Positions 1 to 64,000 of a stretch of 64,000 bases of DNA are shown here, in pieces. The stretch comes from Rugalucina vietnamica. Lineage: Eukaryota; Mollusca; Bivalvia; Lucinida; Lucinidae. Location: the NCBI GenBank assembly GCA_964017185.1, contig OZ024882.1, positions 38,847,988-38,911,987 of the forward strand, in the 5' to 3' direction. The notes under the pieces are model-generated. The model was not told the origin of the DNA. It searched no databases and was given only the letters and a program-made list of their open reading frames with translations. Position 1 is the first letter of the stretch; every line of letters begins with the position of its first letter. The position numbers and the translations under genes are program-made.

Positions 1-3000
1 ACAATGGCTAGTTTCGGAGCAGTAGACCTAGAAGTGTCGAAAATAGCCAATTCTGTACAGGAAAATATGACCCTAGAGCCGTTGGGGGGCCTGGCTACCC
101 TCCTCATCCTCTTTCAATCCTAATGAGACTTGCCACATACATTCATATATCATATACCTTTATTGCAGTATAAGCGGCTTCCTGGCACAAGAGCTAGTTT
201 GGGAGCAAGAGACCGAGAAAGATCGAAAATAATTTTTTTGCACCCCCCTCTGACATAGTGGGGGGTCTGGCTACCCATCTCATCCTCTTTCAATCCTGAT
301 GAGACTTGCCTCATACTTGTATATACTATACATCTATGTCGTAGTACTAGCGGCTTCCTGGCACAAGAGCTAGTTTGGGAGCAGGAAACCGAAAACTCTC
401 GAAAATGGAATTTTTGACACCCCCCATGACATTGGGGGCCCTGGCTACCCATCTCATCCTCTTTCAATCCTGATGAGACTTGCCACATACTTGTATATAC
501 TATACATCTATGTCGTAGTACTAGCGGCTTCCTGGCACAAGAGCTAGTTTGGGAGCAGGATACCAAAAACTATCGAAAATGGAATTTTTTGACACCCCCA
601 TGATATTGGGGGCCCTGGCTACCCATCTCATCCTCTTTCAATCCTGATAAGACTTGCCACATACTTTTATATAACATATACATTTATCACAGTACTAGCG
701 GCTTCCTGGCACAAGAGCTAGTTTCGGAGCAGTAGACCTAGAAGTGTCGAAAATAGCCAATTCTGTACAGGAAAATATGACCCTAGAGCCGTTGGCGGGC
801 CCGGCTTCCCTCCTCATCCTCTTTCAATCCTAATGAGACTTGCCACATACATTCATATATCATATACCTTTATTGCAGTATAAGCGGCTTCCTGGCACAA
901 GAGCTAGTTTGGGAGCAAGAGACCGAGAAAGATCGAAAATAATTTTTTTGCACCCCCCTCTGACATAGTGGGGGGTCTGGCTACCCATCTCATCCTCTTT
1001 CAATCCTGATGAGACTTGCCACATACTTGTATATACTATACATCTATGTCGTAGTACTAGCGGCTTCCTGGCACAAGAGCTAGTTTGGGAGCAGGAAACC
1101 GAAAACTCTCGAAAATGGAATTTTTGACACCCCCCATGACATTGGGGGCCCTGGCTACCCATCTCATCCTCTTTCAATCCTGATGAGACTTGCCACATAC
1201 TTGTATATACTATACATCTATGTCGTAGTACTAGCGGCTTCCTGGCACAAGAGCTAGTTTGGGAGCAGGAAACCGAAAACTCTCGAAAATGGAATTTTTG
1301 ACACCCCCATGACATTGGGGGCCCTGGCTACCCATCTCATCCTCTTTCAATCCTGATGAGACTTGCCACATACTTGTATATACTATACATCTATGTCGTA
1401 GTACTAGCGGCTTTCTGGCACAAGAGCTAGTTTGGGAGCAGGAGACCGAAAACTATCGAAAATGGAATTTTTTGACACCCCCATGATATTGGGGGCCCTG
1501 GCTACCCATCTCATCCTCTTTCAATCCTGATGAGACTTGCCACATACTTTTATATAGCATATACATTTATCACAGTACTAGCGGCTTCCTGGCACAAGAG
1601 CTAGTTTCGGAGCAGTAGACCTAGAAGTGTCGAAAATAGCCAATTCTGTACAGGAAAATATGACCCTAGAGCCGTTGGCGGGCCCGGCTTCCCTCCTCAT
1701 CCTCTTTCAATCCTAATGAGACTTGCCACATACATTCATATATCATATACCTTTATTGCAGTATAAGCGGCTTCCTGGCACAAGAGCTAGTTTGGGAGCA
1801 AGAGACCGAGAAAGATCGAAAATAATTTTTTTGCACCCCCCTCTGACATAGTGGGGGGTCTGGCTACCCATCTCATCCTCTTTCAATCCTGATGAGACTT
1901 GCCACATACTTGTATATACTATACATCTATGTCGTAGTACTAGCGGCTTCCTGGCACAAGAGCTAGTTTGGGAGCAGGAAACCGAAAACTCTCGAAAATG
2001 GAATTTTTGACACCCCCCATGACATTGGGGGCCCTGGCTACCCATCTCATCCTCTTTCAATCCTGATGAGACTTGCCACATACTTGTATATACTATACAT
2101 CTATGTCGTAGTACTAGCGGCTTCCTGGCACAAGAGCTAGTTTGGGAGCAGGAAACCGAAAACTCTCGAAAATGGAATTTTTGACACCCCCCATGACATT
2201 GGGGGCCCTGGCTACCCATCTCATCCTCTTTCAATCCTGATGAGACTTGCCACATACTTGTATATACTATACATCTATGTCGTAGTACTAGCGGCTTTCT
2301 GGCACTAGAGCTAGTTTGGGAGCAGGAGACCGAAAACTATCGAAAATGGAATTTTTTGACACCCCCCATGATATTGGGGGCCCTGGCTACCCATCTCATC
2401 CTCTTTCAATCCTGATGAGACTTGCCACATACTTTTATATAACATATACATTTATCACAGTACTAGCGGCTTCCTGGCACAAGAGCTAGTTTCGGAGCAG
2501 TAGACCTAGAAGTGTCGAAAATAGCCAATTCTGTACAGGAAAATATGACCCTAGAGCCGTTGGGGGGCCTGGCTTCCCTCCTCATCCTCTTTCAATCCTA
2601 ATGAGACTTGCCACATACATTCATATATCATATACCTTTATTGCAGTATAAGCGGCTTCCTGGCACAAGAGCTAGTTTGGGAGCAAGAGACCGAGAAAGA
2701 TCGAAAATAAATTTTTTGCACCCCCCTCTGACATAGTGGGGGGTCTGGCTACCCATCTCATCCTCTTTCAATCCTGATGAGACTTGCCTCATACTTGTAT
2801 ATACTATACATCTATGTCGTAGTACTAGCGGCTTCCTGGCACAAGAGCTAGTTTGGGAGCAGGAAACCGAAAACTCTCGAAAATGGAATTTTTGACACCC
2901 CCCATGACATTGGGGGCCCTGGCTACCCATCTCATCCTCTTTCAATCCTGATGAGACTTGCCACATACTTGTATATACTATACATCTATGTCGTAGTACT

Positions 3001-5218
3001 AGCGGCTTCCTGGCACAAGAGCTAGTTTGGGAGCAGGAGACCGAAAACTATGGAAAATGGAATTTTTTGACACCCCCCATGATATTGGGGGCCCTGGCTA
3101 CCCATCTCATCCTCTTTCAATCCTGATAAGACTTGCCACATACTTTCATATAACATATACATTTATCACAGTACTAGCGGCTTCCTGGCACAAGAGCTAG
3201 TTTCGGAGCAGTATACCTAGAAGTGTCGAAAATAGCCAATTCTGTACAGGAAAATATGACCCTAGAGCCGTTGGGGGGCCCGGCTTCCCTCCTCATCCTC
3301 TTTCAATCCTAATGAGACTTGCCACATACATTCATATATCATATACCTTTATTGCAGTATAAGCGGCTTCCTGGCACAAGAGCTAGTTTGGGAGCAAGAG
3401 ACCGAGAAAGATCGAAAATAATTTTTTTGCACCCCCCTCTGACATAGTGGGGGGTCTGGCTACCCATCTCATCCTCTTTCAATCCTGATGAGACTTGCCA
3501 CATACTTGTATATACTATACATCTATGTCGTAGTACTAGCGGCTTCCTGGCACAAGAGCTAGTTTGGGAGCAGGAAACCGAAAACTCTCGAAAATGGAAT
3601 TTTTGACACCCCCCATGACATTGGGGGCCCTGGCTACCCATCTCATCCTCTTTCAATCCTGATGAGACTTGCCACATACTTGTATATACTATACATCTAT
3701 GTCGTAGTACTAGCGGCTTCCTGGCACAAGAGCTAGTTTGGGAGCAGGAAACCGAAAACTCTCGAAAATGGAATTTTTGACACCCCCATGACATTGGGGG
3801 CCCTGGCTACCCATCTCATCCTCTTTCAATCCTGATGAGACTTGCCACATACTTGTATATACTATACATCTATGTCGTAGTACTAGCGGCTTCCTGGCAC
3901 AAGAGCTAGTTTGGGAGCAGGAGACCGAAAACTATCGAAAATGGATTTTTTTGACACCCCCCATGATATTGGGGGCCCTGGCTACCCATCTCATCCTCTT
4001 TCAATCCTGATGAGACTTGCCACATACTTTTATATGACATATACATTTATCACAGTACTAGCGGCTTCCTGGCACAAGAGCTAGTTTTGGAGCAGTAGAC
4101 CTAGAAGTGTCGAAAATAGCCAATTCTGTACAGGAAAATATGACCCTAGAGCCGTTGGGGGGCCTGGCTACCCTCCTCATCCTCTTTCAATCCTAATGAG
4201 ACTTGCCACATACATTCATATATCATATACCTTTATTGCAGTATAAGCGGCTTCCTGGCACAAGAGCTAGTTTGGGAGCAAGAGACCGAGAAAGATCGAA
4301 AATAATTTTTTTGCACCCCCCTCTGACATAGTGGGGGGTCTGGCTACCCATCTCATCCTCTTTCAATCCTGATGAGACTTGCCTCATACTTGTATATACT
4401 ATACATCTATGTCGTAGTACTAGCGGCTTCCTGGCACAAGAGCTAGTTTGGGAGCAGGAAACCGAAAACTCTCGAAAATGGAATTTTTGACACCCCCCAT
4501 GACATTGGGGGCCCTGGCTACCCATCTCATCCTCTTTCAATCCTGATGAGACTTGCCACATACTTGTATATACTATACATCTATGTCGTAGTACTAGCGG
4601 CTTCCTGGCACAAGAGCTAGTTTGGGAGCAGGAGACCGAAAACTATGGAAAATGGAATTTTTTGACACCCCCCATGATATTGGGGGCCCTGGCTACCCAT
4701 CTCATCCTCTTTCAATCCTGATAAGACTTGCCACATACTTTTATATAACATATACATTTATCACAGTACTAGCGGCTTCCTGGCACAAAAGCTAGTTTCG
4801 GAGCAGTAGACCTAGAAGTGTCGAAAATAGCCAATTCTGTACAGGAAAATATGACCCTAGAGCCGTTGGCGGGCCCGGCTTCCCTCCTCATCCTCTTTCA
4901 ATCCTAATGAGACTTGCCACATACATTCATATATCATATACCTTTATTGCAGTATAAGCGGCTTCCTGGCACAAGAGCTAGTTTGGGAGCAAGAGACCGA
5001 GAAAGATCGAAAATAATTTTTTTGCACCCCCCTCTGACATAGTGGGGGGTCTGGCTACCCATCTCATCCTCTTTCAATCCTGATGAGACTTGCCACATAC
5101 TTGTATATACTATACATCTATGTCGTAGTACTAGCGGCTTCCTGGCACAAGAGCTAGTTTGGGAGCAGGAAACCGAAAACTCTCGAAAATGGAATTTTTG
5201 ACACCCCCCATGACATTG
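1..5218 (-). repeat. 174 bp satellite array, minus orientation, with higher-order repeats
   Basis: About 30 head-to-tail monomers of roughly 174-178 bp. Landmarks in each are GGCTTCCTGGCACAAGAGC, CTCATCCTCTTTCAATCC and a TATATACTATACATC segment. Several monomer types alternate. A distinctive type carrying AGCAGTAGACCTAGAAGTG recurs near 18, 728, 1,611, 2,496, 3,207, 4,091 and 4,802, so spacings are about 710, 883, 885, 711, 884 and 711 bases. These are four- and five-monomer higher-order units. Another type has TTTATTGCAGTATAAGCGG and a CACCCCCCTCTGACATAGTG segment. The array runs off the left edge of the window and stops abruptly at 5,218 inside a monomer. Open frames on the minus strand are explained by the monomer being 58 codons long; I see no sign that they are coding. 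Confidence 0.95.
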
Positions 5219-5340
5219 ACCGGCGTCAAGTTGGATGAAAATTTCATCCGGTGAAAATTTCATCTAGCAGAAGAAAAAAAAAGTTGGATGAAAATTTCAT
5301 CTGGACCTGCCCAGTAAAAGTGGTTCATGTCAAAACAATT
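5219..5340 (+). repeat. Left terminal inverted repeat of the giant element
   Basis: Contains GTTGGATGAAAATTTCATC twice (about 5,229 and 5,283), with a degraded third copy at GGTGAAAATTTCATC. The core GATGAAA-A-TTTCATC is itself a perfect palindrome with 7 bp arms, so each unit can form a small hairpin. It is separated by a run of about nine A and followed by a segment ending GTTCATGTCAAAACAA. The reverse complement is found at 22,761-22,897 with only a few differences. Confidence 0.85.
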
Positions 5341-5880
5341 CCTGTTCCCGTACTAGCTCTTGTTTAGGCAAGCAGCTTATACTGCAATATAGATACATGT
5401 TGTATGAAGGTTTGTGGTAAGTCTCAGTAGTCAGGGCGCCAAAAGTCAGAGGGGGGGGGGGTCAAAAATGATTCTTTCCATATTTCTCGAGATTCTGTTC
5501 CGAATCCAGCTCTTGTGCCAGCAAGCCGCTTATACTGCGATATAGATAAATGTTCTATGAAGGTTTGTGGCAAGTTTAATCAGGATTGAAAGAGGATCCG
5601 AAGGGTAGTCAGGGCGCCAAAAGTCAGAGGGGGTGTCTAAAATGTGTTTTTTTTATATTCCTCGGTCTCCTGCTCCCAAACCAGCTCTTGTGCCAGCAAG
5701 CCGCTTATGCTTGAATATAGATATATGTCCTATGAAGTTTTGTGTCAAGTCTCATCAGGATTGAAAGAGGATGAGATGGGTAGCCAGGGCCCCCAATGTC
5801 ATGGGGGTGTCAAAAATTCCATTTTCGATAGTTTTTGGTCTACTGCTCCCAAACTAGCTCTTGTGCCAGGAAGCCGATAG
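5341..5880 (+). repeat. Diverged satellite monomers at the inner edge of the left terminus
   Basis: About three monomers in plus orientation that keep the CAGCTCTTGTGCCAGCAAGCCGCTT core but differ strongly from the homogenised array. They carry CGCCAAAAGTCAGAGGGGG blocks and a run of about 13 G near 5,450. They are colinear with the reverse complement of the diverged monomers at 22,059-22,760. Divergence that rises toward the end of the element is the pattern expected when the array interior is homogenised by unequal exchange and the edges are not. Confidence 0.85.
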
Positions 5881-8800
5881 TACTACGACATAGATGCATA
5901 GTATATACAAGTATGTGGCAAGTCTCATCAGGATTGAAAGAGGATGAGATGGGTAGCCAGGGCCCCCAATGTCATGGGGGGTGACAAAAAATCCATTTTC
6001 GAGAGTTTTCGGTCTCCTGCTCCCAAACTAGCTCTTGTGCCAGGAAGCCGCTAGTACTACGACATAGATGTATAGTATATACAAGTATGTGGCAAGTCTC
6101 ATTAGGATTGAAAGAGGATCAGATGGGTAGCCAGGGCCCCCAATGTCATGGGGGGTGTCAAAAAATTCCATTTTCGATAGTTTTCCGTCTCCTGCTCCCA
6201 AACTAGCTCTTGTGCCAGGAAGCCGCTAGTACTACGACATAGATGTATAGTATATACAAGTATGTGGCAAGTCTCATCAGGATTGAAAGAGGATGAGATG
6301 GGTAGCCAGGGCCCCCAATGTCATGGGGGGTGTCAAAAAATTCCATTTTCGATAGTTTTCGGTCTCCTGCTCCCAAACTAGCTCTTGTGCCAGGAAGCCG
6401 CTAGCACTACGACATAGATGTATAGTATATACAAGTAAGTGGCAAGTCTCATCAGGATTGAAAGAGGATGAGATGGGTAGCCAGGGCCCCCAATGTCATG
6501 GGGGGTGTCAAAAAATTCCATTTTTGATAGTTTTCCGTCTCCTGCTCCCAAACTAGCTCTTGTGCCAGGAAGCCGCTAGTACTACGACATAGATGTATAG
6601 TATATACAAGTATGTGGCAAGTCTCATCAGGATTGAAAGAGGATGAGATGGGTAGCCAGGGCCCCCAATGTCATGGGGGGTGTCAAAAAATTCCATTTTC
6701 GATAGTTTTCGGTCTCCTGCTCCCAAACTAGCTCTTGTGCCAGGAAGCAGCTAGTACTACGACATAGATGTATAGTATATACAAGTATGTGTCAAGTCTC
6801 ATCAGGATTGAAAGAGGATGAGATGGGTAGCCAGGGCCCCCAATGTCATGGGAGTGTCAAAAATTCCATTTTCGAGAGTTTTCGGTTTCCTGCTCCCAAA
6901 CTAGCTCTTGTGCCAGGAAGCCGCTAGTACTACGACATAGATGTATAGTATATACAAGTATGTGGCAAGTCTCATCAGGATTGAAAGAGGATGAGATGGG
7001 TAGCCAGGGCCCCAAATGTCATGGGGGGTGTCAAAAAATTCCATTTTCGATAGTTTTCGGTCTCCTGCTCACAAACTAGCTCTTGTGCCAGGAAGCCGCT
7101 AGTACTACGACATAGATGTATAGTATATACAAGTATGTGGCAAGTCTCATCAGGATTGAAAGAGGATGAGATGGGTAGCCAGGGCCCCCAATGTCATGGG
7201 GGTGTCAAAAAATTCCATTTTCGATAGTTTTCGGTCTCCTGCTCCCAAACTAGCTTTTGTGCCAGGAAGCCGCTAGTACTACGACATAGATGTATAGTAT
7301 ATACAAGTATGTGGCAAGTCTCATCAGGATTGAAAGAGGATGAGATGGGTAGCCAGGGCCCCCAATGTCATGGAGGTGTCAAAAAATTCTATTTTCGATA
7401 GTTTTCGGTCTCCTGCTCCCAAACTAGCTCTTGTGCCAGGAAGCCGCTAGCACTACGACATAGATGTATAGTATATACAAGTATGTGGCAAGTCTCATCA
7501 GGATTGAAAGAGGATGAGATGGGTAGCCAGGGCCCCCAATGTCATGGGGGGTGTCAAAAAATTCCATTTTCGATAGTTTTCCGTCTCCTGCTCCCAAACT
7601 AGCTCTTGTGCCAGGAAGCCGCTAGTACTACGACATAGATGTATAGTATATACAAGTATGTGGCAAGTCTCATCAGGATTGAAAGAGGATGAGATGGGTA
7701 GCCAGGGCCCCCAATGTCATGGGGGTGTCAAAAATTCCATTTTCGATAGTTTTCGGTCTCCTGCTCCCAAACTAGCTCTTGTGCCAGGAAGCAGCTAGTA
7801 CTACGACATAGATGTATAGTATATACAAGTATGTGGCAAGTCTCATCAGGATTGAAAGAGGATGAGATGGGTAGCCAGGGCCCCCAATGTCATGGGAGTG
7901 TCAAAAATTCCATTTTCGAGAGTTTTCGGTTTCCTGCTCCCAAACTAGCTCTTGTGCCCGAAAGCCGCTAGTACTAAGACATAGATGTATAGTATATACA
8001 AGTATGTGGCAAGTCTCATCAGGATTGAAAGAGGATGAGATGGGTAGCCAGGGCCCCAAATGTCATGGGGGGTGTCAAAAAATTCCATTTTCGATAGTTT
8101 TCGGTCTCCTGCTCCCAAACTAGCTCTTGTGCCAGGAAGCCGCTAGTACTACGACATAGATGTATAGTATATACAAGTATGTGGCAAGTCTCATCAGGAT
8201 TGAAAGAGGATGAGATGGGTAGCCAGGGCCCCCAATGTCATGGGGGTGTCAAAAAATTCCATTTTCGATAGTTTTCGGTCTCCTGCTCCCAAACTAGCTC
8301 TTGTGCCAGGAAGCCGCTAGTACTACGACATAGATGTATAGTATATACAAGTATGTGGCAAGTCTCATCAGGATTGAAAGAGGATGAGATGGGTAGCCAG
8401 GGCCCCAAATGTCATGGGGGGTGTCAAAAAATTCCATTTTCGATAGTTTTCGGTCTCCTGCTCCCAAACTAGCTCTTGTGCCAGGAAGCCGCTAGTACTA
8501 CGACATAGATGTATAGTATATACAAGTATGTGGCAAGTCTCATCAGGATTGAAAGAGGATGAGATGGGTAGCCAGGGCCCCCAATGTCATGGGGGGTGTC
8601 AAAAAATTCCATTTTCGATAGTTTTCCGTCTCCTGCTCCCAAACTAGCTCTTGTGCCAGGAAGCCGCTAGTACTACGACATAGATGTATAGTATATACAA
8701 GTATGTGGCAAGTCTCATCAGGATTGAAAGAGGATGAGATGGGTAGCCAGGGCCCCCAATGTCATGGGGGTGTCAAAAATTCCATTTTCGATAGTTTTCG

Positions 8801-11800
8801 GTCTCCTGCTCCCAAACTAGCTCTTGTGCCAGGAAGCAGCTAGTACTACGACATAGATGTATAGTATATACAAGTATGTGGCAAGTCTCATCAGGATTGA
8901 AAGAGGATGAGATGGGTAGCCAGGGCCCCCAATGTCATGGGAGTGTCAAAAATTCCATTTTCGAGAGTTTTCGGTTTCCTGCTCCCAAACTAGCTCTTGT
9001 GCCCGAAAGCCGCTAGTACTAAGACATAGATGTATAGTATATACAAGTATGTGGCAAGTCTCATCAGGATTGAAAGAGGATGAGATGGGTAGCCAGGGCC
9101 CCAAATGTCATGGGGGGTGTCAAAAAATTCCATTTTCGATAGTTTTCGGTCTCCTGCTCCCAAACTAGCTCTTGTGCCAGGAAGCCGCTAGTACTACGAC
9201 ATAGATGTATAGTATATACAAGTATGTGGCAAGTCTCATCAGGATTGAAAGAGGATGAGATGGGTAGCCAGGGCCCCCAATGTCATGGGGGTGTCAAAAA
9301 ATTCCATTTTCGATAGTTTTCGGTCTCCTGCTCCCAAACTAGCTCTTGTGCCAGGAAGCCGCTAGTACTACGACATAGATGTATAGTATATACAAGTATG
9401 TGGCAAGTCTCATCAGGATTGAAAGAGGATGAGATGGGTAGCCAGGGCCCCAAATGTCATGGGGGTGTCAAAAAATTCCATTTTTGATAGTTTTCGGTCT
9501 CCTGCTCCCAAACTAGCTCTTGTGCCAGGAAGCCGCTAGTACTACGACATAGATGTATAGTATATACAAGTATGTGGCAAGTCTCATCAGGATTGAAAGA
9601 GGATGAGATGGGTAGCCAGGGCCCCCAATGTCATGGGGGTGTCAAAAAATTCCATTTTCGATAGTTTTCGGTCTCCTGCTCCCAAACTAGCTCTTGTGCC
9701 AGGAAGCCGCTAGTACTACGACATAGATGTATAGTATATACAAGTATGTGGCAAGTCTCATCAGGATTGAAAGAGGATCAGATGGGTAGCCAGGGCCCCC
9801 AATGTCATGGGGGTGTCAAAAATTCCATTTTCGATAGTTTTCCGTCTCCTGCTCCCAAACTAGCTCTTGTGCCAGGAAGCCGCTAGTACTACGACATAGA
9901 TGTATAGTATATACAAGTATGTGGCAAGTCTCATCAGGATTGAAAGAGGATGAGATGGGTAGCCAGGGCCCCCAATGTCATGGGGGGTGTCAAAAATTCC
10001 ATATTCGATAGTTTTCGGTCTCCTGCTCCCAAACTAGCCCTTGTGCCAGGAAGCAGCTAGCACTACGACATAGATGTATAGTATATACAAGTATGTGGCA
10101 AGTCTCATCAGGATTGAAAGAGGATCAGATGGGTAGCCAGGGCCCCCAATGTCATGGGGGGTGTCAAAAAATTCCATTTTCGATAGTTTTCCGTCTCCTG
10201 CTCCCAAACTAGCTCTTGTGCCAGGAAGCCGCTAGTACTACGACATAGATGTATAGTATATACAAGTATGTGGCAAGTCTCATCAGGATTGAAAGAGGAT
10301 GAGATGGGTAGCCAGGGCCCCCAATGTCATGGGGGGTGTCAAAAAATCCATTTTCGATAGTTTTCGGTCTCCTGCTCCCAAACTAGCTCTTGTGCCAGGA
10401 AGCAGCTAGTACTACGACATAGATGTATAGTATATACAAGTATGTGGCAAGTCTCATCAGGATTGAAAGAGGATGAGATGGGTAGCCAGGGCCCCCAATG
10501 TCATGGGAGTGTCAAAAATTCCATTTTCGAGAGTTTTCGGTTTCCTGCTCCCAAACTAGCTCTTGTGCCAGGAAGCCGCTAGTACTACGACATAGATGTA
10601 TAGTATATACAAGTATGTGGCAAGTCTCATCAGGATTGAAAGAGGATGAGATGGGTAGCCAGGGCCCCAAATGTCATGGGTGGTGTCAAAAAATTCCATT
10701 TTCGATAGTTTTCGGTCTCCTGCTCCCAAACTAGCTCTTGTGCCAGGAAGCCGCTAGTACTACGACATAGATGTATAGTATATACAAGTATGTGGCAAGT
10801 CTCATCAGGATTGAAAGAGGATGAGATGGGTAGCCAGGGCCCCCAATGTCATGGGGGTGTCAAAAAATTCCATTTTCGATAGTTTTCGGTCTCCTGCTCC
10901 CAAACTAGCTCTTATGCCAGGAAGCCGCTAGTACTACGACATAGATGTATAGTATATACAAGTATGTGGCAAGTCTCATCAGGATTGAAAGAGGATGAGA
11001 TGGGTAGCCAGGGCCCCCAATGTCATGGAGGTGTCAAAAAATTCCATTTTCGATAGTTTTCGGTCTCCTGCTCCCAAACTAGCTCTTGTGCCAGGAAGCC
11101 GCTAGCACTACGACATAGATGTATAGTATATACAAGTATGTGGCAAGTCTCATCAGGATTGAAAGAGGATGAGATGGGTAGCCAGGGCCCCCAATGTCAT
11201 GGGGGTGTCAAAAAATTCCATTTTCGATAGTTTTCGGTCTCCTGCTCCCAAACTAGCTCTTGTGCCAGGAAGCCGCTAGTACTACGACATAGATGTATAG
11301 TATATACAAGTATGTGGCAAGTCTCATCAGGATTGAAAGAGGATGAGATGGGTAGCCAGGACCCCAAATGTCATGGGGGTGTCACAAAATTCCATTTTTG
11401 ATAGTTTTCGGTCTCCTGCTCCCAAACTAGCTCTTGTGCCAGGAAGCCGCTAGTACTACGACATAGATGTATAGTATATACAAGTATGTGGCAAGTCTCA
11501 TCAGGATTGAAAGAGGATGAGATGGGTAGCCAGGGCCCCCAATGTCATGGGGGTGTCAAAAAATTCCATTTTCGATAGTTTTCGGTCTCCTGCTCCCAAA
11601 CTAGCTCTTGTGCCAGGAAGCCGCTAGTACTACGACATAGATGTATAGTATATACAAGTATGTGGCAAGTCTCATCAGGATTGAAAGAGGATCAGATGGG
11701 TAGCCAGGGCCCCCAATGTCATGGGGGTGTCAAAAATTCCATTTTCGATAGTTTTCGGTCTCCTGCTCCCAAACTAGCTCTTGTGCCAGGAAGCCGCTAG

Positions 11801-14800
11801 TACTACGACATAGATGTATAGTATATACAAGTATGTGGCAAGTCTCATCAGGATTGAAAGAGGATGAGATGGGTAGCCAGGGCCCCCAATGTCATGGGGG
11901 GTGTCAAAAATTCCATTTTCGATAGTTTTCGGTCTCCTGCTCCCAAACTAGCTCTTGTGCCAGGAAGCAGCTAGCACTACGACATAGATGTATAGTATAT
12001 ACAAGTATGTGGCAAGTCTCATCAGGATTGAAAGAGGATCAGATGGGTAGCCAGGGCCCCCAATGCCATGGGGGGTGTCAAAAAATTCCATTTTCGATAG
12101 TTTTCGGTCTCCTGCTCCCAAACTAGCTCTTGTGCCAGGAAGCAGCTAGTACTACGACATAGATGTATAGTATATACAAGTATGTGGCAAGTCTCATCAG
12201 GATTGAAAGAGGATGAGATGGGTAGCCAGGGCCCCCAATGTCATGGGAGTGTCAAAAATTCCATTTTCGAGAGTTTTCGGTTTCCTGCTCCCAAACTAGC
12301 TCTTGTGCCAGGAAGCCGCTAGTACTACGACATAGATGTATAGTATATACAAGTATGTGGCAAGTCTCATCAGGATTGAAAGAGGACGAGATGGGTAGCC
12401 AGGGCCCAAATGTCATGGGGGGTGTCAAAAAATTCCATTTTCGATAGTTTTCGGTCTCCTGCTCCCAAACTAGCTCTTGTGCCAGAAAGCCGCTAGTACT
12501 ACGACATAGATGTATAGTATATACAAGTATGTGGCAAGTCTCATCAGGATTGAAAGAGGATGAGATGGGTAGCCAGGGCCCCCAATGTCATGGGGGTGTC
12601 AAAAAATTCCATTTTCGATAGTTTTCGGTCTCCTGCTCCCAAACTAGCTCTTGTGCCAGGAAGCCGCTAGTACTACGACATAGATGTATAGTATATACAA
12701 ATATGTGGCAAGTCTCATCAGGATTGAAAGAGGATGAGATGGGTAGCCAGGGCCCCAAATGTCATGGGGGTGTCAAAAAATTCCATTTTCGATAGTTTTC
12801 GGTCTCCTGCTCCCAAACTAGCTCTTGTGCCAGGAAGCCGCTAGTACTACGACATAGATGTATAGTATATACAAGTATGTGGCAAGTCTCATCAGGATTG
12901 AAAGAGGATCAGATGGGTAGCCAGGGCCCCCAATGTCATGGGGGGTGTCAAAAAATTCCATTTTCGATAGTTTTCCGTCTCCTGCTCCCAAACTAGCTCT
13001 TGTGCCAGGAAGCCGCTAGTACTACGACATAGATGTATAGTATATACAAGTATGTGGCAAGTCTCATCAGGATTGAAAGAGGATGAGATGGGTAGCCAGG
13101 GCCCCCAATGTCATGGGGGTGTCAAAAATTCCATTTTCGATAGTTTTCGGTCTCCTGCTCCCAAACTAGCTCTTGTGCCAGGAAGCAGCTAGTACTACGA
13201 CATAGATGTATAGTATATACAAGTATGTGGCAAGTCTCATCAGGATTGAAAGAGGATGAGATGGGTAGCCAGGGCCCCCAATGTCATGGGAGTGTCAAAA
13301 ATTCCATTTTCGAGAGTTTTCGGTTTCCTGCTCCCAAACTAGCTCTTGTGCCAGGAAGCCGCTAGTACTAAGACATAGATGTATAGTATATACAAGTATG
13401 TGGCAAGTCTCATCAGGATTGAAAGAGGATGAGATGGGTAGCCAGGGCCCCAAATGTCATGGGGGTGTCAAAAAATTCCATTTTCGATAGTTTTCGGTCT
13501 CCTGCTCCCAAACTAGCTCTTGTGCCAGGAAGCCGCTAGTACTACGACATAGATGTATAGTATATACAAGTATGTGGCAAGTCTCATCAGGATTGAAAGA
13601 GGATGAGATGGGTAGCCAGGGCCCCCAATGTCATGGGGGTGTCAAAAAATTCCATTTTCGATAGTTTTCGGTCTCCTGCTCCCAAACTAGCTCTTGTGCC
13701 AGGAAGCCGCTAGTACTACGACATAGATGTATAGTATATACAAGTATGTGGCAAGTCTCATCAGGATTGAAAGAGGATGAGATGGGTAGCCAGGGCCCCA
13801 AATGTCATGGGGGTGTCAAAAAATTCCATTTTCGATAGTTTTCGGTCTCCTGCTCCCAAACTAGCTCTTGTGCCAGGAAGCCGCTAGTACTACGACATAG
13901 ATGTATAGTATATACAAGTATGTGGCAAGTCTCATCAGGATTGAAAGAGGATCAGATGGGTAGCCAGGGCCCCCAATGTCATGGGGGTGTCAAAAATTCC
14001 ATTTTCGATAGTTTTCCGTCTCCTGCTCCCAAACTAGCTCTTGTGCCAGGAAGCCGCTAGTACTACGACATAGATGTATAGTATATACAAGTATGTGGCA
14101 AGTCTCATCAGGATTGAAAGAGGATGAGATGGGTAGCCAGGGCCCCCAATGTCATGGGGGGGTGTCAAAAAATTCCATTTTCGATAGTTTTCGGTCTCCT
14201 GCTCCCAAACTAGCTCTTGTGCCAGGAAGCAGCTAGTACTACGACATAGATGTATAGTATATACAAGTATGTGGCAAGTCTCATCAGGATTGAAAGAGGA
14301 TGAGATGGGTAGCCAGGGCCCCAAATGTCATGGGGGGTGTCAAAAAATTCCATTTTCGATAGTTTTCGGTCTCCTGCTCCCAAACTAGCTCTTGTGCCAG
14401 GAAGCCGCTAGTACTACGACATAGATGTATAGTATATACAAGTATGTGGCAAGTCTCATCAGGATTGAAAGAGGATGAGATGGGTAGCCAGGGCCCCCAA
14501 TATCATGGGGGTGTCAAAAAAATCCATTTTCGATAGTTTTCGGTCTCCTGCTCCCAAACTAGCTCTTGTGCCAGGAAGCCGATAGTACTACGACATAGAT
14601 GTATAGTATATACAAGTATGTGGCAAGTCTCATCAGGATTTAAAAAAGAGGATCAGATTGGTAGCCAGGGCCCCTAATGTCATGGGGGGTGTCAAAAAAT
14701 TCCATTTTCGATAGTTTTCCGTCTACTGCTCCCAAACTAGCTCTTGTGCCAGGAAGCCGCTAGTACTACGACATAGATGTATAGTATATACAAGTATGTG

Positions 14801-17800
14801 GCAAGTCTCATCAGGATTGAAAGAGGATTAGATGGGTAGCCAGGGCCCAAATGTCATGGGGGGTGTCAAAAAATTCCATTTTCGATAGTTTTCGGTCTCC
14901 TGCTCCCAAACTAGCTCTTGTGCCAGAAAGCCGCTAGTACAACGACATAGATGTATAGTATATACAAGTATGTGGCAAGTCTCATCAGGATTGAAAGAGG
15001 ATGAGATGGGTAGCCAGGGCCCCCAATGTCATGGGGGTGTCAAAAAATTCCATTTTCGATAGTTTTCGGTCTCCTGCTCCCAAACTAGCTCTTGTGCCAG
15101 GAAGCCGCTAGTACTACGACATAGATGTATAGTATATACTAATATGTGGCAAGTCTCATCAGGATTGAAAGAGGATGAGATGGGTAGCCAGGGCCCCCAA
15201 TGTCATGAAGGTGTCAAAAAATTCCATTTTCGATAGTTTTCGGTCTCCTGCTCCCAAACTAGCTCTTGTGCCAGGAAGCCGCTAGCACTACGACATAGAT
15301 GTATAGTATATACAAGTATGTGGCAAGTCTCATCAGGATTGAAAGAGGATGAGATGGGTAGCCAGGGCCCCCAATGTCATGGGGGGTGTCAAAAAATTCC
15401 ATTTTCGATAGTTTTCCGTCTCCTGCTCCCAAACTAGCTCTTGTGCCAGGAAGCCGCTAGTACTACGACATAGATGTATAGTATATACAAGTATGTGGCA
15501 AGTCTCATCAGGATTGAAAGAGGATGAGATGGGTAGCCAGGGCCCCCAATGTCATGGGGGTGTCAAAAATTCCATTTTCGATAGTTTTCGGTCTCCTGCT
15601 CCCAAACTAGCTCTTGTGCCAGGAAGCAGCTAGTACTACGACATAGATGTATAGTATATACAAGTATGTGGCAAGTCTCATCAGGATTGAAAGAGGATGA
15701 GATGGGTAGCCAGGGCCCCCAATGTCATGGGAGTGTCAAAAATTCCATTTTCGAGAGTTTTCGGTTTCCTGCTCCCAAACTAGCTCTTGTGCCAGGAAGC
15801 CGCTAGTACTAAGACATAGATGTATAGTATATACAAGTATGTGGCAAGTCTCATCAGGATTGAAAGAGGATGAGATGGGTAGCCAGGGCCCCAAATGTCA
15901 TGGGGGGTGTCAAAAAATTCCATTTTCGATAGTTTTCGGTCTCCTGCTCCCAAACTAGCTCTTGTGCCAGGAAGCCGCTAGTACTACGACATAGATGTAT
16001 AGTATATACAAGTATGTGGCAAGTCTCATCAGGATTGAAAGAGGATGAGATGGGTAGCCAGGGCCCCCAATGTCATGGGGGTGTCAAAAAATTCCATTTT
16101 CGATAGTTTTCGGTCTCCTGCTCCCAAACTAGCTCTTGTGCCAGGAAGCCGCTAGTACTACGACATAGATGTATAGTATATACAAGTATGTGGCAAGTCT
16201 CATCAGGATTGAAAGAGGATGAGATGGGTAGCCAGGGCCCCAAATGTCATGGGGGTGTCAAAAAATTCCATTTTCGATAGTTTTCGGTCTCCTGCTCCCA
16301 AACTAGCTCTTGTGCCAGGAAGCCGCTAGTACTACGACATAGATGTATAGTATATACAAGTATGTGGCAAGTCTCATCAGGATTGAAAGAGGATCAGATG
16401 GGTAGCCAGGGCCCCCAATGTCATGGGGGGTGTCAAAAATTCCATTTTCGATAGTTTTCGGTCTCCTGCTCCCAAACTAGCTCTTGTGCCAGGAAGCCGC
16501 TAGTACTACGACATAGATGTATAGTATATACAAGTATGTGGCAAGTCTCATCAGGATTGAAAGAGGATGAGATGGGTAGCCAGGGCCCCCAATGTCATGG
16601 GGGGTGTCAAAAAATTCCATTTTCGATAGTTTTCGGTCTCCTGCTCCCAAACTAGCTCTTGTGCCAGGAAGCAGCTAGTACTACGACATAGATGTATAGA
16701 ATATACAAGTATGTGGCAAGTCTCATCAGGATTGAAAGAGGATGAGATGGGTAGCCAGGGCCCCAAATGTCATGGGGGTGTCAAAAAATTCCATTTTCGA
16801 TAGTTTTCGGTCTCCTGCTCCCAAACTAGCTCTTGTGCCAGGAAGCCGCTAGTACTACGACATAGATGTATAGTATATACAAGTATGTGGCAAGTCTCAT
16901 CAGGATTGAAAGAGGATGAGATGGGAAGCCAGGGCCCCCAATGTCATGGGGGTGTCAAAAAATTCCATTTTCGATAGTTTTCGGTCTCCTGCTCCCAAAC
17001 TAGCTATTGTGCCAGGAAGCCGCTAGTACTACGACATAGATGTATAGTATATACAAGTATGCGGCAAGTCTCATCAGGATTGAAAGAGGATGAGATGGGT
17101 AGCCAGGGCCCCCAATGTCATGGGGGTGTCAAAAAATTCCATTTTCGATAGTTTTCGGTCTCCTGCTCCCAAACTAGCTCTTGTGCCAGGAAGCCGCTAG
17201 TACTACGACATAGATGTATAGTATATACAAGTATGTGGCAAGTCTCATCAGGATTGAAAGAGGATGAGATGGGTAGCCAGGGCCCCAAATGTCATGGGGG
17301 TGTCAAAAAATTCCATTTTCGATAGTTTTCGGTCTCCTGCTCCCAAACTAGCTCTTGTGCCAGGAAGCCGCTAGTACTAAGACATAGATGTATAGTATAT
17401 ACAAGTATGTGGCAAGTCTCATCAGGATTGAAAGAGGATGAGATGGGTAGCCAGGGCCCCAAATGTCATGGGGGTGTCAAAAAATTCCATTTTCGATAGT
17501 TTTCGGTCTCCTGCTCCCAAACTAGCTCTTGTGCCAGGAAGCCGCTAGTACTACGACATAGATGTATAGTATATACAAGTATGTGGCAAGTCTCATCAGG
17601 ATTGAAAGAGGATCAGATGGGTAGCCAGGGCCCCCAATGTCATGGGGGGTGTCAAAAATTCCATTTTCGATAGTTTTCCGTCTCCTGCTCCCAAACTAGC
17701 TCTTGTGCCAGGAAGCCGCTAGTACTACGACATAGATGTATAGTATATACAAGTATGTGGCAAGTCTCATCAGGATTGAAAGAGGATGAGATGGGTAGCC

Positions 17801-18515
17801 AGGGCCCCCAATGTCATGGGGGGTGTCAAAAAATTCCATTTTCGATAGTTTTCGGTCTCCTGCTCCCAAACTAGCTCTTGTGCCAGGAAGCAGCTAGTAC
17901 TACGACATAGATGTATAGTATATACAAGTATGTGGCAAGTCTCATCAGGATTGAAAGAGGATGAGATGGGTAGCCAGGGCCCCCAATGTCACGGGAGTGT
18001 CAAAAATTCCATTTTCGATAGTTTTCGGTCTCCTGCTCCCAAACTAGCTCTTGTGCCAGGAAGCCGCTAGTACTACGACATAGATGTATAGTATATACAA
18101 GTATGTGGCAAGTCTCATCAGGATTGAAAGAGGATGAGATGGGTAGCCAGGGCCCCCAATGTCATGGGGGGTGTCAAAAAATCCATTTTCGATAGTTGTC
18201 GGTCTCCTGCTCCCAAACTAGCTCTTGTGCCAGGAAACAGCTAGTACTACGACATAGATGTATAGAATATACAAGTATGTGGCAAGTCTCATCAGGATTG
18301 AAAGAGGATGAGATGGGTAGCCAGGGCCCCAAATGTCATGGGGGTGTCAAAAAATTCCATTTTCGATAGTTTTCGGTCTCCTGCTCCCAAACTAGCTCTT
18401 GTGCCAGGAAGCCGCTAGTACTACGACATAGATGTATAGTATATACAAGTATGTGGCAAGTCTCATCAGGATTGAAAGAGGATGAGATGGGTAGCCAGGG
18501 CCCCAAATGTCATGG
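5881..18515 (+). repeat. 174 bp satellite array, plus orientation, about 72 monomers
   Basis: Highly homogeneous head-to-tail monomers of 174 bp. A diagnostic variant (CATGGGAGTGTCAAAAATTC with CGAGAG in place of CGATAG) starts at 6,843, 7,887, 8,932, 10,498, 12,238, 13,281 and 15,722. These spacings are about 6, 6, 9, 10, 6 and 14 monomers, so a six-monomer unit of about 1,044 bp was amplified and later rearranged. Each monomer has an imperfect GGGCCCCCAATGTCATGGGG hairpin-like segment and a TATA-like segment. Local irregularities include an AAAAAAG expansion near 14,640. The 58-codon length keeps frames open for one to two monomers only; single-base changes in the G run break them. Confidence 0.95.
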
Positions 18516-21500
18516 GGAGCAGGAGACGGAAAACTATCGAAAATGGAATTTTTGACACCCCCATGACATTGGGGGCCCTGGCTACCCATCTGATCCTCTT
18601 TCAATCCTGATGAGACTTGCCACATACTTGTATATACTATACATCTATGTCGTAGTACTAGCGGCTTCCTGGCACAAGAGCTAGTTTGGGAGCAGGAGAC
18701 CGAAAACTATCGAAAATGGAATTTTTGACACCCCCATGACATTGGGGGCCCTGGCTACCCATCTCATCCTCTTTCAATCCTGATGAGACTTGCCACATTC
18801 TTGTATATACTATACATCTATGTCGTAGTACTAGCGGCTTCCTGGCACAAGAGCTAGTTTGGGAGCAGGAGACCGAAAACTATCGAAAATGGAATTTTTT
18901 GACACCCCCATGACATTGGGGGCCCTGGCTACCCATCTCATCCTCTTTCAATCCTGATGAGACTTGCCACATACTTGTATATACTATACATCTATGTCGT
19001 AGTACTAGCGGCTTCCTGGCACAAGAGCTAGTTTGGGAGCAGGAGACCGAAAACTATCGAAAATGGAATTTTTTGACACCCCCATGACATTTGGGGCCCT
19101 GGCTACCCATCTCATCCTCTTTCAATCCTAATGAGACTTGCCACATACTTGTATATACTATACATCTATGTCGTAGTACTAGTGGCTTCCTGGCACAAGA
19201 GCTAGTTTGGGAGCAGGAGACCGAAAACTATCGAAAATGGAATTTTTTGACACCCCCATGACATTGGGGGCCCTGGCTACCCATCTCATCCTCTTTCAAT
19301 CCTGATGAGACTTGCCACATACTTGTATATACTATACATCTATGTCGTAGTACTAGCGGCTTCCTGGCACAAGAGCTAGTTTGGGAGCAGGAGACCGAAA
19401 ACTATCGAAAATGGAATTTTTGACACCCCCATGACATTTGGGGCCCTGGCTACCCATCTCATCCTCTTTCAATCCTGATGAGACTTGCCACATACTTGTA
19501 TATACTATACATCTATGTCGTAGTACTAGCGGCTTCCTGGCACAAGAGCTAGTTTGGGAGCAGGAAACCGAAAACTCTCGAAAATGGAATTTTTGACACC
19601 CCCCATGACATTGGGGGCCCTGGCTACCCATCTCATCCTCTTTCAATCCTGATGAGACTTGCCACATACTTGTATATACTATACATCTATGTCGTAGTAC
19701 TAGCTGTTTCCTGGCACAAGAGCTAGTTTGGGACCAGGAGACCGACAACTATCGAAAATGGAATTTTTTGACACCCCCATGACATTGGGGGCCCTGGCTA
19801 CCCATCTCATCCTCTTTCAATCCTGATGAGACTTGCCACATACTTGTATATACTATACATCTATGTCGTAGTACTAGCGGCTTCCTGGCACAAGAGCTAG
19901 TTTGGGAGCAGGAAACCGAAAACTCTCGAAAATGGAATTTTTGACACCCCCCATGACATTGGGGGCCCTGGCTAGTTTGGGAGCAGGAAACCGAAAACTA
20001 TCGAAAATGGAATTTTTTGACACCCCCATGACATTGATGGCCCTGGCTACCCATCTCATCCTCTTTCAATCCTGATGAGACTTGCCACATACTTGTATAT
20101 ACTATACATCTATGTCGTAGTACTAGCGGCTTCCTGGCACAAGAGCTAGTTTGGGAGCAGGAGACCGAAAACTATCGAAAATGGAATTTTTTGACACCCC
20201 CATGACATTGGGGGCCCTGGCTACCCATCTCATCCTCTTTCAATCCTGATGAGACTTGCCACATACTTGTATATACTATACATCTATGTCGTAGTACTAG
20301 CGGCTTCCTGGCACAAGAGCTAGTTTGGGAGCAGGAGACCGAAAACTATCGAAAATGGAATTTTTTGACACCCCCATGACATTTGGGGCCCTGGCTACCA
20401 ATCTCATCCTCTTTCAATCCTGATGAGACTTGCCACATACTTGTATATACTATACATCTATGTCGTAGTACTAGCGGCTTCCTGGCACAAGAGCTAGTTT
20501 GGGAGCAGGAAACCGAAAACTCTCGAAAATGGAATTTTTGACACCCCCCATGACATTGGGGGCCCTGGCTACCCATCTCATCCTCTTTCAATTCTGATGA
20601 GACTTGCCACATACTTGTATATACTATACATCTATGTCGTAGTACTAGCGGCTTCCTGGCACAAGAGCTAGTTTGGGAGCAGGAGACGGAAAACTATCGA
20701 AAATGGAATTTTTTGACACCCCCATGACATTGGGGGCCCTGGCTACCCATCTCATCCTCTTTCAATCCTGATGAGACTTGCCACATACTTGTATATACTA
20801 TACATCTATGGCGTAGTACTAGCTGTTTCCTGGCACAAGAGCTAGTTTGGGACCAGGAGACCGACAACTATCGAAAATGGAATTTTTTGACACCCCCATG
20901 ACATTGGGGGCCCTGGCTACCCATCTCATCCTCTTTCAATCCTGATGAGACTTGCGACGTACTTGTATATACTATACATCTATGTCGTAGTACTAGCGGC
21001 TTCCTGGCACAAGAGCTAGTTTGGGAGCAGGAGACCGAAAACTATCGAAAATGGAATTTTTTGACACCCCCATGACATTGGGGGCCCTGGCTACCCATCT
21101 CATCCTCTTTCAATCCTGATGAGACTTGCCACATACTTGTATATACTATACATCTATGTCGTAGTACTAGCGGCTTCCTGGCACAAGAGCTAGTTTGGGA
21201 GCAGGAGACCGAAAACTATCGAAAATGGAATTTTTTGACACCCCCATGACATTGGGGGCCCTGGCTACCCATCTCATCCTCTTTCAATCCTGATGAGACT
21301 TGTCACATACTTGTATATACTATACATCTATGTCGTAGTACTAGCGGCTTCCTGGCACAAGAGCTAGTTTGGGAGCAGGAGACCGAAAACTATCGAAAAT
21401 GGAATTTTTTGACACCCCCATGACATTTGGGGCCCTGGCTACCCATCTCATCCTCTTTCAATCCTGATGAGACTTGCCACATACTTGTATATACTATACA

Positions 21501-21860
21501 TCTATGTCGTAGTACTAGCGGCTTCCTGGCACAAGAGCTAGTTTGGGAGCAGGAAACCGAAAACTCTCGAAAATGGAATTTTTTGACACTCCCCATGATA
21601 TTGGGGGCCCTGGCTACCCATCTCATCCTCTTTCAATCCTGATGAGACTTGCCACATACTTTTATATGACATATACATTTATCACAGTACTAGCGGCTTC
21701 CTGGCACAATGGCTAGTTTCGGAGCAGTAGACCTAGAAGTGTCGAAAATAGCCAATTCTGTACAGGAAAATATGACCCTAGAGCCGTTGGGGGGCCTGGC
21801 TACCCTCCTCATCCTCTTTCAATCCTAATGAGACTTGCCACATACATTCATATATCATCA
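18516..21860 (-). repeat. 174 bp satellite array, minus orientation, right arm
   Basis: About 19 monomers in the opposite orientation to the block before it. The switch happens at CATGGGG/AGCAGGAGAC, within monomers and not at a symmetric point, with 3-4 G of shared sequence at the joint. One monomer is internally deleted near 19,974 (CCTGGCTAGTTTGGGAGC). From 21,706 to 21,860 the sequence repeats the first 155 bases of the window almost exactly, including the unusual CACAATGGCTAG variant, which ties this arm to the left array. The array breaks off at TTCATATATCAT. Confidence 0.93.
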
Positions 21861-22058
21861 TTTAAAGAACCATAGACACAAACCATAATGTTCGGATGGT
21901 TTGGTTTGCCTTATTCTAAAAATCGTGGATGGCCTGCACGTTTCTATGGGGACACGCTCAAAAAATGTCTTACAAAATTTTATTGCTTTAAATAGAAAAT
22001 CAATAATCTATAAGATTTTAAACTCAAAAACAAACAAAAATCTTGTACAACACGTTCA
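21861..22058. other. Non-satellite insert of about 200 bp in the right arm
   Basis: This stretch, from CATTTAAAGAACCATAG to about CTTGTACAACACGTT, has no resemblance to the monomers. It separates the homogeneous array from the diverged monomers. The left arm has no counterpart, so it is either an insertion or a remnant of the original element core. No coding potential or known family recognised. Confidence 0.6.
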
Positions 22059-22760
22059 CAGTATAAGCCGAATGCTGGCAAAAGAGCTGGCTTGGGGGCT
22101 GAAGTTAGTGAAATTTTGAAATCATTATTTGGATACCCCTCTGATATTTGGCACCCTGCCTACCCTTCTCATCCTCTTTCAATCATAATAAGACTTGCCT
22201 CGTTCCTTCATACAACATCTACCTATATGGTGGTATAAGCGGTTTAGTGGCACAAGAGCTGGTTTGGGGTCTAGAGATCGAGAAATGTTGAAAACAGCAT
22301 TATGGACACCCCTCTGATATTTGGCGCCCTGTCTATCCATCTCATCCTCTTTCAATCCTGATGAGACTTGCAACAAAACTTCATAGAACATATACCTATA
22401 TTCAAGCATAAGCGGCTTGCTGGCACAAGAGCTGGTTTGGGAGCAGGAGACCGAGGAATATCAAAAACCGCATTTTAGACACCCCCCTCCGACTTTTGGT
22501 GACCTGATTACCCTTCGGATCCTCTTTCAATCCTGATGAAATTTGCCACAAACCTCTATAGAACATTTATCTATATCGCAGTATAAGCGGCTTGCAGGCA
22601 CAAGAGCTGGTTTCGGAACAGAATCTCGAAAAATATTGAAAGAAACATTTTGACCCCCCCCCCCCTCTGACTTTTGTCGCCCAGACTACTGAGGCTTACC
22701 ACAAACCTTCATACAACATGTATCTATATTGCAGTATAAGCTGCTTGCCTAAATAAGAGC
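22059..22760 (-). repeat. Diverged satellite monomers at the inner edge of the right terminus
   Basis: About four monomers in minus orientation, mirror image of those at 5,341-5,880. Shared features include CTGATGAGACTTG, a CACCCCCCTCCGACTTTTGG segment and a run of about 13-14 C near 22,655 that pairs with the G run at 5,450. This arm keeps at least one more diverged monomer than the left arm, with ATATTTGGCGCCCTG blocks. Confidence 0.85.
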
Positions 22761-22897
22761 TAGTACGGGAGCAGGATTTGTTTTGACATGAACCACTTTT
22801 ACTGGGCAGGTCCAGATGAAATTTTCATCCAACTTTTTTTTTCTTCTGCTAGATGAAATTTTCACCGGATGAAATTTTCATCCAACTTGACACCGGT
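22761..22897 (-). repeat. Right terminal inverted repeat of the giant element
   Basis: Reverse complement of 5,219-5,340: GAACCACTTTTACTGGGCAG, then GATGAAATTTTCATCCAAC units around a T run, ending CTTGACACCGGT. Only scattered substitutions separate it from the left copy. Confidence 0.85.
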
Positions 22898-22984
22898 GAA
22901 AACCAATGTATATCAAAACTTGATAAAATTAGTATTTTCATTGATATGAAATTTCACTGATATCAAATCTCACTGATGTCAAAA

Positions 22985-23530
22985 TATCAGCCTATATCTT
23001 CACTGTAGATTTTGGATTACTTCTGAAGTTTCCATATTACTTGACGTCATTAAATGTGTCTCACTTCAGAAATTCAAACGCCTATAACTCCGTTATTTAT
23101 GAACGAAAAACATAAAGTGTAAGTTTTCATTTTCTCAGAACGTAAGGAACAATGTGGTACCAAAATTATTAATTTTGTGTTTTCAAAAATTTTTGGTTTT
23201 TGTCTTTTCACTGCCTGCCTTGTGAATTGGAAAATGCCCGTGTATTGTATAAAATAAAAAGAAAATTTGCCTTTTTTTCGGTGAATACCAAATATATTTC
23301 ATCTCTTCAGTTGAAAACATAAAAATTATCACTCGTGCTGCGCACTCGTGAAAATTCTGATGTTTTCAACTCTCTCGATGAAATGTATTTGGTATTCACC
23401 TCAAAAAGCAAATATCCTCTATATGCCGTTCATAAACAACTTTAGTGAAGCACATTAAATGACATCAAGTAAATGATAACATCAGAATCCAAATTATACA
23501 GTGAAAATATTGGTTGATATCAACCATAGT
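22985..23530. mobile_element. Palindromic non-autonomous element (about 0.55 kb)
   Basis: Two arms pair with each other. The outer parts are TCTTCACTGTAGATTTTGG on the left and CCAAATTATACAGTGAA on the right. The next segments are TACTTGACGTCATTAAATG on the left and CATTAAATGACATCAAGTA on the right. The inner hairpin is near perfect: GGTGAATACCAAATATATTT (about 23,280) against AAATGTATTTGGTATTCACC (about 23,381), with GTTGAAAACAT paired inside. The loop is near CACTCGTGCTGCGCACTCGTG. It lies between the giant element and the first exon. No protein is encoded and the superfamily was not identified. ATCA-rich sequence on both sides may belong to longer, more decayed arms. Confidence 0.7.
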
Positions 23531-23848
23531 AAACATATCAAAATCATTTCATCGGCGAAAATATTGCTCACTGTTTAGAATAAAATAAACGCAAGTTGAT
23601 ACCGCGTGACATGTTATGCAAAAATAATATTCATCAGTTATTTCGATGATTCTTGTAAGATTTTATTTTCGACCATGTATATTAATATGTGAATATCTAA
23701 TTAAGCAAATAAGCCCAAACTGACCTATATTGAAAATTAATCAAAGTAGGACTGACTATATGTCAGCTATTTGATAAGACTTTTATAGATTTTTATAATT
23801 AATTTGACATTGTTTGACAGTCCGGAAATTCTTTATTACTCAACATCT

Positions 23849-23862
23849 TATACTTATAATAG
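23849..23862 (+). promoter_or_regulatory. Possible TATA element upstream of the signal-peptide exon
   Basis: TATACTTATAATAG lies about 60-70 bases before the ATG at 23,920. This would put transcription start near 23,880 with a short 5' leader. Only the position supports it; AT-rich DNA makes chance matches common. Confidence 0.25.
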
Positions 23863-23919
23863 CATTTCAAAGCGCAAGCCTCCATATCTGGTTTGATTGT
23901 CACGGTGGAAGATACCATA

Positions 23920-23974
23920 ATGAAAGTCACTCTGCTACTTTCGTTATGCATTCGCTTTGCTTGTTTATCTGAAG
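23920..23974 (+). CDS. Exon 1 (signal peptide) of a predicted secreted Gly/Tyr/Asn-rich protein
   Basis: ATG at 23,920 opens 18 codons, MKVTLLLSLCIRFACLSE. This is a short classical signal peptide with a lysine at position 2, a hydrophobic stretch at about 4-15 and a small/polar cleavage zone. The exon ends GAAG at 23,974 and is followed by a good donor, GTAACT, which splits the next codon after its first base (phase 1). The exon at 54,897 begins with GT after TTTTCCAG in a frame that needs exactly two bases, so joining gives a glycine and keeps the frame. The joined protein would be 250 residues. A first exon coding only the secretion signal, followed by a phase 1 intron, is common in invertebrate extracellular matrix genes. 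The weakness is distance: about 30.9 kb, and undetected middle exons or an unrelated partner are possible. Confidence 0.5.
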
Positions 23975-25733
23975 GTAACTAATTTTGTTTTGTTTCGTTT
24001 TTATCATCAAATTCTACTACAAAATATCGTCCTCGTTCAAATTAGTATCATTGCCGTGTTTGTTTTACTTAGCGCACATTCTCCAATAATTAAATAGTCA
24101 TAGGAATAGTCGTGTAGGCGACCATTAAAACTAATTTAACTGCATAATCTGCTTTCATAGCTTTAAACAAAATAGAAAATATTCTATCATCGAGGAATGT
24201 AAATGCAATCAATTGTTAGGCGAAGTTTATCTATTTTGCTCATAAAAAGCGCAATGCTTAACCATTGGAATATTCTTACATATTTGCAACTCTTTTCTTT
24301 AATTGCATTTTTTAAATACTACATTGAAACTTTATGCTCTGTATATGTTTGCTCTTCTGTAAATCTTATATTTTCATTTGTTTATTTGTTGTATCTATTG
24401 TATCTGTATGCAATATTATGGCTAAACGCATTGTATAATGTTTTATGTTAAATTCTTTGTATTGTATTGTGTTTACCAGGCAACTCAAATTTAAAACTAT
24501 GCGCTCATTTAACTAGAAAGTTATATTTTGTAACCTTACATTTTTCAAAAGTTATGGTTCGCTAATTAGAACGAGTATAGTATTATTATTATTTTATTTA
24601 TTAAAAATCGAAATCCATAATATATAAATAGACAGTTCGTAATAATTATGATTAGTTTGTTTGCTAGGCATTGTTTATATGTGTTTCTTTCTATCCATGA
24701 TGAATGACCTCGGTCGGCTTCCGGCATTCCATTTATTACGTATTAGTTCACCTAAGCCACCAGGCACACCCGTTCCGGTTGTTACTCGTCCTCTGTCTAT
24801 TGACAATCAATTCTATTTTCTAGGCGGAATTGCGTACAGTATGCTTTGGCAAGAAACGATTACGTCATTGCTATTTCGTCTATAAGAACCATTCCGTCCA
24901 GGTATAATACGTTATATAGCCTTTTTAAAATCAGTATTTGATTTCGGCAAGTGCGCAGTGACCTATGCGCAGTGAAACGGGATGACTCCGACTGTAGAAG
25001 AATTTGTGGTCGGAGAGGCTGTTTAGCGTAAATTTGAAAAGTATTCTGTCAAAAAATATGTATTTTCTTTTTGTTATTTCATTTAAATTAGATCTGCGTG
25101 AGCTATTTTTCATCGCATGTTCGTGTTTTTCCTCCATTTTAATACTAACTGGATTAAATGTTTTTGCTGTTAGGGGTGTGTGAAGAACAACCAATCAAAA
25201 TTCAGCATTTTCCTCATTCAGAAAGTCATCCTTGTTTCGGCAGAAATCTGGGTTTGAACCATTGTCTTAGAAACTGAAGGGCGAAACCTCTGGTGAGGCT
25301 ATTCTGAATTCGATCTGCGTTTAATCGAACTTAAGACAATATGGTTTCTGACCGAAGTCGCTCAGTGTTTGACACTTCCGCTTTAGGCAAATTGTCAAGA
25401 CACGGGTCGTGTTACTGATATTTTTTTGCTGAAAATTGTCGTTTTAAACTAAAAGGAAAATGACATAATAACAAAAGGCTGTTAATGAAGATGTAGTTTC
25501 GGTTCCAGGTATGCGGAATTTCCGAAAGATATTTTAGTCTTGAATTTACACTCCAACAATGTAACAAGTTTAAGCTTTTCGAAAAATAAAACTTCCTCTG
25601 TCTCTGTACTGTAACTGGTTTTCACTGTGTGACCAGTTCACTTCACAACCAAGTGATTTTACTATAGATGGAATTGGTATTGTCCATTTGATGTTTTTAT
25701 CAGTAAACATTCTGTAATTCTTGACCTTTTAAA
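23975..25733 (+). other. Start of the presumed first intron; no clear gene
   Basis: Mostly AT-rich sequence with short chance frames. A GC-richer island at about 24,690-24,905 is open in more than one frame and sits between TTTTCTAG (24,822) and CAG/GTATAA (24,900). It is a weak candidate for an alternative or decayed exon. Its frame does not fit the phase of the signal-peptide exon without a stop, so I did not include it in the model. Nothing else recognised. Confidence 0.4.
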
Positions 25734-26070
25734 GCGAGGTAGCCGAGTGGTTAGCACACTGGCTTCTTGTGCTAGAGGTCCCGGGTTCGATCCCGCTGGG
25801 GGCGAGGAAAAGTTGTTGGTCCGAACATGCTTCCCTTCATGTCATTTGCAGGAATGACATGAAACAGTGCGCCGTCTTTCGGATCGGGACATTAACTGGA
25901 GGCCCCCTGTGCAGTGTGCAGGGACAGTCATCCCCTGTGCAGGTTAAAGGTCCCTACACAGGTTCTATCCTCATGCATGAAGGCTCATCCTGCCAGCACA
26001 TGGGAGTGTACAATGTACACCTCCCAAGAATAATCAAAATTGATTGATGGGAGAAACAAGAAAAAAAAAC
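25734..26070 (+). mobile_element. tRNA-derived SINE with conserved-type central domain
   Basis: The head, 25,734-25,808, has an RNA polymerase III A box (TAGCCGAGTGGTTAG) and B box (GGTTCGATCC). It also has an anticodon-like arm CTGGC-TTCTTGT-GCTAG whose loop would give CTT, as in lysine tRNA. The 5' and 3' acceptor strands do not pair, so it is not a working tRNA. The body follows with TCTTTCGGATCGGGACATTA and AACTGGAGGCCCCCTGTGC, and the tail ends in an A-rich run near 26,055. Bivalve SINEs with a shared Meta-type core (such as the RUDI group) have this plan; assignment to that group is a guess. Confidence 0.7.
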
Positions 26071-26116
26071 AGACCTGGTTTACTTTATATAGGCAAAACG
26101 GGCTGTGCCTTGTAAA

Positions 26117-26778
26117 GCCCCTATCTCACTGGAATGCGACAACTGGAGACTAGTTCACGAATAGTAGTCGCGACTATTTTGCAACACTGATTAACAATAT
26201 AAACACAACTTTCTCGTTGCAGTCTCAATAAATGGCGATTATTCGCGAATTTTGGTCTAATTTTGAAAATATGTCTCACAAAGTCGCACGACAGTTGTGA
26301 GACATTCGTGAGAGTGTCTCAATACTTTTCCGCGAATGAAGATTATTTTCATTTTCATTCGTACGACAGTTTCGCAACATTCGTGAGAGTGTCGCATGAC
26401 ATTCGAATGAATGTCGCTTAGTTTTATTGTCTCGCCAGCTAGTCGCGGGGTGTTCACATGTTTCCTCAAGACTGCCGCTCGACCGTCATACGATATTGCA
26501 CGACATTCGTACGAGCGTCGCAAAAATTTTGAAATGTGAATTTGCCAAAATGTCGCGGCAACAAGTTCCTGACACTCGCACGACACTCGCGCGACAGTCT
26601 TGCGAAATATATTGTTTTTAAACATGTTTAAAAACTTTGTGACCAGTTCGCGACTAGTTTGTGACACATGAAAATTCTCATGACACTCGTGTGCCACTCT
26701 CACGAATGTCGTGCAAGAGTCCGCGACAATATTCGCAAAAACTGTCGCGAGAAATTCTCATGCCAGTGAGATACTAGC
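26117..26778. mobile_element. Palindromic element with TATCTCACTGG ends and short internal subrepeats
   Basis: The left end CTATCTCACTGG (about 26,121) matches the reverse complement of the right end CCAGTGAGATAC (about 26,763). The interior is unusually rich in short CG-bearing words. Variants of ACATTCGTGAGAGTGTCGC dominate the left half, and their reverse complements, such as GACACTCGTGTGCCACTCTC, dominate the right half. It can fold over most of its length and its arms are made of subrepeats. Any open frames here, including one of 148 codons on the minus strand, come from the repeats and show no domain. Confidence 0.7.
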
Positions 26779-26784
26779 TTAAAC

Positions 26785-27060
26785 CAGGAGTAGCAGGTCG
26801 ATCCCAGGCTTCTCAATTCCATCAGATGGGACTATTAACTGAGGTCCTCTCCATATGACCTTAGCTGTTGGTGGGACCTTAAACCCCTATCAACCAAAAA
26901 GGGCTGTGGTGTGAAATGATCTAGCAGGCTGCGGGGGAAAACCCCAGTGGTTTAACTGGTTTTACCAACGAGCCGTACCTGCAGGGTGGGGCTTTATCGG
27001 GGATTTCTGGACCAAAAGTCAGTCCCAGCTATTCCCCGGGGCGGGGTGCGTGGTTACAAA
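26785..27060 (+). repeat. Truncated SINE-like fragment
   Basis: Begins with a B-box-like GCAGGTCGATCCCAGG and continues with GATGGGACTATTAACTGAGG and GTGGGACCTTAAACCCC. This resembles the central part of the SINE at 25,734. The 5' head is missing and the fragment abuts the palindromic element before it. It ends near CGGGGTGCGTGGTTAC. Confidence 0.5.
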
Positions 27061-27223
27061 TGATCATTGCATAACTGCCATATGCTTATTACAAACTGTT
27101 CATGTAATATTAGACTGCCCTCTGCCTGGGATTTTTGCGCAGGACCAGTGTGGCTAGGATGATTGACAGACCCCAACATCACCAGAGATGACCATGTAAA
27201 GCAATGTCTCAAATCATGACAAA

Positions 27224-27295
27224 AGTTTGTCTTTTCTTTTTTTTTATTTTTATTTTTTTTTTCTTTTTCTTTTCTTTTTTTTTTGTTGTTGTTGT
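27224..27295 (+). repeat. Pyrimidine/T-rich low-complexity tract
   Basis: A run of T with scattered C, from TGTCTTTTC through TTGTTGTTGTTGTG. On the minus strand it gives lysine-rich frames that are not real genes. It may be the reverse of a retroposon A-tail. Confidence 0.8.
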
Positions 27296-28018
27296 GTGAA
27301 TTTATTCCCCCGCTATATACAAGGAGGGGGTCGGGGATCCCCCTCACCTGTTTACAATGCATGCACTATAAATGAAAAATTACCCACTCTCATTTTCTCA
27401 TTCATTTATTCATTTTCATTTACATGTTTATGAAGCAAATGGTTGAAAAACATGGGGTTTGTTAGATTTGTACTTTTTAGTAAATTTTCACACATTTTTT
27501 AATTAGAGTAGTGAGAGTGGAAAGAGCCAGTAGGAGAGGAAGAAGCAGAATAGATGGTTAGACCTCAGCCTGTCAGCAAGTGTGAGATTAAAAGTGGTCT
27601 ACCATAGAAGAGAAAGACTGATCTGTCATGCGGGGTCGGCCAATATTATTCTCTTGTAGTCTTTTCATTGTTTAGAAATAAGGTTTTTTGCTGATGTTAA
27701 TTTTTGGGTGGTTACGGTGGTAGATTTGATGAGTGCTTAGTATTAATCAAAGGCTGTTAGCTTTCCAATTTTTTTTCTTTTAATTTTTGTTAAAACTATT
27801 TAATTTTAGTTACTGAGGCTCAGATCACTAAGCAAAGGATGTTGCAGATATTACTTTTCTGATCACTGTGGAGTCTGTGCTGGTCTATGCGTTACATTGA
27901 TATTATTGTGTGGGGTTAGCCCAGACTCCACAGACAATCAGGCAAAATACCATAACTAGAATCTCACATATAAAATAACTACTGTTTGGCCTTTGCTTAT
28001 ATGATCTAGTTTGTACCA
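27296..28018. other. No gene seen
   Basis: AT-rich sequence. The part next to 28,018 is probably the 3' untranslated end of the minus-strand LINE that follows. No tail repeat or target duplication recognised. Confidence 0.5.
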
Positions 28019-29892
28019 TCAATTTATGTCAAACAAATTATTAAACGGTGTCCAAGTTTCTAGAAAATTCTGCAATCTATTATTTTCTAGTGCAATTTGT
28101 TTGTGACTTTGCAAAATCGACTGGACATTTATTTTATATTCCAAAAATGTCAAATGTTTATGAGTGCCTTTACATATATTGATGTAGTATTTTGCCACAA
28201 GCATTAAAAACTGGATAATATCTGATATGTTTGGGGGATAAATCCCTAGAATAAATTTGCATTCATCCAAATTTAATGAGACACTGATTTCCTGGAATTT
28301 GTCTTTTACTTTGTTTAAAAATTGTTGTGTATTTGGACATTTCCAGAATAAGTGTTCAATAGACTCTTCGTTATTACCACATAAAGAGCATGTAGGACTA
28401 TCAATCATTTTCATCTGATAAAGTAATTTATTAGTGACCAATATTTTGTGATTTATGCATGTTTGAAACCATCTAAGCTTTTTACACTTTGTTAGTTTGA
28501 AAGGGGCCAAAAATATATATTCCCATGACTTTTCATCAATATTATATAGGTGGTTCCATCTATTTTTTCCTGATGGTGCATCATTATTTTTATTTAGGAC
28601 AATATAAATATTTTGAGAGCCTTTTTTCTGTTTAAGTATTGACTTTATTGCTTTTGGAAGTATGGGTCCAATCATATTCATTTTAGTGTTACCTCATTGC
28701 CCTTTTTCTTCATAAATTTTCTAAGACATTCAATGACTCCTTGATACTTTAGAAAATTTGTATTTATTGTTGTTGACTGAGAGAATGCGTGCAAATTAAG
28801 AAAATTACCATTACTGTCCATAAAAAATTCCTTTGTCTTTCCATGACTTGTAGAAAAAACTCTTGCCACCAATTAGTAGATTTTTATTGTAAAAGATAGG
28901 TGTTTGGTAAGGATTGGATTCATCCCAATCAACATTTAGTTGTTGCTGAAACTTTGCTAAAGCTTTAAAAACATCTTTCCAAAAACAATTTTTTATGTTT
29001 GTCAAAGCTGATTCTATATATGCACAAAAACATTTTCTATGTTTACCTGCTTTTTAATTAGTAATTGCCATTTGCTCTCTCTTTGGAGAATACGTCCTAA
29101 CCATGTAATTTTTAGTGCTTGATTAAATGCAATCAAATTTATCATATTAAGAGATTTGCCATGTTCAAAATTATCTATTGCTAATATTAGTGTTACCATG
29201 GAATGATCAGATCTATAGCCAGTTTCAATTTCAGACTTTTTGACTGAGTTTACAATGCCTTCTGTAACTAGGAAAAAATCAAGTCTTGATTGTTTAAGGG
29301 GGGTCTTACGTCTCTAAGTATATCTTTTTAGGGTGGGCAGAAGTTCTCTAAATGTGTCAATAAGATTATTTTCCTGTATCATATTAATTATAGTGTTTCT
29401 TGCTTTGGGATTGTTTAAATGCTTGTAACTAAAACAGTCTATATTTGGATTCAGTATAAGATTAAAATCTCCACAGATGATGTATTGATCATTTCCTATA
29501 TCTCCTATATTTTTAAATAAATTTTCATAAAACGCTGGGTCATCTTTATTAGGTCCATAGATATTTATCAAGGATAATCTTTTATTGGAAATAGTTATAT
29601 CTAAAATTAATAAGTTACCATTGATGTCTTGTTCTTGACTATGAATTTTATAATCCAAGTTTTTTCCAAAAATATTGCTACTCCTCTAGCATTAGATTGA
29701 GGAGCCGCACTGAAATAGCAATCTCCAACCCATCTATTCCTAATATGTATTTCTTGCTCTTTTGTAAAATGGGTATCCTGCAGACAAAAAATGTCAAAAT
29801 TTTTATTTTGCAAGTAGTTAAAAACATCTTTCTGCTTTTTTTATTCCACCCAAACCTTGAACATTAAATAACAGTATTTTGAGTTCAGCCAT
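28019..29892 (-). pseudogene. Degenerate L1/Tx1-like LINE ORF2 with the reverse transcriptase core deleted
   Basis: Reads from an ATG at 29,892 (MAELKILLFNVQGLGGIKK) down to a stop at about 28,019. The first part is an APE-type endonuclease: FCLQDTHFTKEQE (about 29,780), CGDFNLILNPN (about 29,470) and the catalytic GYRSDHSMVTL (about 29,190). It is split by at least two frameshifts (near 29,815 and 29,655) and a stop near 29,305. After NFEHGK the text jumps straight to FNQALKITWLGRIL, which in this family lies beyond the reverse transcriptase active site. The palm with its YADD-type motif is therefore gone, an internal deletion that I infer to exceed 1 kb. The C-terminal part (28,681-28,019) keeps a zinc-finger-like CSLCGN...EHLFWKC motif. 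The element was therefore dead as a retrotransposon. ORF1 of presumably the same element lies at 35,927-32,855. Confidence 0.85.
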
Positions 29893-30774
29893 TGGAAAAT
29901 ATAAACAGTTTTCTAGATAGACTAGACAGAGAGTTGACCATCCCGCATGACAGATAAAGGAAGACAGAAAGAATACAAGACAGACAAGATAGTACAACAA
30001 CATACAAATATACAATCATAGTAACAACAGATTCAAATAACATGTCTTGGATTTACACAGCAAATTATATTCTACATTCTATAGTCAGAATTTGACTCCC
30101 AACATATGAGACGCAAGGTATTACTGAGAGGGGATATGCAGCCAAATGGCACTTCTATGGTATTTTACAAGGATAAGTCTTTTGAAATGGCCTGGTCACC
30201 TGTTCATATGTCCCAAGTTGGACATCTAGAGCCTCTTACTCAGAAGTCAAATCAGGGCTATAGTAACTGTATCTTACATTCTATAAAGTATGTTCATGTG
30301 GTTAATTTTCAGATAGTTACTTCCAAAAAGAGAAAAAACAAACTATTAAAAATATGTAATAAAACTGAGTTACAGAACAAAACTCACTTATGTAAAATTA
30401 ATATTGTTACATTTGACCATGCTTTTGTATCTCAAAACATCCTATATATGACATATATAAGCCTAACTATGAGAAAACTTGATAGCATACACTGCCAACA
30501 GAATGTGACCTTTATTCAGCTGTTTAATTACTTGTATTTCTTATAGATAGTACAGTCCCTATACCTGCCATAACCTCTTTCAACTGATCTCTGTCGAGAG
30601 TTTTGTCATGTCACACATATCATGGGTTACAGATTTTATGGAGTAAATATCAAGATCATTGTCAACATAACAGCTTTCATGTCTACATATAGCCTTCGAA
30701 TTCATACAAGGAAAAACAAGTCCTTTCCTTCGAAAGGCGAAAAAATTGTGAACAGGAAAGAAAATGTTTGGGCT

Positions 30775-30779
<5 letters not shown>
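29893..30779. other. LINE inter-ORF or flanking DNA; no supported gene
   Basis: The first 120 bases or so are probably the LINE sequence before ORF2. A 146-codon plus-strand frame at 30,106-30,546 has no recognisable domain, no splice context and AT-rich codon use; I treat it as chance. Confidence 0.5.

Positions 30780-30816
<37 letters not shown>
30780..30816 (+). repeat. Poly(A) run of about 37
   Basis: Uninterrupted A after GGCTACAGC. Could mark the 3' end of a plus-strand retroposon, but no body was recognised upstream. Confidence 0.9.
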
Positions 30817-30818
<2 letters not shown>

Positions 30819-30905
30819 GCTTTGGTAAAATACTATGTTATGTTTACATTAAGTACATTTAATTTACTAAGTTGAACTTAATCCACTATGGAAACCTTGA
30901 AATGC

Positions 30906-30938
30906 TATATATATAGCCATATATATATATATATATAG
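30906..30938. repeat. Short (AT)n microsatellite
   Basis: Two AT runs broken by AGCC, then AGGATCC. Confidence 0.85.
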
Positions 30939-31058
30939 GATCCAGTTATTCCATGTATATAGACGAGTGTGCTTGCACAACGAAAAATAGTAACCTATCA
31001 GACGGGTTATGCAGGGAAATCGCCTCTAAACCTGAGCTATGATAACTCCTTTTTTTAA

Positions 31059-31149
31059 GGAGCGTAGTAGCGCAGTCGGTAGAGGGGATGGCCCTGTATA
31101 GCTAAGCGCCGAAGCCGAAGTCTGCGGGTTCGAAACCTACCTTCGCCAA
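31059..31149 (+). repeat. tRNA-like sequence, probable SINE head
   Basis: It has an A box TAGCGCAGTCGGTAGAGG and a B box GCGGGTTCGAAACC, and ends CTTCGCC. The spacing between boxes is long, about 44 bases, and the acceptor strands GGAGCGT and CTTCGCC pair poorly. It therefore looks like a tRNA-derived SINE start or a decayed tRNA and not a working gene. An AT microsatellite begins about 27 bases later, where a SINE tail could be. Confidence 0.5.
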
Positions 31150-31171
31150 TTTAGTACATCTTTATTTCTCT

Positions 31172-31175
<4 letters not shown>

Positions 31176-31264
<89 letters not shown>
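31176..31264. repeat. (AT)n microsatellite, about 44 units
   Basis: Pure TA/AT alternation over about 89 bases. Slippage and sequencing length error are likely. Confidence 0.97.
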
Positions 31265-31267
<3 letters not shown>

Positions 31268-32854
31268 CTCAGGCCTGAGAAAGCCTGTTTTCAGGTTCTT
31301 ATTTTTTATGTGCGATCAGACTGCTGAATTGGCACGAGGTGCCATTGTTTGCCTTATTTATTTTTTTTTACTCAAAACATGCTTTCTCTGGACTGGCTCA
31401 AGTACATGTATGTGGTTTAATAGCAAGGAAACCCTTAGGATGTTCAACAGACTTTTGCTGTTTTAATACCAAAAATGAAGATTTAGATATTATAACTGTT
31501 TAAATGATAATTTTTTCTTGTTAAAAGGAACGCTTGGCTAGTCTGTATATACCATTATTTGTCCGTGTGTTGTGGTTATTCGTAGGTTTGTGGAGTTTTT
31601 CGGTAACTCGATGGATCACATCGGTCATGAACACTTCCTCGCTACGGTGGATTTCAAGCTTTCGTACTTGGTCGGACCTAGGACAAAATTCCGTGTTTTA
31701 ACATTATCCGTCCAGAACGCCAGCTGAATGTTTAACGTTAGATCCAAGTACGTCATTCTTCCCACAAGTCCTTATAAAAACGGCGGAGAGCAAGTCTGGT
31801 TTCCGTCTTCAATTGCTTTATTATGCAAGAAGTGTAGCAAAACATTGCGACTGGAACCAGGCCCCTGGATGTCAAAGGGAAACCCCATAGATTGAAGGAA
31901 AAACCCCACAGATTGAGGAGAAATCCTCATTCCGTTTCAATTGCTTGACGCTGTCGCGCCAAGCAAAAAGCTGTAACTGGTCATTCAATCAAAATAAATA
32001 GAGACATGAGATAATGGCCTTTTAACACAGCGCAGCTGACCTAAAGCCCTGTATGCGGCTAATATGTTACATTTGGAGAAAATAATATCTTCTTTCTATG
32101 TGTATCAATAAAAATATTTGTTGACAGGAGTTTCGGTTTTCTAAATACAGGTCCATATATGCTAGTTGTGCCACCAAAAAACATGTCAGTTCACAAGTTC
32201 AGGCAGTTATTCAATGACAATTTAACTTACCATGATCTCCTGCATAAAAACATTGGTAACATGCCGCCAAAGAACAGCCATACTGTATAGAACAAATTGT
32301 TGAATGGGCCACTGAGTTACTTATTATGCATGTTATTTGTGTCATGGAAAAAACTCTGCATTTTTATTGTCACAGTATTTTAAGTAGCATTATATTTCTA
32401 TTATATGTACAGGTACACCTCGTTGATTATAGATCACACAGACACCTATTGTTAAAGGATTAGCCAGACAATGGTCAATGTGCCTATTATTAGACCTTGG
32501 AAATTTGGTTCAGGTGCATTTGTTCCCCGCAGTAATGTATATGCCCTGTAATTGACAAGAACATGCAGGTAGCCAGTGTGATTTATGTTCAGCTGGGTTT
32601 TCCAGTTATCATATTCACTGAGACGTAATAAAATAGTGGACAGAGAAATGAAAGATAGAAGAAAGCATTTAACTCACCATCATCTGTCTAGATATACATA
32701 TCCCTTATGTATTTTCCTTATCTAGTCCATTTTTTTAATTGGCACTCAAACTTCACTCACACACAAAAAGAAATATCAATGTTTGATGAAGTATATATAA
32801 TATCCAGTTTCAGTCAGTTTAGAAACAACGTAGTCATGGTTTGGGTCATCAAGT
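31265..32854. other. No gene seen
   Basis: Unique-looking AT-rich DNA. A small local repeat, AAACCCCATAGATTGA and then AAACCCCACAGATTGA, sits near 31,880-31,920. The stretch next to 32,854 is likely LINE inter-ORF sequence. With 29,893-31,264 it makes about 3 kb between ORF1 and ORF2, more than expected, so insertions are hidden here. Confidence 0.45.
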
Positions 32855-35800
32855 CTATTCATCATCTTCACCATCTTCCCCCTCTTTCTTCTTACTGATC
32901 ACGGCGTCAATGTTTGAGAAAAGGTCAAATCGGTGGCGTCTCCCCTCCTTGGTTTTCCCGTAGATAAACCCGTTAAAAACCAAGCTGAGTCTATCTTATC
33001 GTGTTTGAGCAGCTTGGTGATAAGTTCAGTGTTTTTCTTTGTAACGTCATCTACCAGTTTATTACCGCTCTGTTTCATGATTTTTCTGTGTTTCATAAGT
33101 CTGGTTTTCACACTGTTGTTCTTTAGCTTCAACAGTACAGGCTGGGGATTATGTTTTGATGGGATTCTATGTATCGCTATTATCTCTGACAGTTTAATTT
33201 CAACCTTTGTCTTCTCCCTGATAATGTCCAGTATTGTTTCTGTTAGTTTCAACTCTGTCTCATCCTCTATCACTTCCACTTCCATGATTTTGACATTGTT
33301 CTTTCTAGAGAACTGTTCGTTATAATTACTTTGCTCTAGAGCTGTTTTGGTTCTCTCTTTTTCCTTCTTTAACTTCTCTTCAAGTTTGTCCAGCCTGTCT
33401 TTTATTTCAGAGTTTTCAAAGACTAAACTGTCTAGCCTGTCATTAACTTCTGTTAACTGTCCAGATACCCTCTCTTTCACCTCTTCTTCTACCATAGCCT
33501 TAATCTTGACTTCCATACCTTCCAGGACACTGTTTAAATAAAATTAATTGTTAGATCCTTTGGAAGCAGTAAAACATTCAAAGCGAGAAGATGGGCCATA
33601 TTGTACAATTTCGGGTAACGAACCTTCATCAGTGACCCTTTACAACACTGGCAGCGAAAGCCAGACATTTTGCTGCAATTTCAAGAATTTACATCTGTGT
33701 AGTCTAAATCAAAGACTCGTATCCCAAAAGGGGCCAAATAATCAAAATACTGCTACTGCTAAGAAGATGAGTCTTAACTTGCAATTTATTTCAAATACTC
33801 CAAATATATTCACTGATCCCAAAGGATCAAAAGAAAAATATAATCTGCACTATGGATGATGTACGGGGAGACTTTTTAGGGCCGCCACAAGGCACAACAC
33901 CAGCTGCAGTAATAGCAAATAAAATTAATTGTTAGATCCTTTGGAAGCAGTAAAACATTCAAAGCGAGAAGATGGGCCATATTGTACAATTTCGGGTAAC
34001 GAACCTTCATCAGTGACCCTTTACAACACTGGCAGCGAAAGCCAGACATTTTGCTGCAATTTCAAGAATTTACATCTGTGTAGTCTAAATCAAAGACTCG
34101 TATCCCAAAAGGGGCCAAATAATCAAAATACTGCTAAGAAGATGAGTCTTAACTTGCAATTTATTTCAAATACTCCAAATATATTCACTGATCCCAAAGG
34201 ATCAAAAGAAAAATATAATCTGCACTATGGATGATGTACGGGGAGACTTTTTAGGGCCGCCACACGGCACAACACCAGCTGCAGTTATAGCAAATAAAAT
34301 TAATTGTTAGATCCTTTGGAAGCAGTAAAACATTCAAAGCGAGAAGATGGGCCATATTGTACAATTTCGGGTAACGAACCTTCATCAGTGACCCTTTACA
34401 ACACTGGCAGCGAAAGCCAGACATTTTGCTGCAATTTCAAGAATTTACATCTGTGTAGTCTAAATCAAAGACTCGTATCCCAAAAGGGGCCAAATAATCA
34501 AAATACTGCTAAGAAGATGAGTCTTAACTTGCAATTTATTTCAAATACTCCAAATATATTCACTGATCCCAAAGGATCAAAAGAAAAATATAATCTGCAC
34601 TATGGATGATGTACGGGGAGACTTTTTAGGGCCGCCACACGGCACAACACCAGCTGCAGTAATAGCAAATAAAATTAATTGCTAGATCCTTTGGAAGCAG
34701 TAAAACATTCAAAGCGAGAAGATGGGCCATATTGTACAATTTCGGGTAACGAACCTTCATCAGTGACCCTTTACAACACTGGCAGCGAAAGCCAGACATT
34801 TTGCTGCAATTTCAAGAATTTACATCTGTGTAGTCTAAATCAAAGACTCGTATCCCAAAAGGGGCCAAATAATCAAAATACTGCTAAGAAGATGAGTCTT
34901 AACTTGCAATTTATTTCAAATACTCCAAATATATTCACTGATCCCAAAGGATCAAAAGAAAAATATAATCTGCACTATGGATGATGTACGGGGAGACTTT
35001 TTAGGGCCGCCACACGGCACAACACCAGCTGCAGTTATAGCAAATAAAATTAATTGTTAGATCCTTTGGAAGCAGTAAAACATTCAAAGCGAGAAGATGG
35101 GCCATATTGTACAATTTCGGGTAACGAACCTTCATCAGTGACCCTTTACAACACTGGCAGCGAAAGCCAGACATTTTGCTGCAATTTCAAGAATTTACAT
35201 CTGTGTAGTCTAAATCAAAGACTCGTATCCCAAAAGGGGCCAAATAATCAAAATACTGCTAAGAAGATGAGTCTTAACTTGCAATTTATTTCAAATACTC
35301 CAAATATATTCACTGATCCCAAAGGATCAAAAGAAAAATATAATCTGCACTATGGATGATGTACGGGGAGACTTTTTAGGGCCGCCACACGGCACAACAC
35401 CAGCTGCAGTAATAGCAAATAAAATTAATTGCTAGATCCTTTGGAAGCAGTAAAACATTCAAAGCGAGAAGATGGGCCATATTGTACAATTTCGGGTAAC
35501 GAACCTTCATCAGTGACCCTTTACAACACTGGCAGCGAAAGCCAGACATTTTGCTGCAATTTCAAGAATTTACATCTGTGTAGTCTAAATCAAAGACTCG
35601 TATCCCAAAAGGGGCCAAATAATCAAAATACTGCTAAGAAGATAAAGTCAGTTTTATAAAGCTCTCTATGTCATCTTTTGTCATTAAGTTTTTCATACCC
35701 TCTTTTGTCTCCTTTAGATCTGTTGTCAGAGTCTCTAACTGATTCTGGATGAAGCCAAGCTCCTCCATACTGGCATCTGACACCTCAGAGTGGGTTCTCT

Positions 35801-35927
35801 TCTGCATCTTTTCAGCAGGCTCTCCAGACTTTGTTACTTTTGAGTCAGCCCCTTTGCTAGACATTCCTCCTTTGTCCGAAATGTTCATACTGATTTCAGA
35901 TGTAACTGTATTAGGTGTAGTGGGCAT
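32855..35927 (-). pseudogene. L1/Tx1-like LINE ORF1, split by a tandem-repeat insertion and frameshifted
   Basis: The N-terminal part runs 35,927 to 35,643 (MPTTPNTVTSEISMNISD...) and ends at FIKLTL. The rest resumes at 33,534 with NSVLEGMEVKIK. Removing the 2.1 kb insert and one copy of the TAAA duplication restores the reading frame exactly, so the break is secondary. The continuation has a heptad-rich coiled coil (VNDRLDSLVFENSEIKDRL, then KLEEKLKKEKERTK), then an RRM-like segment (SRKNNVKIMEVEV...) as in L1 ORF1 RNA-binding chaperones. Near 32,990 a one-base shift moves the tail to another frame, where VFNGFIYGKTKEGRRHRF and an acidic end, EGEDGEDDE, run to a stop at 32,855-32,857. Rejoined length is about 320 residues, usual for this family. 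The same strand and spacing suggest it belongs to the ORF2 at 29,892. Confidence 0.8.
33539..35642 (+). repeat. 375 bp tandem repeat, five full copies plus a partial one, inserted in LINE ORF1
   Basis: Copies begin at 33,548, 33,929, 34,304, 34,679, 35,054 and 35,429. The first is 381 bp because CTGCTA is doubled; the others are 375 bp and nearly identical. Linked variants (GCAGTTATAGC against GCAGTAATAGC, and TTGTTAG against TTGCTAG) alternate strictly, so copies 2 and 4 match, as do 3 and 5: a 750 bp dimer is the true unit. The block is bounded by TAAA on both sides (33,535-33,538 and 35,643-35,646), a 4 bp target duplication. Each copy holds a 101-codon frame (MLDPLEAVKHSKREDG...) and an overlapping 27-codon frame (MDDVRGDFLGPPHG...). 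They may descend from a coding segment of another element, which I could not identify. Confidence 0.92.
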
Positions 35928-36351
35928 TGTTCAGGTATTCTTCACTTGCCAAATAGCTGAGGGGAATTTTAAGGTTCAGATTCAATCTATTGTTAACCAA
36001 TTTAATCCCTTCTATTCATAAGAATCCAGGTAATATAAAATGGTGGCTATTTCCCTCCTTGATTTTGAAAGATGAAATTATTTTTTTTTCTGAATATCAG
36101 CACAATTTTACAACAAATTCTATTGAAATTTCACAGATATATTCCTCATAACTTATTCCACCACACATACTATAATTACAGAATTTAAAGCCATTATAAA
36201 CCACTATTTTTAGTAATATCCAAGATGTTTTTTATGTTCATAGGTGCATGAAACATGGTATTTGAAGACCAAAAACAGCTGGGAATGTCATGCCCCTCGG
36301 AACAGGACAAAACTGGAAAGATCTGGTATGTTTAAAATTATTGTCGCATGA
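35928..36351. other. Probable LINE 5' region and spacer; no gene
   Basis: Sequence upstream of ORF1 on the minus strand, then AT-rich spacer up to the next repeat. No promoter motif recognised. Confidence 0.4.
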
Positions 36352-39222
36352 AGAAACAAGTAGCCCAAGGGCAACGATCACTTACCTGAGAGTCAACAAG
36401 TACAGTCACTGGACAAAGTAATTGGGGTTTTTACCATATATGGGAATGGTGGCCATCTTGGTCATGTGACCTTGAAACCCTACTAACATCAGCAGAACAG
36501 CTCTTGTCTGGATTGTGTATCCTCTTTTCTGCCATTTATGTTCACTTGAAAAAAATCATCTAACAAGGTCAGGGTCCTATAATGACCCCCGGGGTGCGGC
36601 TATATTTGACCCCAGGGGCAAGATTGGCAGGATTTACGTAGAGCTCCACATGACAATGTTGTACATCAAATATGCCAGCTTTGTGTCATGCTGTGGCAGA
36701 GAAGATTTTTTCCATATATTTCCATTGATTTTTTCATATATTTTTTATAAGTCTATGGTAGATAATGACATGCCTGGGGCGTGGCCTGTATGGACCCCAG
36801 GGGTACCGTTGGCAGCACTTATAAAGGAGAGTATTATACATTGGTCCACACAACATATGAAAGCTCTGGGCCATATGGTTTCGGAGAAGAAGATTTTTTT
36901 TGCAGGATTTATAGCAGAATTTAAAGAGGTCCACTATTCATTGCTACACACAAAATATGAAAGCTTTGGGTTTTGTGGTTTCGGAGAAGTAGATTTTTTA
37001 ATGTTTTTCCCATGACGCCCTCGGGACAGGGCCCGTATAGACCCCAGGAGCACGGTAGGCAGGACTTATAAAGAGGACCACTATACACTGCTACACACAA
37101 AATATGAAAGCTGTGGGCCTTGTGGTTTCGGAAAAGAAGATTTTTTGTTTAACCCATGACACCCCCGGGGCGGGGCCCGTATGGACCCCAGCAGCACAGT
37201 TGGCAGGATTTATAAAGAGGACCACTATACATTGCTACACACAAAATATGAAAGCTTTGGGTCTTGTGGTTTCGGAGAAGAAGATTTTTTATGTTTCACC
37301 CATGACACCCCCGGGGCGGGGCCCGTATGGACCCCAGCGGCACGGTTGGCAGGATTTATAAAGAGGACCACTATACATCGCTACACACAAGAAATGAAAG
37401 CTCTGGGCCTTGTGGTTTCGGAGAAGAAGATTTTTTTTTTATGTTTTTCCCATTGTAAGTCTATGGGAGCTAATGACCCCCAGGGTGGGGCCATTTTTGA
37501 CCCCAGGGGCATGATTGGCAGGATTTATATAGAGGACCACTAACCATTGCTACATACAAAATATGAAAGCTCTGGGTCTTGTGGTTTCAGAGAAGAAGAA
37601 TTTTTTTTATATTTTCCCTATGACGCCCCAGGGGCGGGGCCCGTATGGACCCCAGGGCACCGTTGGCAGGATTTATGAAGAGGGCCACTAGACATTGCTA
37701 CACACAAAATATGAAAGCTCTTGGCCTTGTGGTTTCAGAGAAGAAGATTTTTTATATGTTTTTACATTGTAAGTCTATGGGAGATATCCGTTGCCATGGA
37801 AACCAGAGTTTTGATCCGACCTGGCCCAAAACCTAATGCAACCTGTCCCCCTCCTCAATGATGCTTTAGATAAAATTTGGTCACGATTGGCCCTGTTGTC
37901 TTAGAGATATTCAAGTTTTAAAATGTGGACGCACGCACTGACGGACGGACGCAGGGACGGACGCCAGCTCGACTACTATACTACAGGTCGGTTTCAAAAA
38001 TAACATACCCCTGCAATGTCGCAAAATAAATTGACCTCTTCATCTTCAATGCATTGACCATTGCTTGACAACTGTTCATCTGGTTCGAATAAAACTTCTA
38101 CATTTTGTGCATATTTTTACGGTTGTTAAAATGCTATGAAAATTATATTCATCATGAGCAGTCCGATCGAACAAGAAGCTGCTTTTGGTGTATACCAAAA
38201 TTTTGACAGATTTAATGTCAAGTTTTCATGTTTAGGCGATTGGTATGATGTACGTACTGAGAATATTGTCACTTTCTGGCCTGAATGCTATTAATGGACA
38301 TCTATTTTAGATACTTTAAAACTTGCACGACGATCGCTTTACATTCAAAGTACTGAAAAAAATGATTAAATATACGCTAGTTCTTTCATTTCAGGCGTGT
38401 GTTAAGGCATGAAAACTGCACTCTTACTATCCATTTACATCTTACTGTGTTCTCTTGCGCCTTATATTTGCTTCGTTATAGTTTCTGTGGGATGATTTCT
38501 TATATAAACCGTCTTGATAAGATCACAAGTCCCAGTATTTTAATCAAATACATTCACATACTAACAAATGTCTTTGATAAATATATTATGTTTAAGAAGG
38601 TCATTACATAACTCTAACATTGCCATAGGCAGGTGCGCGTTGCATGAACCACAATTCTATAGAAACTATCTATAAAAATCATTTCGATTATTGCTGCTAT
38701 TCTCAGATGCAAATTTATAAAATTGGATAAATCTGAAGAGATTCTTGTCCTGAAAACATGCCATTGAAAGGTACCAATAGAAAAGGCAGTGGGTATATTA
38801 AACTTCCACTTTCTGATTCCGTACTTTTTCGAGTGTGGTGCAAGTTTTAGTTTATCTAAGATAGATGTCAATGCATAGTATGCAGGTCATACAATGGCAA
38901 TATTCACAGTAGGTACACCATACCAACCGCCTAAATTTGAAAACTTGACTTTAAATATGTCAGAATTTCGGTATACGCCAAAGGCAGCTTCCTGTCCGAT
39001 TGGACTGCTCATGATCAATAAAACATTAAAGCCATTTCAACACACTTAACCATATGCACAAAATGTAGAAGTTTCATTCGTACCAGGTTTATAGCCCTCA
39101 AGCAATGGTCGATGCATTGAAGGTGAAGGGGTCAATTTATTTTGCGACATTACAGGGGTATGTTATTTTTGAAACCGAGCTGTATAAGCTCACCTTGTGA
39201 GCCTTCGGCTCAGGTGAGCTAA
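36352..39222 (+). repeat. Family F repeat, copy 1, interrupted by a TA-flanked palindromic element
   Basis: Starts AACAAGTAGCCCAAGGGCAA and ends in the hairpin GAGCC-TTC-GGCTC followed by AGGTGAGCTAA (39,222). The interior is a run of degenerate units with ACACAAAATATGAAAGC, TTCGGAGAAGAAGATTTTT and CATTGTAAGTCTATGGGAG. GC-rich CCCCGGGGCGGGGCCC blocks are spaced about 130-150 bases apart. A GGACGGACG tract precedes the 3' hairpin. Bases 37,984-39,182 are a later insertion. The frames here are repeat-derived. Non-autonomous; superfamily uncertain, although hairpin plus CTAA resembles a Helitron 3' end. Confidence 0.85.
37984..39182. mobile_element. Palindromic Tc1/mariner-type MITE, TA target duplication
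   Basis: Starts CAGGTCGGTTTCAAAAATAA and ends with the reverse complement of a near-identical sequence, GAAACCGAGCTG. TA lies on each side (37,982-37,983 and 39,183-39,184). The arms pair over several hundred bases, including GACCATTGCTTGA against TCAAGCAATGGTC, and ACTTCTACATTTTGTGCATA against TATGCACAAAATGTAGAAG. TA duplication with CAG ends is the Tc1/mariner hallmark. No transposase frame remains. It sits just before the 3' hairpin of family F copy 1. Confidence 0.85.
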
Positions 39223-41004
39223 AAACCTGAAATTTCTTGTCAGGTCAGACACAAACCTGACTACCTAAATTACCGTCTCCATATGGATGTTCACTGGAAC
39301 TACAAACACAAGAGATGGTTTGAGATTTGCATTTTATATTGGATTTTGATAGTTGAAAATGTTATACAACATAATTATCTAGTTCAAACAAAGACAGTCA
39401 TTACTCATCACTGATGAGTCATCAGCAGAGTGATTTAATTTCTAGGCTGCAAGCATAAAGCATGTTTTTCTAAGGATAATGCTCATGAGTGTAGCTTTTC
39501 TGGATCAGGGCATACTGTTCCAAGAGATGCTATTAGCTGCCAGGTTGATGCAGTTAAGCACTATGATCAGTTTACAAGCTACATGGCAAGTCTCAGCACA
39601 TTTTACTGTAAGTAAAATTTTCGTGAGACTGTTATTTTGTGAATTTTTGATTTCCAAATTATTAGCAAGTTCTTTAATTCATGAGGGAGTACTCATACAA
39701 TCTATTAAGGCTAATTAAGCTTATAGTAATTCTTTATTAGCGGGGCAGCTAATTCACAAATATTAGCGAAAATGAAGTTCTTGCAAACATTTCTGAATTT
39801 TCAGTAACTGGTCAATTTAGTTTAAGCTGCTATACATGTCATGTTAAAAAGCTAAAGACAGTAGCACTAGACGGAATATTGCCATCTCCATACCGACAGA
39901 AATGGGATATATTTAGCCCTTGGTTGAAAATGAAAATTCAACAAAACTGCAAAACTGTGTTATTCTAACTTAAGTTAGATATTTTCTTGCATAAATATAT
40001 GACATAAATTATAAATATTCTTGTTGTTTATATACGCAGAATCATAAAATACGTCATTTTTTTCTTTGGAAAATTTCAAGGATGTCTATAAATAGATCAG
40101 GGGAGACTACTGTAGAATTAGCGACTCAAAGTCGAAAATCGTTTGCTTTTCTACATTCATTTAAACGTTTTAGACAATTTTATGTGTTTACTGGAAGATC
40201 TTCATCACTGGTACAAATACATAACAAAAATAATACGATTAATAAGAAGAAAATAACATAGCTGCAAGTCGCTTACAATATCCGCAATCATTTCGACATT
40301 GGCAACCTATGCTAAGCTGTCAGGGAAGTAGAATGAGGTACCAAAGTGGAGCGGAGTGACAGTTAGCCAGCTGATCTAAGTAGCACCGCTATTTATATGT
40401 GGGTTTATCTTTTTCTTCACACTTGCAACCATACAAACACTTGTTTCATGAGAAGGTAACATTAAAAGAATGGGGATTACTTATGAATAAATGTGCAAAG
40501 GTAACAGTAAGCAATGATCAGGAAATGGTGCAATCAGAAAGAAATTTCCACTCTGAAAATAAAGGTAGGAAGAAAAAACTACATGCTTATAATTGACAAG
40601 CAGGTATGAACATAAAAGGAACATATATTGTAAGCTAACTGAGCAGCCATTTCCAAATAGTTACACAGTTAAACAAACTTAACTTAATAAATATATATTA
40701 AAACTTGCAAGAGATGTAAACAGCTCAAATATGTGTTTTCAACACCAAAAAAACACAACAGAAGTAACGCATTGGAACAGTCAGTAATATAGTATTATTT
40801 TACAGGTCCACCTTACATCACACTCAGCTTCTGCAGTGGTTCACTGCATTTAATTGTTGTTCAGTCCTTGTGGAGAATCTCTAACCAGACAATGAATCAT
40901 CATGGTCTTTAGTTATTTTTGGCTTAATGGGTATTGTCACTGAATAACTGACCTGAATGAAATGAACTCTTTCTGTATCCTTTTCACATATGCACACATG
41001 TGAG
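39223..41004. other. No gene seen
   Basis: AT-rich DNA without a recognised repeat family. Short frames, such as 79 codons at 39,479, have no support. Presumed intron sequence. Confidence 0.45.
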
Positions 41005-42497
41005 AACCAGAGGACCAATGGTCCTGTAAACGCTCACCTGAGATCTGCTGTATATACCAATGTTATAGAAAATAGTCCCAGTATAGGGGCAGATGAAGCC
41101 CTTGGGCCATTTTGTTTTCAGAATAATCAATATACTGTCCATACAAGTTTTTTTCCTTCAAATGACATTTTAACAGTTTACCCATTCAAATACATAGGCA
41201 ACCCATGTTGACCTTGCCTTAAAATAAGTCAAGGTCACAGGGTCATGATTTATGCATACATTGTAGTACTTGAGTCATCAATGCTTCATGCTAAGTTTCT
41301 TCGAAATTGGTCCACTGGAGAAGAAGATTTTTGAAGGGTTTATATTATATATGGGCATGGCGGCCATCTTGGTCATGTGACCTTGATTATTTATATACAC
41401 ATTGATTCTCCCATTCTGTAGATGCTTCACATGAAATTTGGCTTTGATTGGCCAAGCAGTTTCAGAGGAGAAGATGTTTGAATATTATGGTAATATACAT
41501 GTATAATGCCCCGGGGCTGGGGCAAATGAGCCCCTGGGGTCCATTTTTTTCAGAATCATTAATATTCAGTCCTTCTGCCCATTTCCTGCAAGACTTTCAC
41601 TTTAAATGACATATATTTAAAAGTTTTCCCCATTCAAATGCATTGGCGACCTATGTTGACCTTGCTGTTAAATAGGTCAAGGTCATCCAAAGGGCATAAT
41701 TTATAAACACATTGTAGTACTTCAGTCCCCGATGCTTCATGCCAAGTTTTGTTGAAATTGGTCCATTGGTTCAGGAGAAGAAGAATTTTAAAGTTTTTTT
41801 TTTATAATACCATATATGGGCATGGCGGCCATCTCGTTCATGTGACCTGGATTATTTATAAACACATTGATTCCCCCTTCCCATAGATGCTTCCTATAAA
41901 ATTGGGCTTTGATTGGCCAAGTGGTTTCAGAGAAGAAGATCTTTGAATATTTTTGTAATATACATGTATATTGCCCCGCGGTGGGGCAGACCAACCCCTG
42001 GGGTCCAAATTTTTTTCAGAATTACCTACCTTCAGTCCATTTGCCCATTTCCTGCAAGATTTGCCTTTCAAATGACATTTTAACAATTTTCCCCATTCAA
42101 ATGCATGGGCGACCTATGTTGACCTTGCCGTAAAATAGATCAAGGTCATCCAAAGGTCATAATTTATAAACACATTGTAGTACTTTAGTCCTCGATGCTT
42201 CATGCCAAGTTTCGTTGAAATCGGTCCAGTGGTTCCGGAGAAGAAGAATTTTGAAGTGTTTTTAACATATATGGGCATGGCGGCCATCTTGGTCATGTGA
42301 CCTGGATTATTTATAAATACATTGATTCCCCTTACCTATAGATGCTTCATATAAAATTTGGCTTTGATAGGCCAAGCGGTTTCAGAGAAGAAGATCTTTG
42401 AAAATGGTGGACGACGTACGGACGGACGCCGGACGGACGCCGGATCATGGCCATCCTATAAGCTCACCTTGTGAGCCTAACGGCTCAGGTGAGCTAA
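41005..42497 (+). repeat. Family F repeat, copy 2, complete
   Basis: Starts AACCAGAGGACCAATGGTCC, which contains the perfect palindrome GGACCAATGGTCC. It ends with the hairpin GAGCC-TAAC-GGCTC and GAGCTAA at 42,497, followed by T. The interior has two tandem units of about 470-500 bp, each with ATATGGGCATGGCGGCCATC, GACCTTGCCGTAAAATAG and GTTTCAGAGAAGAAGA. It is the cleanest full-length copy in the window and defines both ends of this subfamily. Confidence 0.88.
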
Positions 42498-43365
42498 TAA
42501 AAGAAAGTGTATCATTGTTTGTTTTTAGACCAGTTGCATCTTATTTCTATTACAGATGAAAAAGATTCAAATGTTCCTGAGTGAGGTGGTGATGGTGGTG
42601 TAAGCTGTACTGAAAGGAAGCTGATGGAATTCTCAACAGACACTGCTTTTGAAAAAAATATGAATGTGTAAAACACCAATGACTTTTTTATGGACCGATG
42701 GTGGCACTGCTATCAATTGATATTATCCAAAGTTGAGATATTTATAAAAGAAAACCAGGACACTATTTCTAATTATTTTGTTCTGGAGAAAAATAATTAT
42801 TTCTGGTATTGTAGTTTTCTTTTGCCCTACATATTCCTTCGTGGATGGTCTTTCTGAAACTGCATTTTCAAAATTTCACTTTTCAGAAACACCACAAGAA
42901 GAATGTGACCATGTCATTTTTTTCTTAAAGTCTTAAAAAGTACTGCAAAAGTTTTGAAGATCTGTTTGCTAATAAAAAGATTATGACCAGAATTATCTTA
43001 GATAGGCCTTTTGAATGTACATAAATGGCCTTATGACTGTTGGAATGCAAAATGGTGTTATGGTCTCATATTTGTCTTGAGGTGTTTCAGAAAAGCAAGA
43101 TTTTGAAAAAGACAGTTTCTGGAAGATGGTGTATGGACAGTAGTTGAAGACAAGACAAGAATGGTTATGTTTGTAGTATATTATGGATTCCATGACATTC
43201 TAATAATATTGGAACTAGAAGTTCCATAAATTGGAACCATTGTCATGACATGACCATAGCTGTTGATTGGGACGTAAAGCAACAAGTCAAAACAGCTGTA
43301 AAATTCAAGAAAGGTCTGTCTGTCCAGACAAAATTAAGGTGCGATACGTCTCCAACAAATTAAAC
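42498..43365. other. No gene seen
   Basis: AT-rich spacer between two family F copies. No frame or repeat recognised. Confidence 0.5.
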
Positions 43366-45017
43366 CTGAGAACGCTCACCTGAAGCCTGATCTTGGAGTA
43401 TTAAGTCATAATGAAATGACCTTGACACTGAATACTCACACACCTTTATTGACTTCATAAGTTGTCTGCATCTGCAAAGTTTCAGGTCTCAGGCTGCAAT
43501 AGTTTCCAAACCCAGTGATTTCTGAGAAAACCATAATTTTAATTTTGATATTTAAATGACCTTGGGCCAAGGTCAAGACATGACCTTGGCCTTCATTAAT
43601 TACTTACCTTCATTGACTCCATTAGTTGTCTGCATCTAGCAACTTTCAGGTCTCAGGCTGCAACAGTTTGTTTTCGCCTTTTCCCATGTGAAAGCCTATG
43701 TTTCCAAAAATGACCTTGCCGTAAAATAGGTCCAGGTCATCATAGGGTCATCATTTCAACAAACTTTGATGGGCTGGAGTCCCAAATGCTACATACCAAT
43801 TTCATGAAAATTGGCCTGCCGGTTCTGGAGAAGAAGATTTTTGAAAGGTTTTTACCATATATGGGCGTGGCGGCCATCTTGGTCATGTGACCTGAATTTC
43901 GCAATCAAACTTTCGTCTCCCCTACCCATGGATGCTCCACATAAAATTTCACTTTGATTTGCCAAGCAGTTTCAGAGAAGAAGATCTTTGAAAAGTGTGT
44001 ATGGACAACAGACTGGCCAAGGTCAAGAGATGACCTTGACCTATATTAATCACATACCTTCATCTACTCCATTAGTTGTTTGCATCTACCACTTTTCAGG
44101 CCTCAGGCTGCAATAGTTTTTAAAAAATCCATAGTTTTCACTTTTTCCTATGTAAAAGCCTATGTTTCCAAATTTGACCTTGCCGTAAAATAGGTCAAGG
44201 TCATTCAAGGGTCATCATTTGATCAAACTATGATGGGCTGAGGTCCTAGATGCTACATACAAAGTTTCGTGGAAATCGGCCCTCCGGTTCTGGAGAAGAA
44301 GATTTTTGAGTGGTTTTAACCATATATGGGCGTGGCGGCCATCTTGGTCATGTGACCTGGATTTCGCGATCAAACTTTCGTCTCCCCTACCCATGGATGC
44401 TCCACATAAAATTTCACTTTGATTGGCCGCGCAGTTTCAGAGAAGAAGATCTTTGAAAAGTGTGTATGGACAACAGACTGGCCAAGGTCAAGAGATGACC
44501 TTGACCTATATTAATCATGTATCTTCATCTACTCTATTAGTTGTTTGCATCTACCACTTTTCAGGCCTCAGGCTGCAATAGTTTTCAAAAAATCCATAGT
44601 TTTCACTTTTTCCCATGTGAAAGCCTATGTTTCCAAATTTGACCTTGCCGTAAAATAGGTCAAGATCATCCAAGGGTCATCATTTTATCAAACTACGATG
44701 GGCTGAAGTCCCCAATGCTACATACCAAGTTTCGTGGAAATCGGCCCACCGGTTCTGGAGAAGAAGATTTTTGAAGGGTTTTTACCATATATGAGCGTGG
44801 CGGCCATCTTGGTCATGTGGCCTGGATTTCGCGATCAAACTTCAAATGCTACTACCCAAGGAGGCTCCACATAAAATTTCAACTAGATCTGCTGAGCGGT
44901 TTCAGAGAAGAAGATCTTTGAAATTGTGGACGACGGACGGACGACGGACGACGGACGGACGCCGGATCATGGCCATCCTATAAGCTCACTTGTGAGCCTT
45001 CGGCTCAGGTAAGCTAA
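43366..45017 (+). repeat. Family F repeat, copy 3
   Basis: Starts within CCTGAGAACGCTCACCTGAA, so the outer 5' end is worn. The interior has three units of about 430 bp (near 43,560, 44,030 and 44,480), each with CCAAGGTCAAGACATGACC-type words and CCATATATGGGCGTGGCGG. The 3' end is GGACGGACGACGGAC, then the GAGCC-TTC-GGCTC hairpin and AAGCTAA at 45,017. Confidence 0.85.
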
Positions 45018-45340
45018 CAATACAACTTGATTTATATCATTGTGCAAAATTAAATCTTTAAGGTATATAATTGGTCAGGGAAGGTAGGGGAGTATGGTGG
45101 CTTAGTGGCCTAGTAAGAGAGTACTGAAATTCAGAGTGAGTTTGACATCTACATGTAACTCCAGTGTGAGGTGCCACTGAGCAAGACACTTTAAGCTCCC
45201 AATAGACTATAATACTGAAAACCATTGAAAATGCAATTTATAGGTGTGGCGTCAAATTACAAATAACTGGTAGCCTGATTTGTGGCAAGGATAACTGACC
45301 ATCCTGACATGACCACACATGTAGCTGTTTTCTATGGATG
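45018..45340. other. No gene seen
   Basis: Short spacer. TGAGCAAGACACTTTAAGC near 45,178 resembles a common dispersed repeat core, but too little is present to name it. Confidence 0.4.
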
Positions 45341-47220
45341 TAATATTCCAGATCCTTCGTCTGTCCACAATTTCAAAGAACTATACTTCTGAAGCTACTG
45401 GGCCGATCGTGATCAAATACACTGTGAACTATCATTGGGTTGGGGGATTGACTGCATTAGGTTTTGGAGCAGATTGTATCAAAATTGTCGTTCCATGAAT
45501 AACAGATAGCTCCCTTAGACTTACAATGAGAACGATTTAAAAAATTCTTCTTTGAAACCACAAGGCCCAGAGACTCTATATTTTGCATTAAGCAATGTTT
45601 GTTAGCCCTTATTATATATTGTGCTGTTAATGTCCCTGGGGTCAAATTTGGCTACACCCTGGGGGTTTATAGTCTCCATTGACGTACTATAGGAAACAAA
45701 TCAAAATTCAATATCTCCAAAACCAGTAGGGGGATCTTGATCAAATCACACACACAGCATCACTGGGCAGCAGGAAGGGTTGCATATTTGCATATTGTTT
45801 ATGGGTAGGTCGGACTGGAATTCTGGTTCCCATGGCAACATATATGCTTTAATGGACAAAAACAAACAAACAAAATTCTTAGTCTCTGAAACCACAGTGC
45901 CCACAGCTTTGATATTTGGTATGTGGCAATGGCTAATGGTCCTCTACATAAATTGTGCCAGCCATGCCCCTAGGGTCAAATTTGGCCTCGCCCCGGAAGT
46001 TGATAGTCTCCATAAATTACAATGGGAAAAACTAAAAAATCTTCTTCTCTGATACCACAAGGCACAGGGCTTCTATATTTTTATGTAGCATTGTTTGTTA
46101 GTCCCCATAATAAATTAAGCCAATCAGGCCCCTAGGGTCAAATTTGGCTTACTATCGGAAGAAAACCTTCAAACTCCACATTGGCTCTTTGATCTTATAT
46201 ACAGCTCCGTTTCAAAAGTTTAGTACATACCGATTTGTTTCATAAGTAATGGCATAGCAGTACCCGTACTTGAAGCTTGGCCAAATGTTATTGGGTGTTT
46301 GCAGATTTGAACGGATGTCGTTATGTCAAACTTAATATATAAATCTATTCACTGATTGTAACATTTTAGATTTTAGTCGATTGATTTAGTAAAAGTAGCG
46401 CATTAAATTGACAAGCTAAATATCATAGCTTCAGAGTTAAAAATATCAACTTTCACATTGATTTCATACTCTTCAAGGAAGTTTCAACAAAAACGGATTA
46501 TATCGTTTAGTTGGCATATCACCCAACATACTACACCTAACATAATATTTGGTCTACCCTGTGTCTATTGAAGTTTATCGAAGTTTGAAATATTGCACCC
46601 AAATAGCCGTGGTACACCAAAGTATACATTCAGTCAGCGTTTGATACATTATTACACATACGACCGTTTGTTTTTACAAATAACACTGGTCAAACAGTTG
46701 AATATAAATATTTGACCCAATGAAATCCACTCGAAAGGTACTGGGACACAAAATGGCGAAACGACAGTCCAAACAAGGTAAGGCAGTCTAGTAGGATGCA
46801 CGATTTCAAGCTTCAATAACCTCGACTCTACATAGGGCGCGCTATGCCATTTTATTGGAATAATAAATTTTTAGTTCAAACTGTCCTGTAATATGAGAAA
46901 TCAATGTTGATATTGATATTTGTGTCACAGAAGTTATGTTATTTCGTTTATCATATTTAATATGATTATCTATTTACAAATCGATCAAAATCTAAATTCT
47001 TTCAATCAGTGAATAATTAAATGTATTAGGACTGACTTAGCGAAATCCGTTCAAATCTTCAAACACCCAATAAAATTCGGCCAAGCTTCAAGTACGGGTA
47101 CTGCTATGCCATTACTTTTGAAACAAATCGGGATGTATTAAACTTTTGAAACGGAGCTGTATATGCAAGTAAAGCTGTCCACATCAGGTGAGGGTTTACA
47201 GGACCATTGGTCCTCTGGTT
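45341..47220 (-). repeat. Family F repeat, copy 4, minus orientation, interrupted
   Basis: The right end is the reverse complement of the copy 2 start, GGACCATTGGTCCTCTGGTT (ends 47,220). The left end lacks the terminal hairpin and begins in CTTCGTCTGTCCACAATTTC, so it is truncated. Units contain GGTCAAATTTGGC and TTCTTCTCTGATACCACAAG. Bases 46,202-47,159 are a later insertion. Confidence 0.8.
46202..47159. mobile_element. Second palindromic Tc1/mariner-type element, TA target duplication
   Basis: Starts CAGCTCCGTTTCAAAAGTTT and ends CAAAAGTTT's mirror, ...AACTTTTGAAACGGAGCTG, with TA on both sides (46,200-46,201 and 47,160-47,161). The arms match for well over 150 bases: TAATGGCATAGCAGTACCCG against CGGGTACTGCTATGCCATTA, and AACACCCAATA-type segments further in. 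Its ends are related to, but distinct from, the element at 37,984. Inside, a TATAAATA (about 46,703) precedes an ATG (46,753) opening MAKRQSKQ and a donor-like AAG/GTAAGG. This may be the remains of a transposase start, but nothing follows it. Confidence 0.85.
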
Positions 47221-47651
47221 TGATAATACATCTATGAAGCCGCCTAAAAATAACATGATAAGTCATGTTATAATTTTTCTTGTTTAACTTAGTCGCTCGA
47301 CAAAATAAAGCCAATTTTCATGTAGAGGCTCAGCCGGAAGAAGGACGAACTGTGTCTGAGTGGATACCTTAAGGTTCACCCCGAAAATTCAAAGCACCCA
47401 AAGCAATGCTTCTAGAGTGATTGTAAAAAGTGCAGTTTTTGTGCGATGATAACATTTGACCCCAACCTAATTTAAGACCAATTTCCTGGACTGGAATTTT
47501 GACACCTGGTTTCGAAAGATATACAATACATCTCCGAATAACATGTATTTGAAATGTAATAATGAAAACGTGTCGTAAAACTTATGATCTTTTTTATGAA
47601 ACATAGATGGATATTACCATAGATTGATAAACTTCAAATACTAGATTTTTA
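47221..47651. other. No gene seen
   Basis: Spacer between family F copies 4 and 5. Nothing recognised. Confidence 0.5.
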
Positions 47652-48683
47652 TTAGCTCACCTGAGCCGAAGGCTCACAGGGAGCTTAAAGTATACCCATG
47701 CTTCGGCGTCCGTCGTCGTCGTCCGTCATCGTTCACAATTTCAAATATCTTTTCTTCTGAAACCGTTTGGCCAATCAAAGCTAAACTTCATATAGAGCAT
47801 CCATAGGAAGGGGGAACGAAAGTCTGTATAAATGGTCCAGGTCACATGACCAAGATGACCGCCATGGCTATAAATAGCAAAAATCTTTAAAAAAATCTTC
47901 TTCTCCACAACCAGAAGGCCTATGACTTTGAAACTTGACATGGATCATTGGGCAAGTTTGTATAAATCATGACCCTGGGATGACGTTGACCTTTTTTACG
48001 GCAAGGCCAACTTAGGCCGCCCAAGCATTTGAATGGGAAAAAATAGGAAAATATCAATTAATGGCAAAAAACTTGCTAGGAATGAGCAAATGGACAGAAT
48101 ATTCATGTTTATGAAAATATTTTGGGCCCAGATGGTTGTCTACCCCTGCCCCGGCCATATGACCATGACCATAATAATCAAACATCTTCTTCTCTGAAAC
48201 AGCTTGGCCAATCAAAGCCAAACTTTATGTGGAGCATTCTTAGGAAAAGTGAATGAAAGTTTGTACAAATGGTCAAGGTCACATGACCAAGATGGCCGCC
48301 GTGGCTATAAATAGCAAAAACCTTTAACAATCTTCTTCTCCAGAGCCAGAAGGCCTATGATTTGTTCAAATTATTTTGTGACATATTTCCTATAGGGACC
48401 CTTCAGACGTCATTGTCCTGAAAAATGACGTCAAAGTTGCGTAATTGCATTACTGCATGCAAGTATAACCTACAAATGTATTTTCTTGAAATCGTTTCAG
48501 CATTGGCCAGAACATATTATTTAGATACAAGCATATCATCCTTACAATTAATCTGTCGAAATTGTTTTGTCTATTTATGTGACTCAGTGGTTGCTATGGT
48601 TACGGTTTGACGATAGGTATAGGGAAATTTAGTGTATAATGGGCTACAACAAGGGCAGATTGGAACTAAGTATGTTTTAAAAC

Positions 48684-49397
48684 AATACTGTACATGCGAT
48701 AAAGTAAGAGTGTTTTGGAATACCTTTAAAACATGGATAACAGTGGGAAAGGATCAATACCACCTTTAACATTAGTGATAGAAACATAATTTATTCGGCT
48801 TTTGAAAAATGCTCTTTGATCAATTATTTAGTAGTCTTAGCAAAATATTACATTTATAAATGTAAATTCCATAATCAAAATTTAAATATACGAGGTTTCG
48901 AAGCATATTCAAAGGTAAAATTCTTTAATGAAATGTATATCGCTAAGATACATACGAAAAATTCTTAGGAAAGTGGTCTCCCATATATCATTATTTTATG
49001 TTAACGCACCACGAGTGTTTACTTTATATGCGTTTTTTTTTCAAAAGCTTTGAAAAATAGTAAAAGAAAGAAAACTTTTAGGAAGTAGTGTAAAGAGAGA
49101 CGTAGATCAGCTCCGTTTTTAGTAAGGGTAGAGTATACTATATACTGACTGGCAGAAGATGCGCTACATAGTCAAATATGTAGAGTTTCTTCGGCCAGTC
49201 AGTATATCTGTCTTTCAATTCATGTTGTACTAATAAATGTGTATATAATGCGAACTAACAATAATTGATTGGATAAATAAGACATAAAAGGGACAAGTAA
49301 CGAGTAATTTGTAGCAACTTAAACATTGATATTATGTGTAATATATGAAAGATGTTGTGATCAAAAGAATAAATTATGAAAAAGTATGTTTTAAAAC
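48684..49397. mobile_element. Unclassified insertion with 16 bp flanking duplication
   Basis: AAGTATGTTTTAAAAC occurs at 48,668-48,683 and again at 49,382-49,397. The other family B copies have one such site, so the 698 bases between are an insertion. Duplications of this length are typical of target-primed retroposition. No A-tail or coding sequence is obvious. It includes the inverted repeat at 49,138-49,207. Confidence 0.55.
49138..49207. repeat. Inverted repeat (hairpin) of about 70 bases
   Basis: TATACTGACTGGCAGAAGA on the left pairs with TTCTTCGGCCAGTCAGTATA on the right, and CTACATA with TATGTAG inside. Its role is unknown; it may be the tip of a small foldback element. Confidence 0.8.
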
Positions 49398-49976
49398 TCA
49401 TTTTTGGGGTAGCCCAGTGTTCAAATATTACATTTACAGTGCTATTTCTAAAACACATAAATCATGACTTTTCTGCTTTTCCTAGTAGGAACGTCATAAT
49501 GCCCGAAGGTACATTTTGTCGCGTTGGGGTTCATTAACATGTGTTCAATATAATAATATTCAAACATTTTCTTCTTTGAAACCGCTTTGCCAATCAAAGC
49601 CAAACTTTATGCGGAGCATTCTTAGGAAGAGTGAATGAAAGTTTGTATAAATGGTCAAGGTCACATGAGCAAGATGGCCGCCATCGCTACAAAAGTATAA
49701 ATGGCAAAAACCTTTAAAAATCTTCTTCTCTAGAACCAGAAGCCCTATGATTTTGAAACTTGGCATGAAGCATCAGACAATGGAGCTCTACAAATTTTTT
49801 ATAAATCATGACACTTGGATGACCTTGACCTATTTACGGCCTATTTATGGGGAAAATCGTAAAATGTCATTTAAAGGGCAAAACTTGTAGTAAATTGGCA
49901 AATGGACTGAATTTTTATGGTTTGAAAAAGAAATTGACTCCAGGGTTTGCCCTGCCCTGGGGTTATATACATGTAT

Positions 49977-50179
49977 TGTAACGAACAGCCGAGCAAAGCC
50001 ACAGCAAACCCCGTCGGTGGAAAAGCATGCTCATCCACCAAGGGTGGTTTACTGCGCTATATACCTAACACTTACTCTAATCACAAAGTTTCGAGTTTCT
50101 AATTTGCATATTACTACCCGCTAATATGCCGCTAATACGTTGCACCAACGTATTCTACAAGGGAGACTATCCCGTTACA
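49977..50179 (-). repeat. LTR (3' LTR on the minus strand)
   Basis: Differs from its partner by a few substitutions and short indels, mostly in the outer GAACAGCCGAGCAAAGCC part. High similarity means a fairly recent insertion. Confidence 0.88.
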
Positions 50180-50284
50180 TTACTTCCCCCTCCGAGAAGA
50201 CTCGCCCCGAGTCTTGGCCTGGGGACTACATGGGTAAGGCAACTCCGTTCTGGCAGTTGTCATCATCCCACCGCTGCCACCAAA

Positions 50285-50485
50285 TGTAACGTGGGCCGAA
50301 CCAAAGCCACAGAAACCCCGTCGGTGGAAAAGCATGCTCATCCACCAAGGTGGTTTACTGCGCTATATACCTAACACTTACTCTAATCACAAAGTTTCGA
50401 GTTTCTAATTTGCATATTACTACCCGCTAATATGCCGCTAATACGTTGCACCAACGTATTCTACAAGGGAGACTATCCCGTTACA
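50285..50485 (-). repeat. LTR (5' LTR on the minus strand)
   Basis: Partner of the repeat at 49,977. Adjacent to the primer-binding-like sequence at about 50,266-50,283. Confidence 0.88.
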
Positions 50486-50571
50486 GTATATTACCATTCT
50501 AGTCAAACAAGTTTATTTGTTTATATCTCAGGTCTCAGGTGAGCGTTTGCAGGACCATTGGTCCTCTGGTT

Positions 50572-51917
50572 GTGGTGGCCTTCAGACCAAATAATTGTGG
50601 TACAGAGCAGATGCTGGGGTCAAGTCTAGTTATCAACCTAAGTTCAGACTGCCACCCTACCACGCGGACATAAGCCTGGCTTTCGTAATCTGGGCGTTCG
50701 TAATGCACCTGCGGGTATTTTTTTGAACAAGAAACTACCGTAATAACTTAAAGACAGGGCTAGGGTATAAAAGGCCTCAACTGTGTCATTCTTTCTCCGA
50801 CTGTTGAAGGTAAACATCAATTCTGTGATTCTGATTGGTTTTCAATTAAGGGCTACTGTGACATCACAAAATGATTGACAGGTCTTACCTGTCCGCAACT
50901 AACCTTATTGCTTGCGCGCCTGAGCGGGTAACCACAATATTAATGGCGTATATTAGGGTGTACACTGGAAGAGCATGTGACCATGGAAAAAAAATTATGT
51001 GATTTCTAAATATAGACTCTTGAAAAAACAACAACAAAAAACATAAATCTATTCAGTTCAAGATCTATTTCATTATTTAAAAATGCACAAATTTATTCAG
51101 ATGAAATAATAATGAATAAAACACAAATTTATTTTGTGCATTAAATACGAAAGCAAAAATGAAATTTCTTTGTGGTAAATTGTATAACATGGAGTTGACA
51201 TTCCGTCCATTCCGGGTCATTTCGGTCCATAACATAAAATTAGATACTTAGATGATGAAGTATTTTTAGGAAGAAATTTTGTTACGTGTAGCAGAAATAG
51301 TCCTTTATTTGTCAGCAGGGTAATTATTTTCTGGTGGACTTAAAGTTTAAAAAATTGCATCTGTGAATGGTTATTCGCAGAAAATTTGTGTGAAGAGGAG
51401 GATTGGAAAGCTATTTTTATGTCAAAATTGTGATGATAGTTTGCTCTAATAGACCTGCAATTTTTTTTAAAAATCGTCCAAATTTTAATGGGTAAAATGA
51501 ATTCTTGATTAGGGATTTTGTAATGATTAGGGAGATAATCCATGATACAAATGGGCAGTTTTCTAAAACTTTTACTTCATTTTGAAGATTTTGCGTCAGG
51601 TAGGTCATTCGTGTCATTTTATGATGACATTTTATGCAAACATAATCTTCAGAGCTGGAATATTACATAGAAGGCCTATTAATTTGAAACTTGGCACAAG
51701 GCATATTTTAGTGACGCAACATCAAACGCTAATCTAAAACACGCCAAACCACACCCAAACCCCACATTGTCACCACTCCAAAACACCCTTATCCTCCTCA
51801 TAAAGATCAAACAACATCACATCCAAACTAGAAAGGTCCAAGATCAATGTAGGTCGTATACATAATTTTGGATGCATACGTGCATATACACTGTAGGCTT
51901 TATATATGCTACATACC
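50572..51917. other. No gene seen
   Basis: AT-rich spacer. Includes CCGTCCATTCCGGGTCATTTCGG near 51,206, which I could not place. Short frames here have no support. Confidence 0.45.
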
Positions 51918-52497
51918 TCAACGCGACAAAATGTACCTTCGGACATTCTGACATTACTAGTAGAAAGCAGCAAAAAGCGGAAAAATGATGCAATATACGT
52001 TTTAGAAATAACACTGTATTTGTAATCTTTGAACATTGGGCTTTTAAAACATGGCTTTTAAAACATATTTATTTTCAATATTTGGAGTTATGTGCCCTTG
52101 TTTTAGCCCATAATACACATAATTTTCCTATATCTATCGTTAAACGGTAACCATAGCAACCGCATCATCATGAAAATAGACAAAATAATTACGACATATT
52201 GCCTGTAATAATGGCATGCTTCTATCTTAACAACAGGTTCTGACCAGTGCTTAAACAGTTTTAAGCTAATGCATCGAGTTTTGTTAGCTCTACTAACATG
52301 CAGAAATACATTACGCAACTTTGACGTCATTTTTCAGGACAATGACGTCTCTAGGGTTCATGTAGTAAATTGGTCATAACTCACGAAATAACTGAAATAA
52401 TCTGGTCAAATAAAGACTTACAGATACATTCAAAGTAAATTTGTTTTTTAATACTCAAAATATTGTCCGAAGGTACATTTTTTCACGTTGTGGCCCA
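51918..52497 (-). mobile_element. Family B TIR element, copy 2, about 580 bp, complete
   Basis: The left end, CTCAACGCGACAAAATGTACC, and the right end, GGTACATTTTTTCACGTTG, are inverted repeats, and CGAAGGTAC words lie just inside. It is the uninterrupted reference for copies 1 and 3. It contains AATGACGTC and GACGTCATT, two CRE-like palindromes, in a short inverted arrangement near 52,325-52,350. Non-coding; superfamily unknown. Confidence 0.8.
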
Positions 52498-52619
52498 TAT
52501 GCTGTTTCTGGGAGAAGGTGAAGTTAGTTTGTTTTCCTTATTCCATTATCGATATTAAAATAAAGTTAAAGTGTGTTTTTTTTTCGCTTTTCGTTTTTCG
52601 ATATTCGAATTAATAAAGA

Positions 52620-53625
52620 ATATGCTATTTCTATAGTCAAAATCCTATTTTGATATTTGATTTGGTCACGAATAGCGTATTTTGGCATTCAAAATTCTAT
52701 TTTGACATTCGATTTGGACAAGAATATTCAAAATCCTAATTTGACATTCGAATATAGTTTTTGTTTTGGTGAGGATACGTATAAGCTATTACAGCTTGCT
52801 TTACAATCCAAATGCTCAATATATTATGCTTGTAATATATAGGTATTAATGGGCAAATAAATATTGTTTAAACCAAAATACTATTTTGACATTCAAGTTG
52901 GCCATGAGTATCGTAATTTGACATTCAAAATCCAATTTTGACATTCGATTTGGTCAAGACTATGCTATTTTGAGTATTTAAAATCCTATTTTGACATTCG
53001 AATTCAAAGTTGATCAAGAATGTCGTATTTTGATATTCAAAATCGTATTTTGACATTCAAATTTGTCAAAATATCATATTTCAACTCTCAAAATCCTATT
53101 TTGACATTTGAATTGACCACGGATGTCGTATTTTTATAATCTATTTTCAGACATTCAAATTAGTCAAAAATATGCTAATTTGAAATTCAAACTTTAACAT
53201 TCGATTTGGGCAAGAATATGTTATTTTGTATATGGTATTCCAAAATCCTACTTCGGCATTCGTTTTGGTCAAGAATATGTTATTTTGATATTCAAAATCC
53301 TAGTTTGACATTCGATCGGCGAATTGGCCAAGAATATCGTATTTTGACATTCAACATCATATTTTGACAATCGAATTGGACAAGAATTTTGACATTAAAA
53401 TTGGGTTAGAAAAATCACATTTTGACATGCAAAATCCTATTTCGAAATTCGTTTTGGTCAAGACTATGTTATTTTGATATTCAAAATCCTATTTTGACAT
53501 TCCAATTGGTCAAAAATATCATATTTTGATATTCAAAATCCTATTTAGACATTTAAATTGATTTAGAATATCGTATTTTGACATTCAAAATCCTATTTAG
53601 CTAGCATATCCTTTACCAATTCGAA
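52620..53625. repeat. Degenerate minisatellite with about 60 bp units
   Basis: Repeated TATTTTGACATTCAAAATCC and CATTCGATTTGGTCAAGAAT words over about 1 kb, perhaps 16 diverged units with the last units partly inverted near 53,625. AT-rich and non-coding. Strong divergence between units suggests an old array. Confidence 0.85.
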
Positions 53626-54896
53626 CATCAAAGTACGATATTCTAAATCAATTTGAATGTTGGAACGACATTTTTTTTGTAAACAAAGCCAATGATTGTT
53701 GTCATCTTTGTGTAAAGAAATTTCGAAAGAGGTTAGTAATACAGAAAATTATTATATAGTCATAAATATCAAATGCTTAATAGGTAGGGATAAACGCCGA
53801 GATCAGACGATATCGGCACGCTTACTTGATAGTGCACACTTTGTTAAAAGCGGAAAAATCTTTTTTTGTAAAACATTGCCGATTTTTTTACTTAAGGTTC
53901 ATCGTACAAAATTGTAAATTTGGGACGTCAGCTCTAATGACGTCATCTTCATCTGACGTGGAAAATGACGTCATACCGGCCCGAAACGTCAACTGAATTT
54001 TGACACTTTCAGATTTTAAGCCGAAAAAAGAAAACAAATGTCAGAAATAATGATTCAGTTGCAAAATTTGCTTCTGAAACGTAACAGTGCAAAAGTGATA
54101 TCATTTGATATTGCACTAGTGCAAAAATGATATTACCTATGGATATTATCGCATCCTTCGCGTAGATATTTAATTTTTTTAATGTTCACTCTCAACAAAA
54201 CATAAAACTTGACACGCAGATATTTATAGCTATATAATAAAAGGGTTATCGCACTGATATCGGTGAATATTGTCCCTCGTTTGGATATCAACGGACGCTC
54301 GCAAGCTCGCTTCCTTCGATATTCCAACTCGGGACAATATTCACCGATATCAGTGCAATAACCCTATAATATCATATTGACAATCAGCGGAGATGAAGGC
54401 GCATTATATGTATTTACTGTTGCCGCTCATGTCGTTATAGTGTATTGTATAACCTGAGCTATACAAATAAATTTGGAGTTTGGAAATTTTACTTAACGTC
54501 GATCTTGAGGCCCAGTGGGCGCTAGAACAGGGCCATTGACAGTATCGACAGCCGTAATACCCGGACGGAAACCGGAATACTCGGACGACAGCGATATATG
54601 CAGTAACGTCTCGGACGACAGCACAGGTGGTACATGTATCAAATGAATCACCCCCGTGATGACCTGTGATCCTTATCCGTTTTCTGACCCCTATAGGTAG
54701 CCAGCTTACCTGGTGTAAGCCACGCCCACTGCTATTGTCTGGCTACATGTTCTCTTTGATGCTGGGAACCAGACCCCCCACCACCCCGGCATGAAAACCC
54801 TGTCCGCAAAAACAAAAACTCGTTTGTTTGGATAAGCTAGGCTATATAGAAATGCCCCATATCCGTTTCTGTAAGTCATCTTTTGTTATTTTCCAG
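53626..54896. other. Presumed end of the intron
   Basis: AT-rich DNA including the foldback at 54,243. It ends in a good acceptor: TCATCTTTTGTTATTTTCCAG at 54,876-54,896. No alternative signal-peptide exon was seen in this stretch. Confidence 0.45.
54243..54366. repeat. Foldback hairpin element
   Basis: GGGTTATCGCACTGATATCG and GTGAATATTGTCCC on the left are matched by GGGACAATATTCACCG and ATATCAGTGCAATAACCC on the right. The central 50 bases include GCTCGCAAGCTCGC. Probably a small palindromic transposon. Confidence 0.85.
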
Positions 54897-55525
54897 GTTT
54901 CTTCACCAAACCACAGCCTTTTGTTCGTAAGATATTTCCACGACCTATTTTTACTGGCAAACTATTTCCTCAACCAGTATTACCCAAGAATCGCTCACCG
55001 TATAAATATGGCACCGTCAGTCCGTTTCATAGTGGACCATACTTCAACTTCGTCGGAGCTACAGGGTACAGGAGGGGTGGCTTAGAAAGTTCAGGATCCG
55101 ACATTGAATATGACAGAAGCCTATTTGGGTATCAAGATACTGGCTTACAGTATGGTATTGGTAATTTTGGATACGAGGGAGTACTCCAGTACGGAGTAGG
55201 CGATTCTGGACTCATTGCTGCAGAGTCCAGATATGGTTTAGCTGGTTCTAAATACGCAGGAGCTAAAGTAGATCCCAGGTTTAGTGGCTCCAAATACGAA
55301 GCTGCTCCTAAGTTCGCACCCAGGGAGAATAAGTCTAAATATGACGTAGCTGGCTTTGGCAGCAGGCTTGGGTATTATTCTGGAGGCGGTAGACAAATAG
55401 CACCAGTGATGCCAACGGTAGCTGCACCAGTTCCTAGGCGACGTGTTGTTTACGTGCGCGTGAATGAAAATACCAACAACAACGGAAACTGGAGAAACAA
55501 TGTTGGTTTCGAGAGGCGACGAAGT

Positions 55526-55556
<31 letters not shown>

Positions 55557-55594
55557 TGGACTTCATCAACAGTAACAGAAATTACCTTCCATAA
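54897..55594 (+). CDS. Terminal exon of a predicted secreted Gly/Tyr/Asn-rich protein (shell-matrix-like)
   Basis: After TTTTCCAG the exon is open for 231 codons to a TAA at 55,592-55,594. It starts with two bases that complete a split codon, matching the phase 1 donor at 23,974. Its N-terminal third is basic and proline/phenylalanine-rich (FFTKPQPFVRKIFPRPIFTG). The middle has Gly/Tyr repeats (QYGIGNFGYEGVLQYG, RYGLAGSKYAGAKVD, SKYEAAPK, SKYDVAGFG). The tail is RRRVVYVRVNENTNNN, then ten asparagines from a pure AAC run, ending NSNRNYLP. There is no cysteine, no transmembrane segment and no enzyme domain. Low-complexity, secreted Gly/Tyr/Asn-rich proteins are typical of mollusc shell organic matrix, so a structural role in shell or periostracum is a reasonable guess; I do not recognise the exact family. 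No canonical AATAAA is seen in the next 900 bases. Confidence 0.65.
55520..55556 (+). repeat. (AAC)10 microsatellite inside the coding exon
   Basis: Ten AAC codons in a row encode a polyasparagine run. Slippage here would change protein length in steps of one residue without breaking the frame. Confidence 0.95.
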
Positions 55595-55997
55595 CAGTTG
55601 TGCTTCCACATTTATATCTCTTTTTGACAATACGCTAACAAATTGTGCGAGATTGTGTCTAATATTGATTACTTGTTTCGAACTAACGGACCTCCTTTTC
55701 CTTTCACAAAAATGGCAGATTCACAAATTATAAATTGGAAATCAGACTAAAATTTGTGCATGTATTTTTATCCAATTTTACAAGTGCAGATTGTAGTAAA
55801 CTGGTCTTGTCCATCCAACAGGCAAAGATTTTATTGAAGGTAGAGTGTTAATGGAATTATTGCATAAATACTTGTGTCATAGGATATTAACAGCTATATA
55901 TTAATGAAAGGAAAGACATGTATTGATATAGCTGTTCTCGTGTGCACGTGCTGTTTTAAATACATGGCTTTTATTTATGCTCGTTACCAAGCGCCAC

Positions 55998-56244
55998 GCA
56001 AAACACGTGCTAATATTGAGCAACTAAAGTCCGCCCGGAACAAGCATAAACGCGTATGAAAATGTGACGAGGCTGTAAGATAAAGTGCATCACTATTTGT
56101 TTCGTTTGTGCAGACTTTATGCAAAACACGTGCTAATATTGAACAACTAAAGTCCGCCCGGAACAAGCATAAACGCGTATGAAAATGTGACGAGGCTGTA
56201 AGATAAAGTGCACCACTATTTGTTTCGTTTGTGCAGACTTTATG
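55998..56244. repeat. 123 bp tandem duplication
   Basis: Two nearly identical copies, 55,998-56,120 and 56,121-56,244, each with AAACACGTGCTAATATTG and ending TTGTGCAGACTTTATGC. Located 400 bases after the stop codon of the predicted gene, possibly in its 3' untranslated region. Confidence 0.93.
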
Positions 56245-56279
56245 CAATAATAGCTATAGAAAAAAAAAATGATTTTGTC

Positions 56280-56366
56280 ATCCATTAACATTCGCTAGGT
56301 CCCTCGGGGAGTGTTGAAAACATCGGGTTACGCCCTCGGGACCTAGCGAATGTTAATGAATGGACA
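56280..56366. repeat. Foldback hairpin
   Basis: CATTAACATTCGCTAGGTCC on the left pairs with GGACCTAGCGAATGTTAATG on the right around a loop of about 40 bases. Likely a small palindromic transposon remnant. Confidence 0.9.
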
Positions 56367-56674
56367 ATCATATTTGATCCCTATATCATCCTGTTATTTT
56401 TCCAAAAATGGAAAGAAAACTAGACAACTGAAAATTGTCAAAATGTCATCTAAATGACTCGCAAGGGTTTCTACACGGCTTGAATGTCTCTAAAATTCGG
56501 GAGGGGGATTCGATTTAAATGTTTTAAGGATGTGTTTGACTTTAGAAGTCATATATACTACATTCACTCGTATATCCACCAATTGAATAAACAAGTAGCC
56601 CAAGGGCAACGATCGCTCACCACAGAGTCAAAAAGTACAGTCACTGGACAAAGTAGTTGGGGTTTTTACAATAT

Positions 56675-59600
56675 GGGCCACAACGTGAGAAAATGTACCA
56701 TCGGACAATTTTTGGAGTATAAGAAAAACAAAGTTACTTTGAATGTTTAATGTTTCTAGAGTTTATTAGTCTTTATTTGACCAGATTATTTAAGTTATTT
56801 TGTGAGTTATGACCAATTTACTATATGAACCCAACAGACGTCATTGTCCTAAAAATGACGTCAAAATTGTGTAATGCATTTATGCATGCCAGTAGAGCTT
56901 ACAAAACTCGATGCGTTTGCTAAAAACTGTTTTGCACTGGCCAGAACCTATTGTTAAGATAGAATCATATACCCCGGGAGCTAATTTGACCTACCTTGCA
57001 CCCCCAGGACAATTTTTCATGGGTGCCAAATCGTTCATTGGGACCCCAGAAATGCAGAGAATTTTTGTCCTCAAAGATAAACTCAATTGCACTATGAAAA
57101 AATGCATGGTTTCCATGGCAACCATTAACACGATTCTTAAGCATGGGGGTGGTCATAGAAAATTGATCATATCCCAACTGTTACTTATCCTAGACCACTG
57201 AAATTGGTCTCATTTTAAAGCTTAGACATAGCCCTTGTATCCTATAGTAAGTAATGCAAATTCTCGAATTGGCATATTCATGAATTGTAATGAAAACATT
57301 AAAAATGACAGAAAAATCGTTAAAAACCCATAAATAAACTAATTTCAGACCCAAACTGTCATTCTGACACTTTATTATTGAACCAGTAATATCATATGGG
57401 AAATTTATTGATGACCTGGGCCTTTATGATCATTATCTCATTTGCATATTCATGAATATTAATGAAATTGATAGAAATTGAGGAAAAATGAGGGAAAGAA
57501 TATCTCTATTGCAAGGTATTGGATAGGTTACAAGGTCTATCTTTCATCCCTGGGACAAATTCTGAATGCTGCCAGTGTGGTCAGAGGGACCACGTTAATG
57601 CCATAAAATATTGTCCTCAATGATAAACATGTTTGCATGATGTAAAATGACCTAGTCTCCACACCAACCCCTAGTGTGATTCTACAGAATAGGGTGTACC
57701 TACAAAAATACATCACACCAATAGCGTGCTCTAGGATACTATAATTGGTCTGATAGTGATGCATAAACCTAACAATTTAACCTTGATACCTTATATTTTA
57801 ATCATTGAATTAGCTTATTCATGAAAATTAATAAAAAAGACATTAAAATGGAGAGATCATATCGTGGAAAAATAGGGGGTATACATACAAAATCGCTTGT
57901 ACCAGAGCTATTAATAAACCCAAGATGCTGAAATAGGTTTCAAATGAATGCTATTGCAATGTACTATGACCCTGAAGTATGATTTAAGAATAATCTGTTT
58001 TTCAGTTTCATGGATTTTCATAAAAACTTAAGAAATTTAAGAGAAAAAGTTAAAAACTTATATGGGTTAACCTACAAAATGACTTGCATCTCAGCAGTCA
58101 AAAGCCCTATAGTGCTAAAAATGGTATCAAATGGTTTCTATGGCAATATTAAACCATCCTGTACTACAATATTTGAGTTATTAGATATTTTGTTTGAAGA
58201 AAATTAACACAACTTTATGAATTAAGTGAAAAAATACAGAAAAAATAATGGGGGGTATACGTAGAAAAACGCTCATATCTTGGCTACTGAAAGACCTAGA
58301 GAGCTATAACTGGTATCAAATGATTGCTAGGACAATGTTCTATGACCATGTAATCAGAAATATACAACATCAGCTATTGTTGTTGTATGGATATTAATGA
58401 GATTGTCATAAATAAGAGAAAAATCAATGAAAAATGACGGGGTACACCAACCAAATCGCTAATATCTCATTTACCAATAGCCATAGAGAACTCAAAATGG
58501 CATTAAATTATTGCTAGGACAATGTATTATTGCCAGGTACTCAGATATTTGAATCATCTTCGCTGGCAAGCAAGATTTAATAAATTTTGTTTAAGCACAG
58601 CCTTCAATTTTCTGTTATTTTCACAATTTTTCAAAACTTTATGTAACATTCAGAAAATTTTATAACATTTTGTTAAACTATCAGACCACAAGGCTGTAGT
58701 GCATTCTCCTAGCTATCTATTGGTACCATTTTCAGCACTCTACGGATATTAGCAGTTGAGATATAAGCAATTTTGTTGGTAAACCCCTTCATTTATCGTC
58801 GATTTTTCTCTTATTTATGACAATCTCTTTAATATACATACACCAACAATAGTTGATGTTATATTGCTGATTACATGGTTATAGAACATTGTTCTAGCAA
58901 TCATTTGATATCACAAATAGCTCTCTAGGGCTTTCAGTAGCCAAGATATGTCCGTTTTTCTACGTATACCCCCATTATTTTTCCGTATTTTTCACTAAAA
59001 TTCAAAAGGTTTTGTTCATATTCTTCAAACAAAAAATCAATGGTATGATATTGCCATAGCCACCATTTGATACCATTTTGAGCGCTAAAGGGCTTTTTAT
59101 TGCTGAGATGCAAGTCATTTTGTAGGTTTACCCATATAAGTTTTTAACTTTTTCTCTAATAGTTCTTAAGTTTTCATTAAAATTAATGAAATTGAAATTC
59201 AGATTATTCTTATATCGTACTTCAGGGTCATAGTACATTGCAATAGCCTTCATTTGAAACCTCTTTCAGTATTCTGGGTTTATCAATAGCTCTTGTACAA
59301 GCGATTTTGCATGTACACCCCTATTTTTTCCACGATTTTTCTCCAATTTAGAATGTTTTTTTTTTTTTTTTTTTTTATTAATTTTCATGAATAAGCAAAT
59401 TCTATGATATAAATATAAGGTAGCAAGGTTAAATTGTTAGGTTCATCACTATCAGACCAATTATAGTATCCTAGAGCATGCTATTGGTGGGATGTGTTTT
59501 TTTTGTAAGTACCTCCTATTCTTTAGAATCGCACGAGGGTGGGTGAAGACTGTCATTTTACGTCATGCAAATGTGTTCATCATTGAGGACAATATTTTAT

Positions 59601-60539
59601 GCCATTAAGGTGGTCCCTCTGACCACACTGGCAGCCATGGGAATTGGTTAAATGGATGCAAGATAGACCTTATAACCTATCCAAATCCTTGCAATGGATA
59701 AAGTTTTTCCCTTGTTTTTCCACATTTTTTTGACATTTTTATTAATATTCATGAATATGCAAATGAGATAATTTTCATATAGGCCCAGATCATCAATACA
59801 TTTGTCATATAATATTACTGGTTTAATAATAAAGTGTCAGAATGACAGTTTGGGCCTGAAATTAGTTTATTTATGAATTTTTATGCTTTTTCTGTCATTT
59901 TTAAAGTTTTCATTAAAATTCATGAATATGAAATTTCAAAAATTTGCATTACTCACTGTAGGATAAAAGGGCTATATCTAAGCTTTAAAATGAGACCAAT
60001 TTTAGTGGTCTAGGGTAATTAACAATGGAGATGTGGTCAATTTTCTATGTACACCCCCATGCTCAAGAATCACTTTAATGGTTGCCATGGAAACCATGCA
60101 TTTTTTCATAGTGCAATTGAGTTTATCTTTGAGGACAAAAATTCTTTGCATTTCTGGGGTCCCAATGAACGATTTGGCACCCATGAAAAATTGTCCTGGG
60201 GGTGCAAGGTAGGTCAAATTAGCTCCCGGGGTAATACTATCCTTACAGGCAATCTGTCGTAATTATTTTGTCTATTGTTATGATGATGCGGTTGCTATGG
60301 TTACCGTTTAACGATGGATAATTAAAAATAATGTGTATTATGGGCTAAAACAAGGGCAGACAACTCCAAATATTGAAAAATAATATGTTTTAAAACTCAT
60401 TCATTTGGTAGCCCAGTCTTCTAAGATTACAAATACAGTGTTATTTCTAAAACGTATATTACATCATTTTTCCGCATTTTGCTGTTTTCTACTTGTAATG
60501 TCAGAATGTCCGAAGGTACATTTTGTCGCGTTGAGGTTC
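56675..60539 (+). mobile_element. Family B TIR element, copy 3, carrying a large palindromic insertion
   Basis: Left end GGGCCACAACGTGAGAAAAT, right end TTTTGTCGCGTTGAGGTTC. ATAT flanks both sides (56,671-56,674 and 60,540-60,543). The undisturbed host reads TTTACCATATATGGG in family F copy 1, confirming the insertion. Without the nested 3.26 kb palindrome it would be about 600 bp, like copy 2. Confidence 0.85.
56970..60233. mobile_element. 3.26 kb nearly complete palindrome with repeat-built arms (Foldback-like)
   Basis: Ends TACCCCGGGAGC (56,970) and GCTCCCGGGGTA (60,233), with ATA on both sides. The arms pair almost to the centre near 58,600, so each is about 1.6 kb. The outer parts are very alike (TTGCACCCCCAGGACAATTT and its mirror) and similarity falls inwards. 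Each arm contains degenerate units of roughly 175-190 bp, seen at about 58,090, 58,265 and 58,460 (AATATCTC-type word, then ATGGTATCAAATG, then a TATGACC-type word). No transposase was seen. A T run at 59,348-59,369 is private to the right arm. Confidence 0.85.
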
Positions 60540-62935
60540 ATATATGGGTATGATGGCCATCTTGGTCATGTGACCTTGAAACCCTACTTACATAAGCAGA
60601 ATAGCTCTTGTCTGGATTGTGTATCCTCTTGTTCGCCATTTTGGTTCACTTGAAAAAATCATCATACAAGGTCAGGGTCCTATAATGACCCCCGGGGTGG
60701 GACCATATTTGACCCCAGGGGCATGATTGGCAGGATTTATGTAGAGCTCCACATGGCATTGTCGCATATCAAATATACAAGCTTTGTGTCATGGGGTTGC
60801 AGAGAAGAAGATTTTTCATGTATTTCCATTATAAGTCTATGGTAGATAATGACATGCCTGGGGCATGGCCTGTTTGGACCCCAGGGGCACCGTTGGCAGG
60901 ATTTATAAAGAGGAGTACTATAAATTGCTCCACACAAAATATGAAAGCTCTGGGTCATGTGGTTTCAGAGAAGAAGAGTACTATACATTGCTCCACACAA
61001 AATATGAAAGCTCTGGGGCATGTGGTTTCAGAGAAGAGTTTTTCATGTATTTTCCATTATAAGGCCTATGTCAGATAATGATGCCCCCGGGGCGGGGCCT
61101 GTATGGACCCAGGGGCACAGTTAGCAGGATTTATAAAGAGGACAACTATACATTGCTACACACGAAGTATGGGCTTGGGCCTTGTGGTTTCGGAGAAGAA
61201 GATTTTTTTTTATGTTTTTCCAATGACACCCCGGGTTGGGGCCTGTATAGACCCCAGGGGCACGGTTGTCGTGATTTATAAAAAGGACCACTATATATTG
61301 CTACACACAAAATATAAAAGCTCTTGGCCTTGTGGTTTTGGAGAAGAAGAATTTGTTAAGGTATTTCCCATTGTAAGTCTATGGGAGCTAATGACCCCCA
61401 GGGCGTGGCCACTTTTGACCCCAGGGACATGGTTAGCATGATTTATAAAGAGGAAACATTTGCAACTAAACATTGCTTCATACAAAATATGAAAGCTCCG
61501 GGCCTTGTGGTTTCAGAGAAGAATATTTTTTTATGTTTTTTTTTTCATGACGATCCCGGGGCGGGCACAGTATGGATCCCAGGGGCACTGTTGGCAGGAT
61601 TCATAAAGAGGACCACTATACGTTGCTTCACACAAAATATGAAAGCTCTGGGCCTTGTGGTTTTTTCCCATTGTAGGTCTATGGGAGATAATGACCCCTT
61701 GCCTTGTGGTTTCGGAGAAGAAGATTTTTTTTATGTTTTTCCCATTGTAAGTCTATGGGAGCTAGAGGTCCACTAGACATTGCTACATACAAAATATGAA
61801 TGCTACTGTATGGGCCAGTATGGACCCCAGGGGCACCGTTGACAGGATTCATAAAGAGGACCGCTATACGTTGCTTCACACAAAATATGAAAGCTTTGGG
61901 CCTTGTGGTTTTTTCCCATTGTAAGTCTATGGGAGATAATGACCCCTGGGGCCGGGCATGGTTGGCAGGATTTATAAAGAAAACCACCATACATTGCTAC
62001 ACACAAAATAGGAAAGCTCTGTGCCTTGAGGTTTCGGAGAAGAAGATTTTTTTTTTATGTTTTTCCCATTGTAAGTCTATGGGAGCTAATGACCCCGGGG
62101 CGGGGCCATTTTTGACCCCAGGGGCATGGTTGGCAGGATTTATAAAGAGGACCTCTACACATTGCTACATACAAAATATGAAAGCTTGACTTGTAGTTTC
62201 GGAGAAGATTTTTTTTATGTTTTCCCATGACGCCCCTGGGGCGTGACCAGTATGGACCCCAAGGAGCACGGTTGGCAGGATTTATAAGAAGGATACACTG
62301 TATACACTGCTACACACAAAATATGAAAGCTCTGGCCCTTGTGGTTTCGGAGAAGAAGATTTTTTTTTGTTTTTCCCATTGTAAGTCTATGGGAGCTAAT
62401 GACCCCCGGGGCGGGGCCTGTATGGACACCAGGGGCATGGTTAGCAGGACTTATAAAGAGGACCACTACGCATTGCTAAATACAAAATATGAAAGCTCCG
62501 GGCTTTGTGGTTTCGGAAAATATTTCTTTTTTATGTTTTTCCCATGACGCCGCCGGGGCGGGGCCCGTATGGACCCCAGGGGCACGGTTGGCAGGATTTA
62601 TAGAGAGGACCACTATGCACTGCTACACACAAAATATGAAAGCTCTGGCCCTCGTGGTTTCGGAGAAGAAGATTTTTTTTTATGTTTTTATTTCCCATTG
62701 TAACTCTATGGGAGCTATCTGTTGCCATGGAAACCAGAGTTCTGATCCGGCCTAACCCCAAACCTAATGCAAACATTCCCCTTCCTCAATGATGCTTTAG
62801 ATAAAATTTGATCCTGATTGGCCTTGTTGTCTTAGAGATATTCAAGTTTGAAAAAGTGAACGGAAGGACGGACGCCGGCTCGAATACTATACTTTTAGCT
62901 CACCTGGCTTCGGCTCAGGTGAGCTTAAAAAACCG

Positions 62936-63065
62936 TTGGCCAATGTTCTTACACTTTCAGCCATACTTTATTTTCTGAATCCGAGTATTTTATACGTTTT
63001 AAGATATCTTGATTCAGAAGATACAAAACTCCAAAAGGGTCTAACACTGTCAGTTTCTTGTGTAG
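62936..63065 (+). other. Intron-like end with branch point and acceptor
   Basis: GTCTAACACTGTCAGTTTC holds a good branch-point-like CTAAC about 23 bases before TTTCTTGTGTAG (63,065), with a pyrimidine-biased tract between. Confidence 0.4.
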
Positions 63066-63347
63066 AAATCCATGCAAGAAATCTCAGTCCATCTTTGCGA
63101 GGACGGACGAACGTACATGTGTGGACCACCCAAAATAATATATATGAGCTTTCGAAATGATACATGTGATTTGGCCAACACGCTAGTTTGCCGATTGCCT
63201 GTTGTAAAACCCGCCATTATGAGAATGGGGTCACGGAAGCCTGGTCAACTCGCTCCCAGCTCAACTGAAATGCAACCAATCCGACACCAGTGCAGAGCTG
63301 CTGTATCATATGAAACACCGACTTTTGCAAAGAAAAAACATGACTAA
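63066..63347 (+). CDS. Possible terminal exon of a second gene, cysteine-containing
   Basis: Open for 93 codons after the acceptor at 63,065 (AAA TCC ATG CAA...) to TAA at 63,345-63,347. It is GC-richer than its surroundings and is not made of any repeat in the window. The peptide has five cysteines in LCEDGRTYMCGPP, FRNDTCDL, TLVCRLPVV and RHQCRA, and ends in a basic AKKKHD. The even cysteine spacing hints at an extracellular domain, but I recognise no family. In-frame start codons exist at 63,072 and later, so an intronless short frame is also possible. No upstream exons can be assigned. Low confidence that it is a gene at all. Confidence 0.33.
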   Translation, partial: KSMQEISVHLCEDGRTYMCGPPKIIYMSFRNDTCDLANTLVCRLPVVKPAIMRMGSRKPGQLAPSSTEMQPIRHQCRAAVSYETPTFAKKKHD

Positions 63348-63703
63348 CGAGTTGTTACTACGAACTGAGTAGCGATACTTGATCTTATTTCGTTTCATTG
63401 ATCACCTGTTACCAGTCTCCTAGTCATGTTGTGTGATTGATCTGGTCATGCTTCCAAAAGACAGCCTTGTCGTGACGCTGCTCATGATAATGAAACTTGA
63501 CATTGCATCAAGCGCTAAATCGGAAATTAATTACAAAACTCCTTCTTTTTAATTAGTTTTTTTCGTCAGGATAAGATTATCCTCGCTTTAGAGAAAGCAG
63601 CCTCATATTAGCTTTTGCGATAAGAAATTGCCATCGAAGGGAATCAATTTCGGTGAAATTACGCAAACTGAGATGCGCGTATTGAAGAAAACAACAACAA
63701 CAA

Positions 63704-63704
<1 letters not shown>
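63348..63704. other. No gene seen
   Basis: Possible 3' untranslated sequence of the preceding exon; no canonical AATAAA noticed. Ends in an ACAACAACAAC tract leading to the A run. Confidence 0.4.

Positions 63705-63757
<53 letters not shown>
63705..63757 (+). repeat. Poly(A) run of 53
   Basis: Uninterrupted A, flush with the start of the next family F copy (AACAAGTAGCCC). Length probably unstable. Confidence 0.95.
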
Positions 63758-63758
<1 letters not shown>

Positions 63759-64000
63759 AAGTAGCCCAAGGGCAACGATTGCTCACCTGAGAGTCAACAA
63801 GTACAGTCACTGGACAAAGTGTTGTCTTTTTTCCATATATGGGTATGACGGTCATCTTGGTCAAGTTTCAGGCCTATGGCTACAATGGTTTCCATAGGAT
63901 CATTGGTCCTGTAAATGCTTACCCGAGACCTAGTTGTCACTTTTTCCCATGTTTCCATGTTTGCCTATGTTTCCAAAATCGACCTTTACCTACATTAATC
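63756..64000 (+). repeat. Family F repeat, copy 7, cut by the window edge
   Basis: Starts AACAAGTAGCCCAAGGGCAA, then CACCTGAGAGTCAACAAGTA, as in copies 1 and 6. Within 150 bases it switches to words of the other subfamily (GACCATTGGTCC-like GATCATTGGTCCTGTAAATG), so it may be a composite of both types. Confidence 0.8.

Follow-up and report, generated by a model that had tools for sequence, protein, structure and literature searches.

The closest known system to the elements described here is Tetris of Drosophila virilis, a foldback element that was linked to satellite DNA in 2014 (PMC4079207). The excerpt of that report used for this comparison describes three structurally complete copies with inverted repeats of up to 1,735 bp and 8-10 bp duplications, and states that no transposase was found; fibre-FISH displayed long satellite arrays between two flanking domains (PMC4079207). 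The family from the bivalve Rugalucina vietnamica resembles Tetris in having a flanking domain and tandem repeats inside the inverted repeats, those of Tetris being about 220 bp in the same excerpt (PMC4079207). According to corresponding excerpts for other systems, it shares variable composite inverted repeats and 9-bp duplications with the Mutator/Foldback family Tm1 of root-knot nematodes (PMC3169594). With Galileo of the P superfamily it shares long inverted repeats of repetitive internal structure that expand and contract, as well as chimeric subfamily copies (PMC3573991). The Helentron satellite repeats of oysters are likewise described, in the part consulted, as satellite-like monomers on a mobile element (PMC7492417).

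The window, a stretch of 64,000 nucleotides starting at C14:38847988, was originally predicted to contain a 17.7-kb Foldback-like element with satellite arms, and the predicted order of its parts was recovered. The left terminal block (5219-5340, + strand, starting ACCGGCGTC) returns reversed at 22778-22897 (- strand, starting ACCGGTGTC on that strand) with 99.2% identity over 120 bp (E 3e-59), and the other matches of the block in the window at E ≤1e-3 were only its own short internal repeats. Next to the blocks are degenerate edge monomers, located at 5341-5855 on the left (+), where the two full ones are 79% and 88% identical to the consensus, and at 22057-22777 on the right (-). As predicted, the diverged monomers are colinear, the two ends aligning over 767 columns with 88.8% identity. 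The homogenised 174-bp monomers further inside lie in opposite orientation. The left arm (5856-18517, +) contains 73 monomers, the last one cut, with a mean pairwise identity of 98.0%, and the right arm (18518-21845, -) ends in variant monomers. Consensuses built from the inner monomers, 73 on the left and 17 on the right, are identical, and the mean identity is 98%. The orientation flips at 18515-18517, where the arms overlap by 3 bp (GGG) without a spacer. The right arm also includes 196 bp of non-monomer DNA (21861-22056, -), a segment that the original prediction did not mention and that the family regularly carries in one of its two end types. Judged from the inverted arms, a single strand of such an element would be expected to fold back into a hairpin. 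Scans against Rfam, for tRNAs and against viral contigs found nothing.

The family was searched for in the genome of the window itself (1.09 Gb, 47 contigs). A 122-bp block gave 212 candidates, and the best 40, which were scored, were all 100% identical over at least 120 bp, a value that partly reflects this selection. The opening 33 bases of the block, searched as an exact match, occurred 154 times (83 on the + and 71 on the - strand), while the same pattern read backward gave no match. Among 100 listed sites of the 154, 38 pairs of consecutive sites faced inward within 150 kb, compared with six other close neighbours (three outward, two ++ and one --), and for 24 of the 100 no exact mate in an inward pair was present. 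Because of this excess of inward pairs and the empty backward control, the inward pairing of termini is not due to chance. The original prediction would have fallen if terminal blocks elsewhere never occurred in inverted pairs around the monomers; such pairs are present. The 38 pairs ranged from 5,930 to 103,662 bp with a median of 37.2 kb and a sum of 1.53 Mb, lengths that depend on the assembly.

Target-site duplications, also expected from the prediction, were found as identical nonamers directly outside both ends in 28 of 39 pairs. This set corresponds to the 38 listed pairs and C16, and was assembled from 12 pairs of the first search, the 5.93-kb copy (by eye) and 26 further pairs. In the remaining pairs, the nonamers agreed at 8/9 positions in four, 7/9 in one, 6/9 in one and four or fewer in five (C8:43636971, C3:59568964, C3:8502149, C7:32597779 and C7:51870776). 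When lengths of 3 to 15 bp were compared in 10 pairs, 9 bp alone stood out. As a control, all 399 left-right combinations (21 x 19) of 40 ends were compared; 9/9 agreement was confined to the eight true mates, with non-mates not exceeding 7, while the 650 non-mates of the 26-pair set reached at most 6. The largest pair, C9:14917804 (103.7 kb), displayed 9/9 and the second largest, C6:2208037 (102.7 kb), 8/9; a 71.3-kb pair also displayed 9/9. Pairs with 9/9 did not differ in size from the other pairs (p 0.56). Insertion of paired ends with duplication of 9 bp is thereby shown for assembled sizes between 6 and 104 kb.

Eight interiors were read, namely those of six pairs (12.9 to 38.6 kb), the 5.93-kb copy and the window copy. 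Inserts aside, all eight consisted of inverted arrays of the 174-bp monomer and displayed the same order, with a terminal block, degenerate monomers and + satellite followed by the flip, - satellite, degenerate monomers and a terminal block. The remaining 32 pairs are known from their ends, one of them (C1:22195342) also from 99 exact monomer matches, the first lying 531 bp inside its left end. Non-satellite inserts or spacers were detected in four of the six pairs (C3b 1.1 kb, C16 1.0 and 0.65 kb, C7a 3.7 kb, C3c 11.4 kb), and a common core at the flip was sought, but the inner gaps of these four had no shared sequence at E 1e-5. The gap of C3c has direct ends of 1,432 bp that are 99.65% alike and open frames that appear retroelement-like by eye, and we take it for an inserted LTR retroelement. 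Since this insert lies in the right arm of C3c, the array must be older than the retroelement-like insertion. The gap of C7a, with inverted ends matching by eye, looks like another insertion.

At 29 of 30 ends the outside 1.5 kb was free of monomers, the exception being the left end of the window copy, and the flanks of these 30 ends shared only partial, diverged repeats. For typing, 32 ends were sampled and 31 aligned, one with a doubled block being set aside. The 196-bp segment was absent within 1.6 kb in 21 of the 31 ends (type A) and present within about 1 kb in the other 10 (type B). With a cut of 3%, 18 of these 21 segment-less ends formed one cluster, and C3cL and C8y fell with type B. 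Copies with A/A, A/B and B/B ends were all found.

The original prediction had also named short copies and empty sites as support. A short copy was found, the compact 5.93-kb element having the same plan and a 9/9 duplication. Empty sites fared less well: two of eight joined flanks had matches that spanned the junction with 15 bp or more on each side, the best candidates being C11 with window positions 49892-49980 (86%) and C6b with L010 (86%). Since both are repeats and extend past the junction by just 16 and 23 bp on the left side, their support is weak.

The assignment to a Foldback-like class holds, as long inverted repeats of tandem units were present in all seven read pairs and in the window, and the number of units varied per side in the read copies, as in Foldback elements. 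The 9-bp duplications agree with both the 8-10 bp of Foldback and the 9 bp of Mutator-like elements, the window pair excepted. The foldback family is apparently non-autonomous. The genome contains 59 MULE matches, many in long open frames; none of the 59 lay within the 38 pairs and none was located on C16, 100 of the 154 termini being covered. With no MULE match inside a pair, the superfamily is read from duplication length, and the best guess is that the transposase acting in trans is probably Mutator-like. The P superfamily, which includes Galileo, was rejected because 7-bp duplications would be expected and only 9 bp stood out in the 10 pairs. Helitrons and Helentrons have neither terminal inverted repeats nor target duplications, and were ruled out by the inverted termini and 9-bp duplications.

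A monomer 25-mer matched exactly at 5,407 places on the + and 5,716 on the - strand of the genome (11,123 in total), against none for the control; the strands are balanced, in line with inverted arms. The six read copies contained 506 matches in 160.9 kb, i.e. 3.15 per kb. If the 1.53 Mb belonging to 100 termini is extrapolated to all 154, the elements would total about 2.4 Mb and a rough forecast would be about 7,400 matches, a number that the denser C1 copy (99 matches in 21.4 kb) would raise. The first 100 matches along C1 comprised 99 in one element and one isolated match. As the observed number exceeds the forecast, intact elements may not hold all of the satellite; much of it fits within elements, and a share may lie outside or in elements with worn ends.

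We hold with high confidence that these copies represent a family of foldback DNA transposons with satellite arms, which insert with a 9-bp duplication, would be served by a transposase in trans and have arms that would grow in place, the window copy most likely being rearranged. As implied by the duplications, a transposase from elsewhere would insert the copies by a 9-bp staggered cut. An ordinary satellite modified by random inversions or segmental duplication, without any transposition, would be a rival reading. Satellites do invert, and the flanks of C7:32597779 are duplicated in inverted orientation over 295 bp. Such processes, however, would hardly produce perfect 9-bp duplications at 28 of 39 pairs and at none of the control combinations, nor arrays bounded by the terminal block in 29 of 30 cases between flanks with partial, diverged repeats alone, and we regard this rival as practically untenable. 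After placement, each arm would then grow and homogenise internally by unequal exchange or slippage, which is suggested by arms that are mostly most alike within themselves: the best match of an 870-bp arm segment lay in its own arm for 124 of 174 segments and elsewhere for 50. The left arm of C6b, internally up to 100% alike, is 99.1% identical to C7a vs 96.7% to its own right arm. Other elements won as often or more for the right arms of C6b, C16 and the window copy and the left arm of C3c, and the opposite arm won for the right arm of C7a. That whole arrays instead move at full length, without growth after insertion, agrees with the perfect duplications around copies of up to 103.7 kb and with a 711-bp higher-order unit common to different elements at about 98-99%, for which arrays of several units must have travelled. 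The internal likeness of most arms argues against it, as do the two arms of one copy, which are frequently unlike in length and kind, and the differing flips; full-length movement is therefore considered unlikely, although far from negligible. The monomer phase at the flip differs among C3a, C3c, C7a, the window copy and the 5.93-kb copy, in which the arms are joined with overlaps of 3 bp (window), 2 bp (C7a) and 0 bp (5.93-kb copy) or with 1 (C3c) and 4 (C3a) extra bases; the arms of C6b are separated by about 95 bp of diverged sequence, and those of C3b and C16 by unrelated DNA. The differences in phase and joins and the unrelated DNA indicate that the middle was not inherited intact across the compared copies. 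It may be re-made in each copy and joined with a 0-3 bp overlap or 1-4 extra bases, and failed gap repair after excision would be one way to do so. An extension of this model, in which movement and failed gap repair re-make the middle and swap or lengthen the arms, could turn a copy of about 6 kb into inverted arrays of 100 kb, a satellite factory working mostly between transposon ends; we offer it as a tentative idea that is somewhat more doubtful than probable.

The window copy did not follow the family in its flanks. The nonamers outside its left end (ATGACATTG, 5210-5218, within a satellite monomer) and its right end (GAAAACCAA, 22898-22906) agree at 1/9 positions, so that the pair 5219/22897 lacks the target-site duplication of a single insertion; a 3-bp duplication (TGA) noted by eye was dropped, since the family uses 9 bp. 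The simple 17.7-kb element inserted at 5218/22898, as first drawn, would explain termini that face each other, colinear ends and a single flip, but it conflicts with the nonamers, with a right flank of non-satellite DNA opposite a left flank of - satellite, and with ends of different types. The left end is of type A and nearest to the ends of C16 (98.7%) and C12 (98.6%), while the type B right end has one monomer fewer and is at most 94.8% identical to any other end compared. We thus regard a simple insertion as improbable, and the window pair as probably a rearranged composite of two copies. Most likely, a left and a right end of the family were brought together by a later rearrangement inside the satellite, two copies being joined through loss of the stretch between direct - arms. 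In one detailed version, to which we give about an even chance, element A inserted into the - arm of element B, the - arms recombined, the right end of A was lost, and the left end of A and the right end of B remain. This agrees with the satellite directly left of 5219, which extends leftward from 5218 over 25 kb or more and is in - orientation apart from an inverted stretch of about 175 bp. This outer array, which the original prediction did not mention, occupies 1-5218 (-) of the window, has a multi-monomer higher-order unit and extends at least 20 kb upstream of the window, and a 9.1-kb stretch of it is repeated at 99.9%. The nonamer at the left end of A, being satellite sequence, also fits, and the - arms of A and B would form mutual direct repeats. 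Against this version, a search of the assembly that allowed one mismatch found no left end preceded by GAAAACCAA, the nonamer of B, which means that the other end of B would be missing or mutated. An assembly error behind the arrangement is possible as well.

The family represents a jumping element by which satellite DNA is brought to new genomic sites. How satellites originate and spread is an old question, for which a foldback route was proposed from Tetris. The link between a mobile element and satellite birth made in the original prediction is supported here, but is not new in kind, as Tetris preceded it in 2014 in the excerpted report (PMC4079207). One assembly with 39 delimited insertions of 6 to 104 kb would allow growth, homogenisation and movement to be dated per copy, because most of these insertions have marked ends and duplications. 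With large inverted arrays at so many places, rearrangements would also be expected there.

Compared by description with the excerpted account of Tetris, the unit here is 174 bp and 39 assembled pairs span 5.9-103.7 kb, 28 of them with perfect 9-bp duplications (PMC4079207). Tm1 differs in its unit of 13-15 bp, one described copy of 1,080 bp and some members that encode a putative transposase, as the part consulted describes (PMC3169594). Galileo has 7-bp duplications, and its chimeras with two different ends lost their matching flanks according to the corresponding excerpt (PMC3573991). Here, the 196-bp segment was present at one end alone in C3a, C6b, C3c and C7b; three of these keep 9/9 duplications and C7b has 7/9, the other end of C3c being of an intermediate type. 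Helentron-type elements are unlike the present family in that they are not known to have long inverted repeats or 9-bp duplications. No element of such kind and size was found in the literature searched by title and start of abstract, a search whose coverage takes in few subscription papers. No described foldback element is known to come anywhere near the size of the copy of about 104 kb, whose inverted repeats are flanked by a perfect duplication. What is new relative to the known systems is the scale, the number of delimited copies and the mixed-end copies that retain their duplications.

Two inward-facing pairs of terminal blocks in the assembly displayed unusual ends or flanks. The 13.7-kb pair on contig C7 (G000:C7:32597379-32611868; ends L119 and L120) was enclosed by an inverted duplication of its own flank (295 bp, 98.2%), an arrangement that would fit a fold-back of the site followed by copying. 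At the right end (G000:C3:59589465-59589864) of C3b, a pair on contig C3, a direct duplication about 283 bp long had doubled the right terminal block. The long minus-orientation satellite array outside the left terminus of the window copy contained one inverted stretch of about 175 bp, some 4 kb beyond the window's left edge (G000:C14, L050).

Within the window, a further foldback-like structure was observed at 56970-60233, with nested inverted arms of 123-356 nt and a complementarity of 78-92%. A tandem repeat with a 375-bp unit occupied 33536-35643 (5.6 copies, 99% identity), and a GC-rich tandem family, spaced mostly at about 145-170 bp, was found in two places (36534-37765 and 60637-62696). 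The segment 28019-29685 represents the remains of a LINE; it encoded a zf-RVT domain, and its endonuclease match was weak, under the family cut-off.

The satellite of the right arm of C3c, another of the pairs, carried an 11.4-kb insert that resembles an LTR retroelement (L039-L041), with end repeats 99.65% alike.
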